In this document: piece after piece, positions 1-64,000 of the stretch | How the letters are laid out: each line of letters opens with the position of its first letter | Position numbering within the stretch: the first letter of the stretch is position 1 | NCBI GenBank assembly: GCA_013823245.1 | Contig: PNLU01000004.1 | Coordinates: forward strand, 1-64,000 | Direction of reading: 5' to 3' | Source of the DNA: Alcanivorax sp. | GTDB taxonomy: Bacteria; Pseudomonadota; Gammaproteobacteria; Pseudomonadales; Alcanivoracaceae | Length of the DNA: 64,000 nt | Translations under genes and position numbers: made by a program | Notes under the pieces: generated by a model | Databases searched by the model: none | What the model was told of the DNA's origin: nothing | What the model saw: only the letters and a program-made list of their open reading frames with translations

Positions 1-1
1 G

Positions 2-280
2 GGCGTGCGCCTGAACAGCGCGCTGTACGTGGTCGCCGCCTACAGCGTGGGCAATGACGAGCATGTGCGCCGTGGTATCCGCGATTTCGGCAACTACGAC
101 ACCAGTGAGCTGGACCCGGACAATGCGTTGCTCGACGCCATTGCCGCAGAAATGGTCCGGGGCGTTTCCGACCGCATGTGGACGGAGAACACCGGCCAGC
201 GCACCCCGTATGGGCGGCTGGGCACGTTCTGGGATGATCGTGAAGACCGCGAGCAGATCGACATCGACGATCTGCTGTAA
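2..280 (+). CDS. C-terminal part of an unidentified protein (5' end outside the window)
   Basis: An open frame enters from the left edge and ends at TAA 278-280. About 92 residues are visible. The GTG at 5 is in frame but nothing marks it as a start, so I treat the gene as cut by the window. The segment is acidic near its end (DDREDREQIDIDDLL) and shows no motif I recognise. It lies 12 bases upstream of the solute-binding-like gene, which has its own strong ribosome binding site, so the two probably share an operon and possibly a pathway. Function unknown. Confidence 0.6.
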   Translation, partial: GVRLNSALYVVAAYSVGNDEHVRRGIRDFGNYDTSELDPDNALLDAIAAEMVRGVSDRMWTENTGQRTPYGRLGTFWDDREDREQIDIDDLL

Positions 281-292
281 AGGAGAAGTGAC

Positions 293-1309
293 ATGTTTTG
301 CAAACGTCTTGTATCAACCTTGCTCGCCTTGAGCCTGATGGGGATGGCGGGTGCGGCCCAGGCCAACACGCGTATCAACTTCTGCGTGTTCGATATCATC
401 GGCACCTCCGGTGACACCTTCAACCTGCTGCGCGACTACCGCACGGCGGCGTTGAACCAGGGTGTTGATCTGCGCATGCGCGCCTTTACGGATGAGAATA
501 TTGCCTATGAGGAATTCCTCGCCGGGCAATGCGACCTGGTGGCGATGACCGGGCTGCGTGCACGTAACCTCAACAGTTATGTGGGTAGCCTCGATTCCAT
601 CGGTGCGATTCCGAACTATGATGTCATGCGCACTGTGGCGCAGGTGCTGGCCAGCAACAACCCGCGCATTACCGACAACATGCGCAGCGGCTCCTACGAG
701 GTCATCGGGATGGCGCCGATGGGGGCGGCCTACCTGTTCGTGAAAGACCAGAGCATCAATAACGTCAACGCGCTGGCGGGCCGGTCGATCTCTGTGCTGG
801 AGCATGATGTGGCGCAGGGTCGCATGGCGGCACGGGTGGGGATGTCGCCGGTGATGTCCGATATCACCAACTTCGCCGGGCGCTTCAACAACCACAGCGT
901 GGACATCTGCTTTGCGCCGATGATGGCCTACAGCGCCCTGGAACTGTATCGCGGCATGGGGCCGGATGGCGGCATCGTGGACTACACCCTGGGGCAACTG
1001 ACCATGCAGCTGGTCGCACGGCATGAAAAACTGCCGAACGGCTTCGCCAACTGGTCACGCCAGTATGTGTTCGAGAACCTGCACGAGCGCGCTCAGGCCG
1101 TGGTAGACAATTCCTACAACGATGTCAGCGACGACCGCTGGATCCGCATCAATGAGGAAGACACTCTGCGTTATGACGAAATGATGCGCGAGGCCCGTGT
1201 CGATCTGACTCAGCAGGGCGTGTACAACGCCGACATGATGTCCCTGCTGCGCAATATCCGCTGCCGCCACGACGGCAGCCGGGCAGAGTGCAGCGAACGA
1301 CTGGAGTGA
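293..1309 (+). CDS. Putative periplasmic solute-binding protein (DUF6091-like)
   Basis: A 338-residue protein with a clear Sec signal peptide: basic start MFCKR, hydrophobic core to about residue 22, and an AQA-N cleavage site. The mature part has the look of a periplasmic binding-protein fold, with short beta-alpha units such as INFCVFDIIG and QCDLVAMTGLRARNL. It resembles the putative solute-binding proteins (DUF6091) that I associate with Alcanivorax-type genomes. The ligand is unknown and no transporter genes are visible beside it. The ATG follows AAGGAGA with good spacing. The gene sits 12 bases after the partial upstream gene and ends 29 bases before a strong hairpin terminator. Confidence is high for a real exported protein and moderate for the family. 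Confidence 0.75.
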   Translation: MFCKRLVSTLLALSLMGMAGAAQANTRINFCVFDIIGTSGDTFNLLRDYRTAALNQGVDLRMRAFTDENIAYEEFLAGQCDLVAMTGLRARNLNSYVGSLDSIGAIPNYDVMRTVAQVLASNNPRITDNMRSGSYEVIGMAPMGAAYLFVKDQSINNVNALAGRSISVLEHDVAQGRMAARVGMSPVMSDITNFAGRFNNHSVDICFAPMMAYSALELYRGMGPDGGIVDYTLGQLTMQLVARHEKLPNGFANWSRQYVFENLHERAQAVVDNSYNDVSDDRWIRINEEDTLRYDEMMREARVDLTQQGVYNADMMSLLRNIRCRHDGSRAECSERLE

Positions 1310-1338
1310 TACCGGGCGCCGCAGGGTGCCTGCTCCGG

Positions 1339-1364
1339 AAGGCCCGCTTCGGCGGGCCTTTTTT
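1339..1364 (+). terminator. Rho-independent terminator
   Basis: AAGGCCCGC (1339-1347) pairs with GCGGGCCTT (1352-1360) around a TTCG loop and is followed by a T run to 1364. It ends the operon of the solute-binding-like gene. Confidence 0.9.
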
Positions 1365-1381
1365 GGCTTGGGCGCGGGCTG

Positions 1382-1419
1382 AGGCCATAATTGCTATTTT
1401 TGCCCTTATGGCCTATTCT
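1382..1419 (+). promoter_or_regulatory. Toxin-antitoxin promoter with inverted-repeat operator
   Basis: A perfect 9-bp inverted repeat, AGGCCATAA (1382-1390) and TTATGGCCT (1406-1414), spans a sigma70-like promoter: -35 TTGCTA (1391-1396), 17-bp spacer, -10 TATTCT (1414-1419). One arm abuts the -35 and the other lies between -35 and -10. This is the geometry expected for autorepression by the antitoxin encoded 35 bases downstream. Binding is inferred. Confidence 0.6.
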
Positions 1420-1453
1420 GGGAGTTCATAGTCAGCTCAGGAGGGCCTTTCCC

Positions 1454-1801
1454 ATGGCCACCCAAACCGCTTTTGACGATCTGGATCGGCGCCCGGCCTC
1501 CGACCTCAAACGGGCCGGCTGGCGCGACGTGATGCGTTCTGTCCGCGAGCAGGGCCGGCTGCTGGTCACCAATCACAACCGCCCCGAAGCCGTAATCCTG
1601 TCGGCCGAGGCCTACAGCGAACTGATGCACCAGCTGGCGCACGCCGGGAACGACGAGGCTTCGGCCCTGGCCCAACTGCGTACCCGCTTCGACGGGCATC
1701 TGGCGTCGCTGAGGCAGGCCGAGGCGGGTGACCGGTTGCGCGCCCTCATGGATGAACCCACCAGCCTGACCGATGAGGTGAAGGCGGGCGAGAGCCATTA
1801 G
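1454..1801 (+). CDS. Phd/YefM-type antitoxin
   Basis: A 115-residue protein. The core WRDVMRSVREQGRLLVTNHNRPEAVILSAEAY matches the Phd/YefM fold, in which the N-terminal domain dimerises and binds operator DNA and the C-terminal tail neutralises the toxin. I start it at ATG 1454 rather than the upstream in-frame codon at 1391, because AGGAGG (1439-1444) is well placed for 1454 and the upstream codons overlap the promoter. The stop TAG shares its last base with the GTG of the toxin gene (TAGTG), so the two are translationally coupled. Phd-like antitoxins usually pair with Doc, RelE or PIN toxins; pairing with a zeta-type kinase is less common. Confidence 0.8.
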   Translation: MATQTAFDDLDRRPASDLKRAGWRDVMRSVREQGRLLVTNHNRPEAVILSAEAYSELMHQLAHAGNDEASALAQLRTRFDGHLASLRQAEAGDRLRALMDEPTSLTDEVKAGESH

Positions 1802-2424
1802 TGGCACGCCCGGTCCTGTTTGTGCTGGCGGGCGTCAACGGCGCCGGTAAAAGCTCCATCGGCGGTCATCTGATCCGGCGCCAGGGGCTGGACTGGTTCA
1901 ACCCTGATACCTTTGCTCGCGAACTCAAGGCCCACACCGGCTGCAGCCAGCAGCAGGCCAACGCCCTGGCCTGGCAGGAGGGCGTGCGACGTCTGGATCA
2001 GGCGCTGGCAGCCGGAGAGCACCACGCCCTGGAAACCACCCTGGGCGGCAATACGTTGCCCAAACGTATTCTGGCCGCAACCCACACCCACGACGTGCTG
2101 ATCTGGTTCTGCGGCCTGAGCTCCCCCGCGCTGCATCGCGAACGCGTACTGGCCCGCGTCGCCGTCGGCGGCCACGACATCCCCGAAGACAAGATCCGCG
2201 CCCGCTTCGACAGCGCCCGCGCCAACCTGATTGGCCTGCTGCCCCATGTGCAGCGCGTGAACCTGTTTGATAACAGCCGCACCGTGCCGCAAGGAGCGCC
2301 GATTCCTGACCCGCTGCCGGTGGCGCGTATTGAGCAGGGGAGGTTGGTTTGCCCGCAGATGCCGGAGCAGTTGGAACAAACGCCGGAGTGGGCCAGGCCA
2401 ATTCTTGGGGCTTGTTTACGCTGA
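1801..2424 (+). CDS. Zeta-toxin-like P-loop kinase
   Basis: A 207-residue protein starting at GTG 1801, one base inside the antitoxin stop. The Walker A motif GVNGAGKSS is at residues 11-19, followed by FNPDTFAREL and LETTLGG, then GGHDIPEDKIRARF. This order is typical of the zeta/PezT-related AAA family, whose best-known members phosphorylate UDP-N-acetylglucosamine and block cell-wall synthesis. The substrate here cannot be read from sequence. With the Phd-like gene in front it forms a probable type II toxin-antitoxin pair. The gene converges on the protease gene, with stops about 40 bases apart and no clear terminator between them. Confidence 0.75.
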   Translation: MARPVLFVLAGVNGAGKSSIGGHLIRRQGLDWFNPDTFARELKAHTGCSQQQANALAWQEGVRRLDQALAAGEHHALETTLGGNTLPKRILAATHTHDVLIWFCGLSSPALHRERVLARVAVGGHDIPEDKIRARFDSARANLIGLLPHVQRVNLFDNSRTVPQGAPIPDPLPVARIEQGRLVCPQMPEQLEQTPEWARPILGACLR

Positions 2425-2462
2425 AATGAAAAAGCCCACGTTGGCATGAAGCAAACCTGTTA

Positions 2463-3914
2463 TCAGCGGCATACCTCTTCGAGAAGGATTTCGCCTATGG
2501 TGTTGGGTGCGGCATTGATCCACTCGACACGGAAGCTCGGGATCGTTTCGCTGAACACTACACGTCTGTTTTCCAGCTTGGTGATTTCACTTGCAGACAG
2601 GCTGCGCTGATGACATCGCATGGTCCACAACATACGCGCGGAAGAGTAGCGCAGGTTCCCCTGAGTCGTGTAGAGAGGTTCCGGGTATTCCACTAATACC
2701 CAGGCGCGCCGAGCCGATGCAGGCCCCTGAATGGAGCGCAAATCCAGGAGGTAAACGGTGTCATCGTCACCGGTAGCGGCCCAGTGCCAGCGCGCGTCAA
2801 GCCGCTCAGTGCGAGCCAGGTATCCGACACTATATTCGCCGGGTTCACCGTCGTAGGACGCGATCATTACATAGTAAATGCCATCCCTCGGCACTCGAAA
2901 ATCAATTCGCGCATCGGTGCCGCGGCCGCCGTCATCGTCCCTGCGTTCCCAGGAAGTATTGCTCTCCAGGCTTGCAGCCTCCAGGACCAACAACATCATA
3001 TCAATGTTGGGCGATCGCGCCTCGAGGGTAATGTACTCGCCCCGGCGTAAGTCCAGGCGGAATACTTCAAATTCCTCTTCGTCCAATTCGCCATATGTCA
3101 TCTGGTAGGGCCTCAGAGTTTCCGCAAACGCAAGGCGCAGCATTATCAGTAACGACTCATCTATCTCGTCATCATGGTCACCTGGCCGAGTCGCCGCGGA
3201 GGAGTGGGGCATATCCGCGGGGAAGGGTTGCCGTGCGGTCTGATCGATATCGATCGCAGCCAGCACGCTTGCCGGCACAGCCAGATTCAGGTTCTGCCCA
3301 CCATGGAAGAAGGCGGTGATGACACCGACCACCTGGCCAGCCTCATTGACCAGTGGCCCGCCGGAGGATCCCTGTGAAATGGGGGCAGTGGTCTGCAAGT
3401 AATCCACATCGTCCAGGCGACGATGCGCCGAGATAATGCCGTTGGACATGGACCCTTCCAGGCCCATCGGCGCCCCGAATGCGAAGACGGTATCCCCCCG
3501 GTTGCCGCGTCCGCTGGCGAGTGGCAGCCCGTCTGCCGCCTGCCCCAGCCATGGCAGAACAGCCAGGTCCTGCTCCACATCCACATGCAACGCATAAGGA
3601 ACAGAGCCGCGTGCCTCGCCTGTCTCGGTAAACACCTCCACCCAGGCTGCGCCGGCGATAACGTGGGCATTCGTCACCAGATAGCCTTGATCCCACAAGA
3701 AAGCACTGCCTTGGCCCACAGGATCACCGCTACGGTCGTGGGCGATCAGTGTGAAGACATGAGGCATAACGGCATCCGCCAGCGGCAGCGCCACTGAGCC
3801 CCGGGCGCCCGCAAGATCGGGTGATGGCTCGGCGGAACCACGCTCAACAGGCGCACTGGCTGTACAGGCCGCCAGCCAGGCACAGGCCAGGATCACGACG
3901 ATGATTCTAGTCAT
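2463..3914 (-). CDS. Trypsin-like serine protease lipoprotein with C-terminal adhesin-E-like domain
   Basis: A 483-residue lipoprotein: signal peptide with lipobox LAAC and Cys17 as the lipidated residue. The S1C/DegP-like trypsin fold has the triad H84 (TNAHV), D116 (EQDLAVL) and S184 (GSSGGP). Around residues 255-370 there is a PPC-like beta domain (GEYITLEARSPNIDMML, YYVMIASYDGEPGEYSVGY). The C-terminus (AWVLVEYPEP, SSARMLWTMRC, ending in EEVC) resembles the surface-adhesin protein E domain. No PDZ domain is visible, which sets it apart from DegP/DegS. It probably acts on the periplasmic face of an envelope membrane. It lies 6 bases after the DUF4236 gene on the same strand, so the two are likely cotranscribed. 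Confidence 0.8.
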   Translation of the reverse strand: MTRIIVVILACAWLAACTASAPVERGSAEPSPDLAGARGSVALPLADAVMPHVFTLIAHDRSGDPVGQGSAFLWDQGYLVTNAHVIAGAAWVEVFTETGEARGSVPYALHVDVEQDLAVLPWLGQAADGLPLASGRGNRGDTVFAFGAPMGLEGSMSNGIISAHRRLDDVDYLQTTAPISQGSSGGPLVNEAGQVVGVITAFFHGGQNLNLAVPASVLAAIDIDQTARQPFPADMPHSSAATRPGDHDDEIDESLLIMLRLAFAETLRPYQMTYGELDEEEFEVFRLDLRRGEYITLEARSPNIDMMLLVLEAASLESNTSWERRDDDGGRGTDARIDFRVPRDGIYYVMIASYDGEPGEYSVGYLARTERLDARWHWAATGDDDTVYLLDLRSIQGPASARRAWVLVEYPEPLYTTQGNLRYSSARMLWTMRCHQRSLSASEITKLENRRVVFSETIPSFRVEWINAAPNTIGEILLEEVCR

Positions 3915-3920
3915 TGTTCT

Positions 3921-5135
3921 TTACCCCCCAAACGGTTCGATCTCCCTGAATATCCCCGTCACGGTCATATCCCGGCGCAACTCGAACTGATCCAGCGACG
4001 CCACCGGATCAATATCGGTCAGCGCATCGAAGCGGATATCTCCCCAGACATCCCGGCTCACCTGCACGCTATACAGGTAAACATCGCGCTGCCCCCCGCG
4101 CAGCTCGTCCGCGCGCACGGTACAGGCGGACAATATCACACGTTCGACACTGGGCGCGGCGGCGAAGGCTTCGCCGATCAGGCGGAAACCAATGGCATGG
4201 GCATGCTGGCTGTACAGCGTGCGGCGTGCGGTGGCTGACAAACGCGCCACGGAAATCCCCAGGCCACGCTGATAGGCGCGCAGTCGCAGGCCGGGCAGGC
4301 TGTCGGCATCGGGCAGGGTCACATCCAGCGCCAGGGTGCGGCCCTGGTCGCGCAGCTCAAAGCTGGCCTCCGTTGGCAGCGGCCAGTCGATGTCTTCAAG
4401 ATGATCTTCAAGCACCCACTCTTCCGCTGCCGGGTCGCCCTGCAGCGCGCTGGCGTAGGCCTGCTGGCGCCGCTGCTCGCGCGCCGCATGCAGGGCTTGT
4501 TGCCGCGCCCAGACCTGCTCGCTGTCTTGATATTCCTGCCATTGTGCCTGCCATTCGCGATCGGTTATGCGGCGATAGCCGGGCAACAGTAACCGGCCAA
4601 GAAGGTACCAGATCGACCGGGGGCGGCGCGGCGCCTCGGGTGCTGGCACGTCGAACGGCAATGTCAGACATTCAGGGAAGGCGTCCGGGGCGGGCGTGCC
4701 CTCATGCAGGCGGGCGAGGGCGTCGAGGCGACGGTTATGTTCCGCCACCAGAGCTGTGACGGCGGCCTGCAATTCGGCCAGAATCGCCCCGCTGTGCCCG
4801 CGCAGGCTGCTGTCATCGAGCGGATGCCCCTCGGCATCCAGTGCCAGCAACTGGCCGCTGTTGGCCTCCAGCGCCAGTGCCGAGGGAATTTGCCGAGCGC
4901 CTGCCCGCGATGGGGCGGCTCGACGGCTCCCCGGGCCTCGCTGAACCTTGCCCGCCTCCAGCCGAGTGCGGTACGACAAACCCGTGCCCGGCGCCCCCAC
5001 ATTGCCATACAGACCCTGACGACCCAGGGTCACACCTGCACCGCGCACACCGGCGGACACGCTGACCCCACGCTTGCCCAGGTTCAGGCGCAGGCCAGGC
5101 GCGATACGCAGGGTGCGTCGAAAGCGAAGTGTCAT
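3921..5135 (-). CDS. DUF4236 domain protein
   Basis: A 404-residue protein. The first 55 residues (RFRRTLRIAPGLRLNLGKRGVSVS, then GVTLGRQGLYGNVGAPGTGLSYR) are a textbook DUF4236 domain, whose function is unknown. The rest is charged and partly coiled-coil (about residues 175-225, rich in Q, A and R), followed by a compact beta-rich C-terminus that may be a ligand or interaction domain. There is no signal peptide or membrane helix. It is divergent from the WYL regulator, with 131 bases between starts, and is followed immediately by the protease gene. It sits at the left border of the defence island, but nothing in the sequence ties it to defence. Confidence 0.75.
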   Translation of the reverse strand: MTLRFRRTLRIAPGLRLNLGKRGVSVSAGVRGAGVTLGRQGLYGNVGAPGTGLSYRTRLEAGKVQRGPGSRRAAPSRAGARQIPSALALEANSGQLLALDAEGHPLDDSSLRGHSGAILAELQAAVTALVAEHNRRLDALARLHEGTPAPDAFPECLTLPFDVPAPEAPRRPRSIWYLLGRLLLPGYRRITDREWQAQWQEYQDSEQVWARQQALHAAREQRRQQAYASALQGDPAAEEWVLEDHLEDIDWPLPTEASFELRDQGRTLALDVTLPDADSLPGLRLRAYQRGLGISVARLSATARRTLYSQHAHAIGFRLIGEAFAAAPSVERVILSACTVRADELRGGQRDVYLYSVQVSRDVWGDIRFDALTDIDPVASLDQFELRRDMTVTGIFREIEPFGG

Positions 5136-5188
5136 GGCGAAGGTCCCCCAATCGAATACTGTGACGCCATGCTATGTATTTATTATCG

Positions 5189-5211
5189 ACATGACTATAC
5201 TGTAATCATGT
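5189..5211 (+). promoter_or_regulatory. Candidate operator and promoter of the WYL regulator gene
   Basis: ACATGA (5189-5194) and TCATGT (5206-5211) form an inverted repeat with an 11-base spacer. Within it lies TATACT (5196-5201), a good -10 element; the -35 is weak. The site sits 56 bases upstream of the regulator start, where a repressor of the BrxR/CapW type would bind to autorepress. No binding evidence. Confidence 0.4.
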
Positions 5212-5266
5212 ACACGTCGTCTTATCAGGCATAAACAGTCAAGCATAAACCCCCGAGGAGCCCACC

Positions 5267-6157
5267 ATGGCCCGCACCGCCGCCACCAACGCCGCCCAAT
5301 GGCCCCTGCGCTGGGATCTGCTGCTTCGCTACCGGCTGATCGAGGTGATTGCCCTGTGGGAAGGGCGCCTGACCACCAACCACCTGATGCGCGCCTTCGG
5401 CATCGGTCGGCAGCAGGCCTCCAAGGATATCAACGAGTACCTGGGCCAGCATGCCCCGGACAACCTGACCTACGATCGCTCCCTGAAGGGCTATGTGCCC
5501 AGCGCCACCTTCAAGCCGGTATTTACCCGCGGCCTGGCCGATGAATACCTGCAAATGATGCACGCCCGCGAAGACCTGGCCTGCTCCTTTGCCGAGCTGG
5601 CCGTGCGCGAAGTGGCCACTGAAGTCCTGCTGCCCCCGGCCCGCGACCTGCGGCCCCAGGTGCTGCGGCCTATCCTGCAAGCCTGCCGGGAGCAGAAGCG
5701 CGTGGAGCTGTGCTACGCCTCACTGGCCAACCCGCACCCCGAAACCCGGGTGATCCAGCCGCACACGGTGGTGCATTCCGGCTACCGCTGGCATGTGCGC
5801 GCCTGGTGCGAGAAGAATGGGGACTTTCGGGATTTCGTGCTGAGCCGGATCAGCGATGAGCCGGGGCTGTTGACAGCGGCTACCCATCCGGCCAGCCGGG
5901 ACACAGCCTGGCAGCAGCGTGTCAGCATTACCCTTAAACCGGACCCGCGCCTGAGCAAGGCCCAGCAGACCGTGATCGCCCGGGACTATGCCATGCAGGG
6001 CGGCAAGCTGGTGCTGGAGACACGGCAGGCGCTGGTGGATTATGTGTGCCAGCAGTTGCGGGTGGATAACCGGCCGGGGAGTCGGGAGCCGGAGGCGCAG
6101 CAGATTGTGGTGGATGGGGTGGTGCCATTGGCGGAGCTGCCGGGGGGAGGGGGGTAA
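5267..6157 (+). CDS. WYL-domain transcriptional regulator (BrxR/CapW-like)
   Basis: A 296-residue protein. Residues 10-85 form a winged helix-turn-helix (LRYRLIEVIALWEGRLTTNHLMRAF, GIGRQQASKDINEYL). A WYL domain follows around 120-200 (SGYRWHVRAWCEKNGDFRDFVLSRI), then a WCX-like C-terminal domain. Length and order match BrxR and CapW, dimeric repressors that sit at the head of BREX, CBASS and other defence operons and are thought to sense a nucleic-acid or nucleotide ligand. The start ATG follows GAGGAG. It lies 278 bases upstream of the HTH gene that leads the BREX operon, on the same strand. The proposed role is repression of its own promoter and perhaps the BREX promoter. The very GC-rich tail ending in PGGGG is unusual. 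Confidence 0.8.
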   Translation: MARTAATNAAQWPLRWDLLLRYRLIEVIALWEGRLTTNHLMRAFGIGRQQASKDINEYLGQHAPDNLTYDRSLKGYVPSATFKPVFTRGLADEYLQMMHAREDLACSFAELAVREVATEVLLPPARDLRPQVLRPILQACREQKRVELCYASLANPHPETRVIQPHTVVHSGYRWHVRAWCEKNGDFRDFVLSRISDEPGLLTAATHPASRDTAWQQRVSITLKPDPRLSKAQQTVIARDYAMQGGKLVLETRQALVDYVCQQLRVDNRPGSREPEAQQIVVDGVVPLAELPGGGG

Positions 6158-6228
6158 AAAGACCTGCCAGCTGAATGCGAATGAGCGAGGCCCTTCCGAT
6201 AAGGTAATGCGCCCGCTGGCCACCCAAG

Positions 6229-6251
6229 CGTTAATTATATCAGTATTAACG
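6229..6251. promoter_or_regulatory. Inverted repeat upstream of the BREX operon, candidate operator
   Basis: CGTTAAT (6229-6235) and ATTAACG (6245-6251) form a perfect 7-bp inverted repeat, 9 bases apart. It lies in a 278-base AT-rich gap between the WYL gene and the HTH gene, about 65 bases upstream of the predicted BREX -35. It is a candidate site for the WYL or HTH protein. Apart from this repeat and the promoter I see no gene in 6158-6435. Confidence 0.4.
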
Positions 6252-6315
6252 ACCTTTTATTCATATTGAAACACTATATATGTAGCTCTTTGCTGGTCCA
6301 TCCGGATTAAACCGG

Positions 6316-6344
6316 TTGAGAGCATAGTGTCACCTCTATATATT
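6316..6344 (+). promoter_or_regulatory. Predicted sigma70 promoter of the BREX operon
   Basis: -35 TTGAGA (6316-6321), 17-bp spacer, -10 TATATT (6339-6344). The leader to the HTH gene would be about 85 bases. It is the best promoter match in the gap before the operon. Confidence 0.5.
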
Positions 6345-6435
6345 GGCTTATTAGTTTAAGTTGGAGGGGGCTACCCCGTGAGACCTCGCCGTCCCAGGCA
6401 GGGCGGCAATACCATCGCCCATAGGAAGCGAAAAC

Positions 6436-6648
6436 ATGGCCGAGATGGAAGACCGCTGGTTATCCGTAGATGAAATAGGCAAACACCTGGGTGTTAGCAA
6501 TGACACGGTATACCGCTGGATAGATAAACACTCCATGCCAGCACACCGGGTGGGCCGTTTTTGGAAGTTCAAGAAAGATGAGATTGATGAGTGGGTACGT
6601 AAAGGCGGAGCAAGTGACACCAGTGGCGACAATGGCAAAAAATCATAA
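6436..6648 (+). CDS. Small excisionase/MerR-like helix-turn-helix protein
   Basis: A 70-residue protein almost wholly made of an HTH_17-type DNA-binding domain: WLSVDEIGKHLGVSNDTVYRW, then AHRVGRFWKFKKDEIDEWV. Such proteins act as excisionases, or as small regulators in front of defence and restriction operons. It begins after AGGAAG and overlaps the brxA start by 17 bases, so it is the first gene of the BREX operon and probably regulates it. No integrase lies nearby, which argues against an excisionase role. Confidence 0.75.
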   Translation: MAEMEDRWLSVDEIGKHLGVSNDTVYRWIDKHSMPAHRVGRFWKFKKDEIDEWVRKGGASDTSGDNGKKS

Positions 6649-7423
6649 GTCGCTGGCCCGGTTCGGGTTTCGTTTCGAGCGGGGAGGAGCACACAGTTCC
6701 CGAACCTTGATGCTCGACGAGCTGGCAGCGCTCCTCGGCTATGTCGGCCTCGAAGATGCCTCGAAAGGCGACTACCTGCGGGCAGTTGAAGAGGACAACT
6801 GCCTCGCCAAACGCTCGGGAAAAACCCGTAGGTTGACCTACCGTCACCTGGCGGAGCTCTATTCTCTGGATACAGCCCACATCCTGTTTCGCGCCCTACG
6901 GCATTTTTGGGAGCGAGATGAAGCAGGGCGACCACTGCTGGCCGTGCTGTGCGCCTATGCTCGGGACTCCATCTTTCGCTCCACGGCACCCCTTATCCTG
7001 AAATGTCCAGAAGGGACAGTGATCAACCGGGAGTCCGTGGAAGAATTTATCGACAGCCAGGAACCTGGCCGTTTCAGCAAGGCAACCCTGAAATCGACAG
7101 CACAGAACATCAATTCAAGCTGGACCAAGGCAGGCCACCTGACAGGTAGGGTAAAAAAAAGCCGCACCCATCCCACACCCACTCCGGGGAGTGTTTCGTA
7201 CGCACTTTTGCTTGGATACTTGACCGGAACCCGAGGGCAGGGGCTCTTTCGCACCGAATATATAAAGCTGCTCGACTGCACGCGCGACAAAGCCATCGAG
7301 CTCGCCGAGGAGGCCTCACGTAAAGGCTGGATAACCTTCAAGCGGGTGGGGGATGTGATCGAGGTGCTTTTCCCGAGCCTTATCAACCAGCAAGAAGAGG
7401 AGTGGCTGCGTGAGCAGGGTTAA
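6632..7423 (+). CDS. brxA: BREX protein BrxA (DUF1819)
   Basis: A 263-residue protein matching the BrxA/DUF1819 pattern: an early RFGFRFERGGAHSSRTLMLDEL segment, a central LYSLDTAHILFRALRHFW, and a C-terminal winged-helix-like TEYIKLLDCTRDKAIELAEEASRKGW. BrxA is a small DNA-binding component of type 1 BREX. I choose ATG 6632, inside the end of the HTH gene, because the longer frame starting at 6578 would overlap that gene by 71 bases with no better ribosome site. It overlaps brxB by 14 bases, so translation is coupled. Confidence 0.88.
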   Translation: MAKNHKSLARFGFRFERGGAHSSRTLMLDELAALLGYVGLEDASKGDYLRAVEEDNCLAKRSGKTRRLTYRHLAELYSLDTAHILFRALRHFWERDEAGRPLLAVLCAYARDSIFRSTAPLILKCPEGTVINRESVEEFIDSQEPGRFSKATLKSTAQNINSSWTKAGHLTGRVKKSRTHPTPTPGSVSYALLLGYLTGTRGQGLFRTEYIKLLDCTRDKAIELAEEASRKGWITFKRVGDVIEVLFPSLINQQEEEWLREQG

Positions 7424-7961
7424 ACGGTTGGTGCAATCCTACAGCAGGCATATATCCATTCCTTGGCGGGACGATGCGGCTGCAGCACAGCGCGTTATCT
7501 TCTGTGTTTACAACGAGAACGAGGAGCGCTGGCTCCGGGCCCGGGTCGATGAGTTTGAAATTGTCACCAAACAGGCCGGTCACGCCTGGGCGCTGTTCGA
7601 TTTAACCAACACTTTTGCAGCCTGGCTCAGTAGCCAGCGTTATGCCAAGAGCTACTTCCAGCAGCCGCATTTATTGGCCACTGTACTGCCCAAGTATCTC
7701 GATTACATCGTGGATGAATTCGAGCGCTTTCTGGACAGCCGCAATATTGATGAGAGCGCTGTGGTAGCAATCCAGGGCGTCGGGTCACTGTTCGGCTTCC
7801 TCAAGGTGAAGGATGTGGTCGACAAGCTTGCTCCCCGGGTACCCGGGCGGTTGCTGGTGTTTTTCCCTGGAAGCTACGAAAACAACAACTACCGACTGCT
7901 GGACGGTTACGATGGGTGGAACTATCTCGCCATGCCCATCACGGCGGATAAGAATGTCTGA
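7410..7961 (+). CDS. brxB: BREX protein BrxB (DUF1788)
   Basis: A 183-residue protein with the DUF1788 signature: RVIFCVYNENEERWLRAR near residue 30, and the C-terminal GRLLVFFPGSYENNNYRLLDGYDGWNYLAMPI. BrxB is a conserved core BREX protein of unclear biochemical role. The start is GTG 7410, 14 bases inside brxA. The preceding GAAGAGGAG serves as ribosome site. The gene is followed 14 bases later by brxC. Confidence 0.9.
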   Translation: MSRVKRLVQSYSRHISIPWRDDAAAAQRVIFCVYNENEERWLRARVDEFEIVTKQAGHAWALFDLTNTFAAWLSSQRYAKSYFQQPHLLATVLPKYLDYIVDEFERFLDSRNIDESAVVAIQGVGSLFGFLKVKDVVDKLAPRVPGRLLVFFPGSYENNNYRLLDGYDGWNYLAMPITADKNV

Positions 7962-7975
7962 ACAAGAGGTTGTTA

Positions 7976-10900
7976 ATGAAGAATCGTGACATTTATCAGA
8001 AGGATCCAGCTACCCGGAAGCTGGTCAACGAGGGGGTGGCAAGCGTCAACGACGAGACCACTAGCCATGCCCTGGCGGTTCTTCGCTACGAACTGGAAAC
8101 GTTCGTTTGTGATGGTCAGTACGAAAAAGGGATGTCACACATCCTCGAAACCTACCTCAAGAATATCGACCAGGCCCAGCAGCCGGCCGTTTGGGTGAGC
8201 GGGTTCTATGGCTCCGGCAAATCCCATCTGGTCAAAATGCTGCGGGCGCTGTGGGTGGATACCGTCTTTGAAGACGGAGCCACGGCCCGGGGAATTGCCC
8301 AATTGCCCCAAGGCATCAGCGATCACCTGAGAGAGCTCAGCACTCAGGCCAAACGTCATGGTGGCTTGCATGCTGCGTCCGGGACCTTGGGCTCCGGTGC
8401 CAGCGGCAGTGTGCGCCTCGCCCTTCTCAGAATTCTGTTTAAGTCTGTCGATCTGCCGGAGCAGTACCCGGTTGCCCGCTTCGTCATGTGGCTCAGGCAC
8501 GAGGGCATCTATGACCAGGTGCGCAAACAGGTGGAAGCCAACGGCTTCGACTGGAATGAGGAGCTGGATAATTTCTACGTGGCCGAAGGTTTGCACGATG
8601 CTCTGGTACAGGCCAAGCCTGCCCTGTTCACCTCGCCAGCGTCTTGTGTCGAAACCCTGAACAACCTGTATCCGTACGTTCAGGACATCTCCAGTGACGA
8701 TATGCTCAAGGCCATTCGCCAAGCTTTGACACAAGAGGGAAAATTCCCGCTGACGTTGGTCGTTCTGGACGAAGTTCAGCAGTTCATTGGCGAGGACAGC
8801 CAGCGCTCCATCGCCGTACAGGAAGTGGTGGAAGCATGCTGCAAGAACTTTGCTGGCAAGCTTCTGTTCATTGGTACCGGTCAGACCGCCGTTACCGGCA
8901 CCAGTAACCTGAAAAAGCTTGAGGGCCGTTTCACCATCCGCGTTGAGCTCTCGGACGCCGATGTCGATGCCGTGATCCGCCAAGTCATCCTGGCCAAGAA
9001 GCCGGAAGCCAAGTCCCCCATTGAGCAGATCATGCAAACCAACCTGGGGGAAATTTCCAGGCACTTGGCCGGGACCACCCTCGGCCACCGTCAGGATGAC
9101 TTGCCCTACTTCCCACAGGATTATCCCATCCTGCCGGTTCGCAGACGTTTCTGGGAAAACACCCTTCGCGTGTTGGATCAAACGGGCACCGACAGCCAGT
9201 TGCGCAACCAGCTCAGCATGGTGCACAAGGTCATCCAGACCAACCTGGAGGCCCCTCTGGGCTATGTGGTGCCAGCAGATTACCTGTACTTCGATTCCGC
9301 CGACAAACTACTCCAGTCGCGCATTCTGCCCCGCAAGGTTCATGAAAAAACCATGAGCTGGATCAAGGGCTCGGACGACGAACGCCTGATGGCTCGTGCC
9401 TGCGGCCTGGTGTTCCTGATCAACAAGTTGGGCGGTCAGAACAACGAAGTCGGCATTCGTGCCACGGTGGATTCCCTGGCGGACTTGCTTGTCGAGGACC
9501 TGTCCAGCGGGAGTAGCAGCCTGCGCAGCAAACTTCCGGGATTGCTGGATCGCTGCGAGCTGCTGATGAAAGTCGGCGATGAGTACCGCATCCAGACCGA
9601 AGAGAGCGCCGCTTGGACCGATGAATTCCTCAGCCAACGCGCGGCCCTATCCAGCGAGGCGCACCGCATTCATGCCGAACGCGATGACCGTATCCGCCGC
9701 ACCTTTGGCGAGGCGGCCCGCAAGCTGTCGCTGGTTCAGGGTGATGCAAAAGTCACCCGCGATATTTACCCGGTATTCGACGCGCAGCTGCCAGACGATG
9801 CCGACCAACGCATTTGCGTCTGGGTTCGGGATGGATGGAGCGGCGACGAGAACTCCGTACGCGCCGATGCCCGGCAAGCCGGTAATCAATCGCCCACCGT
9901 ATTCGTGTTCATCCCCAAACGCTCTGCCGATGACCTACGCCACCATTTGATCGACTTCAAGGCCGCCAGTGCCACCTTGGACAAGCGGGGCGTGCCCAAC
10001 ACCCCGGAGGGCACAGAGGCCCGGGCTGCCATGGAAACCACCAAGCAGACTGCTGAGGGCAAGATCCGGGAATTACTGAACGAAGCCTTCTCCGGAGCCC
10101 GTGTTTTCCAAGGGGGCGGTAACGAGATTCTGGGCAACGATCTCCAGGAAATGATTCTGGAAGCCGCCAACAACGCCCTGCAACGGCTTTACCCTCACTT
10201 CCATACCGCTGACCATGCCGGCTGGTCCAAGGTTTACGAAAAGGCCCAGAAAGGTGCCCCAGACGCCCTCAAGGCCGTGGGAGATGATGGCGAGCCGGCC
10301 AAGAACCCAGTGTGCAAAGCCATTCTGGCAGCCATTGCCGGCGGCAAAAAAGGTGCGGATATTCGCACCCATTTTGAGTCCTCTCCCTATGGCTGGTCCC
10401 GCGACGCCGTGGACGGAGGCCTCCAGGCCCTGTTGGTGGCTGGCCTTATCCGCGCCCAGGACGAACGCGGCCAACCTCTTGAACCCTCCAGCCTGGAGCG
10501 CAAGAGCATCGGCAAAACCCTGTTCAAGGTCGAGTCCGCCACCGTCACTACCCCCCAGCGTATTCAAATCCGTAAGCTGCTGCAGAAGGTGGGTTTGTCC
10601 GCCAAGCAGGGTGAGGAGCTGGCGTATGTGCCTCAGTTCCTGCAGAAGCTTTCCGACCTGGCTGACGAGGCCGGCGGGGAGGCGCCCAAACCGGAGCGCC
10701 CGGACACCAGCTTTCTTGACGATATTCGCCTCACCGCCGGCAACGAGCAATTGGTGGCGCTCTATAACCGACGCGAAGAGCTGGCCTCCAACATCGAGAC
10801 CTGGGAGCACCTCTCGGAGCGCATTCACCAGCGCTGGCCCAACTGGGCGATATTGAAGCGATTGATGTCCCACGCAGGCGGGCTCGACGATGCCGATGTC

Positions 10901-11413
10901 TTCCGGGCTCAGGTGGAAACCATTGAACAGCAGCGACAGTTGCTGACCGACCCCGACCCGGTGGCCCCGCTGATTACCAGCCTGACACAGGCGCTCCGGG
11001 ATGCGCTGAATCGACTGGACCAGGATTACAAGAAGCGCCACGAGCAAGGCATGGCTCGTCTGGCCGATGACAGCAACTGGCAGCAACTGGAGCCCGAACA
11101 GCGAAACCAGCTGTTGGCAGACCAGCGCCTGACCCTGGCCGATCAGCCCGAGGTCGCGGTTCAATCCACCCAAGAGGTGTTGAACACGCTGGATCAGTGC
11201 GCTCTGGCCATGTTTGCCGATCGCGTCGCCGCACTTCCCAGCCGCTTTGACAATGTGGCCGTGGCGGCAGCCGAGCTGTGCGAGCCGGAGATACAGTTTA
11301 TCCATGTACCCCGCCGCACGCTGAAGTCTGACGCAGACATCGATGCCTGGGCCGAGGAAGTGAAGCAACAACTCAAGGCCGCGCTGCCAGACGGGCCCAT
11401 TTCAGTCAAATAA
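7976..11413 (+). CDS. brxC: BREX P-loop ATPase BrxC
   Basis: A 1145-residue protein of normal BrxC length. Walker A GFYGSGKSH is at residues 76-84 and Walker B LTLVVLDEVQQF near 265. A long helical, charged C-terminal half follows, with coiled-coil stretches after about residue 900. BrxC is the large AAA-type ATPase required for BREX phage restriction and, in several systems, for methylation. I start at ATG 7976 because AAGAGG (7964-7969) is 6 bases upstream; the in-frame TTG at 7970 would leave no room for a ribosome site. The stop lies inside a 16-bp tandem repeat. Confidence 0.92.
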   Translation: MKNRDIYQKDPATRKLVNEGVASVNDETTSHALAVLRYELETFVCDGQYEKGMSHILETYLKNIDQAQQPAVWVSGFYGSGKSHLVKMLRALWVDTVFEDGATARGIAQLPQGISDHLRELSTQAKRHGGLHAASGTLGSGASGSVRLALLRILFKSVDLPEQYPVARFVMWLRHEGIYDQVRKQVEANGFDWNEELDNFYVAEGLHDALVQAKPALFTSPASCVETLNNLYPYVQDISSDDMLKAIRQALTQEGKFPLTLVVLDEVQQFIGEDSQRSIAVQEVVEACCKNFAGKLLFIGTGQTAVTGTSNLKKLEGRFTIRVELSDADVDAVIRQVILAKKPEAKSPIEQIMQTNLGEISRHLAGTTLGHRQDDLPYFPQDYPILPVRRRFWENTLRVLDQTGTDSQLRNQLSMVHKVIQTNLEAPLGYVVPADYLYFDSADKLLQSRILPRKVHEKTMSWIKGSDDERLMARACGLVFLINKLGGQNNEVGIRATVDSLADLLVEDLSSGSSSLRSKLPGLLDRCELLMKVGDEYRIQTEESAAWTDEFLSQRAALSSEAHRIHAERDDRIRRTFGEAARKLSLVQGDAKVTRDIYPVFDAQLPDDADQRICVWVRDGWSGDENSVRADARQAGNQSPTVFVFIPKRSADDLRHHLIDFKAASATLDKRGVPNTPEGTEARAAMETTKQTAEGKIRELLNEAFSGARVFQGGGNEILGNDLQEMILEAANNALQRLYPHFHTADHAGWSKVYEKAQKGAPDALKAVGDDGEPAKNPVCKAILAAIAGGKKGADIRTHFESSPYGWSRDAVDGGLQALLVAGLIRAQDERGQPLEPSSLERKSIGKTLFKVESATVTTPQRIQIRKLLQKVGLSAKQGEELAYVPQFLQKLSDLADEAGGEAPKPERPDTSFLDDIRLTAGNEQLVALYNRREELASNIETWEHLSERIHQRWPNWAILKRLMSHAGGLDDADVFRAQVETIEQQRQLLTDPDPVAPLITSLTQALRDALNRLDQDYKKRHEQGMARLADDSNWQQLEPEQRNQLLADQRLTLADQPEVAVQSTQEVLNTLDQCALAMFADRVAALPSRFDNVAVAAAELCEPEIQFIHVPRRTLKSDADIDAWAEEVKQQLKAALPDGPISVK

Positions 11414-11449
11414 AGAGCCCGTCAAATAAAGAGCCAGTTAAATAAGGGG
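11405..11449 (+). repeat. 16-bp tandem repeat at the brxC stop
   Basis: GTCAAATAAAGAGCCC (11405-11420) and GTCAAATAAAGAGCCA (11421-11436) differ in one base, and a third degenerate copy GTTAAATAAGGGG (11437-11449) follows. The first copy contains the brxC TAA and the last provides the AAGGGG ribosome site of the next gene. It looks like local slippage duplication at the junction where the accessory gene begins. Confidence 0.85.
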
Positions 11450-11450
11450 A

Positions 11451-13184
11451 ATGACTTCATCCATGAGGACCGCCGCCAACATAGAGTCCCTGCTCCCGGA
11501 ACTGGAGCACTGCATAGCCGACGACCTGGAAGACCAGGACCTCGACTTCAAGCAGTGGGACACGCAAAGCCGCGACAAAGCGGTGAGAACCGTGGTCCAG
11601 ATGGCCGTATGCATGGCCAATGGCGGCGGCGGTACCGTGGTGTTTGGGGTGGCCGACCGGTCCCAGGGGCGTGAGAGTGCCATTATCGGCGTTCCGCCGG
11701 AAATCGACATCAACCTGCTGAAAAAGGCGGTTTACGACCAGACGGACCCGAAAATAACCCCGGTATTCGAAGAGCTGGCCGTACCGGAAGGCACCGGTCG
11801 CCTGCTGCTTATGCAGATCTACCCCGGCATGCCGCCCTACACCGACAGCTCTGGCCGGGGCACCATCCGTGTAGGCAAGGATTGCCAGCCGCTCACTGGC
11901 ACCTTGCGCCGCAAAATCGGCGTGGAAACGGGCGAGACCGATTACACCGGCGAAGCCGTCTCCCCCGTGGACAACCAGTTACTATCCGCCACCGCCCTCG
12001 AGTCCCTGCGTAATCAGGCCCGCAAGGAGCGGGCGCCGGAGGACCTGCTACGCCTGACCGATGTTGAACTGCTCTCCACCTTGGGCCTGATCAAGCACGG
12101 CAAACTGACTCGCGCGGCGCTGTTGTTGGCCGGTACCGAAGCCGCCATTCGGGAGCATCTTCCCGGCCACAACTGGACGTTCCTGCAAATGACTTCGGAT
12201 ACCGAGTATGGCATCCGGGAGGATCGGGTCAGTGCCTTGCCATTGTCCGTTCAGCGCATTGAAGAACTGCTGGTCCCCTTCAACCCCATCACCACCTATC
12301 AGCAGGGCCTGTTCCACTACGAATACCGCACCTGGCCGGAAGTCGCCGTGCGCGAGGCCCTGATGAACGCCTTCTGCCACGCGGATCTACGCATCGCTGG
12401 GCCGGTGATGGTCAAACTTTACCCGGACCGGCTGGAAATCAGCAACAACGGGGGCTTCATTGCTGGCATTACTCCCAACAATATCCTCCATCACCAGCCC
12501 GCCGCCCGAAATCCGCTGCTGGTGGAGGCCCTGACCCGCCTACGCCTGGTCAACCGCAGCAACCTGGGAATAAACCGCATGTTTTCCGCCTTGCTCATTG
12601 AGGGCAAGGAACCGCCACAGATCCGCGAAATCGGTGAATCCGTGCTGGTGAGCTTCCCCAAGCGGGACCTGAATGCCGCCTTCCGTCTGTTCGTGGCCGA
12701 GGAGAGCGAGCATGGCCGCAACCTGGGCGTGGACGAGCTCCTGCTGTTGCAATACCTGTTGCAGCACCCGGAGTTGGATACCGGCACCGCCTCCGCCCTG
12801 TGCCAGCGCAGCGAGGCGGAAATCCGCGAGCGGCTCTCGGCCATGGAGTCAGCCGGCTACATCGAGCATGGCGGCACTGGCCGGGGGGCCTATTGGTGCG
12901 TTCACCCGGATCTCTACAACCGTCTGGCCGAAGACGGCCAGGGCGAGGCCCGCCGACGCATCGACTGGGAGGCCGCCAAAACCCGCGTGCTCAGTATTCT
13001 GATGGAGCGCGCACGCCGCAACGAGCCGGGCCTGAGCAACAAGGAAATCCGGCAAATCACGCGCTTTGACCGCAACCAGGCCCGGCGCCTGATGCAGGAG
13101 CTGATGCAGGAGAACACCGGCCTCCAGCAGGTGGGTGAGCGGCGCTGGGCGCGCTATGAGTACAGCAATGCGCATCAGCATTGA
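11451..13184 (+). CDS. AlbA_2/ATP-binding accessory protein in the BREX operon
   Basis: A 577-residue protein. The N-terminus has an AlbA_2 (Schlafen-type) domain: EDQDLDFKQWD at 27-37 and ANGGGGTVVFGVAD at 56-69. In the middle is a GHKL-type ATP-binding domain of the HATPase_c_4/AAA_4 class (VREALMNAFCHADL near 299-312, DRLEISNNGGF near 330). The C-terminal 170 residues look like tandem winged helices (ALCQRSEAEIRERLSAMESAGYIEHGG). Such proteins are annotated as ATP-binding or RecG-like transcriptional regulators. Position between brxC and pglX, a known accessory site in BREX operons, suggests a defence or regulatory role. The start ATG follows AAGGGGA. GC content matches brxC, so it may be an old member of the operon. 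Confidence 0.75.
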   Translation: MTSSMRTAANIESLLPELEHCIADDLEDQDLDFKQWDTQSRDKAVRTVVQMAVCMANGGGGTVVFGVADRSQGRESAIIGVPPEIDINLLKKAVYDQTDPKITPVFEELAVPEGTGRLLLMQIYPGMPPYTDSSGRGTIRVGKDCQPLTGTLRRKIGVETGETDYTGEAVSPVDNQLLSATALESLRNQARKERAPEDLLRLTDVELLSTLGLIKHGKLTRAALLLAGTEAAIREHLPGHNWTFLQMTSDTEYGIREDRVSALPLSVQRIEELLVPFNPITTYQQGLFHYEYRTWPEVAVREALMNAFCHADLRIAGPVMVKLYPDRLEISNNGGFIAGITPNNILHHQPAARNPLLVEALTRLRLVNRSNLGINRMFSALLIEGKEPPQIREIGESVLVSFPKRDLNAAFRLFVAEESEHGRNLGVDELLLLQYLLQHPELDTGTASALCQRSEAEIRERLSAMESAGYIEHGGTGRGAYWCVHPDLYNRLAEDGQGEARRRIDWEAAKTRVLSILMERARRNEPGLSNKEIRQITRFDRNQARRLMQELMQENTGLQQVGERRWARYEYSNAHQH

Positions 13185-13205
13185 AACCCGCATAGGTAAA
13201 GATCT

Positions 13206-13263
13206 ATGCGCAGACTATGCGATTATTGGTAAAATTGCGCATATCAAGTCGCACCGATGCGAC
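13206..13263. promoter_or_regulatory. Cluster of ATGCG-type inverted repeats upstream of pglX
   Basis: The 151-base gap before pglX holds ATGCGCA (13206-13212), ATGCGA (13217-13222), TGCGCAT (13236-13242) and the hairpin GTCGCA-CCGA-TGCGAC (13248-13263). The first and third are perfect inverted repeats. A further AATGCGCAT lies inside the end of the upstream gene. The pattern suggests several binding sites for one dimeric regulator controlling pglX separately, possibly the winged-helix protein just upstream. Inferred only. Confidence 0.4.
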
Positions 13264-13335
13264 AGGAAAAAGTGCTCTCACGGTACAAACGCCGTAGCCG
13301 TGGCATCACTTTCAGGATTGGGGAAGTAAAAGAAC

Positions 13336-16300
13336 ATGCAGCCACTCGACAAGACTCTGAGAAGCCAGTTGGAGCGCGCCGTTAAGGCCGCCCGGGACAC
13401 CGCCGAAACCGGTGCCCACGCCGCCCTGGAGCAGCTCGGCGTTGGCGACCCGGCACCGGCCTCGCACTTGAGCGAGACCGACCGGGAGCTGCGCCGCAAG
13501 CTACGCGCCCATGGCCGCCAACTGGGCGACGCCCTCAACGGTGGCAAGGTCCAGAGCATGGACCGTCTGGTGGAAGAGGTTGCCTACGAGCACTGGCACC
13601 GCATGCTCTTTGCCCGCTTCCTGGCGGAAAACGACCTGCTGATGTATCCGGATCCGGACGAACCGGTAGCCATCACCCTGGAAGAGTGTGAAGACCTGGC
13701 TGCCGATGAAGGCGCCGCCAACGGCTGGGAACTGGCCGCCCGCTATGCGGCCCGTATGCTGCCGCAGATTTTCCGGCTGGACTCTCCGGTCTTCCAGCTC
13801 ACCCTGCCACCGGAACACCAACAGGCTCTGGAACGCCTGGTCGCGGGCCTGCCGCTGGAGGTGTTCACCGCCTCCGACAGCCTGGGCTGGGTCTACCAGT
13901 TCTGGCAGGCCAAGAAAAAGGAGCAGGTCAACCAGTCCGAGGTCAAGATCGGCGCCCGGGAGCTCCCCGCCGTCACCCAGCTCTTCACCGAGCCCTACAT
14001 GGTCAGCTTCCTGCTCGACAACGCCCTCGGTGCCTGGTGGGCGGCCCGGCAGCTCAGTGAAAGCGACCTGAAGAATGCCCAAAGTGAAGAAGAGCTGCGC
14101 CAGAAGGCCGCCATTCCTGGCGTGCCCCTGGAATATCTGCGATTCGTAAAAGTTCCCTCTCCCCTCGCGGGAGAGGGCCAGGGAGAGGGGGAAGAAATTT
14201 GGACCCCGGCTGCCGGCACCTTCGATGCCTGGCCGGAACAACTGGCCGAACTGAAAACCCTGGACCCCTGCTGCGGCTCCGGCCACTTCCTGGTGGCCGC
14301 CTTCCTGATGCTCGTGCCCATGCGCATGGAGCGCGACGATTTGTCCGCTCGGGACGCCGTGGATGCGGTGTTGCGAGAGAACATTCATGGCCTGGAGCTG
14401 GATCAGCGTTGTGTGGAGCTGGCTGCTTTCGCGTTGGCCTTTAGCGCTTGGAAATATCCTGCCTCGGGTGGATATCGAGTTCTACCACAACTGCATTTAG
14501 CTTGCTCAGGTCTATCCATCAGTTCTAAGAAGAGTGATTGGCTTGCGCTTGCAGAAGACAAATCCGACTTACACTTGGCTTTGGAAGAGCTTTATAAGCA
14601 GTTCAAAGACGCTCCACTCTTAGGGAGTCTGATCAACCCTAGAGCTAATTTAAATAAGGGGTCCTTGTTTGAACTGAGCTGGTCAGAGGTGGGGCCAGTC
14701 CTTAACGAAGCATTATCGCAAGACGTCAATTTCGAACGCTCTGAAATGGCAGTGGTTGCAAATGGCTTAGCAAAAGCGGCCGACATCCTTCAAGGAAACT
14801 ATGATCTGGTTTTTACCAATGTGCCATTTCGGCAATCTGATGATTTTGAAGGAAAAATCAGTGAGTTCTTTAAAATCAACTATGCTCTATCAAAATCAGA
14901 TATAGCGACTGTCTTTCATCAACGAATTTTTGATTTCTTAAAACCTTCTGGGATCGTTTCCCTGGTAATGCCCCAAGGATTTATATATAAAGATTACTAC
15001 TCTAAGTATCGCAAGCATATTTTTTCAAAGAAAAGATTTTCAGTCTTGTCAAGGCTGGGGGCTCGAGCATTTGAAGAAATTTCTGGAGAAGAAGTTAAGG
15101 TCATCCTTTCAATAGCTGAGAACAAAATTCCATCAAAGGAAGATTATATTTTCCAGATCGATGCAACAAATGGTGACTCGGAAATCAAAAAAGTTGCACT
15201 ACAAAAAGAAGGTCTGTCTTGCTTAAAGCAATACGAATGTCTGATAAGCAAAAAGCACATTCTCACCTATGAGAGTAATGCTGAAAATAACTCTCTTTTA
15301 GAGGATTACGCCACCTTCTCAAATGGAATACAGACAGGTGACTACCCCAGGTTTGGAAAGTTTTTCTGGGAGATTCCCGAGATTACACCTGAATGGGAGC
15401 TTCAGTTATCTACAGTAAATGAGTCAACATCATATGGTGGAAGAGAACGCTGCCTATTCTGGGGGAAAGGAGAGCTTGTTCATTTTGTTGAGGAAAAACT
15501 AGGAGAAGGTAAAGCTGGCTCTTGGATCAGAGGAACCTCATGCCGAAACAAAAAAGGCGTAGCAATAAGCGCTATGGGGGAAGTGAAGGCAACCATATTC
15601 AATGGGGAGATATTTGATGATAACACCGTTGTCATCATTCCAGATGATGAGGCTTATCTTCCGGCTGTCTGGGAGCTATGTTCTTCGTATGAGTATAATG
15701 GCCTCGTTCGGGAGGTTGATCAGTCGAACAAGGTGCGAGGTGCATTGCTACGAGTTCCGTTCCAGATAAAAGCCTCGGATTCACTGGAGACCTGCTTACC
15801 TCAACCCGCTAGTGACGAGCCATTTCAATGGATCTTCCACGGCCACCCCTGCGGTTCAGTTGTGTGGGACGAAGAAGAAAAGTGGACAGTCTTAGGCCCA
15901 CTCCGCACCGACGACACAGTCCTGCAAGTCGCCGTTGCCCGTCTGCTCGGCTACCGCTGGCCCGCCGAACTGGATGCCGACATGGAACTGGCCGAAGAGC
16001 AGCGTGAATGGGTTAAGCGCTGCGAAACCCTGCTGTCCATCGCCGATGAAGACGGCATTGTCTGTATTCCCCCGGTGCGCGGTGAGGCCTCAGCCGCCGA
16101 CCGCCTGCTGAACCTGCTGGCTGCTGCATATGGCGAGGCCTGGTCCACCGACGTTCTGGCAGAGCTACTAAAGAATGCCGACCACGCCGGCAAAACCCTG
16201 GAAACCTGGCTTCGGGACAAGTTCTTCACGCAACATTGCAAACTGTTCCAGCACCGCCCCTTTATCTGGCACCTCTGGGACGGCTTGCCCGACGGCTTCG

Positions 16301-16773
16301 CCGCCCTGGTCAACTACCACAAACTGGATCGCAAGAACCTGGAAACCCTGATCTACACCTATCTGGGGGACTGGATCAGCCGCCAGAAGCAGGACCTGGC
16401 CAGCGGCGTCGACGGCGCCGAAGAACGCCTGGCCGCCGCCGAATCCCTGAAGAAGAAGCTGGAACAGATCCTCGAGGGCGAAGCACCCTACGACATCTTC
16501 GTGCGCTGGAAGCCCACTGAACAACAGCCCATAGGCTGGGACCCGGACCTCAACGACGGCGTCCGCCTCAACATCCGCCCCTTCATGACCGTAGGCGACG
16601 TCAAAAAGAAAGGCGCCGGCGTCCTGCGCGACAAACCCAACATCAAATGGACGAAAGACCGTGGCAAGGATGTTGAGTCAGCGCCCTGGTACCAGACGTT
16701 CAAAGGTGAGCGGATTAATGACCACCATCTGACGTTGGCCGAGAAGAAATCTGCGAAGGAGGTGTCAGAATGA
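13336..16773 (+). CDS. pglX: BREX adenine-specific DNA methyltransferase PglX
   Basis: A 1145-residue protein of the expected PglX length. SAM-binding motif I is DPCCGSGHF at about residues 310-318. Motif IV reads FTNVPF with Asn495, in place of the textbook NPPY/F. The last 300 residues are a helical domain ending in KWTKDRGKDVESAPWYQTFKGERINDHHLT, typical of PglX. It methylates an adenine in the BREX recognition sequence, marking host DNA. Base composition is mosaic: about 37-40 % GC in sampled lines between roughly 14.41 and 15.88 kb, against above 60 % on both sides. A palindromic repeat at 14155-14191 is read through in frame as SPLAGEGQGEGE. The stop overlaps the next start (ATGA). Confidence 0.9.
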   Translation: MQPLDKTLRSQLERAVKAARDTAETGAHAALEQLGVGDPAPASHLSETDRELRRKLRAHGRQLGDALNGGKVQSMDRLVEEVAYEHWHRMLFARFLAENDLLMYPDPDEPVAITLEECEDLAADEGAANGWELAARYAARMLPQIFRLDSPVFQLTLPPEHQQALERLVAGLPLEVFTASDSLGWVYQFWQAKKKEQVNQSEVKIGARELPAVTQLFTEPYMVSFLLDNALGAWWAARQLSESDLKNAQSEEELRQKAAIPGVPLEYLRFVKVPSPLAGEGQGEGEEIWTPAAGTFDAWPEQLAELKTLDPCCGSGHFLVAAFLMLVPMRMERDDLSARDAVDAVLRENIHGLELDQRCVELAAFALAFSAWKYPASGGYRVLPQLHLACSGLSISSKKSDWLALAEDKSDLHLALEELYKQFKDAPLLGSLINPRANLNKGSLFELSWSEVGPVLNEALSQDVNFERSEMAVVANGLAKAADILQGNYDLVFTNVPFRQSDDFEGKISEFFKINYALSKSDIATVFHQRIFDFLKPSGIVSLVMPQGFIYKDYYSKYRKHIFSKKRFSVLSRLGARAFEEISGEEVKVILSIAENKIPSKEDYIFQIDATNGDSEIKKVALQKEGLSCLKQYECLISKKHILTYESNAENNSLLEDYATFSNGIQTGDYPRFGKFFWEIPEITPEWELQLSTVNESTSYGGRERCLFWGKGELVHFVEEKLGEGKAGSWIRGTSCRNKKGVAISAMGEVKATIFNGEIFDDNTVVIIPDDEAYLPAVWELCSSYEYNGLVREVDQSNKVRGALLRVPFQIKASDSLETCLPQPASDEPFQWIFHGHPCGSVVWDEEEKWTVLGPLRTDDTVLQVAVARLLGYRWPAELDADMELAEEQREWVKRCETLLSIADEDGIVCIPPVRGEASAADRLLNLLAAAYGEAWSTDVLAELLKNADHAGKTLETWLRDKFFTQHCKLFQHRPFIWHLWDGLPDGFAALVNYHKLDRKNLETLIYTYLGDWISRQKQDLASGVDGAEERLAAAESLKKKLEQILEGEAPYDIFVRWKPTEQQPIGWDPDLNDGVRLNIRPFMTVGDVKKKGAGVLRDKPNIKWTKDRGKDVESAPWYQTFKGERINDHHLTLAEKKSAKEVSE
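14155..14191 (+). repeat. Dispersed palindromic repeat inside pglX
   Basis: CCCTCTCCC (14155-14163) and GGGAGAGGG (14169-14177) form a perfect hairpin with loop CTCGC, followed by a second GGGAGAGGGGG (14181-14191). Its translation SPLAGEGQGEGE is the familiar product of a repeat scattered through many proteobacterial genomes. It lies in frame, just upstream of SAM motif I. Confidence 0.75.
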
Positions 16774-19604
16774 GCGCACAATACAAAGGAATGTGCTGGC
16801 TGAAGTGTGATCTCCAGATGCAGACGCCAGCAGATGCTCGTCATTGGCAAGGAGATCGTATTGAACCAGGTGAGGAAGCTGCTGCAGCAAAAGCATTCGC
16901 AGAGGCCTGCTATCGGGCCGGACTAGACATAGTTGGGATAACTGATCACAACTTTCTAAGTAGAGAGTTTATTCCCCACCTGCAACGCGCTTTTGCGGCA
17001 CTTAAGCGCGAGCGTGACCACAGCATCGCCCTGTTTCCTGGGTTTGAGTTTGAGGCCGCCGGAGTTGGGCGTGGGGTTCACATACTCTGCTTGTTTGAGC
17101 CTACGGCTGAGTTAGCCAAACTCGACTCTATCCTCACTGAGTGTGGAATTGCGTATCCAAGAGTTGGAGCAGACGGGCAACTGGCAAAATCCGACAAAAA
17201 TCTGAAAGACATATTGCGCATTGTTCAAGAAAAGCATGGAGGCATCGTGATAATGCCTCACGCGATGAGCAATGATGGAATTTTTGACAACGAATCTATT
17301 TCAGACTGGTTGCAGCAAGATCAGTTTACCAATCCTGAGTTGCTGGCCATTGAAGTTCCAAAGCCTGTTCACCTGATGTCAGCAGGATATCAACGTTTGC
17401 TGAAGTCAGGGGGGGATTGTCAACCAGGGTGGAGACGTGTACGCCCGATAGCAACGCTGATGTCCTCGGACAATAAGAAGCTAATTGACTGTGATCATGA
17501 CGAGGCACCAACACCCAACAGTATTGGTTACCGATATTCGTGGATAAAAATGTCGGCCCCTTCCATAGAATCGCTTCGGCAGGCATTTCTTGATCACCAG
17601 TCCCGCATTGTTTTGCCGGAAAATGTGGTGACAGATGTACATCCTGCCAATCGTGTTCGCCAAGCGGCAATTCGGTCTCTCTCAATTAAGAACGTAGCTT
17701 TCTTGGGCGATCAAGAGATTCACTTCTCACCAAACATGAACTGTGTGATTGGTGGTCGCGGAAGCGGCAAATCCACCTTGCTTGAATACCTGCGTATTAT
17801 TTTTGGCAAGGATAAGTCAGAGGACATTGATGCGGACACGAAAAGCCGAATCAAACGGGTTCGGGACACTCTGAACCAACCAGAAGCAGAGCTTGAAGTG
17901 TCTTGGGTCAGCGCTGATGGCGTAGAAGACCGTATCGTATGGCAAAACGGACAGCCTGCTGTCCAACGTGACGATATGCATGATCCTGAAACGTTCTTCC
18001 AGAGCTTGCCTATCCGCTTTTTCAGTCAACAGCAGCTCAACCGTCTCACCGAGTCAAAAACGGGGGATGACGGGCAGATACCCCAGGCACAGCGCCTGTT
18101 GGAACTGGTCGACGGGTTCGCTACAAACGAACTTGCTGATCTGGATGATCAGGAACGAAAGCTGAAACTTAAAATACAGGCATCGTTTTCCAATCTTCGG
18201 CAAGCCAAAGCGTTAGAGAAAGATCTCAAAAAATCCCAGCAGGAATATCAGGAGCTTGATCGCCAGTGGAAAGCACGAAGTGAGATTCAGGCCGATGCAA
18301 TCAGGCACCAAAAACTAAAGGCGGAAAGCCGTTATCTCGACTCGCTTTATGGAGATCAAGGGAGGCAGTTCGCAGATGTTGCCGAGCTCGCGGACGTTGT
18401 AGCGAACTCCCATGCTTCGTTTCAGGTTGAAAATGCACCCCATGGTCCTTGGCTTGAGCAGCTTGACGAGAAGGTCAAACAGGCCAAAGAGAGTCTTGCA
18501 AAGCATATTCGCCAAGCTGTAGAGCAGTACCAGAAAAATGTTGAATCGTTCAAGGCCGATGACCCTACTTGGAGCGCGATCCAGCAGGATCTTGATCAGG
18601 CCGATACCAACTTTAGTCAGGCATGCGCCGCCAAGGGGCTGACCCCTGACGATGTGGGTCACTTAAAGGAAGTTGATCAAGCCAGGGCCAAGAAGCACAG
18701 AGAAATTACTGAGCTTCAGGCTGAAATCAAGAGATTGAAAGACGAGGCTGGCGACCCCGAGACGCAGGTCCAGCGATTACATCAAATTTGGCAGGAACAG
18801 CTACAAAAACGGGTTGAAGCTGCGAATCGCGCAAATGATCTAGCCGTTCTGACTGAGGAGCAGCGCAAGTTCATAGAAGTGACGGTGCAATATCAGTTTG
18901 ACCAGGCTAGTTTCTCCGAGCTATGGAATCACTTTGGTCCTAAAGACGGTCGAACCGCCCTGGCCCGCTCATGGAGCGACATAGGGCAGGCACTGATGGA
19001 CCGATTCAGCCAGATACCAGACTGTAATCGCACCTCCCCCTGGGAGCTGTTGAGGAATCTCTACCATGAGAATGACGGAGAGGGCGCTCGGCAACTTTTT
19101 CAGAATCAGGCAGACAACCTAAAGCAGCACATCGTGGAAAACATAGAGAGCTGGGACCAGCTTCGGTTATCTCGTGTGAAGGATGTCGTTGATTTAAAAC
19201 TGTTTCGATCTGATGGCTCAGTTGCTGGGAGCATCTCTGAAGGCTCTCTTTCCGACGGTCAACGTAATACCGCCGCGCTCGCCTTACTGTTAGCTCAGAA
19301 TGGTGGCCCCCTTGTGATAGATCAGCCCGAAGATGAACTGGACTCCAACTTCGTGTTCAAGGAGCTGATACCAATGCTTCGCAAGGTAAAAGCCGGTCGC
19401 CAAATCATACTGGCAACCCACAATGCAAACCTGCCGGTAAATGGTGATGCCGAGTTGGTATATGCACTCGAAGCCAAGGATGGGAAGGGGGTTATCCGGG
19501 CAGAAGGCGGGCTTGACCAATCCGATGTTACTGCCGCTGTCCTCGACATCATGGAGGGTACAGAAGAGGCTTTCCGGCGTCGACGGGAAAAGTATCATTT
19601 CTAG
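16770..19604 (+). CDS. TrlF-like PHP-SMC ATPase
   Basis: A 944-residue protein. Residues 10-280 are a PHP-type domain: GLDIVGITDHNFLS at 51-64 and IVIMPHAMSNDGIF near 155. Its first motif reads CDLQMQTP instead of the metal-binding HxH. From about 290 an SMC/RecF-like ATPase follows, with Walker A GGRGSGKST near 327, coiled coil about 430-690, signature SEGSLSDGQRNTAAL near 830, Walker B GPLVIDQPEDELDS, and a final His switch ILATHNANLP. This is the TrlF architecture, seen in defence neighbourhoods; activity unknown. The start overlaps the pglX stop (ATGA). GC is near 45-50 % in sampled lines, lower than the BREX core, and shared with the next gene, so the two probably arrived together. Confidence 0.75.
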   Translation: MSAQYKGMCWLKCDLQMQTPADARHWQGDRIEPGEEAAAAKAFAEACYRAGLDIVGITDHNFLSREFIPHLQRAFAALKRERDHSIALFPGFEFEAAGVGRGVHILCLFEPTAELAKLDSILTECGIAYPRVGADGQLAKSDKNLKDILRIVQEKHGGIVIMPHAMSNDGIFDNESISDWLQQDQFTNPELLAIEVPKPVHLMSAGYQRLLKSGGDCQPGWRRVRPIATLMSSDNKKLIDCDHDEAPTPNSIGYRYSWIKMSAPSIESLRQAFLDHQSRIVLPENVVTDVHPANRVRQAAIRSLSIKNVAFLGDQEIHFSPNMNCVIGGRGSGKSTLLEYLRIIFGKDKSEDIDADTKSRIKRVRDTLNQPEAELEVSWVSADGVEDRIVWQNGQPAVQRDDMHDPETFFQSLPIRFFSQQQLNRLTESKTGDDGQIPQAQRLLELVDGFATNELADLDDQERKLKLKIQASFSNLRQAKALEKDLKKSQQEYQELDRQWKARSEIQADAIRHQKLKAESRYLDSLYGDQGRQFADVAELADVVANSHASFQVENAPHGPWLEQLDEKVKQAKESLAKHIRQAVEQYQKNVESFKADDPTWSAIQQDLDQADTNFSQACAAKGLTPDDVGHLKEVDQARAKKHREITELQAEIKRLKDEAGDPETQVQRLHQIWQEQLQKRVEAANRANDLAVLTEEQRKFIEVTVQYQFDQASFSELWNHFGPKDGRTALARSWSDIGQALMDRFSQIPDCNRTSPWELLRNLYHENDGEGARQLFQNQADNLKQHIVENIESWDQLRLSRVKDVVDLKLFRSDGSVAGSISEGSLSDGQRNTAALALLLAQNGGPLVIDQPEDELDSNFVFKELIPMLRKVKAGRQIILATHNANLPVNGDAELVYALEAKDGKGVIRAEGGLDQSDVTAAVLDIMEGTEEAFRRRREKYHF

Positions 19605-19612
19605 GGGGTAGT

Positions 19613-21307
19613 ATGGCTAAGAAGATAAGTGGCGCCGAGTATCCACTCGCAAAGATTTTTAGCTCTGAGTTTGAATATGTCATTCCTTCCTATCAGCGTC
19701 CGTATGCCTGGACTGTTGATCAGGCATCAGAGCTATTTGATGACCTTTTTGATTTTTATCGATCAGATCTGGATGAAGGGTATTTCCTCGGCAGTATTGT
19801 CCTCATCAAAGAGGAAGGAAAACCGGCCGCAGAAGTTATTGATGGTCAACAGCGACTGACAACTCTCACAATACTGCTGGCCGCATTGGCAGCACGCTCC
19901 ACGTCAGATGATAGAGCGTTGCTAAAGAATTACATTGTCGAAGCTGGAAACAAATTCGAGCAGTTAGCCGCAAAGCCGCGCCTTACGCTTCGCGAGCGGG
20001 ATAAAGAGTTTTTTGCAAAGTACGTGCAGACGCTTCAGTTCGACGATCTACTGGATCTCAACACCGAGTCACTTCAGAACGAATCTCGGAAGAATATCCA
20101 AGCCAACGCCCGGTTGTTACTGAGTCGGATCGATCGGTCCTTCGGTGACGATATGTCATCACTTGAGGGGTTTGTTGGTTTCTTGCTGCAGCATTGTTTC
20201 CTGGTAGCAGTCTCAACTCCTAGCCAGCAGTCAGCATTTCGCGTTTTCTCCGTCATGAATAGCCGCGGCCTTGATTTACAACCTACTGACATCATCAAGG
20301 CCGACATCATTGGCGCGATTGAGTCCTCGGATGAGCAAGAGCTTTACAATGAGAAATGGGAGGACATGGAAGTTGAGCTGGGCCGTTCCGGCTTTAATGA
20401 CCTGTTCGCCTACGTTCGGATGGTCTATGCCCGCGAAAAAGCCAAGAAGGCCCTGCTGGAAGAGTTCAGGCAACATGTTCTGTCCAATGTGCCGTCACCT
20501 AAAGCTTTGGTCGATGAAGTGCTGGAACCTTATGCGGAGGCCTTATCGATTCTGCGTTCCGCAAGCTACCAGGCAGAGGTGGATGCCCAGAAGATTAATA
20601 CCTACCTGCGTTGGCTTAACCGAATCGATAACTCTGACTGGGTGCCAACGGCCATGCTTTTCTTATCCCAACAAAAGAACAGACCGGATTACGTTCTGTG
20701 GTTTGTGGAGAAGCTTGAACGGCTTGCTGCCTGTCTGCATCTGACCGCAAAGAATGTGAATGAACGGATCGAGCGCTATTCCACTGTGATCTCAGAATTG
20801 ATGGGAGATCACAACGTGGACAACCCTGTGCAGGCGGTTTTGCTGACTAAGGGAGAAAAGCAGGAAATGGGGAAAGTTCTCGATGGGGATATATACACAC
20901 TTACCGCACGAAGGAGAAATTACCTGATTCTTCGGTTGGACTCGTTTTTGTCGGATGGTGCAGCCAGCTACGATGCAAGCCTGTTAACCATTGAGCATGT
21001 GCTGCCGCAAACGGTAGATGCGGAAAGCCAATGGCAAAAAGATTGGCCAGACGCTCAGGCAAGAGATGCTTGGGTTCACCGCTTGGCGAATCTGGTTCCC
21101 CTGAACAAACGGCGCAATTCTCAGGCTCAAAATTACGATTTCGACCGTAAGAAAGATGCTTATTTCCGGGGGCGATCTGGGGTTAGCTCCTATACGTTAA
21201 CGACCCAGGTGCTCAGTGAAAACGAATGGACGCCCGAGGTTGTATCGAACAGACAAAATGAGCTTTTGGGACTTCTTACAGACAAGTGGGAGTTAGGAGC
21301 ATGTTAA
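19613..21307 (+). CDS. DUF262-DUF1524 type IV restriction-like protein (BrxU/GmrSD family)
   Basis: A 564-residue protein. The N-terminal DUF262 domain has IPSYQRPYAW at 24-33 and DGQQRLTTL at 77-85, the ParB/sulfiredoxin-like NTPase motifs of GmrS. The C-terminal DUF1524 domain has an HNH-type nuclease motif: LLTIEHVLPQ near 457-466, then LANLVPLNKRRNSQAQNYDF. Fused DUF262-DUF1524 proteins include BrxU, which cuts glucosylated, hydroxymethylated or methylated phage DNA and sits between pglX and pglZ in the E. fergusonii plasmid BREX locus. The same position here makes a BrxU-like role likely. Its start is 8 bases after the TrlF-like gene, behind GGGGGT. Confidence 0.82.
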   Translation: MAKKISGAEYPLAKIFSSEFEYVIPSYQRPYAWTVDQASELFDDLFDFYRSDLDEGYFLGSIVLIKEEGKPAAEVIDGQQRLTTLTILLAALAARSTSDDRALLKNYIVEAGNKFEQLAAKPRLTLRERDKEFFAKYVQTLQFDDLLDLNTESLQNESRKNIQANARLLLSRIDRSFGDDMSSLEGFVGFLLQHCFLVAVSTPSQQSAFRVFSVMNSRGLDLQPTDIIKADIIGAIESSDEQELYNEKWEDMEVELGRSGFNDLFAYVRMVYAREKAKKALLEEFRQHVLSNVPSPKALVDEVLEPYAEALSILRSASYQAEVDAQKINTYLRWLNRIDNSDWVPTAMLFLSQQKNRPDYVLWFVEKLERLAACLHLTAKNVNERIERYSTVISELMGDHNVDNPVQAVLLTKGEKQEMGKVLDGDIYTLTARRRNYLILRLDSFLSDGAASYDASLLTIEHVLPQTVDAESQWQKDWPDAQARDAWVHRLANLVPLNKRRNSQAQNYDFDRKKDAYFRGRSGVSSYTLTTQVLSENEWTPEVVSNRQNELLGLLTDKWELGAC

Positions 21308-21335
21308 AGCCCGAGCGAGACCGGAGCTGTACTGC

Positions 21336-23678
21336 ATGAGAGTTTTGGATCACCTGCTTGTAGCCATTCGTGATGCGGCTACGTTCAATCCCGATATCCA
21401 GGTCGCCCCTTCCTGCATCCTCTGGCCGGACCGTGACCGTCAATGGGAAGCAGTTATCCCAGTCCTTCAGGCGGAACTGCCAGAGCTTCTGGTACTGGGT
21501 GACTATGCCCCCGAAACACGCACCGGCCCGGCAATCTGGCTGCGCTGCGTGATCGCCGGCTTGGTGGATGATATGTCCCTGCCAGATGGGGCGATACCCA
21601 TTCTCTACCTGCCCGGCGTCAGTCGCCAGGACTTGCGGGCAGTGGAAGGCTGCCCGGACTCGCTCAAGCCTCTGGCCGAGCTTCAATACCGTGGCGTGAT
21701 CTGGTCCCAGGTGAATGCCAAGGACTGGACCATCCTTGCCTACCTAAAGTCGGACCAGGGTGGTCTTGGCCTGGATGTGGCACAGGACAGCGAAACGCGG
21801 CACGCCATGCAACTGGCGCTGTACCGACTGCTCGACGAAGACGTCGTCTTGCTCAAGGGCAAACGCCTGGATAAGGACTACTTCAATACCCTGTTAACCG
21901 GCGGCGATCCCACCCGGGATCTGCTGTTGTGGCTGGACCAGGGCGATGCGTTCCAGGCCGCGAGGGGTGAGAACGAATGGCAGGCTTTTGTGGCGGTATG
22001 CACCTCCCAGTTGGCTTTCAACCCGCAGCATGAGGGTGTGCTGGCTGGGTGTGCCAAGCTTGCGGCCCACGAGGGGCCTTGGCAGGCGGTTTGGCAACGT
22101 TTCTGCGAGGCGCCCCACCGCTACCCCCATATCCCGGCCCAAATTCGCAAATGCCAACCGCCGGCCTTTGATCTGTTTGCCGATGAAACCGTGGCCGGTG
22201 GCTGGCCTCAATGGAACCAGGGCCAGGAAGACCACCTGCGCCGTGACTTGCAGGCTCTGGCCCAGTCTCCTGCGCACCAGGCACGGGCCAGGATACTGGA
22301 GATCGAACAGATACACGGCGGCAGGCGATCACTGGTATGGGCGGAGCTCGGTGAAGCCCCGCTGGCTTGCGCGTTGGAGCATTTGGCCACCATGGTCAAC
22401 TATGCAAAAACCTCTCTGGCGGCGGGTTCTGTGGATGATCTGGCAGACGGGTATACCAACGCCGGCTGGAAAGTGGATGACGGCGTAATGCGCGCCTTGG
22501 CCCAGGTGGAAAGCTCGGCTGACTTTGAGGCTGTCACAACGGCAGTCCGGGCAGTTTACCTGCCCTGGCTGGAGGAGTCCTCCCGCTACCTGCAGAAGAT
22601 CGTTGATGGCGCATCCTACCCGGGTGGCTCCTGCACAACAGCGCCCCCATTTCCGGCAACTCCCGGCGATTGTGTGCTGTTTGTCGACGGGCTGCGCTTC
22701 GATACGGGCAAGCGGTTGGCAGAGATGCTGGAAGCTTCAGGGCTGGATGTGGACGAGGCGCCCACCTGGGCCGCTTTGCCCAGCGTCACCGCCACTGGCA
22801 AGGCAGCGGTGACGCCGGTACGGGATAAAATTCGGGGGGACGATGGCAGCGCGGATTTCGAGCCCGCCGTGGCGGCGACCGGCCAGTCCCTCAAAGGTGG
22901 CTATCACCTCAAGAAACTGCTGAAGGACGCTGGTTGGACGCTTTTGGATCGAACCGAGGACGGCCAGGGGGAAGGTTTCGCCTGGTGTGAGTTTGGTGAC
23001 ATCGACCATGAAGGTCACGACCGTGGCTGGAAGCTGGCCAAACACCTGGAAAGCCTTTTGCAGGAAGTGCAAGACCGCATTACCGAGCTATTGGCGGCGG
23101 GCTGGAAGCGAGTGCGCGTCGTCACCGATCACGGCTGGCTGCTTCTGCCCGGGGGGCTACCCAAAATTGACCTGCCCAGCGTACTGGCTGAAAGCAAATG
23201 GGGGCGCTGTGCCGCACTGAAGGCCGGAGCGGAAACTCAGGAGCGACTGTTCCCCTGGTACTGGAACCCCAGTCACTACTTTGCCCTGGCCGATGGCATC
23301 AGCTGTTTCAAGAAAGGTGAGGATTACGCTCACGGCGGCCTGAGTCTACAGGAGTGTCTGACACTCCAATTGGTGGTGACGGGTGGCGCCTCAGCTCAAG
23401 GGGCCATCGAGTTTACCGACCTGGTGTGGAAAGGGTTGCGCTGCACGGTGGCGGTGGCCGGTGACTATTCAGGGCTCACGCTGGATATCCGTACCCGCGC
23501 GGGTGAGGTGGCCAGCAGCGTGGTGGTCGGTTCGAAGCCGCTCAAGGCTAATGGCACCGCTTCCGTGGTTGTCGAAGATGAAGATCTGGAAGGGCAGAAA
23601 GCGGTGGTTATTCTGCTCGACGAAAATGGTTCTCTGGTTGCCCAGACGGGCACTGTGATAGGTGGGGGGCAAGAGTAA
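21336..23678 (+). CDS. pglZ: BREX phosphatase-like protein PglZ (type B)
   Basis: A 780-residue protein of the alkaline-phosphatase superfamily. The PglZ domain spans roughly residues 440-650: CVLFVDGLRFDTGKRLAEML (metal-binding Asp), PSVTATGKAAVTP (candidate nucleophile region), DIDHEGHDRGW, and RVVTDHGWLLLPGGLP. The N-terminus (CILWPDRDRQWEAVIP, LLVLGDY) matches the PglZ type B group found in type 1 BREX. PglZ is essential for BREX; its cellular substrate is unresolved and nuclease activity has been reported for a relative. It begins 28 bases after the DUF262 gene and overlaps brxL by one base (TAATG). Confidence 0.9.
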   Translation: MRVLDHLLVAIRDAATFNPDIQVAPSCILWPDRDRQWEAVIPVLQAELPELLVLGDYAPETRTGPAIWLRCVIAGLVDDMSLPDGAIPILYLPGVSRQDLRAVEGCPDSLKPLAELQYRGVIWSQVNAKDWTILAYLKSDQGGLGLDVAQDSETRHAMQLALYRLLDEDVVLLKGKRLDKDYFNTLLTGGDPTRDLLLWLDQGDAFQAARGENEWQAFVAVCTSQLAFNPQHEGVLAGCAKLAAHEGPWQAVWQRFCEAPHRYPHIPAQIRKCQPPAFDLFADETVAGGWPQWNQGQEDHLRRDLQALAQSPAHQARARILEIEQIHGGRRSLVWAELGEAPLACALEHLATMVNYAKTSLAAGSVDDLADGYTNAGWKVDDGVMRALAQVESSADFEAVTTAVRAVYLPWLEESSRYLQKIVDGASYPGGSCTTAPPFPATPGDCVLFVDGLRFDTGKRLAEMLEASGLDVDEAPTWAALPSVTATGKAAVTPVRDKIRGDDGSADFEPAVAATGQSLKGGYHLKKLLKDAGWTLLDRTEDGQGEGFAWCEFGDIDHEGHDRGWKLAKHLESLLQEVQDRITELLAAGWKRVRVVTDHGWLLLPGGLPKIDLPSVLAESKWGRCAALKAGAETQERLFPWYWNPSHYFALADGISCFKKGEDYAHGGLSLQECLTLQLVVTGGASAQGAIEFTDLVWKGLRCTVAVAGDYSGLTLDIRTRAGEVASSVVVGSKPLKANGTASVVVEDEDLEGQKAVVILLDENGSLVAQTGTVIGGGQE

Positions 23679-25720
23679 TGGAATTGGACGATATCGACAG
23701 AAAGGCCGCAACGGCCCTGGATGGCTACCTGGTGCGAAAGGACCTGGTACGAACCTTCAGCCGCCAATTCCCGGTGCCCACCTATGTGGTCGAGTTCCTG
23801 CTCGGGCGGTATTGCGCGAGCACCGACCAGGAAGAGATCAACGAAGGCCTGGAGATCGTGCAGCGGCAACTCAAATCTCGCACCGTCAAGGCCGGTGAGG
23901 AAGAGCTGTTCAAGGCCCGGGCAAGGGAAAACGGTGAAGTCAAAATCATCGACCTGATTACCGCCCGCCTGGATGCGAAAACAGACTCCTATATCGCGTC
24001 TCTTCCCAGCCTCCGCCTGAACGACGTGCGGATCTCACCGTCTTTGGTAAACGAGCACGAGCGGATGCTGACCGGCGGTTTCTATGCCGAGGTAACGCTC
24101 AATTACGATGCTGCCATTGCCCAGGAAAGTAATGGTCGCCCCTTCGGTGTCGAAGCCCTGCGGGAGATCCAGCTCTCCAAGCGCGACGTTTTGGATACCC
24201 TTGCAGAGGCCCGGAAGGAATTTACGACGCAGGAGTGGAAAGAGCTGCTGCTAAGGTCCACGGGGATTGAGGCTAGCGGCCTGTCGGAGCGGCAAAAGGA
24301 CGCAATTTTGTTGCGTATGGTGCCCTTTGTTGAGCGTAACTATAACTTGGTGGAGCTCGGCCCCAGGGGGACCGGTAAGAGCCATTTGTTCCAGCAGGTG
24401 TCACCCTACGCCCACCTGATTTCCGGTGGTAAGGCCACGGTGGCCAAGATGTTCGTAAACAACGCCAGCGGCCAGCGGGGTTTGGTCTGTCAGTACGACG
24501 TGGTCTGCTTCGATGAGGTCTCGGGTATTTCCTTCGACCAGAAGGACGGCGTGAACATCATGAAGGGCTACATGGAGTCCGGTGAATTCAGCCGTGGCAA
24601 GGAAAACATCCGAGCCGACGGCAGTATCGTGTTGGTGGGCAACTTTGACGTGGATGTGGAACACCAGCAGCGGATCGGGCACCTGTTCGGCCCCATGCCA
24701 CCGGAGATGAAGGATGATACAGCCTTCATGGACCGTATCCACGCCTTCTTACCAGGCTGGGACGTGCCGAAAATCAGTAAGGAGCTGTTAACCGACCATT
24801 TCGGCCTGGTCAGCGACTTCCTATCCGAGTGCTGGAGTCAGCTGCGCAATCAGAGCAGGGTCAGCCTGATCCAGAACCGGGTGTTTTTTGGTGGCGCGCT
24901 GTCTGGGCGGGATACCAATGCGGTGAACAAAACGGTCAGCGGCCTGCTCAAACTGCTTTATCCTGGTGACGATGAGGTCTCGGACGAAGATATCGAATGG
25001 GCCGTTCGCATTGCCATGGAAGCCCGGCGTCGGGTGAAGGAACAGCAGAAGCGGATTGGTGCGGCAGAATTCAGGAATACCCATTTCAGCTATGTCATGG
25101 GCGCCGACGGTGTCGAGAAGTTTGTTTCCACTCCGGAACTCCAGAGCGAGAACAGTATTGGTGACGATCCCTTGGAACCTGGCCAGGTATGGACTATCTC
25201 TCCAGGAGGCGGAGAGGAACATCCCGGCCTGTACCGGATTGAGGTGAACGAAGGCCCAGGGTCCGGCGTCAAGGTCCTGAACAAGCCGGTACCGCCCGCG
25301 TTCAAGGAAAGCATCGGTTATGCGGAGCAAAACCTGTACGCCCGGTCGGCGCAACTGGTAGGCGACAAGGATCCACGCCACCACGAGTTTACGGTTCAGT
25401 TGCGGGCTTTCGATGCCTCCAAATCAGGCGCCAAGCTTGGCATGGCGTCTCTGGTCGCATTGAGCACGGCGCTACTGAAGAAGAGTGTGCGCGGCGGTTT
25501 GATCATTGCGGGTGAGATTAACCTGGGAGGCTCTGTGGAGCCGATCCATAATCCAGTGGCGATCGCGGAAATCGCCGTGGAGAAGGGCGCGACTGCATTG
25601 CTGATGCCCGTTGCCTGTCGCCGGCAGCTGTTTGACCTGTCGGATGACATGGCGACAAAGATCGATATTCAGTTTTATTCCGATGCGCGGGATGCTCTGC
25701 TCAAAGCCATTGTGGAGTAG
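23678..25720 (+). CDS. brxL: BREX Lon-like AAA+ protein BrxL
   Basis: A 680-residue protein. An N-terminal DNA-binding-type region is followed by an AAA+ core with Walker A GPRGTGKSH near 228-236 and Walker B VVCFDEVSG near 277. The C-terminal 110 residues resemble a Lon protease domain (GLIIAGEINLGGSVEPIHNP). In that domain the Lon serine motif (GPSAG) is replaced by GAKLG and the catalytic lysine is not evident, so proteolysis looks unlikely. This fits the view of BrxL as a DNA-translocating AAA+ ring. It is the last gene of the operon; a hairpin lies 65 bases downstream. Confidence 0.9.
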   Translation: MELDDIDRKAATALDGYLVRKDLVRTFSRQFPVPTYVVEFLLGRYCASTDQEEINEGLEIVQRQLKSRTVKAGEEELFKARARENGEVKIIDLITARLDAKTDSYIASLPSLRLNDVRISPSLVNEHERMLTGGFYAEVTLNYDAAIAQESNGRPFGVEALREIQLSKRDVLDTLAEARKEFTTQEWKELLLRSTGIEASGLSERQKDAILLRMVPFVERNYNLVELGPRGTGKSHLFQQVSPYAHLISGGKATVAKMFVNNASGQRGLVCQYDVVCFDEVSGISFDQKDGVNIMKGYMESGEFSRGKENIRADGSIVLVGNFDVDVEHQQRIGHLFGPMPPEMKDDTAFMDRIHAFLPGWDVPKISKELLTDHFGLVSDFLSECWSQLRNQSRVSLIQNRVFFGGALSGRDTNAVNKTVSGLLKLLYPGDDEVSDEDIEWAVRIAMEARRRVKEQQKRIGAAEFRNTHFSYVMGADGVEKFVSTPELQSENSIGDDPLEPGQVWTISPGGGEEHPGLYRIEVNEGPGSGVKVLNKPVPPAFKESIGYAEQNLYARSAQLVGDKDPRHHEFTVQLRAFDASKSGAKLGMASLVALSTALLKKSVRGGLIIAGEINLGGSVEPIHNPVAIAEIAVEKGATALLMPVACRRQLFDLSDDMATKIDIQFYSDARDALLKAIVE

Positions 25721-25784
25721 GCGCTGGAAACTCTGAAGAAATTGGGATTTACCAAGTCTGGAGGAACAGACCGATGGCTAGGGT

Positions 25785-25812
25785 TTCGATCCCCGCTCTC
25801 CGGGGGATCGAA
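25785..25812. terminator. Hairpin between the convergent BREX and Wadjet operons
   Basis: TTCGATCCCC (25785-25794) pairs perfectly with GGGGATCGAA (25803-25812) around an 8-base loop. There is no T run on either strand, so intrinsic termination is doubtful. Position between two convergent operons suggests a bidirectional transcription block. The remaining 175-base gap (25721-25894) shows no gene. Confidence 0.45.
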
Positions 25813-25894
25813 GACACCTGGCCACGATCAGTGCACGGCTATGTTTGAGATTCCTCCTCGGCGCCCACTATAAGGGCAGGGGGCGCTGGCGATA

Positions 25895-26989
25895 TCAAAT
25901 ATTTTCTTGGTCCAGTCCACGCTGAGTGGCTCTGATCAGTGGCAGTAAAACTTTGTCGGCGTAGGCGCACCCCGTCGCACCCGGGTCAGTCTGCCCGGAT
26001 TTGCCAGCCTGCTCATAGGCGTGGCCGCCACCTTGCTCCAGCATGGCCAACATCGGCGCGTATCCCGGCTGCCAGCAAGCCAGCTGCGGAAGAGTGACTC
26101 TCAATGCCTTGAGAATCCCCATGCCGGCAAAGTCCAGGTCCCCCCAGAAGTACATGGGTAGCGTGGCATCTCGCCATCGCTGCTGGAATCCGCTGGCATC
26201 ACTGCCGGGAAGAAAGGCAAAGCGGGTGTGCTCACTGGTCAGCCTGTCAGCACTGGCACGGAAGCCGCCGCTGTACAATAACGCATAGTCGGCGGGTGGG
26301 TTGTCCACCAGGCGCAGGAAGCTGTCCTGATTCTCTACAATCAACAGCTGCGTAAAGCCTGCTGGCGCCCAGGCCGTGAGCAGGAGAGGGCGGGGCTGTA
26401 TGTTGGCCGCGCGTTCACCAAACAGCTTCTGGAGCAAGTCCAGGCGCTGGTCGAGAAACTTGGAGTCGCCCCGGAAACAGCGTGCCGAGATCTCTCGCAG
26501 TGTGAGCAGCTGATCCAGATGGTCTGCCACAGCGGCAAAGCCTGCGGTCAGCTCGGCGGGCGTTAATCCAGCGGCATTCGGTCTGGCATTGAGTAGCGCT
26601 GCGCCGTCATCAGCAAAGCAATGGGCGTGCAGCTGTAACGCCTGCTGCCATGCCTCGGCCATGGGGTCTATACGCGGCCGATTGAGCCACTTCCTTAACA
26701 GGTCTTCGCTCTCCGGGCGGAATCGAAGCTGGGCGTTCTCGTAGCGCTCCTGATGTCGCGCCAGCTTTCTGTCATAGATGATCTCGAAAACGTCATATTC
26801 GTTGGCAAGGCGTTCCAGCAGTTGCCACCGATAGCTGGTGTCCTCGCCGAATTGGTAGAGCTCGGGCAACGTCGATTCATTGATGCGTCGAGTAACGGCC
26901 CGGGTGCGTTCTGTGTCCAGGCGGTCGGCAAACCATCCCAACCAACGCTGCAGCCAGGGCTCCTCCGCCAGCCAGACCGGGGCGGTCAC
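25895..26989 (-). CDS. jetD: Wadjet nuclease subunit JetD (DUF3322/DUF2220-like)
   Basis: A 364-residue protein. The C-terminal half carries a Toprim-like site, with E219 (LLIVEN) and the DxD pair D284/D286 (YFWGDLDFAGMGIL). These are the residues that cut DNA in JetD, topoisomerase VI-related. The N-terminal half is the arm domain that docks on the SMC complex. I start at GTG 26989, which overlaps the jetC stop (GTGA); a longer frame to 27052 would read far into jetC. It is the last gene of the operon. JetABCD detects small circular DNA by loop extrusion and cleaves it, giving plasmid immunity. Confidence 0.87.
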   Translation of the reverse strand: MTAPVWLAEEPWLQRWLGWFADRLDTERTRAVTRRINESTLPELYQFGEDTSYRWQLLERLANEYDVFEIIYDRKLARHQERYENAQLRFRPESEDLLRKWLNRPRIDPMAEAWQQALQLHAHCFADDGAALLNARPNAAGLTPAELTAGFAAVADHLDQLLTLREISARCFRGDSKFLDQRLDLLQKLFGERAANIQPRPLLLTAWAPAGFTQLLIVENQDSFLRLVDNPPADYALLYSGGFRASADRLTSEHTRFAFLPGSDASGFQQRWRDATLPMYFWGDLDFAGMGILKALRVTLPQLACWQPGYAPMLAMLEQGGGHAYEQAGKSGQTDPGATGCAYADKVLLPLIRATQRGLDQENI

Positions 26990-29900
26990 TGGATGTCCTC
27001 CATAAAATCGAGTGCCCCCTGTTGGCGGAGTACGCGGCGGTGCTGTGCCCACAGCGCTTGAATCCGGTCCGGATTCAGCTGTTGGCTGTCCACGAGTACG
27101 CGGGTATTCAGTTCCCCGGTTTTCTGTGGGCTGGGTACCTTGCTGAACACGAACTGGTTACTGACCAGATCGAGGAACGGGCCGGCTTTGCTGGTTGGCA
27201 TGATAAAGATCAGTTGCAGGCCGAGGGTGCGGGTCAGGTAGTCGATGACGCTGCGGGAGCGGCTTTCGTCCATGTGCATAAAGGCTTCGTCGACGATCAC
27301 CATGCGCAGGTGGCTGTCGCCTTCATTGAAGCGAAAGGCGCTGGTGATCGCGGCGGCGCGGATAATGTAGGCCGGGGTTTCCAGCTGGCCGCCGGAGCCG
27401 GTGCCGTACTGGCTGAGGCTGATGGGTGCCTTGTTTTCCGGGTGCTTCAGGATGTCGTAGCGGCGATAGCGCCGGTAATCGCTGATGCGTTCCAGCTCAC
27501 GCAGTGCTTGCTGCTCGTCGCCGTCCAGCAGCAGGTTGAGGAGCTTGTCGCGCACTGCTACCGCTGTGTCGGAGTGGCTGTCGTTGTCAAACAGGCTGGC
27601 GCCGTCACCCAGATTCGGGTTGCCGATAATTTCCTTGAAGAAGTTCCAGTATTCCTTGTATTCCGGAATCCACTCCCACTCGAAAGAGAAGCTTTCACGG
27701 TCTGCACCGAAACGGTGATGCTGCAGTTCGTTGTTCAGGCCTTTGAGGACGCGCTCGCCATCGCGGATGGCCTGATAGACCTCGCTGCACAGATCGCTGA
27801 TGAAGGTGGTGTTGAAGGTATTGCGCAGTTCCTGCAGCTTTTCCTGCTTCTCCAGCAGCACGTTATTCCTCAGGCGGTTATGCAGGTTGTCCAGTTGCTG
27901 GCTCAGCGTGTGGACATGCCCGAAGAAGGGCATGCTGTGCAGAGTTTCGGCCGTATCGGTAAGAAGCTGGTCGGCGGGCTGTGCCTGCTGGTTATAGGCG
28001 TCCAGGATTTTCTGCAGACTGACGATGTTGGTGTTCAGCTGTGCGGTGAGTTCTTTTTCCTCAGCGACAAAGTCGATCTCGCCCTGGGCCTGCTGCAGGC
28101 GCTGTTCCATATCATCCAGCAGCGGCCCCACATCCAGTCCGGGCCAGTAGTTTGTGCAGGCGTGCAGGTCGGCTTCGGCTTGCTCCTGCAGCAGCAGTAG
28201 AGCGTCGCTTTGGTTCGCGAGATGGCTGATCACTCTGGTGCAGGCATTCAGACGTTCCTCCAGAATACCGGCTTCCGCGCTCAGTCCTTTCTCTGTCTGC
28301 TTCAGCTGATCATGCAATGCCTGTGCTTCTTGCTGCCGCTGCATCAGCGTTTCATGGTCGCCCAGGTCAAGGTTGGCAAGGGCTTTCTCGATGTCATGCA
28401 ACTGCCGCTGTGCGTCAAGCAGGCTGTTGGCAACGGTGACCCATTCCAGGCGCTGGAAGCGCTTGACCTGATCATGCAGGGATTTGACGGACCGGTAGCT
28501 GTCATCCGCTTGTTGGCAGGCCTGCTGCACCTTTTCCAGTTCCTGGCGTTGGGCGCGCAGGTTACGCTCGCGAGCGGCTTCGCCAAAGGTGAGTTGGCCG
28601 TCATCAATGTCGCAACGGAACAGGGCATAGTTGCCGGAGCCCATGCCATCGACGGTGACGCCTCGGCGGGTACGGCGCAGGCTCTCTGCATCGTCCACCC
28701 GCAGCACCTGGGCGTAGGAAGCCTTCAGGTAGTGTTCAGCAATGCGATGGCTGAATCGCATGACGTGAAAGATCGAATCCTCGGGCACGGTCAGCTTGTC
28801 CGCATCGCGCCGGGCCTGGTCGCCCTGAATCACTTTGGCCTTGTTGCGCTGTTTGCCGGCCAGGCGCCGGACAATACGAATAGCCTCCGCCTCGTATTCC
28901 GGTTCGACCAGGATGCCGAAGCGATTGCCACCAATGTAGCCTTCTATGGCCATCTGCCATTGCGGGTCCTGGATTTCCACATGGTCACACAGCACCCGGG
29001 GATCGGCCTTGGGGCATTGCTGACGGATGGCTTTCAGGGCTTCCTGTACATCCGGCGGGTAATTGCTCCGACGTGATTCCAGATTGCTGATTTGCTGTTC
29101 AATGCGCTTTCGCTGCCGGTCCAGATCTTCCAGGTTTTGAGTGCGTTGGCTGACCAATCGATCCAGCCGTTGCGCCACTGAGAGGCTCTCTTCGTCAGCG
29201 CGTTCATCCGGCGCCTTGTGGAGCTGCTCGGCCAGCTGGTTGTGGAGTTGTTGTTCGCTGCGGACCCGGGTCAGGCCGTCTTCCAGGGGCGATAGGTCGA
29301 TCCAGTCGCGGGACAGCATCTGGCTGAGGTCTGGCAGGGGTTGATCGCTCAGGCCGAGCAGCGTCTTGCTGGTATTGCGCCAGGCTTTGCTGGCAAAGCT
29401 GGGCAGTTCCAGCTCGATGCTGTAGCGGTTCAGGATATCGCGCATGCTACGCAGGGCGTCCAGGTTGTTGGTGCGCTGCTGGTCTTGCTCGAGCAGTGGG
29501 CGCATATTGGCCTGCAGTTGCTGGTTCAGCTCTTCCCGCGCCGCTTCCAGTTGTTGCTTAGTGCTGAGTGCAGGAATGCCCTGGATCTGCGCCTCAATCT
29601 GCACCAGCTCCCGATGTGCCTGTTTCAGGCGATGCTGCACCTGCTCCGCTTCTTCCTGGTTGCCTTGTTGCTGCTGGCGCAGCTGGTTCTGCTCTTCCTT
29701 TTTGTTCAGGTAGTCACGCTGGTTGTGCTGATAGCGTTGGGCGGCGGCACCATACGCCTGGGTCAGACGCTCCAGCCAGGTGTCTTGGTAGCTGGTGGCG
29801 TGCCGTTGGGCTTGAGCCAGAAGATCGACGCTTTTGTTCAGATGTTCGGCTTCCTGGGCCATGCTGTGCACGGTGCGCATCAGATCGCGAATGCGGCGCA

Positions 29901-30645
29901 AGGTATCGCCCATATCACGGGCATCGAGCACTTCATTGGCGACAAACTGATCGATGGATTCTACTGGCTTGTAGGCCATAAAGCGGGCAAAGGTGCGAGC
30001 GGCGTTCTTGGCTTCCTGATTGGACACGGCCTCGCGTTTGCCGCGCAATGCGCCATACAGGCGGGCCAGATACATGCCTTTCTTGTTGTCATAGGTTTCC
30101 ACTCCCTTCTTGCCGAACTCTCGACGCAACTGGTTGGGCAGGTCGGTCAGGGAAACGACCCGCTGTTCGTCGCCGTACTGGTGGATAAAGTGTGACAGGC
30201 TGAGCATTTGCCCCGGCACGATCATCAGCAGGAGCTCGTTCTGCCGCGCCTGGGGGGTGCTGCCGGCCCGATCCAGATGGGCGCGCACGCCGATCACCGC
30301 TGTAAAGGGCTCTGCAGTCTCACCTTTGGTGGGATGGAACACGCCGGCGATATAGCCGTCGCTGCTGTCGTAAGGGCGCGCATAAGCGCCGTCGTCACAG
30401 CCCAGAATGTACGATGCCAGGGTGCGCACCTGTTTGCCGCCGCGCCCGCGCTGGGTGGTTTCGTCCTGCCCGGGGTTATAGGTGAACAGGTTGTCGTGAG
30501 CGGCCGTCATCAGGGTTTGCAGGGCGTCGGCGGCAGTGGTCTTGCCGGAGCCGTTACCGCCAGAGAACAGGTTGATCGGGCCGTATTCCAGCTCCCTGGC
30601 GGGCAGGTTGCCCCAATTAACGGTGATGGAACGCTTCAGATACAT
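26986..30645 (-). CDS. jetC: Wadjet SMC-like ATPase JetC
   Basis: A 1219-residue MukB/SbcC-type protein. Walker A SGGNGSGKTT is at residues 28-37. Long coiled coils run from about 250 to 480 and 640 to 950, with a hinge-like globular part between them (VLCDHVEIQDPQWQMAIEGYIGGN). The C-terminal signature LSQYGTGSGGQ (near 1082) and Walker B RMVIVDEAFMHMDE (near 1115) complete the ABC head. It is the loop-extruding motor of Wadjet. It starts 6 bases after the jetB stop and overlaps jetD by 4 bases. Confidence 0.92.
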   Translation of the reverse strand: MYLKRSITVNWGNLPARELEYGPINLFSGGNGSGKTTAADALQTLMTAAHDNLFTYNPGQDETTQRGRGGKQVRTLASYILGCDDGAYARPYDSSDGYIAGVFHPTKGETAEPFTAVIGVRAHLDRAGSTPQARQNELLLMIVPGQMLSLSHFIHQYGDEQRVVSLTDLPNQLRREFGKKGVETYDNKKGMYLARLYGALRGKREAVSNQEAKNAARTFARFMAYKPVESIDQFVANEVLDARDMGDTLRRIRDLMRTVHSMAQEAEHLNKSVDLLAQAQRHATSYQDTWLERLTQAYGAAAQRYQHNQRDYLNKKEEQNQLRQQQQGNQEEAEQVQHRLKQAHRELVQIEAQIQGIPALSTKQQLEAAREELNQQLQANMRPLLEQDQQRTNNLDALRSMRDILNRYSIELELPSFASKAWRNTSKTLLGLSDQPLPDLSQMLSRDWIDLSPLEDGLTRVRSEQQLHNQLAEQLHKAPDERADEESLSVAQRLDRLVSQRTQNLEDLDRQRKRIEQQISNLESRRSNYPPDVQEALKAIRQQCPKADPRVLCDHVEIQDPQWQMAIEGYIGGNRFGILVEPEYEAEAIRIVRRLAGKQRNKAKVIQGDQARRDADKLTVPEDSIFHVMRFSHRIAEHYLKASYAQVLRVDDAESLRRTRRGVTVDGMGSGNYALFRCDIDDGQLTFGEAARERNLRAQRQELEKVQQACQQADDSYRSVKSLHDQVKRFQRLEWVTVANSLLDAQRQLHDIEKALANLDLGDHETLMQRQQEAQALHDQLKQTEKGLSAEAGILEERLNACTRVISHLANQSDALLLLQEQAEADLHACTNYWPGLDVGPLLDDMEQRLQQAQGEIDFVAEEKELTAQLNTNIVSLQKILDAYNQQAQPADQLLTDTAETLHSMPFFGHVHTLSQQLDNLHNRLRNNVLLEKQEKLQELRNTFNTTFISDLCSEVYQAIRDGERVLKGLNNELQHHRFGADRESFSFEWEWIPEYKEYWNFFKEIIGNPNLGDGASLFDNDSHSDTAVAVRDKLLNLLLDGDEQQALRELERISDYRRYRRYDILKHPENKAPISLSQYGTGSGGQLETPAYIIRAAAITSAFRFNEGDSHLRMVIVDEAFMHMDESRSRSVIDYLTRTLGLQLIFIMPTSKAGPFLDLVSNQFVFSKVPSPQKTGELNTRVLVDSQQLNPDRIQALWAQHRRVLRQQGALDFMEDIQ

Positions 30646-30651
30646 GCGGCT

Positions 30652-31296
30652 TTATTCCGTTGCGGGGGCAGGTTCGTTGATCAGTTGCGATAGCACGGTA
30701 TCGGTCACCAGGCTGGTGATGTCGGGGCGAATGATCAACCAGCTTTCTTCCTCCGGCTGGTCCGCATCGCCGCTGGTGCGGATCAGGCGCAGTTGACGCA
30801 ACCGGCGAAACAGCGCTTCGCGCTCGACGCGTGCTTCCGGCAGGGGGCGGTTCAGCAGGTTTTTGCTGGCCAGATTCAGGGCTTCCAGCGGCAGGGTGGC
30901 TTGACCCTGCTGATCAATCTCCCCCTCACGCACTGCTTTGTCATACTCCGCCCGCAGCACCAGAATCACCGCCACTTCCTGCTGAGTGAGGCGCTTGCGC
31001 AGGCCACCGTCCTGCCCGTCCTCGCTGTCAGCCAGGCCGGGTACCTCAGCGCCCGGCGGAAACAGCCGGACTGAATGGAAACGATGTTCGTGAAGCAGTC
31101 GCACATGCAACACGCTGAGGTAATCCTCGACCAGTTCGGCGACCTGCAGGTAGCGGTCATACAGCTCCGCCTCCTTCTTGCTTTCGTGGCGGCAAAGCAC
31201 GCCATGATCGAGAAGACGGATCATCAGTTCGGAAAACTGCGCCGGGCTCACGCCTTTGGCGTGCAGCGCTTCATTCAGGGCGGTTTGCAGTATCAT
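30652..31296 (-). CDS. jetB: Wadjet subunit JetB (DUF4194)
   Basis: A 214-residue DUF4194 protein (MukE-like winged-helix KITE subunit): VAELVEDYLSVLHVRLLHEHRFHSVRLFPP and a winged-helix C-terminus ALFRRLRQLRLIR. The start ATG 31296 lies 26 bases inside the end of jetA; the longer frame to 31533 is only a shadow of jetA. It binds JetA and bridges the JetC heads. The gene ends 6 bases before jetC. Confidence 0.88.
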   Translation of the reverse strand: MILQTALNEALHAKGVSPAQFSELMIRLLDHGVLCRHESKKEAELYDRYLQVAELVEDYLSVLHVRLLHEHRFHSVRLFPPGAEVPGLADSEDGQDGGLRKRLTQQEVAVILVLRAEYDKAVREGEIDQQGQATLPLEALNLASKNLLNRPLPEARVEREALFRRLRQLRLIRTSGDADQPEEESWLIIRPDITSLVTDTVLSQLINEPAPATE

Positions 31297-32716
31297 CCTG
31301 TTCCAGTTCCAGCAGGAAGCCATCGCGGCGGGCAAAGTAGTGCTCGCCCGTGATGGCTTCAGTGGTTTCGATGCGCAGCCGGAATCCGGCCGCAGCGTGG
31401 TCAGCGCTGCCCAGCTCAATGATGTGGCTGAGGGCGAGCAGGTCGCGCGCGTTGTTGATCGGCAGATCACGGTTATCGATGCGGCGACTCGCGCCGAGGG
31501 CATCACGCAGGTAATCACGCAGGGCACTGCCATTGATATTGAAGGCCTTGTCCATCAGCTGCTGGATGGCCAGTTCGCGCAGCGTCCCCGGGTCCGGGTC
31601 ATCCAGTGTTGTAACGCGGCTCTGCACTACACGTTGTGTGCGTTGCTCCCGCAGCCGCACCTGGGCGGGGTCGACCCATGCCAGGTTCAGGCTGGCCATC
31701 GCATCGCCCGCCTTTGTCAGTCGCTGGGTAAAGGCCGCTTCATCGAGTTCTGCCAGCTCCCGACACAGGCCGACAATGTCATTGTGCTTCTGGTTATGCA
31801 GGTAGCTGAGCTGACGCATGATGATATCGGCGCGGCGTACGAAGCCCTGCAGGGTACGACGCAGGGCCGGCAGCATGATTTCGGCGGCATTGCGCATGCG
31901 CGTCTCGATGCTATCGAGAATCTGCATCAGCACCGACACCTCGGCGCTCACAATCAGATCTGGCGCCAGTCGGCGCAAATCTTTCTCCGCGTTGGCTTTC
32001 CAGCTCTTGGGTTGGTGCTTGATCTGGTCAATGGTGTTCTGGATCAGGTCGCGATGCTTTTCCACGCTGTCCGCTGACATACGAATTGCCACATCGGGCT
32101 GGAAGCGCTTTTCCATGAACTCGAAGAACTGGTCGCTGGCCTGCTGTACCAGCTGTTGCGATTCAACTTCGCGCACCAGCTCGCGTTTGCGTTCTTCCAG
32201 CTCGGCAATGATGTCGGTGAAGTCGGCGATGATACGTTCGGAGTGCTCGTGGGCATCCAGCAGGTCGTACACCTCGCCGCGATCGACAAAGGCGGCCAGG
32301 GCGTTGAGCGTGTTACGGGTGTTGCGATGGCGGGTGCGCACGCTACGGCCGTCTATCTCTGCCAGGGTCTGGGTAAACAGTCGGCCGGTGCGGCTGAACG
32401 GGTAGGTGGACTGAAAGGAGGCTTCGTCCTTGTCGCGCTTCAGCCAGCCGTGCTCTACCAGCGTGTTGAGGATCCAGGTGGCCTGCTCCCGGTTGTTCTG
32501 GAAGCGCCCAGCATCATCGTCACCCTCCAGCAGGGGGGCGCGCTCCAGTGCCTCGATAAAGACATCCAGCACCTGATCACGCTTAAGCGACTCCCCGTAG
32601 TCTGCTTTGGCGCTGTACAGCTTTTCGTGCAGCAACCGTAGGCACTCGGCAACCTGCTCACGGTACTTTCCGGTTAGGGGCTTGAAGAACTGGATTCGAT
32701 CGTTCCTGAAAAACAT
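31271..32716 (-). CDS. jetA: Wadjet kleisin-like subunit JetA
   Basis: A 481-residue protein matching the Wadjet JetA family (DUF5716-like): an N-terminal winged helix (YREQVAECLRLLHEKLYS, ATWILNTLVEHGWLKRD), a long helical middle, and a C-terminal domain ending in ITGEHYFARRDGFLLELEQDD. It is the MukF-like kleisin that links the JetC dimer. It is the first gene of the operon, with a good promoter upstream but only a weak ribosome site before the ATG. I do not assign the Wadjet subtype with certainty. Confidence 0.87.
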   Translation of the reverse strand: MFFRNDRIQFFKPLTGKYREQVAECLRLLHEKLYSAKADYGESLKRDQVLDVFIEALERAPLLEGDDDAGRFQNNREQATWILNTLVEHGWLKRDKDEASFQSTYPFSRTGRLFTQTLAEIDGRSVRTRHRNTRNTLNALAAFVDRGEVYDLLDAHEHSERIIADFTDIIAELEERKRELVREVESQQLVQQASDQFFEFMEKRFQPDVAIRMSADSVEKHRDLIQNTIDQIKHQPKSWKANAEKDLRRLAPDLIVSAEVSVLMQILDSIETRMRNAAEIMLPALRRTLQGFVRRADIIMRQLSYLHNQKHNDIVGLCRELAELDEAAFTQRLTKAGDAMASLNLAWVDPAQVRLREQRTQRVVQSRVTTLDDPDPGTLRELAIQQLMDKAFNINGSALRDYLRDALGASRRIDNRDLPINNARDLLALSHIIELGSADHAAAGFRLRIETTEAITGEHYFARRDGFLLELEQDDTANRPE

Positions 32717-32747
32717 GGCTGCCGCTATTTAACTTATTGATGTAGCA

Positions 32748-32776
32748 ATTAAAACAGGTCGGAGACGGCCATCCAA
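32748..32776 (-). promoter_or_regulatory. Predicted sigma70 promoter of the Wadjet operon
   Basis: Read on the minus strand: -35 TTGGAT (32776-32771), 17-bp spacer, -10 TTTAAT (32753-32748), about 30 bases before the jetA start. Confidence 0.55.
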
Positions 32777-32797
32777 GCACCGTAAGCAGATCAGGGC

Positions 32798-32816
32798 TGC
32801 CCGTCATTGACGGGCA
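32798..32816. repeat. Perfect palindrome between tRNA-Thr and jetA (1)
   Basis: TGCCCGTCA (32798-32806) and TGACGGGCA (32808-32816) are perfect inverted repeats around a single T. It lies 8 bases from a second palindrome. It could terminate the tRNA transcript or mark a recombination or protein-binding site. Confidence 0.6.
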
Positions 32817-32824
32817 AACGGGAT

Positions 32825-32845
32825 GACTTGCAGCAGCTGCAAGTC
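32825..32845. repeat. Perfect palindrome between tRNA-Thr and jetA (2)
   Basis: GACTTGCAG (32825-32833) and CTGCAAGTC (32837-32845) flank CAG. It lies 18 bases beyond the tRNA 3' end. No T run follows on the minus strand, so it is not a clear intrinsic terminator. Confidence 0.6.
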
Positions 32846-32863
32846 CGAGTTGCTGATAAATGA

Positions 32864-32939
<76 letters not shown>

Positions 32940-33090
32940 TTGGCGGCGGATTGTAAAGGCGCCGGGCGGAGGCATCAATAGCCCGGCGACCGAACGGGCG
33001 TACCAATCACCAACACAAAGCCAACGCAGGGTAATTGAGCCTGAGGGCAGGGCGCGGATACTCGATCAAAACAACAACCGGATTGAGACC

Positions 33091-34686
33091 ATGCGCTACC
33101 TGTCCCTGCTGGGCGTCTTCACGCTCACTCTGTCTCTGTTGTCGGCCTGTGGCGGCAGCAACAGCGGAAACCTGTCTGCGGCGCCCGATGAGGGCGGCCC
33201 GCGCACCGATACGCCGGACGTGACATCGCCGGATCCGGAGGATGCGGCGGGGGAAGACGATGTCACATAGCTTTCGGGCCCGGCGTTCCCGTCGCCCGAG
33301 TGGTATGCCCGCGAGTCGCAGAACTATGCGCGGGTGCTGGAAGCGCCCGTGGAGCAGGTCACCAGCCCGGCCTTTATGCTGCGCTGGACCAGCCAGAGCC
33401 TGGCCAATGCGGCCAGCTTCACCGAGCGCGCGGCGGCGGATAACACCTGGCTGCTGGGCGGCATCATCGGCCTGCTCGGCAATACGCCGGTGACGCCGCT
33501 GTGCACCAGTTGGGCAGCGCAGTGCGCCGGGGACCCGTTCCGTTATCCGGGAGTGGACAGCTTCTACGGCAGCATTGGCACGGTGGAGCCGGTGGTGTTC
33601 TACGACCGGGAATGTGCGCGGCTGTCCGGGCGTGTGTGGCACCCGCTGAATGCGCCCGAGGGGGCGACGCTGCCGGGTGTGGTGATCCAGAACGGTTCGG
33701 TGCAGGCGCCGGAAACCCTCTACTGGTGGGCGGCGCAGATGCTGGTGGAGAACGGCTATGTGGTGCTGACTTTCGATCCGCGCGGGCAGGGCCGTTCCGA
33801 TCTGACCACGCCGCAGGGTGTCCAGGGCAGCAACTTCAATCCGGTGGTGTTCTGGGAGGGGCTGGTGGACGCCATCGACTTCTTCCGTTCCGCGCCGGAG
33901 CATCCGTATCCGCATAACGTGACCTGCGCCGGGACCTGGCCGACGCCGGTGACGGCATTCAATCCTTATCACGATCATATCGATGCCGATCGTCTGGGCA
34001 TTGCCGGGCATTCGCTGGGTGGCACCGGGGTGTCAGTGGTGCAGGGGCTGGGCGGGGTCGGTGCCGATCCCTGGGACGGGCAACTGGATTCAGAGAACCC
34101 GGTGAAGGTGGCCGTGGCCTGGGATGGCGCCTCAACGCCGCCGGCCAATATGCCCGCCGAGGGTGGTGGCGGTGGCAGCCCGCTGAGCCTGGTGTTCGGT
34201 TTGCTGGGCGGGGATGTGGAGCGGCCGGTGTTTGTGCCGCGGGTGCCGATGATGAGCCAGGATTCCGAGTACGGTCTGACGCCGGTGCCGTTCAGTTCGC
34301 CGCCGGATGCCCGTGCGCGCCTGGGCTGGTTCGACGCCTGGCAGGCGGCGGAGGTCCCGGCCTTTGGCTTCACTATCCGGGGCAGCTCCCATTATGAATG
34401 GTCGTTGCTGCCGAGCTTCCCGACCACGTCCTGGTGCCCGCGTATCGAGCAGGGGCGCTGTGTCGGTGGTTGGGGTTTGCCCATGGCGCAGCACTACACG
34501 CTGGCCTGGCTGGATCGTTACCTGAAGCTGCCGGGCGAGCCGGGCTTCGACGATGCCGATGCGCGGCTGCTGGCCGATCAGGACTGGTCAGAGCGGTTCA
34601 GTTTTTACCACGACAGCGCGCGTGATTTCGTCACCCGTGACGGGCTCCGCGAGGCCTGTGACGGGCTGCTGGCAGGTTGCGATTGA
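33091..34686 (+). pseudogene. Alpha/beta-hydrolase lipoprotein gene with in-frame amber codon
   Basis: ATG 33091 opens a lipoprotein signal peptide (MRYLSLLGVFTLTLSLLSAC, lipobox LSAC) and an acidic linker. After 59 codons TAG stops it at 33268-33270. The same frame then continues unbroken to 34686 with a full alpha/beta-hydrolase: LTFDPRGQGRS, nucleophile elbow GHSLGG (Ser at codon 308), and a late His in GSSHYEWS. No frame change is needed: one CAG-to-TAG change explains it. Without readthrough, only an unanchored product from an internal GTG such as 33334 could be made. Either a recent pseudogene, a sequencing error, or a suppressed stop. The substrate class (lipase or acyl hydrolase) is not identifiable. 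Confidence 0.75.
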
Positions 34687-34700
34687 CGGGCAGGTGCTGA

Positions 34701-36212
34701 TCAGGCCTGTTTGACACCCGCCAGTTTGCGGGCGTGCCACTTCTTGTCTTCCACGTTCATGCCGCGCAGGATCTGGATGCGCTGGGCCTGGGGGCTGCCG
34801 GCACCGTGCATGGATTCGGTCAGGTAGCCTACGGCATTGCGGCCCAGGGTCATGTTCTCGATCAGGCGCAGGATGCGCACCCGGTCTTCCACGGCGATGT
34901 CGTCGCGGCCCTTGAGAAACTTCCTGATGATGTCGCCCACCTGCTCGGAGTTCATGTCCTGCTCGCTGGGCATGGTGACCATGATGCCGCCCGCCAGATC
35001 CTGGGCCAGACGGGAAATTTCGTAGGGGAAGCGGGTGACGTTGTGCTTGCAGACATTGCTGAGCATGGCGTCGTTCATGTAGATACCGCTGGGCATTTTT
35101 TTCGCTTCATGGGAGCTGGCGATGCCGGACGAGAAAATGGTTTCGTTCAGGTGCACCATTTCCACCAGCTTGTCGCGGATATGGCTGACCTTGTCCAGGC
35201 CGTTGTATTCCGCAATGGACGCCGCAGCGCCCACCAGCACGTCACCGAGGCCGGTCTTGCACACGTAGGAGGCGCGGTGATACGCGGTAAAACGCGCCAC
35301 CATCTCCTGCGCGAATTCATACTCGCCGTCCATCAGGACGTGTTCCCACGGAATAAAGACATCGTCGAAATACACCAGCACTTCCTGGCCGCCGTATTCG
35401 GCGTTGCCCTGGTCGATATTGCCTTCTTCCATGGCGCGGGTGTCGCAGGACTGGCGGCCGTAAATGTAAGTGATGCCTTCGGCGTCGCCGGGGATCATGC
35501 CGACCACGGCGTAGTTCTTGTCTTCTTCGGTCAGGTTCATGGTCGGCATCACGCAGATCCAGTGCTGGTTCCAGCCGCCGGTCATGTGCGCCTTGGCGCC
35601 GCGCACGAAGATGCCTTTGTCATTACGGCCGGACACATGCATGAACATGTCGGGGTCGGCCTGTTCGTGGGGACGCTTGGAGCGATCGCCTTTCGGATCG
35701 GTCATGCCCGCAGCGATCAGGATATTCTTGCGCTGGGCTTCCTTCAGGAAGCGCAGGTAACGCTGGTGGTACTCGGTGCCGTGTTTTTCGTCGATCTCGT
35801 AGGTGATCGAATGCAGAACCGAAATGGTGTCCAGCCCGGTGCAACGCTGGAAGCAGGTGCCGGTGATCTGGCCCATGCGGCGTTGCATGCGGTTTTTCAT
35901 CACCAGGTCGTCGGGCGATTCCACGATATGCAGGAAGCGGTTCACGCGGGCGTCGATCAGCGGTGACCAGGCGGTGGCCAGATCCGGGTCTTCGATGGCC
36001 AGATCGTAGCTGGCACGCAGGGCATTGATGGACGGCTTGATGATCGGGTGATCGGCCGGTTCCTCGATGCGTTCGCCGAACAGGTACAGGTCGGTGCCGC
36101 GATTGCGCAGGCTGGCCAGGTATTCCTCACCGTTGGTGATCACGGGGATACGCGCCCAGCGTTCCTCGGCGCTTTCCTGTTTGCGGTCCTTGATCGGTGG
36201 CACGGCGTTCAT
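34701..36212 (-). CDS. 4-hydroxyphenylacetate 3-hydroxylase/4-hydroxybutyryl-CoA dehydratase family protein
   Basis: A 503-residue protein of the HpaB/AbfD fold (FAD-binding, acyl-CoA-dehydrogenase-like). It has C120-x3-C124 (GTCFQRC) and H312-x5-C318 (YHRASYVC). In 4-hydroxybutyryl-CoA dehydratase three Cys and one His hold a [4Fe-4S] cluster, so the ligands appear present, although the His-Cys spacing is one residue shorter than I recall for the clostridial enzyme. HpaB monooxygenases lack this set. The likely reaction is dehydration of a hydroxyacyl-CoA or vinylacetyl-CoA isomerisation. It converges with the broken hydrolase gene. The next minus-strand gene upstream, an acyl-CoA racemase-like protein, also points to acyl-CoA metabolism. 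Confidence 0.75.
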   Translation of the reverse strand: MNAVPPIKDRKQESAEERWARIPVITNGEEYLASLRNRGTDLYLFGERIEEPADHPIIKPSINALRASYDLAIEDPDLATAWSPLIDARVNRFLHIVESPDDLVMKNRMQRRMGQITGTCFQRCTGLDTISVLHSITYEIDEKHGTEYHQRYLRFLKEAQRKNILIAAGMTDPKGDRSKRPHEQADPDMFMHVSGRNDKGIFVRGAKAHMTGGWNQHWICVMPTMNLTEEDKNYAVVGMIPGDAEGITYIYGRQSCDTRAMEEGNIDQGNAEYGGQEVLVYFDDVFIPWEHVLMDGEYEFAQEMVARFTAYHRASYVCKTGLGDVLVGAAASIAEYNGLDKVSHIRDKLVEMVHLNETIFSSGIASSHEAKKMPSGIYMNDAMLSNVCKHNVTRFPYEISRLAQDLAGGIMVTMPSEQDMNSEQVGDIIRKFLKGRDDIAVEDRVRILRLIENMTLGRNAVGYLTESMHGAGSPQAQRIQILRGMNVEDKKWHARKLAGVKQA

Positions 36213-36392
36213 CGCTCTCTCCTGCGCGCGGGCTGATGTCGGGTTATGACTTCGCTTGTGACTCTCGGGTCATACCATGGTAGGGCGCCGCGTGGGAAAG
36301 GCAATGACAGGGGTGTACAGCCCGACTGGACACTAACGTCAGTAGGGGCACATCAGGAGCGGCCGTGCCAGCGGGCGACGGCCGCCGGACTG

Positions 36393-37562
36393 TCAGAGCT
36401 GCGCGGCGGCGCCGCTCTCCAGCAGCCGTGCAATGCTGGCCTCGTCGAAGCCTGCGTCTTGCAGTACGGCACGGGTGTCCGTGCCGGGTGGTCGCGCGGC
36501 CTCCGGCGTGGCTGCGGCGCTGCGGGAGAAGCGCGGGGTCGGGGCGTGCTGGGTGATGCCGGCGACCTCGACAAAACTGCCTCGGGCGCGGTTATGCGGA
36601 TGCTGCGGTGCCTCGTTCAGATCCAGTACGGGTGCAAAGCAGATGTCGGTGCCTTCCATCAGGGCGCACCATTCGTCGCGGCTGCGCTGGCGGAAAATGG
36701 CGGCCAGCTGTTCCTGTTGCTGCGGCCAGCGGGCCGGGTCCATCTGCACACCGAAGGTGTCGGCATCCAGCCCGGCCTTGTCGCACAGCAGTGCGTAGAA
36801 CTGCGGTTCGATACTGCCCACCGAGATATAGCCGCCGTCGGCGGTTTCATAGACCTCATAGAAATGGGCGCCGGTGTCGAGCATGTGGCCGCCCCGGCCA
36901 TTGCTGAACTGGCCCTTGCCGTTAAGGCCATAAAACATGGCCATCAGGGCGGCGGCGCCTTCGGTCATGGCGCTGTCGATCACCTGGCCCTGGCCACTGC
37001 GCTGGGCCTCCAGCAGGGCGCAGACCATGCCAAAGGCGAGCATCATGCCGCCGCCGCCAAAGTCGCCCACCAGGTTCAGTGGTGGCAGCGGCTTGTCGCC
37101 GCGCCGTCCCATGGCGTGCAGCGCGCCGGACAGCGCGATGTAGTTGATGTCGTGACCTGCGGCCTGGGCCAGCGGGCCGTCCTGCCCCCAGCCGGTCATG
37201 CGGCCGTAGACGAGCTTCGGGTTGCGGGCCATGCAGTCCTGCGGGCCGATACCGAGCCGCTCGGTGACGCCGGGACGATAGCCCTCGAACAGGCCATCGG
37301 CGCTTTCGCACAGCTTCAGCAGCGCGGCCACGCCGTCCGGGTGTTTCAGGTTCAGGCTGATGCTGCGGCGATTGCGAAACAGTACCTCGTGGCCGGTCTC
37401 GGCCACCGGGTTGCCGCCGGGGCGGTCCACGCGGATTACCTCGGCGCCCATGTCGGCCAGCATCATGCCGCAAAAAGGCCCGGGGCCGATGCCGGAAAGC
37501 TCGATGATACGCAGGCCGGAAAGCGGCCCGCTACGGGAAGTGGAAATCGGGGTGCCGGTCAT
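36393..37562 (-). CDS. Alpha-methylacyl-CoA racemase-like CaiB/BaiF family protein
   Basis: A 389-residue family III CoA-transferase-fold protein. H137 ([13 protein letters not shown]) and D167 ([12 protein letters not shown]) are 30 residues apart, as for the catalytic pair H126/D156 of mycobacterial MCR. It begins [35 protein letters not shown], a standard family start. It should epimerise (2R)/(2S)-methylacyl-CoA so that branched chains can enter beta-oxidation, consistent with isoprenoid or branched-alkane use. There is a second homologue at 49219. The 180-base gap to the dehydratase-like gene shows no further gene. Confidence 0.85.
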
Positions 37563-37645
37563 GGCGGGCTCCTTGCGAAAATCGATTCGCCGGGATTGTG
37601 GCGAGCCGCTGCGGTGCCCGCAATGACCGGAAATTCAGAGTGTGA

Positions 37646-38245
37646 TCAAAGCGCTTTGATCAGCGCACGGCACTGGCTGCGGGCGATGGCCTTGATGCTG
37701 TTGGCTTCGCGGGTACTGATGTCGCCGCGCCAGAGGGGATGCCCGTCTGTGGTCAGCAAGGTGGCTTCCACGTTCTGGTCACTGGGCGGTACATCGCGCA
37801 TGGCGCGGTAATCGCGAATCGGCGTGATCTGTTCGTGCACCCCGGCAATGCCGGAGCCCGCTTCCGGGTTGAGCCGTGTTTCATGCATTTCCGGGAATTG
37901 CGCAATAAGAAGCGCGGTCAGTTCCACCACCAGGATGCTTTGCAACTGAAGCTCCTTGGCACGCCGCTCCAGCGCCTTGCTGCCGGGTTCGTACCAGCCT
38001 GGCATCACACGGTGACTCTGGGTCACCTCATACCCGGCCCGGGCCAGAATGGGTGCACAGGCCTCTTCCCATTCGGCGCGGTAGCGCTCCTCCGGGGTGC
38101 GCGCGGCCAGCAACAGCCGGGGGCCATGCTCAGCGTCGCTGGCATAACGCACTTCCACATTGCTGGTGCTGGCGCATCCGCCGAGGGCCAGTGTGATCAG
38201 CGCGACACCGAACACCTGCCAGGATCTCTGGAAAAAATGCGTCAT
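37646..38245 (-). CDS. Small lipoprotein, Sbal_3080-like
   Basis: A 199-residue protein with signal peptide and lipobox LGGC (Cys24). The mature part (YRAEWEEACAPILARAGYEVTQSHRVMPGW, SILVVELTAL, VEATLLTTDGHPLWRG) resembles small lipoproteins of the Sbal_3080 type, of unknown function. I start at ATG 38245, directly before the hydrophobic core; the open frame to 38533 is noncoding upstream. Neighbours on the same strand are the racemase-like gene downstream and the ceramidase-like gene upstream. Confidence 0.65.
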   Translation of the reverse strand: MTHFFQRSWQVFGVALITLALGGCASTSNVEVRYASDAEHGPRLLLAARTPEERYRAEWEEACAPILARAGYEVTQSHRVMPGWYEPGSKALERRAKELQLQSILVVELTALLIAQFPEMHETRLNPEAGSGIAGVHEQITPIRDYRAMRDVPPSDQNVEATLLTTDGHPLWRGDISTREANSIKAIARSQCRALIKAL

Positions 38246-38318
38246 TAGCGAGTCCCTCAGCCGCCACATCGATACCCTTGAGCATAGCAGGGAAGCGGCC
38301 GCCTGCCTTGATATGGAT

Positions 38319-40343
38319 TCAGAAAGCGGGCGAAAACAGCACCGGTTCACCTTCGATACGGATGCGAAAACGCACCGCCGGGGAGGGCGCGGGCGGGTCA
38401 TACCAGTGCACCGCATAGTCGGCGCCAGTGGCAGTGTTATCGAGCCAGCGTAGCCGCAGCTGGCTGCCCTGGTCATCTTCGCGCACGCCGTGGCGGTAGA
38501 ACGGCTGCCAGCCGTTACCGTGGTCGGCTTCAATACTGAGCAGCGGCTGGGTCAGATCCAGATGCGCCGGGTGCTCACCGTGGAAGCGGAACCGCCAGTG
38601 GGCTTCGCCGGGCCCGTCGGCCGGAACAAAGACCGGTGGCGCGGCGACGCTGCGGCTGGCCACCGGCAGGTCGGTCTGTGGCCAGTAGTCGCGACTGCGC
38701 AGCCGGTAGTGCCAGGGGCCGCCCACTTCGTCGATGTCGCCATGGGTCACCAGGTCCCGGGCGAGCTGCTGACTCGCAGCGGTCAGGAAGGCGAGGGTGC
38801 CGGGGCCATACAGTGTGTGGCCGCCTTCGTAATATTGCAGGCTGTATTCCTCGGGCGTGGTGGCGTAACCGACATAGCCGTTGGCCACGCTGCTGATCTC
38901 CACCTGCCAGGCGCCACGGGGCAGCTCGGCGGTCACCGCCTCACGCAGGCGGTTGCCGCTCTCCAGGGTGACTTCCCAGGGCAGTGCCACCAGCACCATG
39001 TCGTTGACCTGAACGATTTGCAGCAAGGGCCGGTGCGGGAAGCGCGAGGCCGGGAGCAGACGTTGCAGCCCGGACAGCATCCACTGTTTTTCACTGTGGC
39101 AGCCGTCGGTGAACACACGGCGCGGCCAGCCGTGTTGCAGGTAGGGCAACCAGGAAATCGGGAAGACTTCGTCGCCCTCGGCCGCGCCGGCGGTGGCTGC
39201 CCCGACAATGGCGCGTGAGCAGAGTCCGTGGCGTTCGGCCTCGGGCAGCGCCAGCAGGTCCAGTTCGCGGCTGGCCACGGCGGTGCGCAGGGTGTCATCC
39301 AGTTGATCGCCCAGCCGGTTGAACAGTTGCAGGGCGTGCCCGGCCAGCCCTTCGCCAATGCGCCGGGCTTCGCGGTCGCCACGCTGGCCGCGCACCCACG
39401 CCGGGCTGTTGTCACCGTGGGTGGCCTGATACGCGCCGTGCACCGGCACAAAGGGTGTCTCGTGGTCGGCAGCGATACCCAGGGCGACATCCCGGCCCAG
39501 CCAGGCCCAGACATCGGCATGCCAGGGGCGGGTAAAGGCGGGGATCACCGTGCCGTGGATCGAGAATGATGTCAGGGCACCGGCCGGGTAGTAGCGGCCG
39601 TCATCCGCTTCCAGATCGATACGCAACATGGTCAGGCGCGGGTTGATGGCGCGCAGGGCGTCGGCACCGTCGTCGTCGCGGTCCTGCGCGCCGGGGTTGC
39701 GCGCCCAGGCGGCCAGCGAGCGATTGCGGGTGAAGCCGCGTACCTCGCTCTGTCCGGTGGCCACGCGGGCGGCGCGGCGGCCTTCGAACGCCTGGATCAC
39801 GGCGTCGGCAATCTGCTGGCTCAGGAACTCGGCCAGTTGCGGGTCGAAGCCGGGGCTGTCGCTGCCAAAGACATTGTAGAAATCACTGTCCAGATACTGC
39901 CCCGGGCCAGAGTGGGTGTGGGTGGCCAGCAGGCTCAGGCCGTGGGCCGGGACATCGGTGCGTGCGGCGATCAGCTCGGCGACACGGCTGTGCAGCACCC
40001 GGGAGCCCGCGCCCAGATCCAGAGTGACCAGCGCCAGCGGTGTGCTGTCCGGGGCATGCAGGTAAAAGGCGCGAGCGCGCAGGCGGGTGCGGAAGCCGTC
40101 GGCGGGCCGCGCCCAAGCGGAGTAGCCGAACTTGGGGATGCCAATGGGGGGTGTGATATCCACTTCGGCGATACCGGCCACCGGCACCTGAATACGTTCT
40201 GCCGGAAGTGGCGCCGGGCGGCTGATCTGTAACTCGGTGACGGGGTAGGCCATGAAGGGCCAGCCGGTGTGCAACAGACCGGCGATCAGCAGCAAAGCCA
40301 GTGTTGCGAGCAGCCAGGGCCAGCGGCGACGACGTCGGGGCAT
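38319..40343 (-). CDS. Neutral/alkaline ceramidase-like protein
   Basis: A 674-residue protein anchored by a hydrophobic segment at residues 9-25 after an arginine-rich start. It carries neutral-ceramidase marks: LATHTHSGPG (Zn ligand His, residues 142-144), FSIHGTVI (second His), THGDNSPAWVRGQRGD near the position of the nucleophile region, PWEVTLESGNRLR (Glu ligand), and NGYVGYATTPEEYSLQYYEGGHTLYGP. The enzyme hydrolyses N-acyl sphingosine; bacterial members act outside the cytoplasm. The loop that carries the nucleophilic serine in Pseudomonas ceramidase is diverged, so the substrate may differ. Confidence 0.75.
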   Translation of the reverse strand: MPRRRRRWPWLLATLALLLIAGLLHTGWPFMAYPVTELQISRPAPLPAERIQVPVAGIAEVDITPPIGIPKFGYSAWARPADGFRTRLRARAFYLHAPDSTPLALVTLDLGAGSRVLHSRVAELIAARTDVPAHGLSLLATHTHSGPGQYLDSDFYNVFGSDSPGFDPQLAEFLSQQIADAVIQAFEGRRAARVATGQSEVRGFTRNRSLAAWARNPGAQDRDDDGADALRAINPRLTMLRIDLEADDGRYYPAGALTSFSIHGTVIPAFTRPWHADVWAWLGRDVALGIAADHETPFVPVHGAYQATHGDNSPAWVRGQRGDREARRIGEGLAGHALQLFNRLGDQLDDTLRTAVASRELDLLALPEAERHGLCSRAIVGAATAGAAEGDEVFPISWLPYLQHGWPRRVFTDGCHSEKQWMLSGLQRLLPASRFPHRPLLQIVQVNDMVLVALPWEVTLESGNRLREAVTAELPRGAWQVEISSVANGYVGYATTPEEYSLQYYEGGHTLYGPGTLAFLTAASQQLARDLVTHGDIDEVGGPWHYRLRSRDYWPQTDLPVASRSVAAPPVFVPADGPGEAHWRFRFHGEHPAHLDLTQPLLSIEADHGNGWQPFYRHGVREDDQGSQLRLRWLDNTATGADYAVHWYDPPAPSPAVRFRIRIEGEPVLFSPAF

Positions 40344-40429
40344 GGGGCAGGTCCATCTTCATTATGATGATGGACCATGGTACCCGTTCACGCCGGGCCG
40401 GGCAGGCCCGGATGGGTCAATTTGCGACG

Positions 40430-42880
40430 TCAGCCCGCTTCCTGGCGCAGCAAGGCCAGTGGCGGCTGCCGCAGCGCGCCACGCCCCAGTGCCATGCCGG
40501 TGAGGGCCACCAGCAGCCCGAGCAGGGTTGGCAGCAGTAACCACAGGGACCAGGGCAGGGCACCGTCGAACAGTCGTTGCCCCAGCGGATACAGCGCCGC
40601 CAGCATGATCAGTGTGGCGCCAAGGGCGGCGCCGCCACCCAGGACCAGACACTCCAGCAGGGTGACGCGGTGAATCAGTTCACGGCTGCCGCCGAGGGTG
40701 CGCAGCAGCGCGTTATCGCGCCCGCGCTGGGCCTGGGCGCCGAGCAGGGCAGCGCCGAGCACCAGCAGCGCAGCGGCCATCAGCAGCAGGGCCATCAGGC
40801 CGGTGGCGCGGCTGGCCTGGCGGATGATGTCCTGGGCCTGATCCAGCAGGGCGTTGACGTCGAGCAGGGTGATATGCGGCATCTCACGCAGCAGACTGGC
40901 CAGCCGCGCTCCGTCGCCCTCGGACAACCAGAAGCTGGTCAACCAGGTGATGTCCTGCCCGGCCAACCCGCCCTGGGCAAACATGAAAAAGAAGTTCGGC
41001 TCGAAGCTTTCCCAGTCCACTTCGCGAATGCTGGTGATGCGCGCACTCACCGTGCCCTGGCTGGTGGTGAACAGCACCTCGTCGTCCAGGGCCAGCCCGA
41101 GCCGCTCGGCCAGTTCTTTTTCCACCGAGACGTCGCCGGTGGCGTCCGGTTCCCAGCTGCCCGCAACGACCCGGTTGCTGGGCGGCAGGGCATCGGCTTC
41201 AGTCAGGATCAGATCGCGATTGAGGGTGCGTTCGGTCTGGTCATCTTCCTTGGTCACGGCCTCGCGCACCGGCACGCCGTTGATCTCGGACAGCCGTCCG
41301 CGCACCACCGGGTAGGCCGGTTGCGGGCGGGCGTCATGGTCACTCAGCCAGTCGGCGAAGGCGGGCAGGTCTTCATCAAACAGGTTGAATATAAAATGAT
41401 TCGGGGCATCTTCCGGCAGCTTCTGGCGCCAGTCGCTGAGCAACTGGTTGCCGGTTTGCCCGGCCATGCCGAGCACGGCCAGGGCCACGGTGAGGGACGC
41501 CAGCAGCGGCAGGGTCAGGCCCGGACGGCGGCTCAGGCGGCGTACCGCCAGGCGTGCGGCCAGCGGCAGGCGGCGGCTGGTCACATCCAGCACCTTGAGC
41601 AGTGGCCACAGCAGCGCGGGCAGCAGGGCGCCCAGCACGACCAGGAGAGTCAGCAACTGAGCCAGTTCCGCCAGCGAGCCGGTCAGCAGGGCGGCCAGCA
41701 GCACCGGCGCGCCCAGGGCGGCGGCCAGTTCGATCACGCCTGCCAGTTGCCGTGGGGCCAGGCGATCGTTCAGCACCTGCATGGCCGGGGTGCGCACCAG
41801 GGCGCTCAGGCGCGGTAGTGCAAACGCGAGCCACAGCACCATCGGGCCCAGCAGCAGGGTGAGCCAGTCCGCGATGCCGGCGGCCAGCGGGCCATCCCAG
41901 CCGAGGGCACGGCGCAGGCCCAGCAGCAGCGCGATGCCCAGCAGGGTGCCGGTCAGCGCGGCGGGAATGACGGCCCAGGCTTCCTCGCCGAGCAGCCGGG
42001 TCAGCACCTGGCGGCGGCGTGCGCCGAAGCTGCGCAGCAGTGCGGCCATGCGCGCCCGGCGCCGGACCCGCTGGGTGGTGGCCAGATAAATGGCGGCGCC
42101 GCACAACAGGCTCACCAGCAACACGCCCAGGCTGACCCACAGGGTCAGTTGGCGCATCGGGCCCATGGAGCGGGTGGCGGCATCGGCTACGGTATCCAGG
42201 CGCTGGTCGTCGCGCAGGGTGTCGGGCAGGGCCTGTTCGGCGCGGCTGACGTCGGCGGCGGCGCCTGCGAGCAACAGGCGGTAACTGACTCGCGTGCCCG
42301 GGCCAAGGATGCCGGTGGCGGGCAGGTCGTCGCTGTGGAACAGAATGCGCGGGTTCATGCTGTAGAAGCCGGCGCCCTGGTCCGGTTCCTGCCGAATGAT
42401 GCGTGTCACGGTGAGCGCCTGACGGCCGACGGTCAGCGTGACGCCCGGTTCGATGCCCAGCCTGTCGAGGACCTGATCGGCCACCCACAACTCGCCGGGG
42501 CGCGGCCCGTGGTCGATACCGCGCGAGGCCTCGAAACGGGCGTCGGCGACGCCCAGCTCGCCATACAGGGGATAGCCGTCGCTGGCGGCGCGGGCGGACA
42601 CCAGCAGCAGTTCATCTTCATGCACCAGTACGGTGGGGAAATCCGCGATCTCACTCTGGCGCAGGTCGCTGAGCAGTTCGCGCTGGGCGTCTTCGGCGGG
42701 ATAGCTGCCGGCCAGCACCAGGTCGCCGCCAAGCACTTCGGCGGTGCGCACATCAAAGCGTTGCTCCAGTTCTGCGCGCAGCAGCACCACGGAGGCCAGG
42801 GACAGCGCGGCAATGGCCAGCGCCAGCGCCAGGATACGAAACGCCGGGTCGCGCCAGGGGCGAGTCAGGGCTGCATGCAT
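40430..42880 (-). CDS. ybbP: FtsX-like ABC transporter permease (YbbP type)
   Basis: An 816-residue protein with two FtsX-type units: an N-terminal helix, a MacB-PCD-like periplasmic domain, then three helices, repeated, plus additional central helices (about 10 hydrophobic segments). The start codon shares one base with the stop of the ATPase gene (TGATG), so both form one operon. In E. coli the YbbAP pair sits beside tesA, as here. The substrate is unknown; proposed roles include lipid or envelope-lipoprotein handling. Confidence 0.85.
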   Translation of the reverse strand: MHAALTRPWRDPAFRILALALAIAALSLASVVLLRAELEQRFDVRTAEVLGGDLVLAGSYPAEDAQRELLSDLRQSEIADFPTVLVHEDELLLVSARAASDGYPLYGELGVADARFEASRGIDHGPRPGELWVADQVLDRLGIEPGVTLTVGRQALTVTRIIRQEPDQGAGFYSMNPRILFHSDDLPATGILGPGTRVSYRLLLAGAAADVSRAEQALPDTLRDDQRLDTVADAATRSMGPMRQLTLWVSLGVLLVSLLCGAAIYLATTQRVRRRARMAALLRSFGARRRQVLTRLLGEEAWAVIPAALTGTLLGIALLLGLRRALGWDGPLAAGIADWLTLLLGPMVLWLAFALPRLSALVRTPAMQVLNDRLAPRQLAGVIELAAALGAPVLLAALLTGSLAELAQLLTLLVVLGALLPALLWPLLKVLDVTSRRLPLAARLAVRRLSRRPGLTLPLLASLTVALAVLGMAGQTGNQLLSDWRQKLPEDAPNHFIFNLFDEDLPAFADWLSDHDARPQPAYPVVRGRLSEINGVPVREAVTKEDDQTERTLNRDLILTEADALPPSNRVVAGSWEPDATGDVSVEKELAERLGLALDDEVLFTTSQGTVSARITSIREVDWESFEPNFFFMFAQGGLAGQDITWLTSFWLSEGDGARLASLLREMPHITLLDVNALLDQAQDIIRQASRATGLMALLLMAAALLVLGAALLGAQAQRGRDNALLRTLGGSRELIHRVTLLECLVLGGGAALGATLIMLAALYPLGQRLFDGALPWSLWLLLPTLLGLLVALTGMALGRGALRQPPLALLRQEAG

Positions 42881-43566
42881 CAGGCGGGCTCCGGCGTCAG
42901 CAGGCGGCCTGCTTCCAGGCGCAGGTGACGCTGGCAGCGGGCCGCCAACGGGTCGTCATGGGTCACCAGCACCAGCGCCGTGCCGGCTTCGCGGTTCATG
43001 TCGAACAGCAGTTCGATCACGCGCTGGCCATTGGCATGGTCCAGGCTGCCGGTGGGTTCATCGGCAAACAGCAATCGGGGCGCCACGGCGAAGGCGCGTG
43101 CCAGGGCCACGCGCTGTTGCTCGCCGCCAGACAGGGTGGTCGGGAAATGCTTCAGGCGATGGCCCAGGCCGACGCGCTCCAGCCACTGGCGGGCGATCTG
43201 TGCGGGCTGGCTGACGCCCTTGATTTCCAGCGGCAGCATGACGTTTTCCAGCACATTCAGATCGCTGACCAGGTGGAATGACTGGAACACAAAGGCGCAG
43301 AGTTCGCCGCGACGCAGGGCGCGCTGGTCTTCGTCCAGTGCACTGAAGGCGGCGCCGTCGAGCATCACCTCGCCCTCGCTGGGGACATCCAGCCCGGCCA
43401 GAATACCGAGCAAGGTGGATTTGCCGCTGCCGCTGGGCCCGGTGATGGCGACGCTTTCACCGGGCTGTACCTGTAATGCGATATGCTCGAGCAGGGTCAA
43501 TTCACCTTCCGGGCCGGGGACCCGTTTGCTAAGGTTGCCGGCGGTCAGGATTGGAGTAGATGTCAT
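42880..43566 (-). CDS. ybbA: ABC transporter ATP-binding protein (YbbA/LolD type)
   Basis: A 228-residue ABC ATPase: Walker A GPSGSGKST near 43-51, Q-loop FVFQSFHL, signature LSGGEQQRVALARA, Walker B LLFADEPTGSLD, and switch VLVTHD. The ATG 43566-43564 overlaps the tesA ATG on the other strand by two bases. The family usually pairs with FtsX-like permeases, here the next gene. The longer open frame to 43956 is antisense to tesA. Confidence 0.88.
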   Translation of the reverse strand: MTSTPILTAGNLSKRVPGPEGELTLLEHIALQVQPGESVAITGPSGSGKSTLLGILAGLDVPSEGEVMLDGAAFSALDEDQRALRRGELCAFVFQSFHLVSDLNVLENVMLPLEIKGVSQPAQIARQWLERVGLGHRLKHFPTTLSGGEQQRVALARAFAVAPRLLFADEPTGSLDHANGQRVIELLFDMNREAGTALVLVTHDDPLAARCQRHLRLEAGRLLTPEPA

Positions 43567-44188
43567 GCGTTGGTTACTCGGTGTCTGGTTCGGCTGTCTC
43601 AGCCTGTTGGCGTCAGCCGACATACTGATTGTGGGGGACAGTATCAGTGCGGCGTACGGCCTTGACAAGGAACAGAGCTGGGTGGCGTTGCTGCAGCAAC
43701 GTGTGAATAGCGAGTGTCCGGGTATCACGGTGAATAATGCGTCGGTCAGTGGTGAGACGACTGCCGGTGGCCGTGCGCGTTTGCCCGCGTTGCTGACGCG
43801 CCATACACCGCGCGTGGTGGTGATCGAACTGGGCGGCAACGATGGCTTGCGCGGCCAGCCGCCTGCGCGCATGGCGGATAACCTGCGTGCCATGGTGGCG
43901 GCCAGTCGTGATGCCGGTGCCACGCCGTTGCTGTTCGGTATGCTGATTCCGCCCAATTATGGTGCAGCCTACAGCGACATGTTCGAGCGCGCCTTTGCGG
44001 ATGTTGCGGAAGAAAAAGACGTGCCCTTCGTGCCGTTCTTCCTGGAAGGTGTGGGCGACAATCCGGCGCTGATGCAGGATGACGGGATTCATCCGACGGC
44101 GGAGGCACAACCGCGATTGCTGGAAAACGCCTGGTCGGTGCTGGCGCCGGAAGTGGCCCGGCTGTGCAACGCCTCGGGAGCGCGCTGA
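43565..44188 (+). CDS. tesA: Multifunctional acyl-CoA thioesterase I/lysophospholipase L1, TesA
   Basis: A 207-residue SGNH hydrolase with a short signal peptide (MRWLLGVWFGCLSLLASA). Block I is GDSISAAYG (catalytic Ser), block II VSGETTAGG, block III GGND, and block V DDGIHP (Asp and His). It hydrolyses long-chain acyl-CoA, lysophospholipids and esters in the periplasm. It is divergent from ybbA with overlapping start codons, so its promoter must lie within ybbA. The DUF924 gene starts 2 bases after its stop. Confidence 0.9.
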   Translation: MRWLLGVWFGCLSLLASADILIVGDSISAAYGLDKEQSWVALLQQRVNSECPGITVNNASVSGETTAGGRARLPALLTRHTPRVVVIELGGNDGLRGQPPARMADNLRAMVAASRDAGATPLLFGMLIPPNYGAAYSDMFERAFADVAEEKDVPFVPFFLEGVGDNPALMQDDGIHPTAEAQPRLLENAWSVLAPEVARLCNASGAR

Positions 44189-44189
44189 C

Positions 44190-44819
44190 ATGTTTGAACT
44201 CGACGGGCTCAAGGCCCGGCCGCTGTGGCAGCCGGTGCTGGAGTTCTGGTTCGGTGACGACCTGACACGGGAATGGCCCGCGCCGTTTTTTGAACAGCGA
44301 TGGTTTGCCGCCGGGGCCGCGCTCGACGCCGAGATTGACGAGCAGTTTGGTGGGCTGGTGGACGCGGCGCTGTACAGTGAACTGGTGGACTGGGAGAGCA
44401 AGCCCCTGTCGCGGCTGGCGTTGATCCTGCTGCTGGACCAGTTTTCCCGCCACCGTTATCGCGGCCAGGCGCAGGCCTTTGCCGGGGATCATCGGGCGGT
44501 GACGCTGGTGAACGAGGGGCTGGCCGTGGGGATGGATGCGCGGCTGTCCTGGGCCGGACGGGTCTTTTTTTACATGCCCTTGATGCATGCGGAAGACGAA
44601 GACTTGCAACAGCGCTGCATCGATTGTTTCCAGCGAGCTCAAGCCGAAGCGCCCGCGTCGATCGCAGACAAGCTGGCCGACAATCTGCGTTTTGCCCGGG
44701 AGCACGCGCAGATTATCCAGACCTTTGGCCGCTTTCCCCATCGTAATGCCGTGCTGGGTCGGGAAAGCACGCCCGCCGAAGTGGCGTTTCTGGAAACCGG
44801 CCCGCGCTATGGTCAGTAG
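44190..44819 (+). CDS. DUF924 family protein
   Basis: A 209-residue helical protein with the DUF924 marks: VLEFWFGD at the start, LALILLLDQFSRHRYRG in the middle, FYMPLMHAEDEDLQQRC, and a C-terminal GRFPHRNAVLGRESTPAE. The family is TPR-like and of unknown function. The ATG at 44190 follows the tesA stop by one base, so it is cotranscribed with tesA. Longer in-frame codons are shadows of tesA. Confidence 0.85.
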   Translation: MFELDGLKARPLWQPVLEFWFGDDLTREWPAPFFEQRWFAAGAALDAEIDEQFGGLVDAALYSELVDWESKPLSRLALILLLDQFSRHRYRGQAQAFAGDHRAVTLVNEGLAVGMDARLSWAGRVFFYMPLMHAEDEDLQQRCIDCFQRAQAEAPASIADKLADNLRFAREHAQIIQTFGRFPHRNAVLGRESTPAEVAFLETGPRYGQ

Positions 44820-44868
44820 TGCGGGCCAGTAGTGAGGGCCAGTCGTAGCGCGGGCCGCGTGTGTGCCC

Positions 44869-47553
44869 TCAGCGCACGCAGGCCTGTACGGCGCTGCGCA
44901 GCCGCTGTCGAATCGCGGGTGCAAGACCACTGCCGAGCACCGGCTGTTGTGCCGTCAGTTGTTCGGCGCAGGCTTTCAGGCGATCAACGGTCTGTTGCTG
45001 CTTCATGGCCTTGGGCAGTTGTTCAAGCTGCCAGCGCATCCGCTCCTCGCGCGCGTCATCCGGGCTCGGCACATCGGCACTGACTTCCAGCGCCACGGCC
45101 AGGGTGCGCTGGGCGTCGCAGGCTTCATCCGCTTCCGGTGCGCTATCGATATCCGCCAGTAATTGCTGGACCAGGGCGCGGCGGGGCTGCGCAGCAAGTT
45201 GCTCCCGATAGCGGGCGATCAAGGCCTGGCGCCGTTGTTGCAGGCTGGTGTCCCGGCGCGGAATATCCACCGCTTCGAGTTCACGGACTGCTGCGCGCAG
45301 GGTCTCGGCATCGGCCGCGTCGTCCGGTGGGTCAAGGCAGTCCAGCACCTCGCGCGCGGCATCGCGCAGCCGCGCTTCGTCGGCCTGTTGGGCCTGACGT
45401 TCGTCCTTTTGCCGGTTGAACAGCGTGTCACACGCCTTGCGGAAGCGTTTGTGCAGGCTGCGGTACTGTTGTGGCATCACCCAGCCCGCCTGCTTCCAGC
45501 GTTGTTGCAGCGCCTTGGCCTGTTCGGTGGCGCGGCGCAGATCCTCCTGCCCAAGCAGGGCTTCTGCCTCCACGGTGAGTTGCTCAAGCTGGGCGGCATG
45601 TTCATCGCTGGCCGCCTGCAACTGTTCTGAAAAACGCGTCAGCAGTGCACTGAAACGGCGCCCAACATCGCGGGCGTCGGTAAAGCGCACCGGTTGCAGC
45701 GCCTTGAATTCCTCCGGCGCCTTGCGGCGAATATCAAGCAGGGCGGGATAGTCGGCGTGCGCCCAGTCTTGGCTGTCCAGCAGGTTCTGCAGCTGGTCGC
45801 ACAGGGCGACCCGTTTTTGCAGGTTGGCCTGTCGCTCGGCATCCAGTTCGCGGAAGTGGGCGCGGCAGGGTTCGTACGCGCGATCCGATGCGGCCTTGAA
45901 GCGGTCCCAGGATTGCTGGTCGCTGTCCTGGTCCGATGACATCAGGCTGCGCCACTCGTCGTGCAGGGCCTGAATGGCATTGGCCTGTTCTTCCGGGTCC
46001 AGCGGGGCTTCGCACAGGGCTTCCATGCGCTCACAAAGCTGCTGCTTCTTGGGCTCCGCTGCGAAAGCATGCCAGTCACGCAGCTCACTCAGTTGCGGCC
46101 GCAGCTTCTCCAGTCGGGCCGCGCGGCTGGCGTCGGGATGTTCGGCCAACAGCGCTTCGGCTTTATGACACAGGCGGTTGGCGTGGCGCAGGTTGCGTTG
46201 GCGCAATTCCCGTTGCAGTGCGCCCAGCAGGGCGTCCAGCGCCTCCTGTTCCGAGGTGCGTGACCGTGGCCTGGTTTGACCCTTGGCATCGGCGTGAGCG
46301 GAGCGCTTGTGCGGCGCAGCCGCGTCCGTCGATGGCGCCGGGGTGAGTCGTGCCATGACCTGCGTCAGCAGGGTCGGGCGCGGCAGCAGGGCTGGCCAGG
46401 TGTCGTGCAGGGTACGCGCGTTGAGGGCAGCCGCCCCGGTGTCGGCCGCTTCCATGGCAGTGGCCTCTGTGCCTTCCGCGAGGGCCGTCAGGCTGTCCTG
46501 GGCCGCCTGGAAGGCGAGCAGGGTGTCCAGTGCCTGGCGCCAGTCGCTGAGCAGGGTCTGGAAACGGTTCGCCAGATCGGGTTCGGCGTCGGCCACGGCA
46601 CAGGCTTCGTCCCAGCGTCGCTGCTGGGTATCCAGCAGGGCCCTCAGGCTGCCCGCCTGGTCGATCAGGGTGTCTGCGTCCAGTGCTCCGTGCAGGGCAT
46701 CGAGTTGGGCCAGCGCGGCCTGTTGCTCGGCGCGGGCGGCGGCCTGGCGTTCCTGTGCCTCACGGGCTCGGGCCAACTCGTCCACGACAGCCTGGCAGCG
46801 TGCAGCCTGGTCTTCGAACGCCTGCTGTACCTGGGGGTCGGCGTCTTCGGCCACGGCTTGCCATTGCTGGCACAACTGGGTCAGGCGGGCGCCATACAGG
46901 GCGTCCGGGGTGCGGGTGGCATGCTGGCTCAGTTCGCTGATCAGTTTTTCGCGGGTCTGGCGACGGCTCTCCGCGGCGTCGCGGACCTGCTGGTACTGGC
47001 GCAGCTGTTCACGCACATGTTGCAGCACTTTCTTGTCGCGCCCGTCGCGCTGTAACTGGCGCAGGCTGTCTTCATCGGTGATCTGCTCGGCGGCGGCGAT
47101 ACGCAGCGCGGCGTCTTCGCCCTGCACGGCCAGCTCCCGCAGCAGGTGAGGGTCACGGATCCGTTCGACGGCAGCCAGTCGGCACACGCTGTCCGGGCTG
47201 TGGCGGGCGACAAATGCCAGCGCCTCGGGGTTGGCGGTCAGGCGCACCAGGCGCAAGCGGTTGTCCAGGCCGGGGCCTTCACTGGCCAGTCCGGCGAGCA
47301 AGCGGTTGATGCGATCGGCTGCCGCCGCACGCACGGACGGGTCGGGGTCCTGGTGCACCAGTTGGTCGAGCAGTTTGAAATCGCTCAGATGTGACGCTGC
47401 GGCGGCGCGTACCTCGGCAGCACGGTCACCGCGCGCCAGAGTGGTCAGGATCTGGGTGCGTTGCGGGTCTTGCGGCGCCAGTTCATGGATGGCGCGCAGA
47501 CGCTGATCTGCATTCGCATGTTGCCAGCGTGGTTTGAACAGTTTGCCGAGCAT
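44869..47553 (-). CDS. DUF349 domain protein
   Basis: An 894-residue, mostly helical protein. Residues 10-190 look like HEAT-type helical repeats (AAEVRAAAASHLSDFKLLDQLVHQDPDPSVRAAAADRI). Several DUF349 repeats follow, each with a W-x(n)-R/K-F-K pattern such as QSWDRFKAASDRAYEPCRAHF and YRSLHKRFRKACDTLFNRQKDE. There is no signal peptide. Function is unknown; DUF349 proteins are common in gammaproteobacteria. ATG 47553 follows AGGGGG; the frame to 47697 continues upstream without a start signal. Confidence 0.82.
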   Translation of the reverse strand: MLGKLFKPRWQHANADQRLRAIHELAPQDPQRTQILTTLARGDRAAEVRAAAASHLSDFKLLDQLVHQDPDPSVRAAAADRINRLLAGLASEGPGLDNRLRLVRLTANPEALAFVARHSPDSVCRLAAVERIRDPHLLRELAVQGEDAALRIAAAEQITDEDSLRQLQRDGRDKKVLQHVREQLRQYQQVRDAAESRRQTREKLISELSQHATRTPDALYGARLTQLCQQWQAVAEDADPQVQQAFEDQAARCQAVVDELARAREAQERQAAARAEQQAALAQLDALHGALDADTLIDQAGSLRALLDTQQRRWDEACAVADAEPDLANRFQTLLSDWRQALDTLLAFQAAQDSLTALAEGTEATAMEAADTGAAALNARTLHDTWPALLPRPTLLTQVMARLTPAPSTDAAAPHKRSAHADAKGQTRPRSRTSEQEALDALLGALQRELRQRNLRHANRLCHKAEALLAEHPDASRAARLEKLRPQLSELRDWHAFAAEPKKQQLCERMEALCEAPLDPEEQANAIQALHDEWRSLMSSDQDSDQQSWDRFKAASDRAYEPCRAHFRELDAERQANLQKRVALCDQLQNLLDSQDWAHADYPALLDIRRKAPEEFKALQPVRFTDARDVGRRFSALLTRFSEQLQAASDEHAAQLEQLTVEAEALLGQEDLRRATEQAKALQQRWKQAGWVMPQQYRSLHKRFRKACDTLFNRQKDERQAQQADEARLRDAAREVLDCLDPPDDAADAETLRAAVRELEAVDIPRRDTSLQQRRQALIARYREQLAAQPRRALVQQLLADIDSAPEADEACDAQRTLAVALEVSADVPSPDDAREERMRWQLEQLPKAMKQQQTVDRLKACAEQLTAQQPVLGSGLAPAIRQRLRSAVQACVR

Positions 47554-47587
47554 GCATGTCCCCCTGTGCTCGTGGCTTCGGCGCTCA

Positions 47588-48208
47588 TCATAGTCGTAAG
47601 CAGCGAGGGTAATAAGCCCTGATGCATGACTCAATAGCGATGGCGGCCGTGGGCACGTAGCCCCCCTGGGTGGCGGAGATCGCGTGCGAGCACTCATGGG
47701 TGATCAGGCGTAGCAGCGCATCGTGATCGGGCAGGGCCTGTGCGGTGATGCGCCCGGTCTGGCCGTTGAAAAAGCCTGCCGGATTCTCGAGCTGCGGGGC
47801 CGTAGCGCGGGCATAGGCGCGGTAGGCCTCAGCATCGCCGTAAAGCAGGATATCGAACGGGGTATCGGTCGCGGGCGACACGGCCAGCGCCTGGCGATAG
47901 ATGGAAAAGATACGGGTGATCGACAGCTCAAGGCGCTGGCGCAGGGCGGGGGAGAGGGCGTAGTCGCGGGTCTCGATGCGAATATCCGGGGCGTCCGGCT
48001 GGCGGTAGCGCTCGCTCAGGTCGTCAACCTGCTGCTGTTCGGGAACACGGTCGGAGAAGTGCCAGCGGCCGTCGGCGTCCTGCCAGCGGTAAAGCGAAGA
48101 GGCTGGCGCCATGACGGGCGTCAGCCACAAGAGCAGCAGCGCGGCGCTCAGGAATCCAGACGAGCCTGTAACAGTGCGTCTTTCTCGGCCCACAGTTCGG
48201 TGATCCAT
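47588..48208 (-). CDS. DUF4124/gluzincin-like metallopeptidase, C-terminally truncated
   Basis: About 206 residues: a hydrophobic export signal (LSAALLLLWLTPVMAPAS), a short DUF4124-like segment (SLYRWQDADGRWHFSDRVPEQ), then a peptidase MA-like domain with HECSH (an HExxH zinc motif) at about residue 170. Gluzincins continue with a downstream glutamate that is the third zinc ligand, usually in a W-N-E-G context. Here the frame changes to unrelated sequence after QGGYVPT and ends 34 bases before the DUF349 start. The gene appears cut by a deletion and is probably inactive. The start is uncertain: ATG 48208 or GTG 48193, both inside the acyltransferase gene. Confidence 0.55.
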   Translation of the reverse strand: MDHRTVGRERRTVTGSSGFLSAALLLLWLTPVMAPASSLYRWQDADGRWHFSDRVPEQQQVDDLSERYRQPDAPDIRIETRDYALSPALRQRLELSITRIFSIYRQALAVSPATDTPFDILLYGDAEAYRAYARATAPQLENPAGFFNGQTGRITAQALPDHDALLRLITHECSHAISATQGGYVPTAAIAIESCIRAYYPRCLRL

Positions 48209-49038
48209 TGCTGGAAACGCGCCCGGAAGGCCGGGTCGTTCTCGTAGTCCCCCTCGGCGGTCCAGGCCGGGATATCACGCACCTGCACCACCACCTGGAT
48301 ATCACCGATAGCGCCGCCGAGAAAGGCATTGAGCGAGCGTGGTGCATCCTTGGGATAGATAATGGTCACATCCAGCAGGGTTTTCAATTTGCCGCCCATG
48401 GCGCCCAGGGTGAAGGCGGTGCCGCCGGCCTTGGGCTTGAGCAGATACTTGTAAGGCGATTGCTGCTGGTCATGCTTGGCCGGGGTATAACGGGTGCCCT
48501 CGAAGAAGTTCATCACCGAGGTGGGGAAATAGGCAAATTTCTCGCAGGCCTTGCGGGTGGTTTCCAGATCCTTGCCCTTCAGCTCCGGGTTTTTCTCGAT
48601 CTCTTCGCGCGTGTGTCGCTTCATGAAGGGGAAATCCAGTGCCCACCAGGCGTGGCCCAGTACTGGCACTTTCATCAACTCCTGCTTGAGGAAGAACTTG
48701 AGAATCGGCACCCGGCGATTGAACACCTTCTGCATGATCAGGATGTCGGCCCAGGACTGGTGGTTGCTGGTGGCCAGGTACCAGTCGTCGTAGCGCAGTG
48801 ATTCCGTGCCCTCGACGTGGAAGCGGGGACGGCTGATCAGGGCGATAACGGTGTTGTTCACCGACATCCACAATTCGGCGATATGCACCAGCCAGCGCGA
48901 CAGCAGGATCTGTGCCCCTTCACGGCGAATGGCCAGCTTGATCAGGGTCAGCAGGTACAGGGGGATGGCCAGGATCAGCGTATTCACCGCGATCAGGGTC
49001 AGGGCCAGAACGGCGCGCAGGTGATGGATTATATTCAT
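48148..49038 (-). CDS. 1-acylglycerol-3-phosphate acyltransferase-like protein (YihG/PlsC type)
   Basis: A 296-residue membrane acyltransferase. A membrane helix is at residues 8-33, motif NHQSWAD (HX4D) near 93-99, and FFEGTR near 166. YihG-type proteins acylate lysophosphatidic acid at the sn-2 position, acting at the inner membrane. The gene overlaps the following truncated peptidase gene and is preceded by an AT-rich stretch shared with the divergent CoA-transferase-family gene. Confidence 0.85.
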   Translation of the reverse strand: MNIIHHLRAVLALTLIAVNTLILAIPLYLLTLIKLAIRREGAQILLSRWLVHIAELWMSVNNTVIALISRPRFHVEGTESLRYDDWYLATSNHQSWADILIMQKVFNRRVPILKFFLKQELMKVPVLGHAWWALDFPFMKRHTREEIEKNPELKGKDLETTRKACEKFAYFPTSVMNFFEGTRYTPAKHDQQQSPYKYLLKPKAGGTAFTLGAMGGKLKTLLDVTIIYPKDAPRSLNAFLGGAIGDIQVVVQVRDIPAWTAEGDYENDPAFRARFQQWITELWAEKDALLQARLDS

Positions 49039-49218
49039 ACACTTGTATAGTAATTTAGAGGGGCGCCATCCTAGCCGAAAAGCAGCCGCCTGGCGACCAT
49101 TGCAGCGGTTGTTGTTTCCGGTCAGGTTTTTTGAGCATTGGTGTCATTGGCGCTGGCGGGCGCGCTTTCTATGCTCGCCAGCAGTTTTCATTCCGCAATC
49201 CTTGCAGAGGCATCACCC

Positions 49219-50400
49219 ATGGCTGGTCCACTTTCTACCCTCAAAGTCCTTGATTTCAGTGCCTTGCTGCCCGGGCCCTTCGGTACCCTGGTGCTGGCGG
49301 ATCTGGGGGCCGATGTACTGCGGGTGGAGTCGCCCACCCGGCCGGATATGGTACGCATGCTGCCGCCCATGGATGACGGCATCTCTGCCGTGCACGGATA
49401 CCTGAACCGGTCCAAGCGTTCCATGGCTGTGGACCTCAAGAAGCCTGAGGGCGTTGAGGTGATTCGCCGTCTGGTGCAGGACTATGACATCGTCGTGGAG
49501 CAGTTCCGCCCCGGGGTCATGGACCGGTTGGGGGTGGGGTATGAGGCGCTACGCGCCATCAATCCGGGCCTGATCTACTGCTCTATCACCGGCTACGGCC
49601 AGACCGGGCCTTACCGTGATCGTGCCGGGCACGACCTCAATTATCTGTCGATTGCCGGGATGACCGCCTACAACGGTCGCCGTGACAGCGGTCCGGCGCC
49701 CATGGCGTTCCAGGTGGCCGATGTGGCGGGCGGTTCCTGCCACGCGGTGATGGCGATCCTGGCAGCGGTTATTCACCGGCAGGCCACCGGCGAGGGCCAG
49801 CACATCGACATCTCGATGACCGATGCGGCCTTCAGCCTGCATGCGCTGACCGCCCCGCCTGCGCTGGTGGGCGGCGAAGACCCGCAACTGGAGCGCACCC
49901 AGCTCAACGGTGGGTCCTTCTACGATTGCTACGAAACCCGTGACGGGCGCTGGTTCTCGGTCGCAGGGATCGAGCCGCAGTTTTTCATGCAGTTCTGCCA
50001 GGCCATTGGCCGCCCGGACCTGGCCGGTAAGGGGCTGGCCATGGCGCCGGAGATCGTCGCGGAGGTCAAGGCCGGTATTGCCGAGGCGATGAAGCAGAAG
50101 GATTACAGTGAGTGGCTGGACATCTTCGCGGCCATCGATGCCTGCGTGGAGCCGGTGCTGAGCCTGTCGGAAGCCTGTGAGCACCCGCAACTCAAGGCGC
50201 GGGACATGATCGTGGAGGTGCCTGCGGGCGAGGGGCGCACCCAGCGCCAGGTGGCGTCGCCGATACGTTTCTCGGTGTCGCAACCGGAATACCGCTTCAC
50301 GGGCGCGCGGCTCGGTGCGCATACGGCGGAGGTGCTGAGCGCGCAAGGCTTCAGCGAAGAGGAGATGGCTACTCTGAAGAAGGTGGGCGCGATTCTCTGA
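49219..50400 (+). CDS. CaiB/BaiF family III CoA-transferase fold, racemase-like
   Basis: A 393-residue protein. H138 (AGHDLNYLSIAG) and D168 (QVADVAGGS) again sit 30 residues apart, so the alpha-methylacyl-CoA racemase catalytic pair is kept. ATG 49219 starts the conserved GPLSTLKVLDFSALLPGPFGTLVLADLGADVLRVE; upstream in-frame codons read noncoding DNA. It is a paralogue of the gene at 36393, the two being diverged copies. A formyl-CoA or other CoA-transferase role is less likely given the His-Asp pair. Confidence 0.82.
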   Translation: MAGPLSTLKVLDFSALLPGPFGTLVLADLGADVLRVESPTRPDMVRMLPPMDDGISAVHGYLNRSKRSMAVDLKKPEGVEVIRRLVQDYDIVVEQFRPGVMDRLGVGYEALRAINPGLIYCSITGYGQTGPYRDRAGHDLNYLSIAGMTAYNGRRDSGPAPMAFQVADVAGGSCHAVMAILAAVIHRQATGEGQHIDISMTDAAFSLHALTAPPALVGGEDPQLERTQLNGGSFYDCYETRDGRWFSVAGIEPQFFMQFCQAIGRPDLAGKGLAMAPEIVAEVKAGIAEAMKQKDYSEWLDIFAAIDACVEPVLSLSEACEHPQLKARDMIVEVPAGEGRTQRQVASPIRFSVSQPEYRFTGARLGAHTAEVLSAQGFSEEEMATLKKVGAIL

Positions 50401-50479
50401 TCAAGATTTTGCAATCCGCCGCTGGTCCTGCCTCGGTGGGCAGGGCTATGCTCGACCGAATCAGGGCGAGTAGGCAGTT

Positions 50480-51694
50480 GTGGCGGGATCTCATATCACA
50501 CCGGACGCAGGACGCGTGCAGTACGGGCGCAGCGCATCGACAGGCAGGCAGGCCCTGCGTTCGGTGGTCGTGCTGCTGTTGTGCCTGTGCGGCTGTGCCA
50601 AATCGCTCACGGCCGCTGCCCACCAGGGGAATAACGAGCCGGTCGAGAGTGATGTCATGCTCTGGGATCCGGGGCCAGACGAGGACGAGCCCGAGGAAGA
50701 GGTCGAACTGACAGACCCGGAAGGCTGGCAGGAAGAAGCCGACGGCAGCATTGTGCTGGAGGTGGATGAACGCACCGGGCAGGCCTACCGGGTGCCTGAC
50801 GATTGCGATCCCTGGTCCGCGGATCAACTGCGCTGGGTGGATCGAACCCACCATGCGTTTTCCCGTGGCCTGTGCTGGCCAACACAATGGCTCGACGGGG
50901 TCTTTGGTGACCCTGATGATCAGAGCCGCAGTAGCTCCGGCACTTCGGTGCGTATTGTTGCTGCTCAGTTGCTCCAGGATGACGGTGAGCGCGACAGCGA
51001 TGTGCGGTTTCGTGTCCGTGCGCATCTGCCCGGACTGGAGCGGCGTCTGAGCCTGGTGTTCGCCAGTGAACGGGATTTCGAGGATGACAATGCCGGTTTG
51101 CCCGGTTCACCGGAAACCACCGGGCAGCGCGATGACAATACCTTCCGGGCCGGTGTCAACTGGGTGCTGCGCACCGCTGATGACATGGATCTGGACATGG
51201 ATATCGGCTTGCGTTCCAACTTCAAGACTTTCTGGCGTGCCCGTTACCGGTACCAGAAGCCGATTTCGGAGAACTGGTCGTTCCGTCTGACCGAGACGGT
51301 GGACTGGCGCGATACCCGGGGCTTCCGCTCACGCAGTGTGTTCGATTTCGACCGGCCACTGGATCGACACACGCTGTTTCGTCTGACCAGCTATGCGGAA
51401 ATCAGCAATGAGCTGATTGACGAAGGCGATGGCTGGTTCTGGCAGCAGAGTGCGGTGCTGGGGCAGGAACTGACGCGTCGCTCGGCCATGCGTTATCTGG
51501 TGAGTGTGGAAGGTATCACCCGTCCGGAGCCCAAGGTGGAAAATTATCGTGCAGGGGTGACCTATCGCCGCAATACCTGGCGACCCTGGTTTTATTACGA
51601 AGTGGAACCCTACCTGCTGTGGCCGAGGGAGACGGGCTACCGCACGGCCACAGGCATTGTATTGCGGGTCGAGACCCTGTTCGGGATCCTCTGA
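50480..51694 (+). CDS. Exported protein, probably an outer-membrane beta-barrel
   Basis: About 404 residues. An N-terminal hydrophobic stretch (SVVVLLLCLCGC) with LCGC suggests a signal peptide or lipobox. A very acidic segment (about 55-85) follows. From about 160 on, alternating strands occur (VRFRVRAHLPGLERRLSLVFASE, WSFRLTETVDWRDTRGFRSRSVFDFDR) and the chain ends in VLRVETLFGIL, consistent with a beta-barrel. I do not recognise the family. The start is GTG 50480, or GTG 50516; no strong ribosome site decides. It converges with the SH3 gene, stops abutting. Confidence 0.65.
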   Translation: MAGSHITPDAGRVQYGRSASTGRQALRSVVVLLLCLCGCAKSLTAAAHQGNNEPVESDVMLWDPGPDEDEPEEEVELTDPEGWQEEADGSIVLEVDERTGQAYRVPDDCDPWSADQLRWVDRTHHAFSRGLCWPTQWLDGVFGDPDDQSRSSSGTSVRIVAAQLLQDDGERDSDVRFRVRAHLPGLERRLSLVFASERDFEDDNAGLPGSPETTGQRDDNTFRAGVNWVLRTADDMDLDMDIGLRSNFKTFWRARYRYQKPISENWSFRLTETVDWRDTRGFRSRSVFDFDRPLDRHTLFRLTSYAEISNELIDEGDGWFWQQSAVLGQELTRRSAMRYLVSVEGITRPEPKVENYRAGVTYRRNTWRPWFYYEVEPYLLWPRETGYRTATGIVLRVETLFGIL

Positions 51695-52369
51695 TTACAC
51701 CCAGCTGTTGCGCTGGCGACCGCTGCGGGATTTGAAGTACCAGCCCAGCAGCATGCCACCGAATATCGTCAGCAGGGCAAACATCCAGCCCTTGAATGTC
51801 TGGTCGTTGCGCAACTGGCTGTTCTCGGCGCGGACCTGATCCAGTTCCGTACGCAGCAGGCTGATTTCCTCGTTGAGCTGGCGATTGGCGCGATCAAGCC
51901 GGATAGGATCAGCCGCCACCTGCTGCAGTTGTTCCAGTTCTTCGCCACGCGCGTTCAGGGTCTGATCCAGTTCGCGTGCCCGTCCGGCCAGTTGATCGCG
52001 CTCGCGGGTGACGCTCGCCAGTTCTTCGCGCGCTGTGGCCAGTTGCTGCTCCAGGCGCTGCGCGGATTGTTGTGCCTGTTCCAGACGGACCTGGGCAATG
52101 GGGCTGCGGCTCAGGTACTGGGTTTCCACCCAGCCTTCGGTGTCACCGGTGCGCACCCGCGCCCAGTCGGCGCCCTGTTCCCACTCCAGAATTTCAACGC
52201 GGGTTCCCGTGCGCAGGCCGCGGTGGACAATACGAAAGCCATTACCGGCGCCAGCACGCACCGGTACGAAGATGGTGTCGCCAATCCAGCCCGTGCTGGC
52301 ATGGGCGGCCTGGGGAACGGTGACGCCAAGGGTCAGCAGGACAAGCAGGCAAAGCGCAAGGTGACGCAT
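51695..52369 (-). CDS. TIGR04211-type SH3 domain protein (YgiM-like)
   Basis: A 224-residue protein. Signal peptide to about residue 25 (AHAS), bacterial SH3 domain about 26-90 (TIFVPVRAGAGNGFRIVHRGLRTGTRVEIL, GWVETQYLS), coiled coil about 95-185, and a C-terminal membrane helix (MFALLTIFGGMLLGWYF) with a basic tail. This is the TIGR04211/YgiM layout: the SH3 domain in the periplasm, anchored in the inner membrane. Function is unclear, with links to cell-wall binding. Confidence 0.85.
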   Translation of the reverse strand: MRHLALCLLVLLTLGVTVPQAAHASTGWIGDTIFVPVRAGAGNGFRIVHRGLRTGTRVEILEWEQGADWARVRTGDTEGWVETQYLSRSPIAQVRLEQAQQSAQRLEQQLATAREELASVTRERDQLAGRARELDQTLNARGEELEQLQQVAADPIRLDRANRQLNEEISLLRTELDQVRAENSQLRNDQTFKGWMFALLTIFGGMLLGWYFKSRSGRQRNSWV

Positions 52370-52452
52370 CGGAATGTGTTCTCCGTAATCGTGTTCATGG
52401 GCGCGCGCAGTGTAGGGAAAGGCGCTTCTCCAGAGTTGTGACCGGCATCACA

Positions 52453-52752
52453 TCAGGGCAGAACTTTACGAAATGGTTTCACTGTCACGGTGCGATAGAC
52501 GCCAGCGCTGACGTAAGGGTCCGCATCGGCCCAGGCCTGCGCGGCTGCCAGTGATTCGAATTCGGCCACCACCAGCGAGCCGGTGAAACCGGCGTCGCCC
52601 GGGTCCTCGCAGTCTTCGGCGGGGTGCGGGCCGGCCAGCAGCAGGCGACCGGCGTCGCGCAGGGCTTCAAGACGAGCCAGGTGGTCGGGGCGTGCCTGTT
52701 TGCGCAGGGGCAGGCTGCCGGGGACATCTTCACTGATGATGGCGTAGAACAT
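52453..52752 (-). CDS. yciI: YciI family protein
   Basis: A 99-residue dimeric alpha-beta barrel protein: [42 protein letters not shown], then [22 protein letters not shown]. The YciI fold is known; its activity is not. ATG 52752 follows the yciB stop by 7 bases, forming a yciB-yciI operon. Longer codons upstream are shadows of yciB. Confidence 0.88.
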
Positions 52753-52759
52753 GTGCTGT

Positions 52760-53425
52760 CTATCCCTGTTTTGGGGTGTCGTGTCGGGGGGTGTCTTCGG
52801 TGTCATGCTGTGTGTCGGCCGGATCACGCTTGCTCGTGCTGGCATCACGGAACAGACGGGCGCGCTCCTCCTCCGGCAGCAGGGTGTAAACATAGCCGAA
52901 CAGGCTGATATAGAAGACGAAATTCAGGACGGTGAAGCCGATCAGTTTGAAGTTGACCCAGAAATCGGTGCTGAACTGGTAGGCCACATAGATGTTCAGC
53001 AGGCCGAGGAAGCTGAAATAAAGCACGAAGGCAAAGTTCAGGATGGTCCAGTGCCGCCGGCTCAGGGGTACGACATAGCCCAGCCCGGCGATCATCATGG
53101 CTTCGCACATGCGCTGCAGCAGGATGCGCTGGCGCAGGAATTGTCCGCCCAGCAGTACCGCAGCGAGCAGCCCGTAGATCACGGTTGGGCGCCATTTGAT
53201 GAACATATCATCGCGCAGCAGCAGGGTCAGGCCGCCGAAAATCACGGTGACCACGAACACCAGCAGATGCATGCGCTCGACCTTGCGCCAGATCAGCCAG
53301 CCCGCGCTGACCTGGATCAGACAGGCGATCAGGATGCCCCAGGTGGCCAGGTAGATGTCGCGGCCACTGAGGAAGTAGAGCGCGAAAAACACCACTACGG
53401 GCAGGTAATCGAAGACCTTTCTCAT
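52760..53425 (-). CDS. yciB: Septation-related membrane protein YciB (IspA/IspZ)
   Basis: A 221-residue protein with five to six membrane helices. It carries the YciB signature: [18 protein letters not shown] at the start, KPTV-like [17 protein letters not shown], and [22 protein letters not shown] near the end. YciB helps shape the envelope and cell division with the septum machinery. The C-terminal 30 residues are an extra polar tail ([17 protein letters not shown]). Upstream, the divergent PHP gene leaves 134 bases. Confidence 0.88.
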
Positions 53426-53559
53426 GCCGGCTCCAGTTCGCAGGAGCCGGATAGTATAGAGGGCGCCTTGCGGCGCAGCCACTGCTGTGGCGGGCGGGTG
53501 TGACTGGCAGAGTGGGCGGGGCTGGGGTACGCTGCGCGGAAATCCTCCCGGAGAGACAC

Positions 53560-54417
53560 TTGTCGGTCATCTACGATTATCACTGCCACAGTACCGCCTC
53601 GGACGGCACGCTGAGCCCGACCGAGCTGGTCGAGGCCGCCGCTGCTGCCGGGGTGCAGCAACTCGCTCTGACGGACCATGACACCCTGGCCGGGCTGCCC
53701 GAGGCGGCCGCGGCGGCGCGGGCCTGCGGGCTGAGCCTGTTGCCGGGGATCGAGGTGTCGGTGGCCTGGTCACGGCGTGAGGTGCATATCGTGGGGCTGG
53801 GCATGGACATCGCCGATCCCGGGCTGGTGGCGCTGGTCGCGGCGCAGCAGCAGGCGCGGGTGCGCCGGGCGGAGACGATCGGCAAACGCCTGGACAAGGT
53901 CGCCGGGCTGGCGGGCAGCTACGGTCGCGCGGCGGCGCTGGCGGGCACCGATGCGCCCGGTCGCCCGTGGTTTGCGCGCATGCTGGTGGCGGAGGGCAAG
54001 GTGCGCGACGAAGAGCATGCCTTCAACCGCTTCCTCAAGGCCGGGCAGTCGGCCTATGTCAGCACGCCCTGGATCGAGATGGCCGAGGCGGTGGCGGTGC
54101 TGCGCGCGGCAGGTGGCGTCGCGGTGGTGGCCCATCCGGTGCGCTATGGGCTGACCCGGCGCAAGCTGCGGCAGCTGCTGACCGATTTCTGCGAGGCAGG
54201 TGGGCAGGCGCTTGAAGTGGCCATGCCGCGCCTGAACGAGGCCCAGCAGGCGCTGTTGCGCGAATGCCTGCGGGATTTCCCGCTGCATGCCTCGGGCGGC
54301 TCGGATTTCCATACCCCGGCGCAGAAATGGTTGACCCTGGGGCGCCTGCCGACACTGCCTGAGGGTGCGCGACCGGTGGCCGAGCTGTTGCGTCCGGACG
54401 CGGCGCTGGCGGCCTGA
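53560..54417 (+). CDS. PHP-domain phosphoesterase (YciV/RNase AM-like)
   Basis: A 285-residue PHP protein: YDYHCHSTASDGTLSPTEL (HxH at 8-10), LTDHDTLAGL (near 40), GIEVSV, HPVRYGL, and GGSDFHTPAQ. E. coli YciV (RNase AM) is a 5'-3' exoribonuclease and 3',5'-bisphosphonucleotide phosphatase. The gene starts at TTG 53560, behind GGAGAG at good spacing; the ORF from 53500 lacks a ribosome site. It is followed by yciO, and this order is conserved in related genomes. Confidence 0.82.
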   Translation: MSVIYDYHCHSTASDGTLSPTELVEAAAAAGVQQLALTDHDTLAGLPEAAAAARACGLSLLPGIEVSVAWSRREVHIVGLGMDIADPGLVALVAAQQQARVRRAETIGKRLDKVAGLAGSYGRAAALAGTDAPGRPWFARMLVAEGKVRDEEHAFNRFLKAGQSAYVSTPWIEMAEAVAVLRAAGGVAVVAHPVRYGLTRRKLRQLLTDFCEAGGQALEVAMPRLNEAQQALLRECLRDFPLHASGGSDFHTPAQKWLTLGRLPTLPEGARPVAELLRPDAALAA

Positions 54418-54481
54418 ATGCTGGCGGGGCACGCCGCAGCCCCCTACAATGCGCCGCATCTGTCTGACCCGTGGCCACAGC

Positions 54482-55105
54482 ATGACCCTGACCCTGCACA
54501 TTCATCCCGAAACTCCCCAGCCGCGACTGCTGCGCCAGGCGGTCGAGGTGCTGCGCGCGGGCGGGTTGATCGCTTACCCGACGGACACGACCTATGCGCT
54601 GGGTTGCGGGATCGGTGAGAAAGCGGCGCTGGATCGCCTGATCCAGCTGCGTCGGCTGGATGACAAGCATCAGTTCACGCTGCTGTGCGCCGATCTGTCC
54701 GTGCTGGCCACCTATGCCAAGGTGGAAAATCCGGATTACCGGTTGCTCAAGGCGCACACCCCGGGGGCCTATACCTGGATTTTGCGGGGTACCGGTGAAG
54801 TGCCCCGGCGGTTGATGCACCCGAAAAAGCGCACTATCGGTATCCGCGTGCCGGATCATGCCATATGCCAGGGTCTGCTGGCGGAGCATGGCGAACCGAT
54901 CATGACTTCAACCCTGTTGCTGCCGGGCGATGAATACCCGCTGACCGACCCGGTGGATGTGCGCAATGTACTGGAAGGCCGGGTGGACCTGATTATCGAC
55001 GGCGGTTTCTGTGGCATGACCGAAACGACGGTGATTTCCCTGGCTGACGGCGACGGGCCGGAAGTGGTGCGTGAAGGGGCGGGCAGCCTGGAAGGCATCT
55101 TCTGA
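54482..55105 (+). CDS. yciO: Sua5/YciO/YrdC family protein YciO
   Basis: A 207-residue protein with the YrdC fold: LRAGGLIAYPTDTTYALGC, then LRRLDDKHQFTLLC, FGPYT-like HTPGAYTWIL, and IGIRVPDH. YciO is related to threonylcarbamoyl-AMP synthase (TsaC/Sua5), though E. coli YciO is not the main enzyme. ATG 54482. A TACAAT at 54445-54450 may be its -10. Confidence 0.85.
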   Translation: MTLTLHIHPETPQPRLLRQAVEVLRAGGLIAYPTDTTYALGCGIGEKAALDRLIQLRRLDDKHQFTLLCADLSVLATYAKVENPDYRLLKAHTPGAYTWILRGTGEVPRRLMHPKKRTIGIRVPDHAICQGLLAEHGEPIMTSTLLLPGDEYPLTDPVDVRNVLEGRVDLIIDGGFCGMTETTVISLADGDGPEVVREGAGSLEGIF

Positions 55106-55142
55106 ACGCCATCAAGCGTGGAATACAGGTCCTCTGAGCCGG

Positions 55143-55148
55143 TATACT
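55143..55148 (+). promoter_or_regulatory. Likely -10 of the trpS promoter
   Basis: TATACT in the 80-base gap between yciO and trpS, about 38 bases before the TTG start. The -35 is weak (GGAATA-like), so this is a modest call. Confidence 0.35.
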
Positions 55149-55185
55149 GCCGCCCTTCACCTGCCAGTCTTTCCAGGAGTCTGTT

Positions 55186-56400
55186 TTGAGTTCTGTGGTC
55201 TCTTCCCAGCGCGTTCTGTCCGGCATGCGTCCCACCGGGCGACTGCATCTGGGTCACTATCACGGCGTGCTGAAGAACTGGGTGCGTCTGCAGCACGAGT
55301 TCGAGTGTTTCTTCTTCGTCGCCGATTGGCACGCGCTGACCACCGAATATGAAAACCCGCAGAAGATCGAGCAGGCGGTCTGGGACATGGTGATCGACTG
55401 GCTGGCGGCCGGGGTCAACCCGGGTTCCTCGACATTGTTCATCCAGTCGCGGGTGCCGGAGCATGCGGAATTGCACCTGCTGTTGTCGATGATGACGCCA
55501 CTGGGCTGGCTGGAGCGGGTGCCGACCTACAAGGATCAGCAGGAAAAACTCAAGGAAAAGGACCTGGCGACCTATGGCTTCCTGGGCTACCCGCTGCTGC
55601 AATCGGCGGACATCCTGATGTACCGCGCGGGCATGGTGCCGGTGGGCGCCGATCAGGTTGCTCATGTCGAGATCACCCGCGAGGTGGCGCGCCGTTTCAA
55701 CCATCTTTACGGCCGCGAACCGGGCTTTGAGGAGGCGGTCGAGGCGGCCATTCGCAAGATGGGCAAGAAGCAGGCCCGGATCTATGCTGACAATCGTCGC
55801 CGCTATCAGGAACAGGGCGATGAGAGCGCGCTGGAGACGGCGCGCGCACTGGTCATGGACCAGCAGAACATCACCCTGGGCGATCGCGAACGCCTGCTGG
55901 GTGATCTGGAGGGGGGCGGCAAGGTGATCCTGCCGGAACCCCAGGCCCTGCTTACTCCGGCCTCGAAGATGCCCGGGCTGGACGGGCAGAAGATGTCCAA
56001 GTCCTACGGCAACACCATCAGCTTGCGCGAGGATCCGGACGAGCTGGAACAGAAAATTCGCCGCATGCCCACGGATCCGGCGCGGGTGCGCCGGGATGAT
56101 CCGGGCACACCGGAGAAGTGCCCGGTGTGGGAATTCCACAAGGTGTATTCCGATCAGGCCACCTGCGCCTGGGTGCAGGAGGGCTGCACCAGCGCCGGTA
56201 TCGGCTGTCTGGACTGCAAGAAACCGGTGATCGATGCGGTGCAGGCGGAGCTGGAGCCGATCCGGCGCCGGGCCGAGGAACACATGCGTAATCCCGATCT
56301 GGTGCGTACCATTGTCTCGGAAGGGTGCGAGGAAGCCCGCGAGGCGGCCCGCGCCACGCTGGAAGAGGTGCGTAGCGCCATGGGCCTTAATTACCGCTAG
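55186..56400 (+). CDS. trpS: Tryptophanyl-tRNA synthetase
   Basis: A 404-residue class I synthetase: HIGH variant HLGH at 21-24 and KMSKS near 269. Longer than the 334-residue E. coli enzyme. The C-terminal part contains C312-x21-C334-x6-C341-x2-C344, close to the [4Fe-4S] motif described for Thermotoga TrpRS (C-x22-C-x6-C-x2-C), so this enzyme probably carries an iron-sulfur cluster near the anticodon-binding region. The start is TTG 55186 behind CAGGAG; the next start-like codons are inside the conserved N-terminus. It heads the trpS-scpA-scpB-rluB run. Confidence 0.93.
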   Translation: MSSVVSSQRVLSGMRPTGRLHLGHYHGVLKNWVRLQHEFECFFFVADWHALTTEYENPQKIEQAVWDMVIDWLAAGVNPGSSTLFIQSRVPEHAELHLLLSMMTPLGWLERVPTYKDQQEKLKEKDLATYGFLGYPLLQSADILMYRAGMVPVGADQVAHVEITREVARRFNHLYGREPGFEEAVEAAIRKMGKKQARIYADNRRRYQEQGDESALETARALVMDQQNITLGDRERLLGDLEGGGKVILPEPQALLTPASKMPGLDGQKMSKSYGNTISLREDPDELEQKIRRMPTDPARVRRDDPGTPEKCPVWEFHKVYSDQATCAWVQEGCTSAGIGCLDCKKPVIDAVQAELEPIRRRAEEHMRNPDLVRTIVSEGCEEAREAARATLEEVRSAMGLNYR

Positions 56401-56412
56401 GAGCCAGGCAAG

Positions 56413-57288
56413 ATGGACGATACAGCGGACGCCGGCGCGGCTGATGTCATCAATCCGAAGCAGAACGAAATGCCGTTTGGCCTGATGTATGGCCAGGCGA
56501 TCACCAAGCTGCCTGATGATCTCTATATTCCGCCGGACGCCCTGGAGGTGTTCCTGGAGGCGTTCGAGGGGCCGCTGGACCTGCTGTTGTACCTGATCAA
56601 ACGCCAGAATCTGGATATCCTGGACATTCCGGTGGCGCAGATTACCGCGCAATACATGCAGTACGTGGAACTGATGAAGGCCTTGAATTTCGAGCTGGCG
56701 GCAGAATATCTGGTGATGGCTGCGCTGCTGGGCGAGATCAAGTCACGCAGTCTGTTGCCGCGCCCGGAAGTGGATGGCGATGAGGACGGGGAAGATCCCC
56801 GCGCCGAACTGATCCGCCGCCTGCAGGAGTACGAGCGCTTCAAGAAGGCCGCCGAAGATATTGACGCGTTGCCGCGACTGGAGCGGGATATCTTCCTGGC
56901 GGCGGCGAAACGACCGGATTTCAGCCGCCCGCGCCCCGAGCCGGACGTGGATATGCGCGAGCTGTTGCTCGCCTTCAAGGACGTGTTGCACCGGGCCGAT
57001 ATGTTCGAGAGCCATCATATCTCGCGGGAGAAGTTGTCCACCCGGGAGCGCATGGCGAACGTGCTGGAACGCCTGCGCGGTCGCGAATTCGTGCCCTTCG
57101 TGGCGCTGTTCCCCATCGAGGAAGGGCGAGCTGGCGTAGTGGTGACCTTTCTGGCGGTGCTGGAGCTGGTCAAGGAGTCCCTGATCGAGTTGATCCAGAA
57201 CGAGCCCTTTACCCCGATCCATGTCAAGGCGCGTACCGTGATCCTCGAACAGAATGACGACGTGGATGACCTGATACAGGAAGGATAA
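56413..57288 (+). CDS. scpA: Segregation and condensation protein A, kleisin ScpA
   Basis: A 291-residue kleisin: EVFLEAFEGPLDLLLYLIKRQNLDILDIPVAQITAQYM near residue 45-85 is the family core; a C-terminal winged helix follows (FVALFPIEEGRAGVVVTFLAVLELVKESLIEL). With SMC and ScpB it forms the chromosome-condensing complex. Its presence beside scpB shows an Smc-ScpAB type system. It starts 12 bases after trpS behind AGGAG and is followed 7 bases later by scpB. Confidence 0.93.
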   Translation: MDDTADAGAADVINPKQNEMPFGLMYGQAITKLPDDLYIPPDALEVFLEAFEGPLDLLLYLIKRQNLDILDIPVAQITAQYMQYVELMKALNFELAAEYLVMAALLGEIKSRSLLPRPEVDGDEDGEDPRAELIRRLQEYERFKKAAEDIDALPRLERDIFLAAAKRPDFSRPRPEPDVDMRELLLAFKDVLHRADMFESHHISREKLSTRERMANVLERLRGREFVPFVALFPIEEGRAGVVVTFLAVLELVKESLIELIQNEPFTPIHVKARTVILEQNDDVDDLIQEG

Positions 57289-57295
57289 GACACAG

Positions 57296-58123
57296 GTGGA
57301 TGCGCAACAGATCAGTCAGATAATCGAAGGCGCGATTTTTGCATCGGAAGGTCCGCTGGACCGCGATGCGATGCTGATGCTCTTTGATGAAGCCGAGCGT
57401 CCTGACAAGGCCACGCTGGGCAAGGTGCTTGATGACCTGGCGGAAAGCTATGCCGGGCGTGGTATCGAACTGCGCGAGGTCGCGTCGGGTTTCCGCTTTC
57501 AGGTGCGCAAGGAAATGGGCCCCTGGGTCAGTCGCCTGTGGCAGGAAAAGGCACCCCGTTACAGCCGTGCGATTCTGGAAACGCTGGCATTGATGGCGTA
57601 CCGGCAGCCGATTACCCGTGGCGAGATCGAGGAGATCCGTGGCGTGGCGGTGAGCAGCCAGATTGTGCGCACCTTGCTGGAGCGCGGCTGGGCACGGGTG
57701 GTGGGGCATCGTGATGTGCCGGGCCGCCCGGCCATGTATGCCACAACGCGGCAGTTTCTGGACTATTTTGACCTCAAGAGTCTGGAAGACTTGCCGTCCC
57801 TGGCCGAGATCAGGGATCTGGACAAGCTGAACGAGGAACTGGCGCTGGATGATCGTCCGCGCGAGGACGCGGGTGAGCACGATGCAGAAGCCGGGCATGA
57901 CGAGACGGCTGACGGTGCACCGCAGCAGGGCGGGCTGGGCATGCTCCCGGCGGATGATGAAACAGACATTGACGAGTCCACACTGATGGACATGGACAAG
58001 GTGGACGCGGTGCTGGCGGAATTTGACGCCCAGTATCGTCGCAAGCCTGCGTCACCCAGGGAGGCCATTGAAGCGACGGAGATTCCCTCCACCGCTGGAG
58101 CCGAAAACGAAGACGATGAGTGA
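57296..58123 (+). CDS. scpB: Segregation and condensation protein B, ScpB
   Basis: A 275-residue protein: two winged helices (ISQIIEGAIFASEGPLDRDAML; YSRAILETLALMAYRQPITRGEIEEIRG) typical of ScpB, which dimerises and binds ScpA. A long acidic, low-complexity C-terminal tail of about 85 residues is longer than in many relatives. The start is GTG 57296. It overlaps the rluB start by 8 bases. Confidence 0.92.
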   Translation: MDAQQISQIIEGAIFASEGPLDRDAMLMLFDEAERPDKATLGKVLDDLAESYAGRGIELREVASGFRFQVRKEMGPWVSRLWQEKAPRYSRAILETLALMAYRQPITRGEIEEIRGVAVSSQIVRTLLERGWARVVGHRDVPGRPAMYATTRQFLDYFDLKSLEDLPSLAEIRDLDKLNEELALDDRPREDAGEHDAEAGHDETADGAPQQGGLGMLPADDETDIDESTLMDMDKVDAVLAEFDAQYRRKPASPREAIEATEIPSTAGAENEDDE

Positions 58124-58958
58124 GAAACTTCAGAAAGTCCTGGCGCGAGCCGGGCTGGGTTCACGGCGCGAGCTGGAAACCTGGATCAGCGATGGCCGTG
58201 TATCGGTCAATGGTCGCATTGCCACCCTCGGCGATCGCGCCGAAGCAGAGGATACTATCCGCGTGGACGGGCATATCATACGCACCCAGGCTCAGGACGA
58301 GATCGTGAGCCGGGTCATCATGTATCACAAACCGGCGGGCGAAGTGTGCTCTCGCAACGACCCGGAAGGGCGCCCGACGGTCTTTGACAACCTGCCGCGT
58401 CTCAAGGGGATGCGCTGGGTTCAGGTCGGGCGGCTGGATATCAACACCTCCGGGCTGCTGCTGTTTACCACCGACGGTGAACTGGCGCATCGTCTGATGC
58501 ACCCGTCGAACGGTTTTGTCCGCGAGTACGCTGTGCGCGTGCGCGGCGAGCTGACGCCGGAGAAGCGCAAGGCGATGCTGGACGGGGTCATGCTGGAAGA
58601 CGGCATATCACGCTTCAAGAGCATCAGTGATGCCGGTGGCGCGGAAGAGGGCGCCAACCACTGGTACAAGGTGTCGCTGGTTGGCGGCAAGTATCGGGAA
58701 GTGCGTCGCCTGCTGGAATCGCAGGAGCTGGAAGTGGCGCGCCTGATCCGCATCCGCTTCGGGGATATTCCGTTGCCGCCGCAGTTGCGTCAGGGGCGCT
58801 GGATGGAATTGCCGCCGGAGCAGTTCGAGGCGCTTACGGCGCGGGTGGACCTGAAGGGCAAGCAGTACACGGGTTTGTATGGGCGTGCGCGCCTGCGCAC
58901 TCAGCGCAGCGGCGACAAGCCTCCGCGCAAGGCACGGCGCAATCCGTATCGCCGCTGA
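58116..58958 (+). CDS. rluB: 23S rRNA pseudouridine(2605) synthase RluB
   Basis: A 280-residue RsuA-family synthase. The S4 RNA-binding domain lies at 3-55 (LQKVLARAGLGSRRELETWI). Catalytic Asp108 is in GRLDINTSGLLLFT. The C-terminal basic tail (ARRNPYRR) is typical of RluB. It modifies U2605 in the peptidyl-transferase region of 23S rRNA. Start ATG 58116 overlaps the end of scpB. The transcript ends at the strong hairpin at 58973. Confidence 0.9.
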   Translation: MSEKLQKVLARAGLGSRRELETWISDGRVSVNGRIATLGDRAEAEDTIRVDGHIIRTQAQDEIVSRVIMYHKPAGEVCSRNDPEGRPTVFDNLPRLKGMRWVQVGRLDINTSGLLLFTTDGELAHRLMHPSNGFVREYAVRVRGELTPEKRKAMLDGVMLEDGISRFKSISDAGGAEEGANHWYKVSLVGGKYREVRRLLESQELEVARLIRIRFGDIPLPPQLRQGRWMELPPEQFEALTARVDLKGKQYTGLYGRARLRTQRSGDKPPRKARRNPYRR

Positions 58959-58972
58959 TAAAAGTGACTGGT

Positions 58973-59004
58973 AAAAAAAAGGCCCGGCAAATGCCGGGCC
59001 TTTT
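58973..59004. terminator. Bidirectional rho-independent terminator
   Basis: GGCCCGGC (58981-58988) pairs with GCCGGGCC (58993-59000), with a run of A before it and T after it. It serves rluB on the plus strand and the OmpA-family gene on the minus strand. Confidence 0.92.
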
Positions 59005-59031
59005 CATTTCGCCTGTTTCACCTGTCGGTGA

Positions 59032-60054
59032 TCAGCGGCGCTCTTCGATCGTGCCGGTGATAATGGCTTCGACACGACGGTTCTGCGCACGGCCTTCGCG
59101 AGTGCTGTTGTCGGCGACAGGCTCATGCTCACCTTTGCCAACGACTTCAATGCGATTTGCCTCGACGCCTTCCTGTTCCACCATCAGACGCTTGGCATTT
59201 TCAGCCCGGCGCTCGGACAGGCGCTGGTTGTACTCTTCCGGCCCCATGGTGCAGGTGTGGCCTTCCAGCGTGACACGGGTTTGCGGATGCTCGCGCAGGA
59301 AGCGAGCTGCTTCGACCAGCTCTGCGCGGTTGGCGTCGCTGATGCTGGCGTCATCGAACTCGAAGTTGGCGGTAAGCGTCTCTTCAACCTGACGGCGAGT
59401 AACTTGCGGTTGCGGCGGCGGTGTCGGTTCAGCACGCGGAGTCGGTTCCGGCTCTGGTTCTGCCACACGCTGGCTGCGTGCACCGAACATCAGGTTCAGA
59501 CCCGCATACACCTGACCATAGGTAAAATAATTGTCATGGCTGTAGGCATGGCGTGTGCCGAGATCCAGTGCCAGACGGTCCTGGATCAGCGCACGTTGCA
59601 CGCCCAGTTCCACACCGGCCATGAAGTCCTTCTCGCGATCACCGGGGGCGCCGTTGGTGGGGCGAATATCCAGTTCACCGGCGTTGATGCCCGCGTAGGG
59701 CTCGAAGCCGAGAATGCTGGTGTTGTGGAAGTGATGACGCAAGCTGGCGAAGTAGGTTTCGGAATTAACGCGCGCGCCGGTGTTGTACTTGCTTTCCAGG
59801 CGGCCGTCAGCCTGTTCGTAGGTGGCCTGCACTGACCACGCCGGGCTGAAGCGCCAGCCGATCTGGCCGCCGAAGAAGGTGTCATTCTCCAGACCATCCT
59901 GATCGCGCAGGTAGACGCTGTTTTCATAGAAGAAGTTGTAACTGGCTCGCCCACCGATGTAGCCGTAGCTGTCGGGCATGTTGCCACTGGCTACCGCCAG
60001 CGCGGGGAGAGTAAGAATCGGCAGCGCCGCAACGGATAACAGCTTCGGTTTCAT
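59032..60054 (-). CDS. OmpA-family outer membrane protein (OprF-like)
   Basis: A 340-residue protein. Signal peptide to about 22 (AVASG). An eight-strand barrel domain (about 25-195: SYGYIGGRASYNFFYENSVY, FFGGQIGWRFSPAWSVQATYEQADG). A proline-rich linker (AEPEPEPTPRAEP). A C-terminal OmpA peptidoglycan-binding domain with the marks VTLEGHTCTMGPEEYNQRLSERRAENAKRLMV and NRRVEAII. It links outer membrane and peptidoglycan. The 277-base gap upstream holds an inverted repeat and no gene. Confidence 0.9.
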   Translation of the reverse strand: MKPKLLSVAALPILTLPALAVASGNMPDSYGYIGGRASYNFFYENSVYLRDQDGLENDTFFGGQIGWRFSPAWSVQATYEQADGRLESKYNTGARVNSETYFASLRHHFHNTSILGFEPYAGINAGELDIRPTNGAPGDREKDFMAGVELGVQRALIQDRLALDLGTRHAYSHDNYFTYGQVYAGLNLMFGARSQRVAEPEPEPTPRAEPTPPPQPQVTRRQVEETLTANFEFDDASISDANRAELVEAARFLREHPQTRVTLEGHTCTMGPEEYNQRLSERRAENAKRLMVEQEGVEANRIEVVGKGEHEPVADNSTREGRAQNRRVEAIITGTIEERR

Positions 60055-60174
60055 GTCTGCTCCTTGATCAATAGCCTGAGTGGGTCCCTGGTGCCTTCAT
60101 GGTGGCACCGTTTCATTGTGCGCCTGCGGAGAATCAAGGTCCGTAGGAACGCGGTATGATTTTCGTAACGGCTA

Positions 60175-60211
60175 ATAACAAAAGATCAGGCAAGAATTAA
60201 TCCTTTGTTAT
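60175..60211. promoter_or_regulatory. Inverted repeat in the leader region of the OmpA-family gene
   Basis: ATAACAAA (60175-60182) and TTTGTTAT (60204-60211), 21 bases apart, are perfect inverted repeats in the AT-rich gap upstream of the porin gene. It could be an operator or an RNA hairpin; I find no clear promoter hexamers. Confidence 0.35.
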
Positions 60212-60331
60212 CAGTGGATCGCCGGGAAATGACCTTGCGATCTCCTGAAAGAGATTGTCCGGAAACAGGTGGGTGCAGGTAAACATGGCGGGGGAAAACA
60301 AAACAGAATATTACATTCAATCGATACGTTT

Positions 60332-61054
60332 TCAGGGCAGATGCATGATGCGTGCGATGAGTGCGGGCACGGCTGTTTCGACGCGCAAAATGCGTTGCCC
60401 TAGACTATAGGGTGTAAAGCCAGCGTCAAGAAAGCACTGTGTTTCATAAGGCGTCCAGCCACCCTCCGGGCCCACGGCGAGTGTGGTGGCCGTTCTGCAA
60501 TCGCGCGGCGCGTGTTGTGGTTCGCCGTTCACCGGGTGCGCCAGAATTTTCAGACTGTTCTGGCTCAAGTCCGGTAATTCATCCTCCACAAAAGGCTTGA
60601 ACCGGTCACGCAACAGCAGGGTTGGCATCAGGGTGTCGCCGGCCTGTTCCAGCCCCAGGCGCAATTTTTCCCGCAGCAATGGCATGCCCAGCTCCGGTGT
60701 GCGCCAGTAGCTCTTGTCCACCTTGTAACTGTTGAGCAGCACAATGTGCTTGACCCCGAGTGAACTGAAGTCGATCAGAATGCGGCGCAGCATCTTCGGG
60801 CGTGGTAACGCCAGCACCAGGGTGAGGGGGAGCGGTGGCGGGGGAGGGGCCTGTGGCACGAAGGCCAGCTGCAGGGTCTGGCCGTCATCGGCCAGCACGG
60901 TGGCGTGCCCCATATCACCGTTCAGCACGCCGGCGCGCACCTGAGCTCCCGGGGCCAGCCCCAGGATGGTGCGGATATGGTGTGCCCGGCGGTCATTGAT
61001 ATGCCAGCGGTCACCGTCCAGGTGGTCGTTCGGGGTCAGAAGCAGCAGGTTCAT
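60332..61054 (-). CDS. rsmE: 16S rRNA (uracil1498-N3)-methyltransferase RsmE
   Basis: A 240-residue SPOUT methyltransferase with an N-terminal PUA-like domain. The SAM-binding knot carries TLAVGPEGGWTPYETQCF and LGQRILRVETAVPALIARI, the RsmE signature. It methylates U1498 of 16S rRNA. The linker between domains contains a short polyproline stretch (QAPPPPPLPL). Divergent from the MoxR gene. Confidence 0.93.
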   Translation of the reverse strand: MNLLLLTPNDHLDGDRWHINDRRAHHIRTILGLAPGAQVRAGVLNGDMGHATVLADDGQTLQLAFVPQAPPPPPLPLTLVLALPRPKMLRRILIDFSSLGVKHIVLLNSYKVDKSYWRTPELGMPLLREKLRLGLEQAGDTLMPTLLLRDRFKPFVEDELPDLSQNSLKILAHPVNGEPQHAPRDCRTATTLAVGPEGGWTPYETQCFLDAGFTPYSLGQRILRVETAVPALIARIMHLP

Positions 61055-61142
61055 GGCGCAGGATTATCCCACAGGCGGCCTTCGGGCGGCAGTAGAGGCG
61101 CCCGGGTGACCTGACTGATCAGTTCCCTGACCGTATTTCACC

Positions 61143-61170
61143 TTGCCATGCCCCTGACGCTTGCTAGAGT
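61143..61170 (+). promoter_or_regulatory. Predicted promoter of the moxR-VWA operon
   Basis: -35 TTGCCA (61143-61148), 16-bp spacer, -10 TAGAGT (61165-61170), 35 bases before the MoxR start. Confidence 0.5.
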
Positions 61171-61205
61171 AGGCGCTGGCTTTAATTCGTAGTGGAGATC
61201 GACCG

Positions 61206-62048
61206 ATGCAGTTTCAGGGGACCGACCAGTATGTAGCGACCGAAGACCTGCGCATGGCAGTGAATGCGGCCATCGCCTTGCAGCGCCCGCTGCTGATCAA
61301 GGGGGAGCCGGGCACGGGCAAGACGCTGCTGGCCGAGCAGGTGGCGGCGTCTCTGGGGCTGCGGCTGCTGAGCTGGAACATCAAGTCGACCACCAAGGCC
61401 CAGCAGGGGCTGTACGAGTATGACGCGGTATCCCGCCTGCGCGATTCCCAGCTGGGTGCAGAAGGCGTTGAAGATGTGGCCAACTACATCAAGAAGGGCA
61501 AGCTCTGGGAGGCCTTCGAGGCGGACGAGCAGGTGGTGTTGCTGATCGACGAGATCGACAAGGCGGACATCGAGTTTCCCAACGACCTGCTGCAGGAACT
61601 CGATCGCATGGAGTTCTATGTCTATGAAACCCAGCAGCTGGTCAAGGCACAGCGCCGTCCTATCGTGATCATTACGTCGAACAACGAGAAGGAGCTGCCG
61701 GATGCCTTCCTGCGCCGTTGCTTCTTCCACTACATCAACTTTCCCGATGCCACGACCATGATGCAGATCATTGATGTGCATTACCCGGGCATCAAGCAGA
61801 CCCTGGTGAAGGAGGCGATGGAGATCTTTTTCGACTTGCGCAAAGTGCCGGGCCTGAAGAAGAAGCCATCAACGTCCGAACTGATTGACTGGCTGAAGCT
61901 GCTGCTCGCCGATGACATTCCCGATGACATCCTGCGCAATCGCGATACCAAGAAGGCGATCCCGCCGCTCTATGGTGCGCTGGTCAAGAATGAAGCGGAT
62001 GTACAACTGCTGGAGCGGCTGGCCTTCATGTCCCGCCGCGAGGGCTGA
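61206..62048 (+). CDS. MoxR-family AAA+ ATPase
   Basis: A 280-residue AAA+ protein with Walker A GEPGTGKT at 33-40, Walker B VVLLIDEIDKAD near 113, sensor ITSNNEKELPDAFLRRC, and an arginine finger region. MoxR proteins act with VWA-domain partners to remodel or activate metal enzymes and complexes. The partner gene follows 5 bases later. ATG 61206 has GGAGAT in front. Confidence 0.88.
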   Translation: MQFQGTDQYVATEDLRMAVNAAIALQRPLLIKGEPGTGKTLLAEQVAASLGLRLLSWNIKSTTKAQQGLYEYDAVSRLRDSQLGAEGVEDVANYIKKGKLWEAFEADEQVVLLIDEIDKADIEFPNDLLQELDRMEFYVYETQQLVKAQRRPIVIITSNNEKELPDAFLRRCFFHYINFPDATTMMQIIDVHYPGIKQTLVKEAMEIFFDLRKVPGLKKKPSTSELIDWLKLLLADDIPDDILRNRDTKKAIPPLYGALVKNEADVQLLERLAFMSRREG

Positions 62049-62053
62049 TCGCC

Positions 62054-63232
62054 GTGCTGGTTCGTTTTTTCGAGGCGTTGCGCGAACATCGCGTGCCGGT
62101 AACGCTGCGCGAGCTGCTGGACCTGCATGACGCCATGGGCGCCCACCTGGCGTTCGGCAGCGTGGATGATTTCTACCTGCTGTCACGTGCGGTCATGGTC
62201 AAGGATGAAAAATACTACGATCGCTTTGATCGCGCCTTCGACCATTATTTCAAGGGGCTCGACAGCATTGATCCGGACTGGTTTTCCAAAGCCATCCCGG
62301 AAGAATGGCTGCGCAAGCAGATAGAGAAAAACCTGTCGCCGGAAGAGCTGGATGCCCTGCAACGCATGGGCAGCCTGGAAAAGCTGCTGGAAGAGTTCCG
62401 CAAGCGCATGGAAGAGCAGCACAAGCGTCATCAGGGCGGCAACAAGATGATCGGTACCGGCGGCACCTCGCCCTACGGCGGCCATGGTGCCAACCCGGAA
62501 GGTATTCGTATTACTGGCCCCTCGCGCAACAAGCGGGCGGTAAAAGTCTGGGAAAAGCGCGAGTACCGCAATCTGGACGACTCGGTGGAGCTGGGTGTGC
62601 GCAACATCAAGCTTGCGTTGCGCCGGTTGCGCAAGTTTGCCCGCACCGGGCGCGCCGAAGAACTGGACCTGGATGACACCATCCGCTCCACGGCACGCAA
62701 CGCCGGGCTGCTTGATATCCGCATGCGTCCCGAGGAAGAGAATCGTGTCAAGGTGCTGCTGTTCTTCGATATCGGCGGCTCCATGGACCCGTATATCCGT
62801 ATCTGTGAGGAGCTTTTCTCAGCGGCGCGGACCGAGTTCAAGCACATGGAGTATTTCTACTTTCATAACTTCATCTATGAGTACGTGTGGAAGGACAACC
62901 GTCGGCGCTGGGACGAGAAAACCGCCACCTGGGACGTGCTGCACAAATATGCGTCGGATTATCGGGTGATCTTTATCGGTGATGCCGCCATGAGCCCCTA
63001 CGAGATCAACTCGGTGGGTGGCAGTGTGGAGCACTGGAACGACGAGCCCGGTGCGGTCTGGATGCAGCGCGTGGTGGAAACCTACGACAAGGTTGTATGG
63101 CTGAACCCGGAGCCGCAGCGCAGCTGGGATATGACCACCTCGACAGTGTGGACGCGGCAGCTGGTGGATAACCATATGTATCCATTGACAATCAAGGGCC
63201 TGGAAGAGGCCATGCGCTACCTCAGCCGCTGA
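62054..63232 (+). CDS. VWA domain protein (CoxE-like)
   Basis: A 392-residue protein with an N-terminal helical part (FFEALREHRVPVTLRELLDLHDAM) and a C-terminal VWA fold. The metal-site motif is FDIGGSM, with Gly in place of the usual Ser of DxSxS, and later VIFIGDAAMSPYE. It is the usual partner of the MoxR ATPase. The start is GTG 62054, 5 bases after the MoxR stop, so the pair is coupled. The target complex is not identifiable here. Confidence 0.85.
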   Translation: MLVRFFEALREHRVPVTLRELLDLHDAMGAHLAFGSVDDFYLLSRAVMVKDEKYYDRFDRAFDHYFKGLDSIDPDWFSKAIPEEWLRKQIEKNLSPEELDALQRMGSLEKLLEEFRKRMEEQHKRHQGGNKMIGTGGTSPYGGHGANPEGIRITGPSRNKRAVKVWEKREYRNLDDSVELGVRNIKLALRRLRKFARTGRAEELDLDDTIRSTARNAGLLDIRMRPEEENRVKVLLFFDIGGSMDPYIRICEELFSAARTEFKHMEYFYFHNFIYEYVWKDNRRRWDEKTATWDVLHKYASDYRVIFIGDAAMSPYEINSVGGSVEHWNDEPGAVWMQRVVETYDKVVWLNPEPQRSWDMTTSTVWTRQLVDNHMYPLTIKGLEEAMRYLSR

Positions 63233-63343
63233 CGCGTTACACCTTTTACCCCCTTTTACGCCCCTCCCGCATGGCTGCCTTTTGCCTGCGGGAAGGAGTA
63301 TGTTTGTATTGTCGTGTACATCGTTGAAAGGAGGTAACTGATC

Positions 63344-63625
63344 ATGGCTAAAGGAAATTCTACCCATCAGACCACCGATAAAGTGGCGCAGTCCCTGCAT
63401 GGTGCTGTGGACACAGCCGCCTCACGTGCAGCGCCGGCGGAAGAGAAGTTGCGGCAGGAAGCCAATGAGGCGGCGGCTCGCTTGCGCGAAGGGCGTGAGT
63501 ACGCCCGCAGCCGGTCCGAAGAAATGTTGGGCAATGTCACCGGCTATGTGCGGGAGAACCCGCTGACGGCTTTGGGGTTGGCCTTCGCAGCGGGGACGCT
63601 GTTTTCTGCCTTGACCCGTCGCTGA
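63344..63625 (+). CDS. DUF883/ElaB-YqjD-like ribosome-associated membrane protein
   Basis: A 93-residue protein: helical, charged N-terminal part (AEEKLRQEANEAAARLREGREYARSRSEEML) and a C-terminal membrane helix with YVRENPLTALGLAFAAGTLFSALTRR. This is the ElaB/YqjD/DUF883 layout; family members anchor to the inner membrane and bind ribosomes in stationary phase. AAAGGAGGTAA precedes the ATG. A DUF1469 gene follows 10 bases later, as in yqjD-yqjE pairs. Confidence 0.85.
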   Translation: MAKGNSTHQTTDKVAQSLHGAVDTAASRAAPAEEKLRQEANEAAARLREGREYARSRSEEMLGNVTGYVRENPLTALGLAFAAGTLFSALTRR

Positions 63626-63635
63626 GGGGCGCCGG

Positions 63636-64000
63636 ATGACGGCGCCAGAAAGGGCCAATCCCGAAGAGCCCAGTGGCAATGCCGAACAGGACGCCGGGGC
63701 GCCGCTGCCGGGAACAACAGAGGCCGGCGGCAAGGATCCTTTTGCCGCGTTGGACGACCTCCGTCACATCGGTAACGACGCTTCGGCACTGGCCCGCGAT
63801 ACGCTGGCACTGCTCAAGGCGGAGCTGCGCCTTTTTCTGACCACCCTGCTCACCATCATCATGCTGGCGGCCATGACAGGTCTTTTGCTGGCTGGCGCAT
63901 TGATGGTGGCCGGGGGCACAACCGCCTGGGTGCTGGTGGATACGGGCAGGCTGACGCCGCTTATGGCTGGCATGTTGATGGTGTTTTTTCTGCTGTTGAC
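63636..64000 (+). CDS. DUF1469/YqjE-like phage-holin-family membrane protein (3' end outside the window)
   Basis: At least 121 residues before the window ends. A polar N-terminal region of about 50 residues, then an amphipathic segment (RDTLALLKAELRLFLTTLLTIIMLAAMTGLLLAGALMVAGG) and a second membrane helix, as in YqjE/DUF1469 proteins. The family is called holin-like, but this genomic setting (after a YqjD-like gene) is not a prophage. Starts at ATG 63636, 10 bases after the DUF883 stop. Confidence 0.75.
   Translation, partial: MTAPERANPEEPSGNAEQDAGAPLPGTTEAGGKDPFAALDDLRHIGNDASALARDTLALLKAELRLFLTTLLTIIMLAAMTGLLLAGALMVAGGTTAWVLVDTGRLTPLMAGMLMVFFLLL

What the first reader, a model, noticed from the sequence alone, without database searches (positions are those of the whole stretch)
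16770..21307. TrlF-like PHP-SMC plus DUF262-DUF1524 pair nested as a low-GC module inside BREX
The two genes sit between pglX and pglZ, are 8 bases apart, and share about 45-50 % GC in sampled lines against about 57-67 % in brxC, pglZ and brxL. The DUF262-DUF1524 gene occupies the BrxU position; the TrlF-like neighbour is an addition. They may form a separate two-gene defence module (an SMC-like sensor with an HNH nuclease) that uses the BREX operon as its carrier.
Basis: inference. Interest (0 to 1): 0.78.

Follow-up and report, generated by a model that had tools for sequence, protein, structure and literature searches.

The report
Swappable defence genes inside BREX operon
Two extra anti-phage genes sit inside a bacterial BREX defence operon, but comparison with related genomes suggests they are two separately exchanged add-ons sharing a cargo slot rather than one two-part machine, and one of them also travels inside ordinary restriction-modification operons.

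Summary
In detail: trlF (16770-19604) and a GmrSD gene (19613-21307), 8 nt apart, lie between pglX and pglZ of a type I (PglZ-B) BREX operon and are low in GC (0.500; 14 of 589 sampled genome windows are as low). Reading them as one two-gene module is only partly supported. A 91.5%-identical trlF sits alone, with gene-exact borders, behind hsdS in a type I R-M operon. A sister BREX in Salinicola keeps trlF but has Septu (ptuAB) exactly where gmrSD is. Other BREX operons carry gmrSD without trlF. The gene after trlF is AlbA/Schlafen in 26 of 53 TrlF loci outside the window's lineage, gmrSD in 0. "BrxU position" is wrong: brxU lies between brxC and pglX. For the pair: two MAG loci share a 5.1-kb tract without a called difference that holds both genes whole, and an archaeal plasmid has trlF next to DUF262. 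Best reading: pglX|pglZ is a cargo slot loaded with two autonomous back-ups, an SMC-type ATPase whose PHP region lost metal ligands and a type IV nuclease with intact motifs. Functions are inferred, not tested.

The parts
6578..7423 (+). brxA (281 aa)
   Evidence: PADLOC BrxA 6.9e-111
7410..7961 (+). brxB (183 aa)
   Evidence: Pfam BrxB 2.3e-8; PADLOC 7.2e-82
7970..11413 (+). brxC ATPase (1147 aa)
   Evidence: NCBIfam NF033441 985 bits, cut-off 400
11451..13184 (+). albA: SLFN_AlbA_2 + HATPase_c_4 protein (577 aa) between brxC and pglX; accessory; 19-25% identical to 25 trlF-adjacent AlbA proteins
   Evidence: 75% identical protein in a BREX without trlF (L099)
13336..16773 (+). pglX adenine methyltransferase (1145 aa)
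   Evidence: PADLOC PglX 1665 bits; NF033452 335 bits, below its cut-off of 500
14459..15825 (+). low-GC (0.424) middle part of pglX, presumed target-recognition region, without DNA match in the three close relatives, whose match resumes at 15826 in each
16770..19604 (+). trlF: N-terminal PHP-like region with lost metal ligands + SMC/ABC ATPase head and predicted coiled coil (944 aa); start overlaps pglX stop (ATGA)
   Evidence: NF045780 558.8 bits; motifs
19613..21307 (+). gmrSD: DUF262-DUF1524 type IV restriction enzyme family (564 aa), motifs DGQQR, EHVLP, N...N present
16774..21335 (+). pglX|pglZ cargo slot; empty in L095-L097, other cargo in other BREX loci
21336..23678 (+). pglZ type B (780 aa)
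   Evidence: NCBIfam NF033450 971 bits, cut-off 400
23678..25720 (+). brxL Lon-like (680 aa)
   Evidence: Pfam BrxL_ATPase 1.3e-133, BrxL_N 8.7e-45

Best explanation
The pglX|pglZ junction of this type I (PglZ-B) BREX operon is an exchangeable cargo slot, and here it holds two self-contained anti-phage genes with separate histories rather than one two-gene machine. (1) GmrSD most likely cleaves phage DNA carrying base modifications that would shield it from BREX, as shown by others for BrxU; its motifs are intact, but its substrate is inferred. (2) TrlF is an SMC/ABC-type ATPase whose N-terminal PHP-like region has lost several presumed metal ligands yet stays under purifying selection. It is most likely a sensor or back-up unit that works independently of the particular methyltransferase beside it, since nearly the same protein sits behind an unrelated HsdS and stays conserved while the PglX middle region is swapped. 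Its commonest companion gene elsewhere encodes an AlbA/Schlafen-GHKL protein, the likeliest effector of that module; in this operon only a distant AlbA protein, upstream of pglX, could play that part. Shown by sequence comparison: the separate exchange of each gene and the slot. Inferred: every molecular activity.
For: trlF exchange: 91.5% DNA identity between the window and G521 over window 16782-19600 of the ORF 16770-19604, no blastn match in the flanks; G521 is hsdR-hsdS-trlF-albA-hsdM; Lacimicrobium L034 likewise behind hsdS (76.5% DNA). gmrSD exchange: the Salinicola BREX matches up to the trlF stop (19604) and again from 21333, with ptuA-ptuB between. gmrSD without trlF: BREX loci L007, L099; hsdM-hsdS-gmrSD-hsdR L006; between a methyltransferase and a helicase gene in L037; apart from R-M or BREX genes in L038-L040. 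Slot: empty in L095-L097, ptuAB in L094, McrB-like + McrC in L092 (L093 similar by annotation), trlF-albA in L070, L081, L101, AIPR-ptuAB-trlF-albA in L059. Partner: AlbA at +1 of 26 of 53 other TrlF genes against 2 of 300 at the other seven positions; GmrSD at +1 in 0 of 53; 29 of 29 AlbA proteins scanned, 25 of them trlF-adjacent, match SLFN_AlbA_2. BREX or BREX-related TrlF need at least 8 label changes over supported branches in a 61-row tree. dN/dS 0.110 for trlF window-G521, 0.116 in the PHP region. PHP motif loss, ATPase motifs conserved.
Against: L035 and L036 share a 5068-bp tract without a called difference that holds trlF and gmrSD whole and the start of pglZ, so here the two moved together (MAG contigs, 12 undetermined bases in L035); recombination through homologous flanks would carry any cargo, but it is what a pair would do too. 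trlF and a GmrSD-type gene also share a BREX slot in G530 (one gene between them, 23% GmrSD) and are adjacent on a haloarchaeal plasmid, so recurrent functional pairing is not excluded. dS of gmrSD between window and L035/L036 (0.047) is lower than that of trlF (0.22) and pglZ (0.19-0.29), which fits separate exchange, but dS also varies along trlF (0.09 in the coil), so recombination tracts blur gene borders. No activity was tested; the AF2 model of TrlF was unusable (mean pLDDT 39).
Confidence: 0.7

Rival explanations
1. One reading: trlF and gmrSD are one two-gene module (SMC-like sensor plus HNH nuclease) that rides in the BREX operon.
For: 8-nt spacing, similar low GC; shared 5.1-kb exchange tract holding both genes in L035/L036; adjacent trlF-DUF262 in Halapricum; trlF and a distant gmrSD in the same slot of G530.
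Against: Each gene found without the other in relatives, with gene-exact borders; 0 of 53 other TrlF genes followed by GmrSD; gmrSD as common in BREX lineages without trlF (3 of 9) as with it (2 of 6); a combined trlF+gmrSD query found no plasmid record covering 80% of it, and one two-gene place in the 40 rows shown of 1862 records.
Confidence: 0.18
2. TrlF is a PrrC/RloC-like guard: translated directly behind the specificity subunit (HsdS or PglX), it senses when phage inhibitors disable the modification system and fires an abortive response through an AlbA/Schlafen RNase. (Compatible with the cargo-slot reading; it is a claim about mechanism.)
For: Start overlaps the stop of pglX or hsdS by 1-4 nt in the window, L033-L036, L070, L081, G530, G521 and L020; 12 of 53 sampled TrlF genes lie in R-M or BREX operons, a lower bound; AlbA partner in 26 of 53; PrrC and RloC are ABC-ATPase tRNases tied to type I or III R-M (abstract and passages of PMC2610378).
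Against: 41 of 53 sampled TrlF genes showed no R-M or BREX neighbour with my tags; no RNase domain was found in TrlF by Pfam; the window AlbA is a distant subfamily and a BREX without trlF has a 75% identical one.
Confidence: 0.22
3. TrlF is a true BREX component in this lineage, assisting PglX or PglZ.
For: Lies inside the operon, overlapping pglX; BREX-linked TrlF are slightly clustered in the tree (12 of 500 shuffles as low).
Against: 93% identical protein in a type I R-M operon with no BREX gene detected by tblastn in the 40 kb fetched; three of eight complete PglZ-selected BREX loci have an empty slot; the PglX middle region is swapped while TrlF is conserved.
Confidence: 0.08

Closest known systems
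Type I BREX with accessory type IV enzyme BrxU (plasmid pEFER)
   Same: GmrSD-family nuclease embedded in a type I BREX operon with an upstream WYL regulator; complementary protection reported there (abstract and passages, PMC8565348)
   Different: brxU lies between brxC and pglX and pEFER has PglZ type A; the window gene lies between trlF and pglZ with PglZ type B; the best alignment of the two proteins is about 100 residues at 29%; no trlF annotated among the BREX genes of pEFER
Auxiliary and backup effectors of BREX (Rakesh and Krishnan 2026, PMC12839542)
   Same: GmrSD, Schlafen and OLD-ABC + HNH dyads described as embedded BREX effectors (abstract, passages and part 1 of 2 of section 35 seen)
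   Different: 'PHP' has 0 occurrences in its main text and no held paper has both TrlF and BREX; supplements not seen; gene-exact exchange with R-M operons is not in what I read
TrlF family AAA-like ATPase (NF045780) and Ppl (NF042955)
   Same: Full-length match over the NF045780 cut-off; PHP-like region + ABC/SMC ATPase
   Different: PHP HxH is QxQ and the SDxH position is SDNK in the window type; Ppl score 238 against a cut-off of 1000
PrrC and RloC anticodon nucleases linked to R-M systems
   Same: ABC or Rad50-like ATPase embedded with or linked to R-M genes (passages)
   Different: No anticodon-nuclease domain found in TrlF by Pfam; possible RNase partner is a separate AlbA/Schlafen protein
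Septu (PtuA-PtuB)
   Same: Occupies the very same slot in the sister BREX of Salinicola
   Different: Unrelated gene pair

Membership tests
Type I BREX (PglZ type B) | brxA, brxB, brxC, pglX, pglZ, brxL in one operon | tested here: met
   (pglX below the NCBIfam NF033452 cut-off but 1665 bits in PADLOC)
TrlF family (NF045780) | score over curated cut-off across the full model | tested here: met
   558.8 bits, cut-off 350, positions 1-944 of 944
TrlF family (NF045780) | ABC ATPase motifs (Walker A, Q-loop, signature, Walker B, H-loop) | tested here: met
   G328, G333, K334, Q420 in 57 of 57; S828, G830, D851, H884 in 56 of 57
PHP phosphoesterase | metal-ligand motifs HxH and SDxH (recalled) | tested here: not met
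   DLQMQTP and SDNK in the window; HxH in 38 of 57 TrlF, QxQ in 7 of 57; Pfam PHP match in 6 of 26 TrlF scanned, not in the window's
GmrSD type IV restriction enzyme | DUF262 (GmrSD_N) and DUF1524 (GmrSD_C) domains with DGQQR and HNH-type residues | tested here: met
   (motif residues in 18 of 18 aligned; the broken gene of L037 not among them)
GmrSD type IV restriction enzyme | cleavage of modified DNA | not testable with these tools
   needs protein and modified phage DNA
BrxU orthologue | between brxC and pglX, similarity along the length | tested here: not met
Ppl | NF042955 score over cut-off | tested here: not met
   238 bits, cut-off 1000
Dedicated trlF-gmrSD module | pair recurs outside BREX and is kept together | tested here: not met
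   0 of 53 other TrlF genes have GmrSD next; one archaeal pair in a DUF499/DUF1156 locus; joint exchange once in L035/L036
PrrC/RloC | anticodon-nuclease domain | tested here: inconclusive
   no nuclease domain in the window TrlF by Pfam; no usable structure model

The most novel reading that the evidence does not exclude
TrlF is a portable guard for modification-based immunity: one gene, translationally coupled behind whichever specificity subunit is at hand (HsdS in type I R-M, PglX in BREX), which monitors the state of the modification system through its SMC ATPase and a ligand-stripped PHP domain and, when a phage disables that system, triggers a Schlafen/AlbA RNase: a split, two-protein counterpart of PrrC/RloC that is shared between R-M and BREX. 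The specificity-gene junction would then be a general docking site for such back-ups (TrlF, GmrSD, McrBC, Septu).
Probability: 0.2. Interest if true: 0.78.

Novelty: new variant of a known kind. Interest (0 to 1): 0.5.

Why it matters
It shows at gene resolution how BREX operons are re-armed: core genes and operon order stay, while the middle of pglX and the genes in the pglX|pglZ slot are swapped. The same trlF behind hsdS and behind pglX points to back-up modules that do not care which modification system they ride on, and the three loci (window, Salinicola, G521) are a natural set for testing whether TrlF works alone, with GmrSD, or with AlbA.

Tried and rejected
Reading the pair as BrxU plus an extra: rejected, brxU lies elsewhere in its operon and the proteins barely align. 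The window albA (11451-13184) as the inherited TrlF partner: not supported, 19-25% identity to trlF-adjacent AlbA proteins, and a BREX without trlF has a 75% identical one. AF2 model of TrlF from five close sequences: mean pLDDT 39, not used for fold search. Close relatives in viral contigs: none for either protein, by a scan that reaches close relatives only. Krishnan 2020 on ABC ATPases (named from memory) is not held. 'TrlF' alone is in 149 held papers; none of the 20 listed titles is about phage defence (most are laser spectroscopy); 'TrlF family' is in none. The shorter TrlF-like genes (616-677 aa, below the NF045780 cut-off, matching from about position 281 on or later; L082-L090) and short or split ones (L031, L062, L079) were dropped before counting, as were all under 820 aa. 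Untagged ORFs under 130 aa were ignored in the neighbour counts. Tags come from profiles that I built from a few seed proteins, so missed neighbours are likely. The trlF of G1004 (L066/L101) was missed by my ORF caller and added by hand to the tree, the slot table and the 12-of-53 count, not to the counts. Of 14 untagged operonic upstream neighbours 10 were scanned with Pfam, so the R-M count is a lower bound. Of 8 plasmid PglZ hits 4 were fetched. BREX loci L098 and L100 were cut by contig ends and left out of the slot table.
Full report
What is there. The window holds a type I BREX operon with PglZ type B: brxA, brxB, brxC, an AlbA/Schlafen-GHKL gene, pglX, trlF, gmrSD, pglZ, brxL. trlF (16770-19604) starts inside the pglX stop codon (ATGA) and ends 8 nt before gmrSD (19613-21307). 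The pair has GC 0.500; 14 of 589 overlapping windows of equal size from 19 other contigs of the same genome are as low (mean 0.625). The middle of pglX (14459-15825) is lower still at 0.424.

Do the genes travel together? A scan for close TrlF relatives in the species-genome collection gave four loci, and one more close relative came from 390 genomes of the order (G521). L035 and L036 have the same operon with both genes. Salinicola salarius (L033) has the same operon (BrxC 99%, BrxL 99%, TrlF 95% identical) but ptuA-ptuB instead of gmrSD; DNA homology with the window ends at the trlF stop and resumes 3 nt before the pglZ start. G521 and Lacimicrobium (L034) have TrlF 93% and 80% identical with no BREX gene detected by tblastn in the fetched DNA: there trlF follows hsdS in type I R-M operons (hsdR-hsdS-trlF-albA-hsdM, and hsdR-hsdS-trlF-AAA-subtilase-HsdM-tagged gene). 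Window and G521 share 91.5% DNA identity over 16782-19600, with no blastn match in the flanks. So trlF moved as a single gene between a BREX and an R-M operon. Over 944 codons dN/dS is 0.110 (PHP region 0.116), which is purifying selection.

gmrSD has its own range. In BREX it occurs without trlF in L007 (71% identical) and L099 (69%). It lies behind an hsdS-tagged gene in L006 (hsdM-hsdS-gmrSD-hsdR), between a DNA-methyltransferase and a DEAD/DEAH helicase gene on an Acinetobacter plasmid, where it is broken into two frames, and apart from annotated R-M or BREX genes in the stretches fetched from Rhizobium, Gluconobacter and Methylorubrum plasmids. The 18 aligned GmrSD proteins keep DGQQR, EHxxP and the N...N residues.

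Evidence for joint movement. L035 and L036 show no called difference over 5068 bp, from 20 nt before trlF through gmrSD into pglZ, while the left and right flanks are 90.5% and 94.5% identical; 12 bases are undetermined in L035. This exchange carried both genes whole, though homologous recombination around the slot would carry any cargo. A combined query against 72,556 plasmid records found none covering 80% of it; among the 40 rows shown of 1862 records one was a two-gene place, on a Halapricum desulfuricans plasmid, where trlF is followed after 83 bp by a DUF262 gene between DUF1156 and DUF499 genes. DUF499 marks BREX-related systems in PMC12839542 (passages); that DUF1156 belongs to the same kind of system is my recollection. 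In G530 trlF and a distant GmrSD gene (23%) share the pglX|pglZ slot with one gene between them.

The slot. In the 18 BREX loci with a PglZ like the window's and a complete pglX-pglZ interval: empty in 3 (L095, L096, L097); gmrSD alone in 2 (L007, L099); DUF932 + gmrSD in 1 (L091); McrB-like + McrC in 2 (L092 by Pfam, L093 by annotation and layout); ptuAB in 1 (L094); trlF + albA in 3 (L070, L081 with pglX in pieces, L101); AIPR + ptuAB + trlF + albA in 1 (L059); trlF + one gene + gmrSD in 1 (G530); trlF + gmrSD in 3 (window, L035, L036); trlF + ptuAB in 1 (L033). L033, L035 and L036 were picked by TrlF similarity, L059 and G530 by a TrlF search, L007 by a GmrSD search, the rest by PglZ, so frequencies over all 18 are biased. 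Counting the window, L033, L035 and L036 as one lineage, gmrSD is present in 2 of 6 lineages with trlF and 3 of 9 without. In the eight complete loci of the PglZ-selected class sample of 369 genomes (10 places, two cut by contig ends) trlF is present in 4, gmrSD in 2, both in 1 (the window).

TrlF's usual partner. Among 53 other full-length TrlF genes (57 less the window, L033, L035 and L036) the next gene is a same-strand AlbA/Schlafen gene in 26, against 2 of 300 at the seven other positions within four genes; GmrSD is next in 0 of 53 and second in 1. The 29 AlbA proteins scanned, 25 of them trlF-adjacent, match SLFN_AlbA_2. The window's own albA is a distant relative of these (19-25%); a BREX without trlF (L099) has a 75% identical one in the same place. 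In a 61-row tree, TrlF genes in BREX or BREX-related loci need at least 8 label changes over supported branches (the archaeal row sits on a long branch), so TrlF probably entered such loci many times. Of 53 TrlF genes from sampled genomes (52 of those plus the one of G1004), 12 lie in R-M or BREX operons, a lower bound; 41 showed no such neighbour with my tags.

How it may work. TrlF keeps the ABC ATPase motifs in 56 or 57 of 57 aligned proteins at the key positions, but the window type has QxQ for the PHP HxH (7 of 57; HxH in 38 of 57) and SDNK for SDxH; that these are metal ligands is recalled PHP knowledge. The PHP part is therefore probably not catalytic here. Because nearly the same trlF sits behind an unrelated HsdS and behind PglX proteins with different middle regions, it is unlikely to be matched to one specificity. 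PrrC and RloC, ABC-ATPase tRNases silenced by or linked to R-M systems (passages of PMC2610378), are the closest functional precedent that I found; that TrlF-AlbA works that way is inference. GmrSD most likely handles modified phage DNA, as BrxU does (PMC8565348, abstract and passages).

Against print. The 2026 BREX survey (PMC12839542) describes GmrSD, Schlafen and OLD-ABC + HNH effectors (abstract, passages and part 1 of section 35 seen); 'PHP' has no occurrence in its main text. Searches for TrlF with BREX and for 'TrlF family' returned no paper. Supplements and subscription papers were not seen, so novelty is judged as a new variant, not as a new kind.

Noticed in passing
window 25895-32716 (-): A Wadjet-type set downstream of BREX: JetD_C (25895-27052), SbcC-like (26986-30645), DUF4194 (30652-31533), JetA (31271-32716); a tRNA-Thr follows at 32864-32939.
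   Followed up: partly
window 5267-6157 (+): WYL-domain regulator upstream of brxA; pEFER also has a WYL gene just before its BREX genes.
   Followed up: no
window 14459-15825: Low-GC middle part of pglX has no DNA match in the three close relatives; the match resumes at 15826 in each.
   Followed up: partly
L035:9981-15048 and L036:9981-15048: 5.1 kb without a called difference in two MAG contigs whose flanks differ: a recent recombination tract over trlF, gmrSD and the start of pglZ.
   Followed up: partly
L082, L083, L085-L089: A shorter TrlF-like ATPase (632-677 aa, below the family cut-off) is followed by two genes of the same sizes (377-379 and 305-314 aa) in seven loci, two of them in one genome: an unnamed three-gene set (the two genes were not compared by sequence).
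   Followed up: no
L103:11977-16463: Haloarchaeal plasmid with adjacent trlF and DUF262 genes between DUF1156 and DUF499 genes.
   Followed up: partly
L037:12001-13684: gmrSD between a methyltransferase and a helicase gene, downstream of Tn7-like transposition genes, is broken into two frames.
   Followed up: no
L092, L093: Two Bacteroidota plasmid BREX loci carry an AAA ATPase and a McrC-type or restriction-endonuclease gene in the pglX|pglZ slot.
   Followed up: partly
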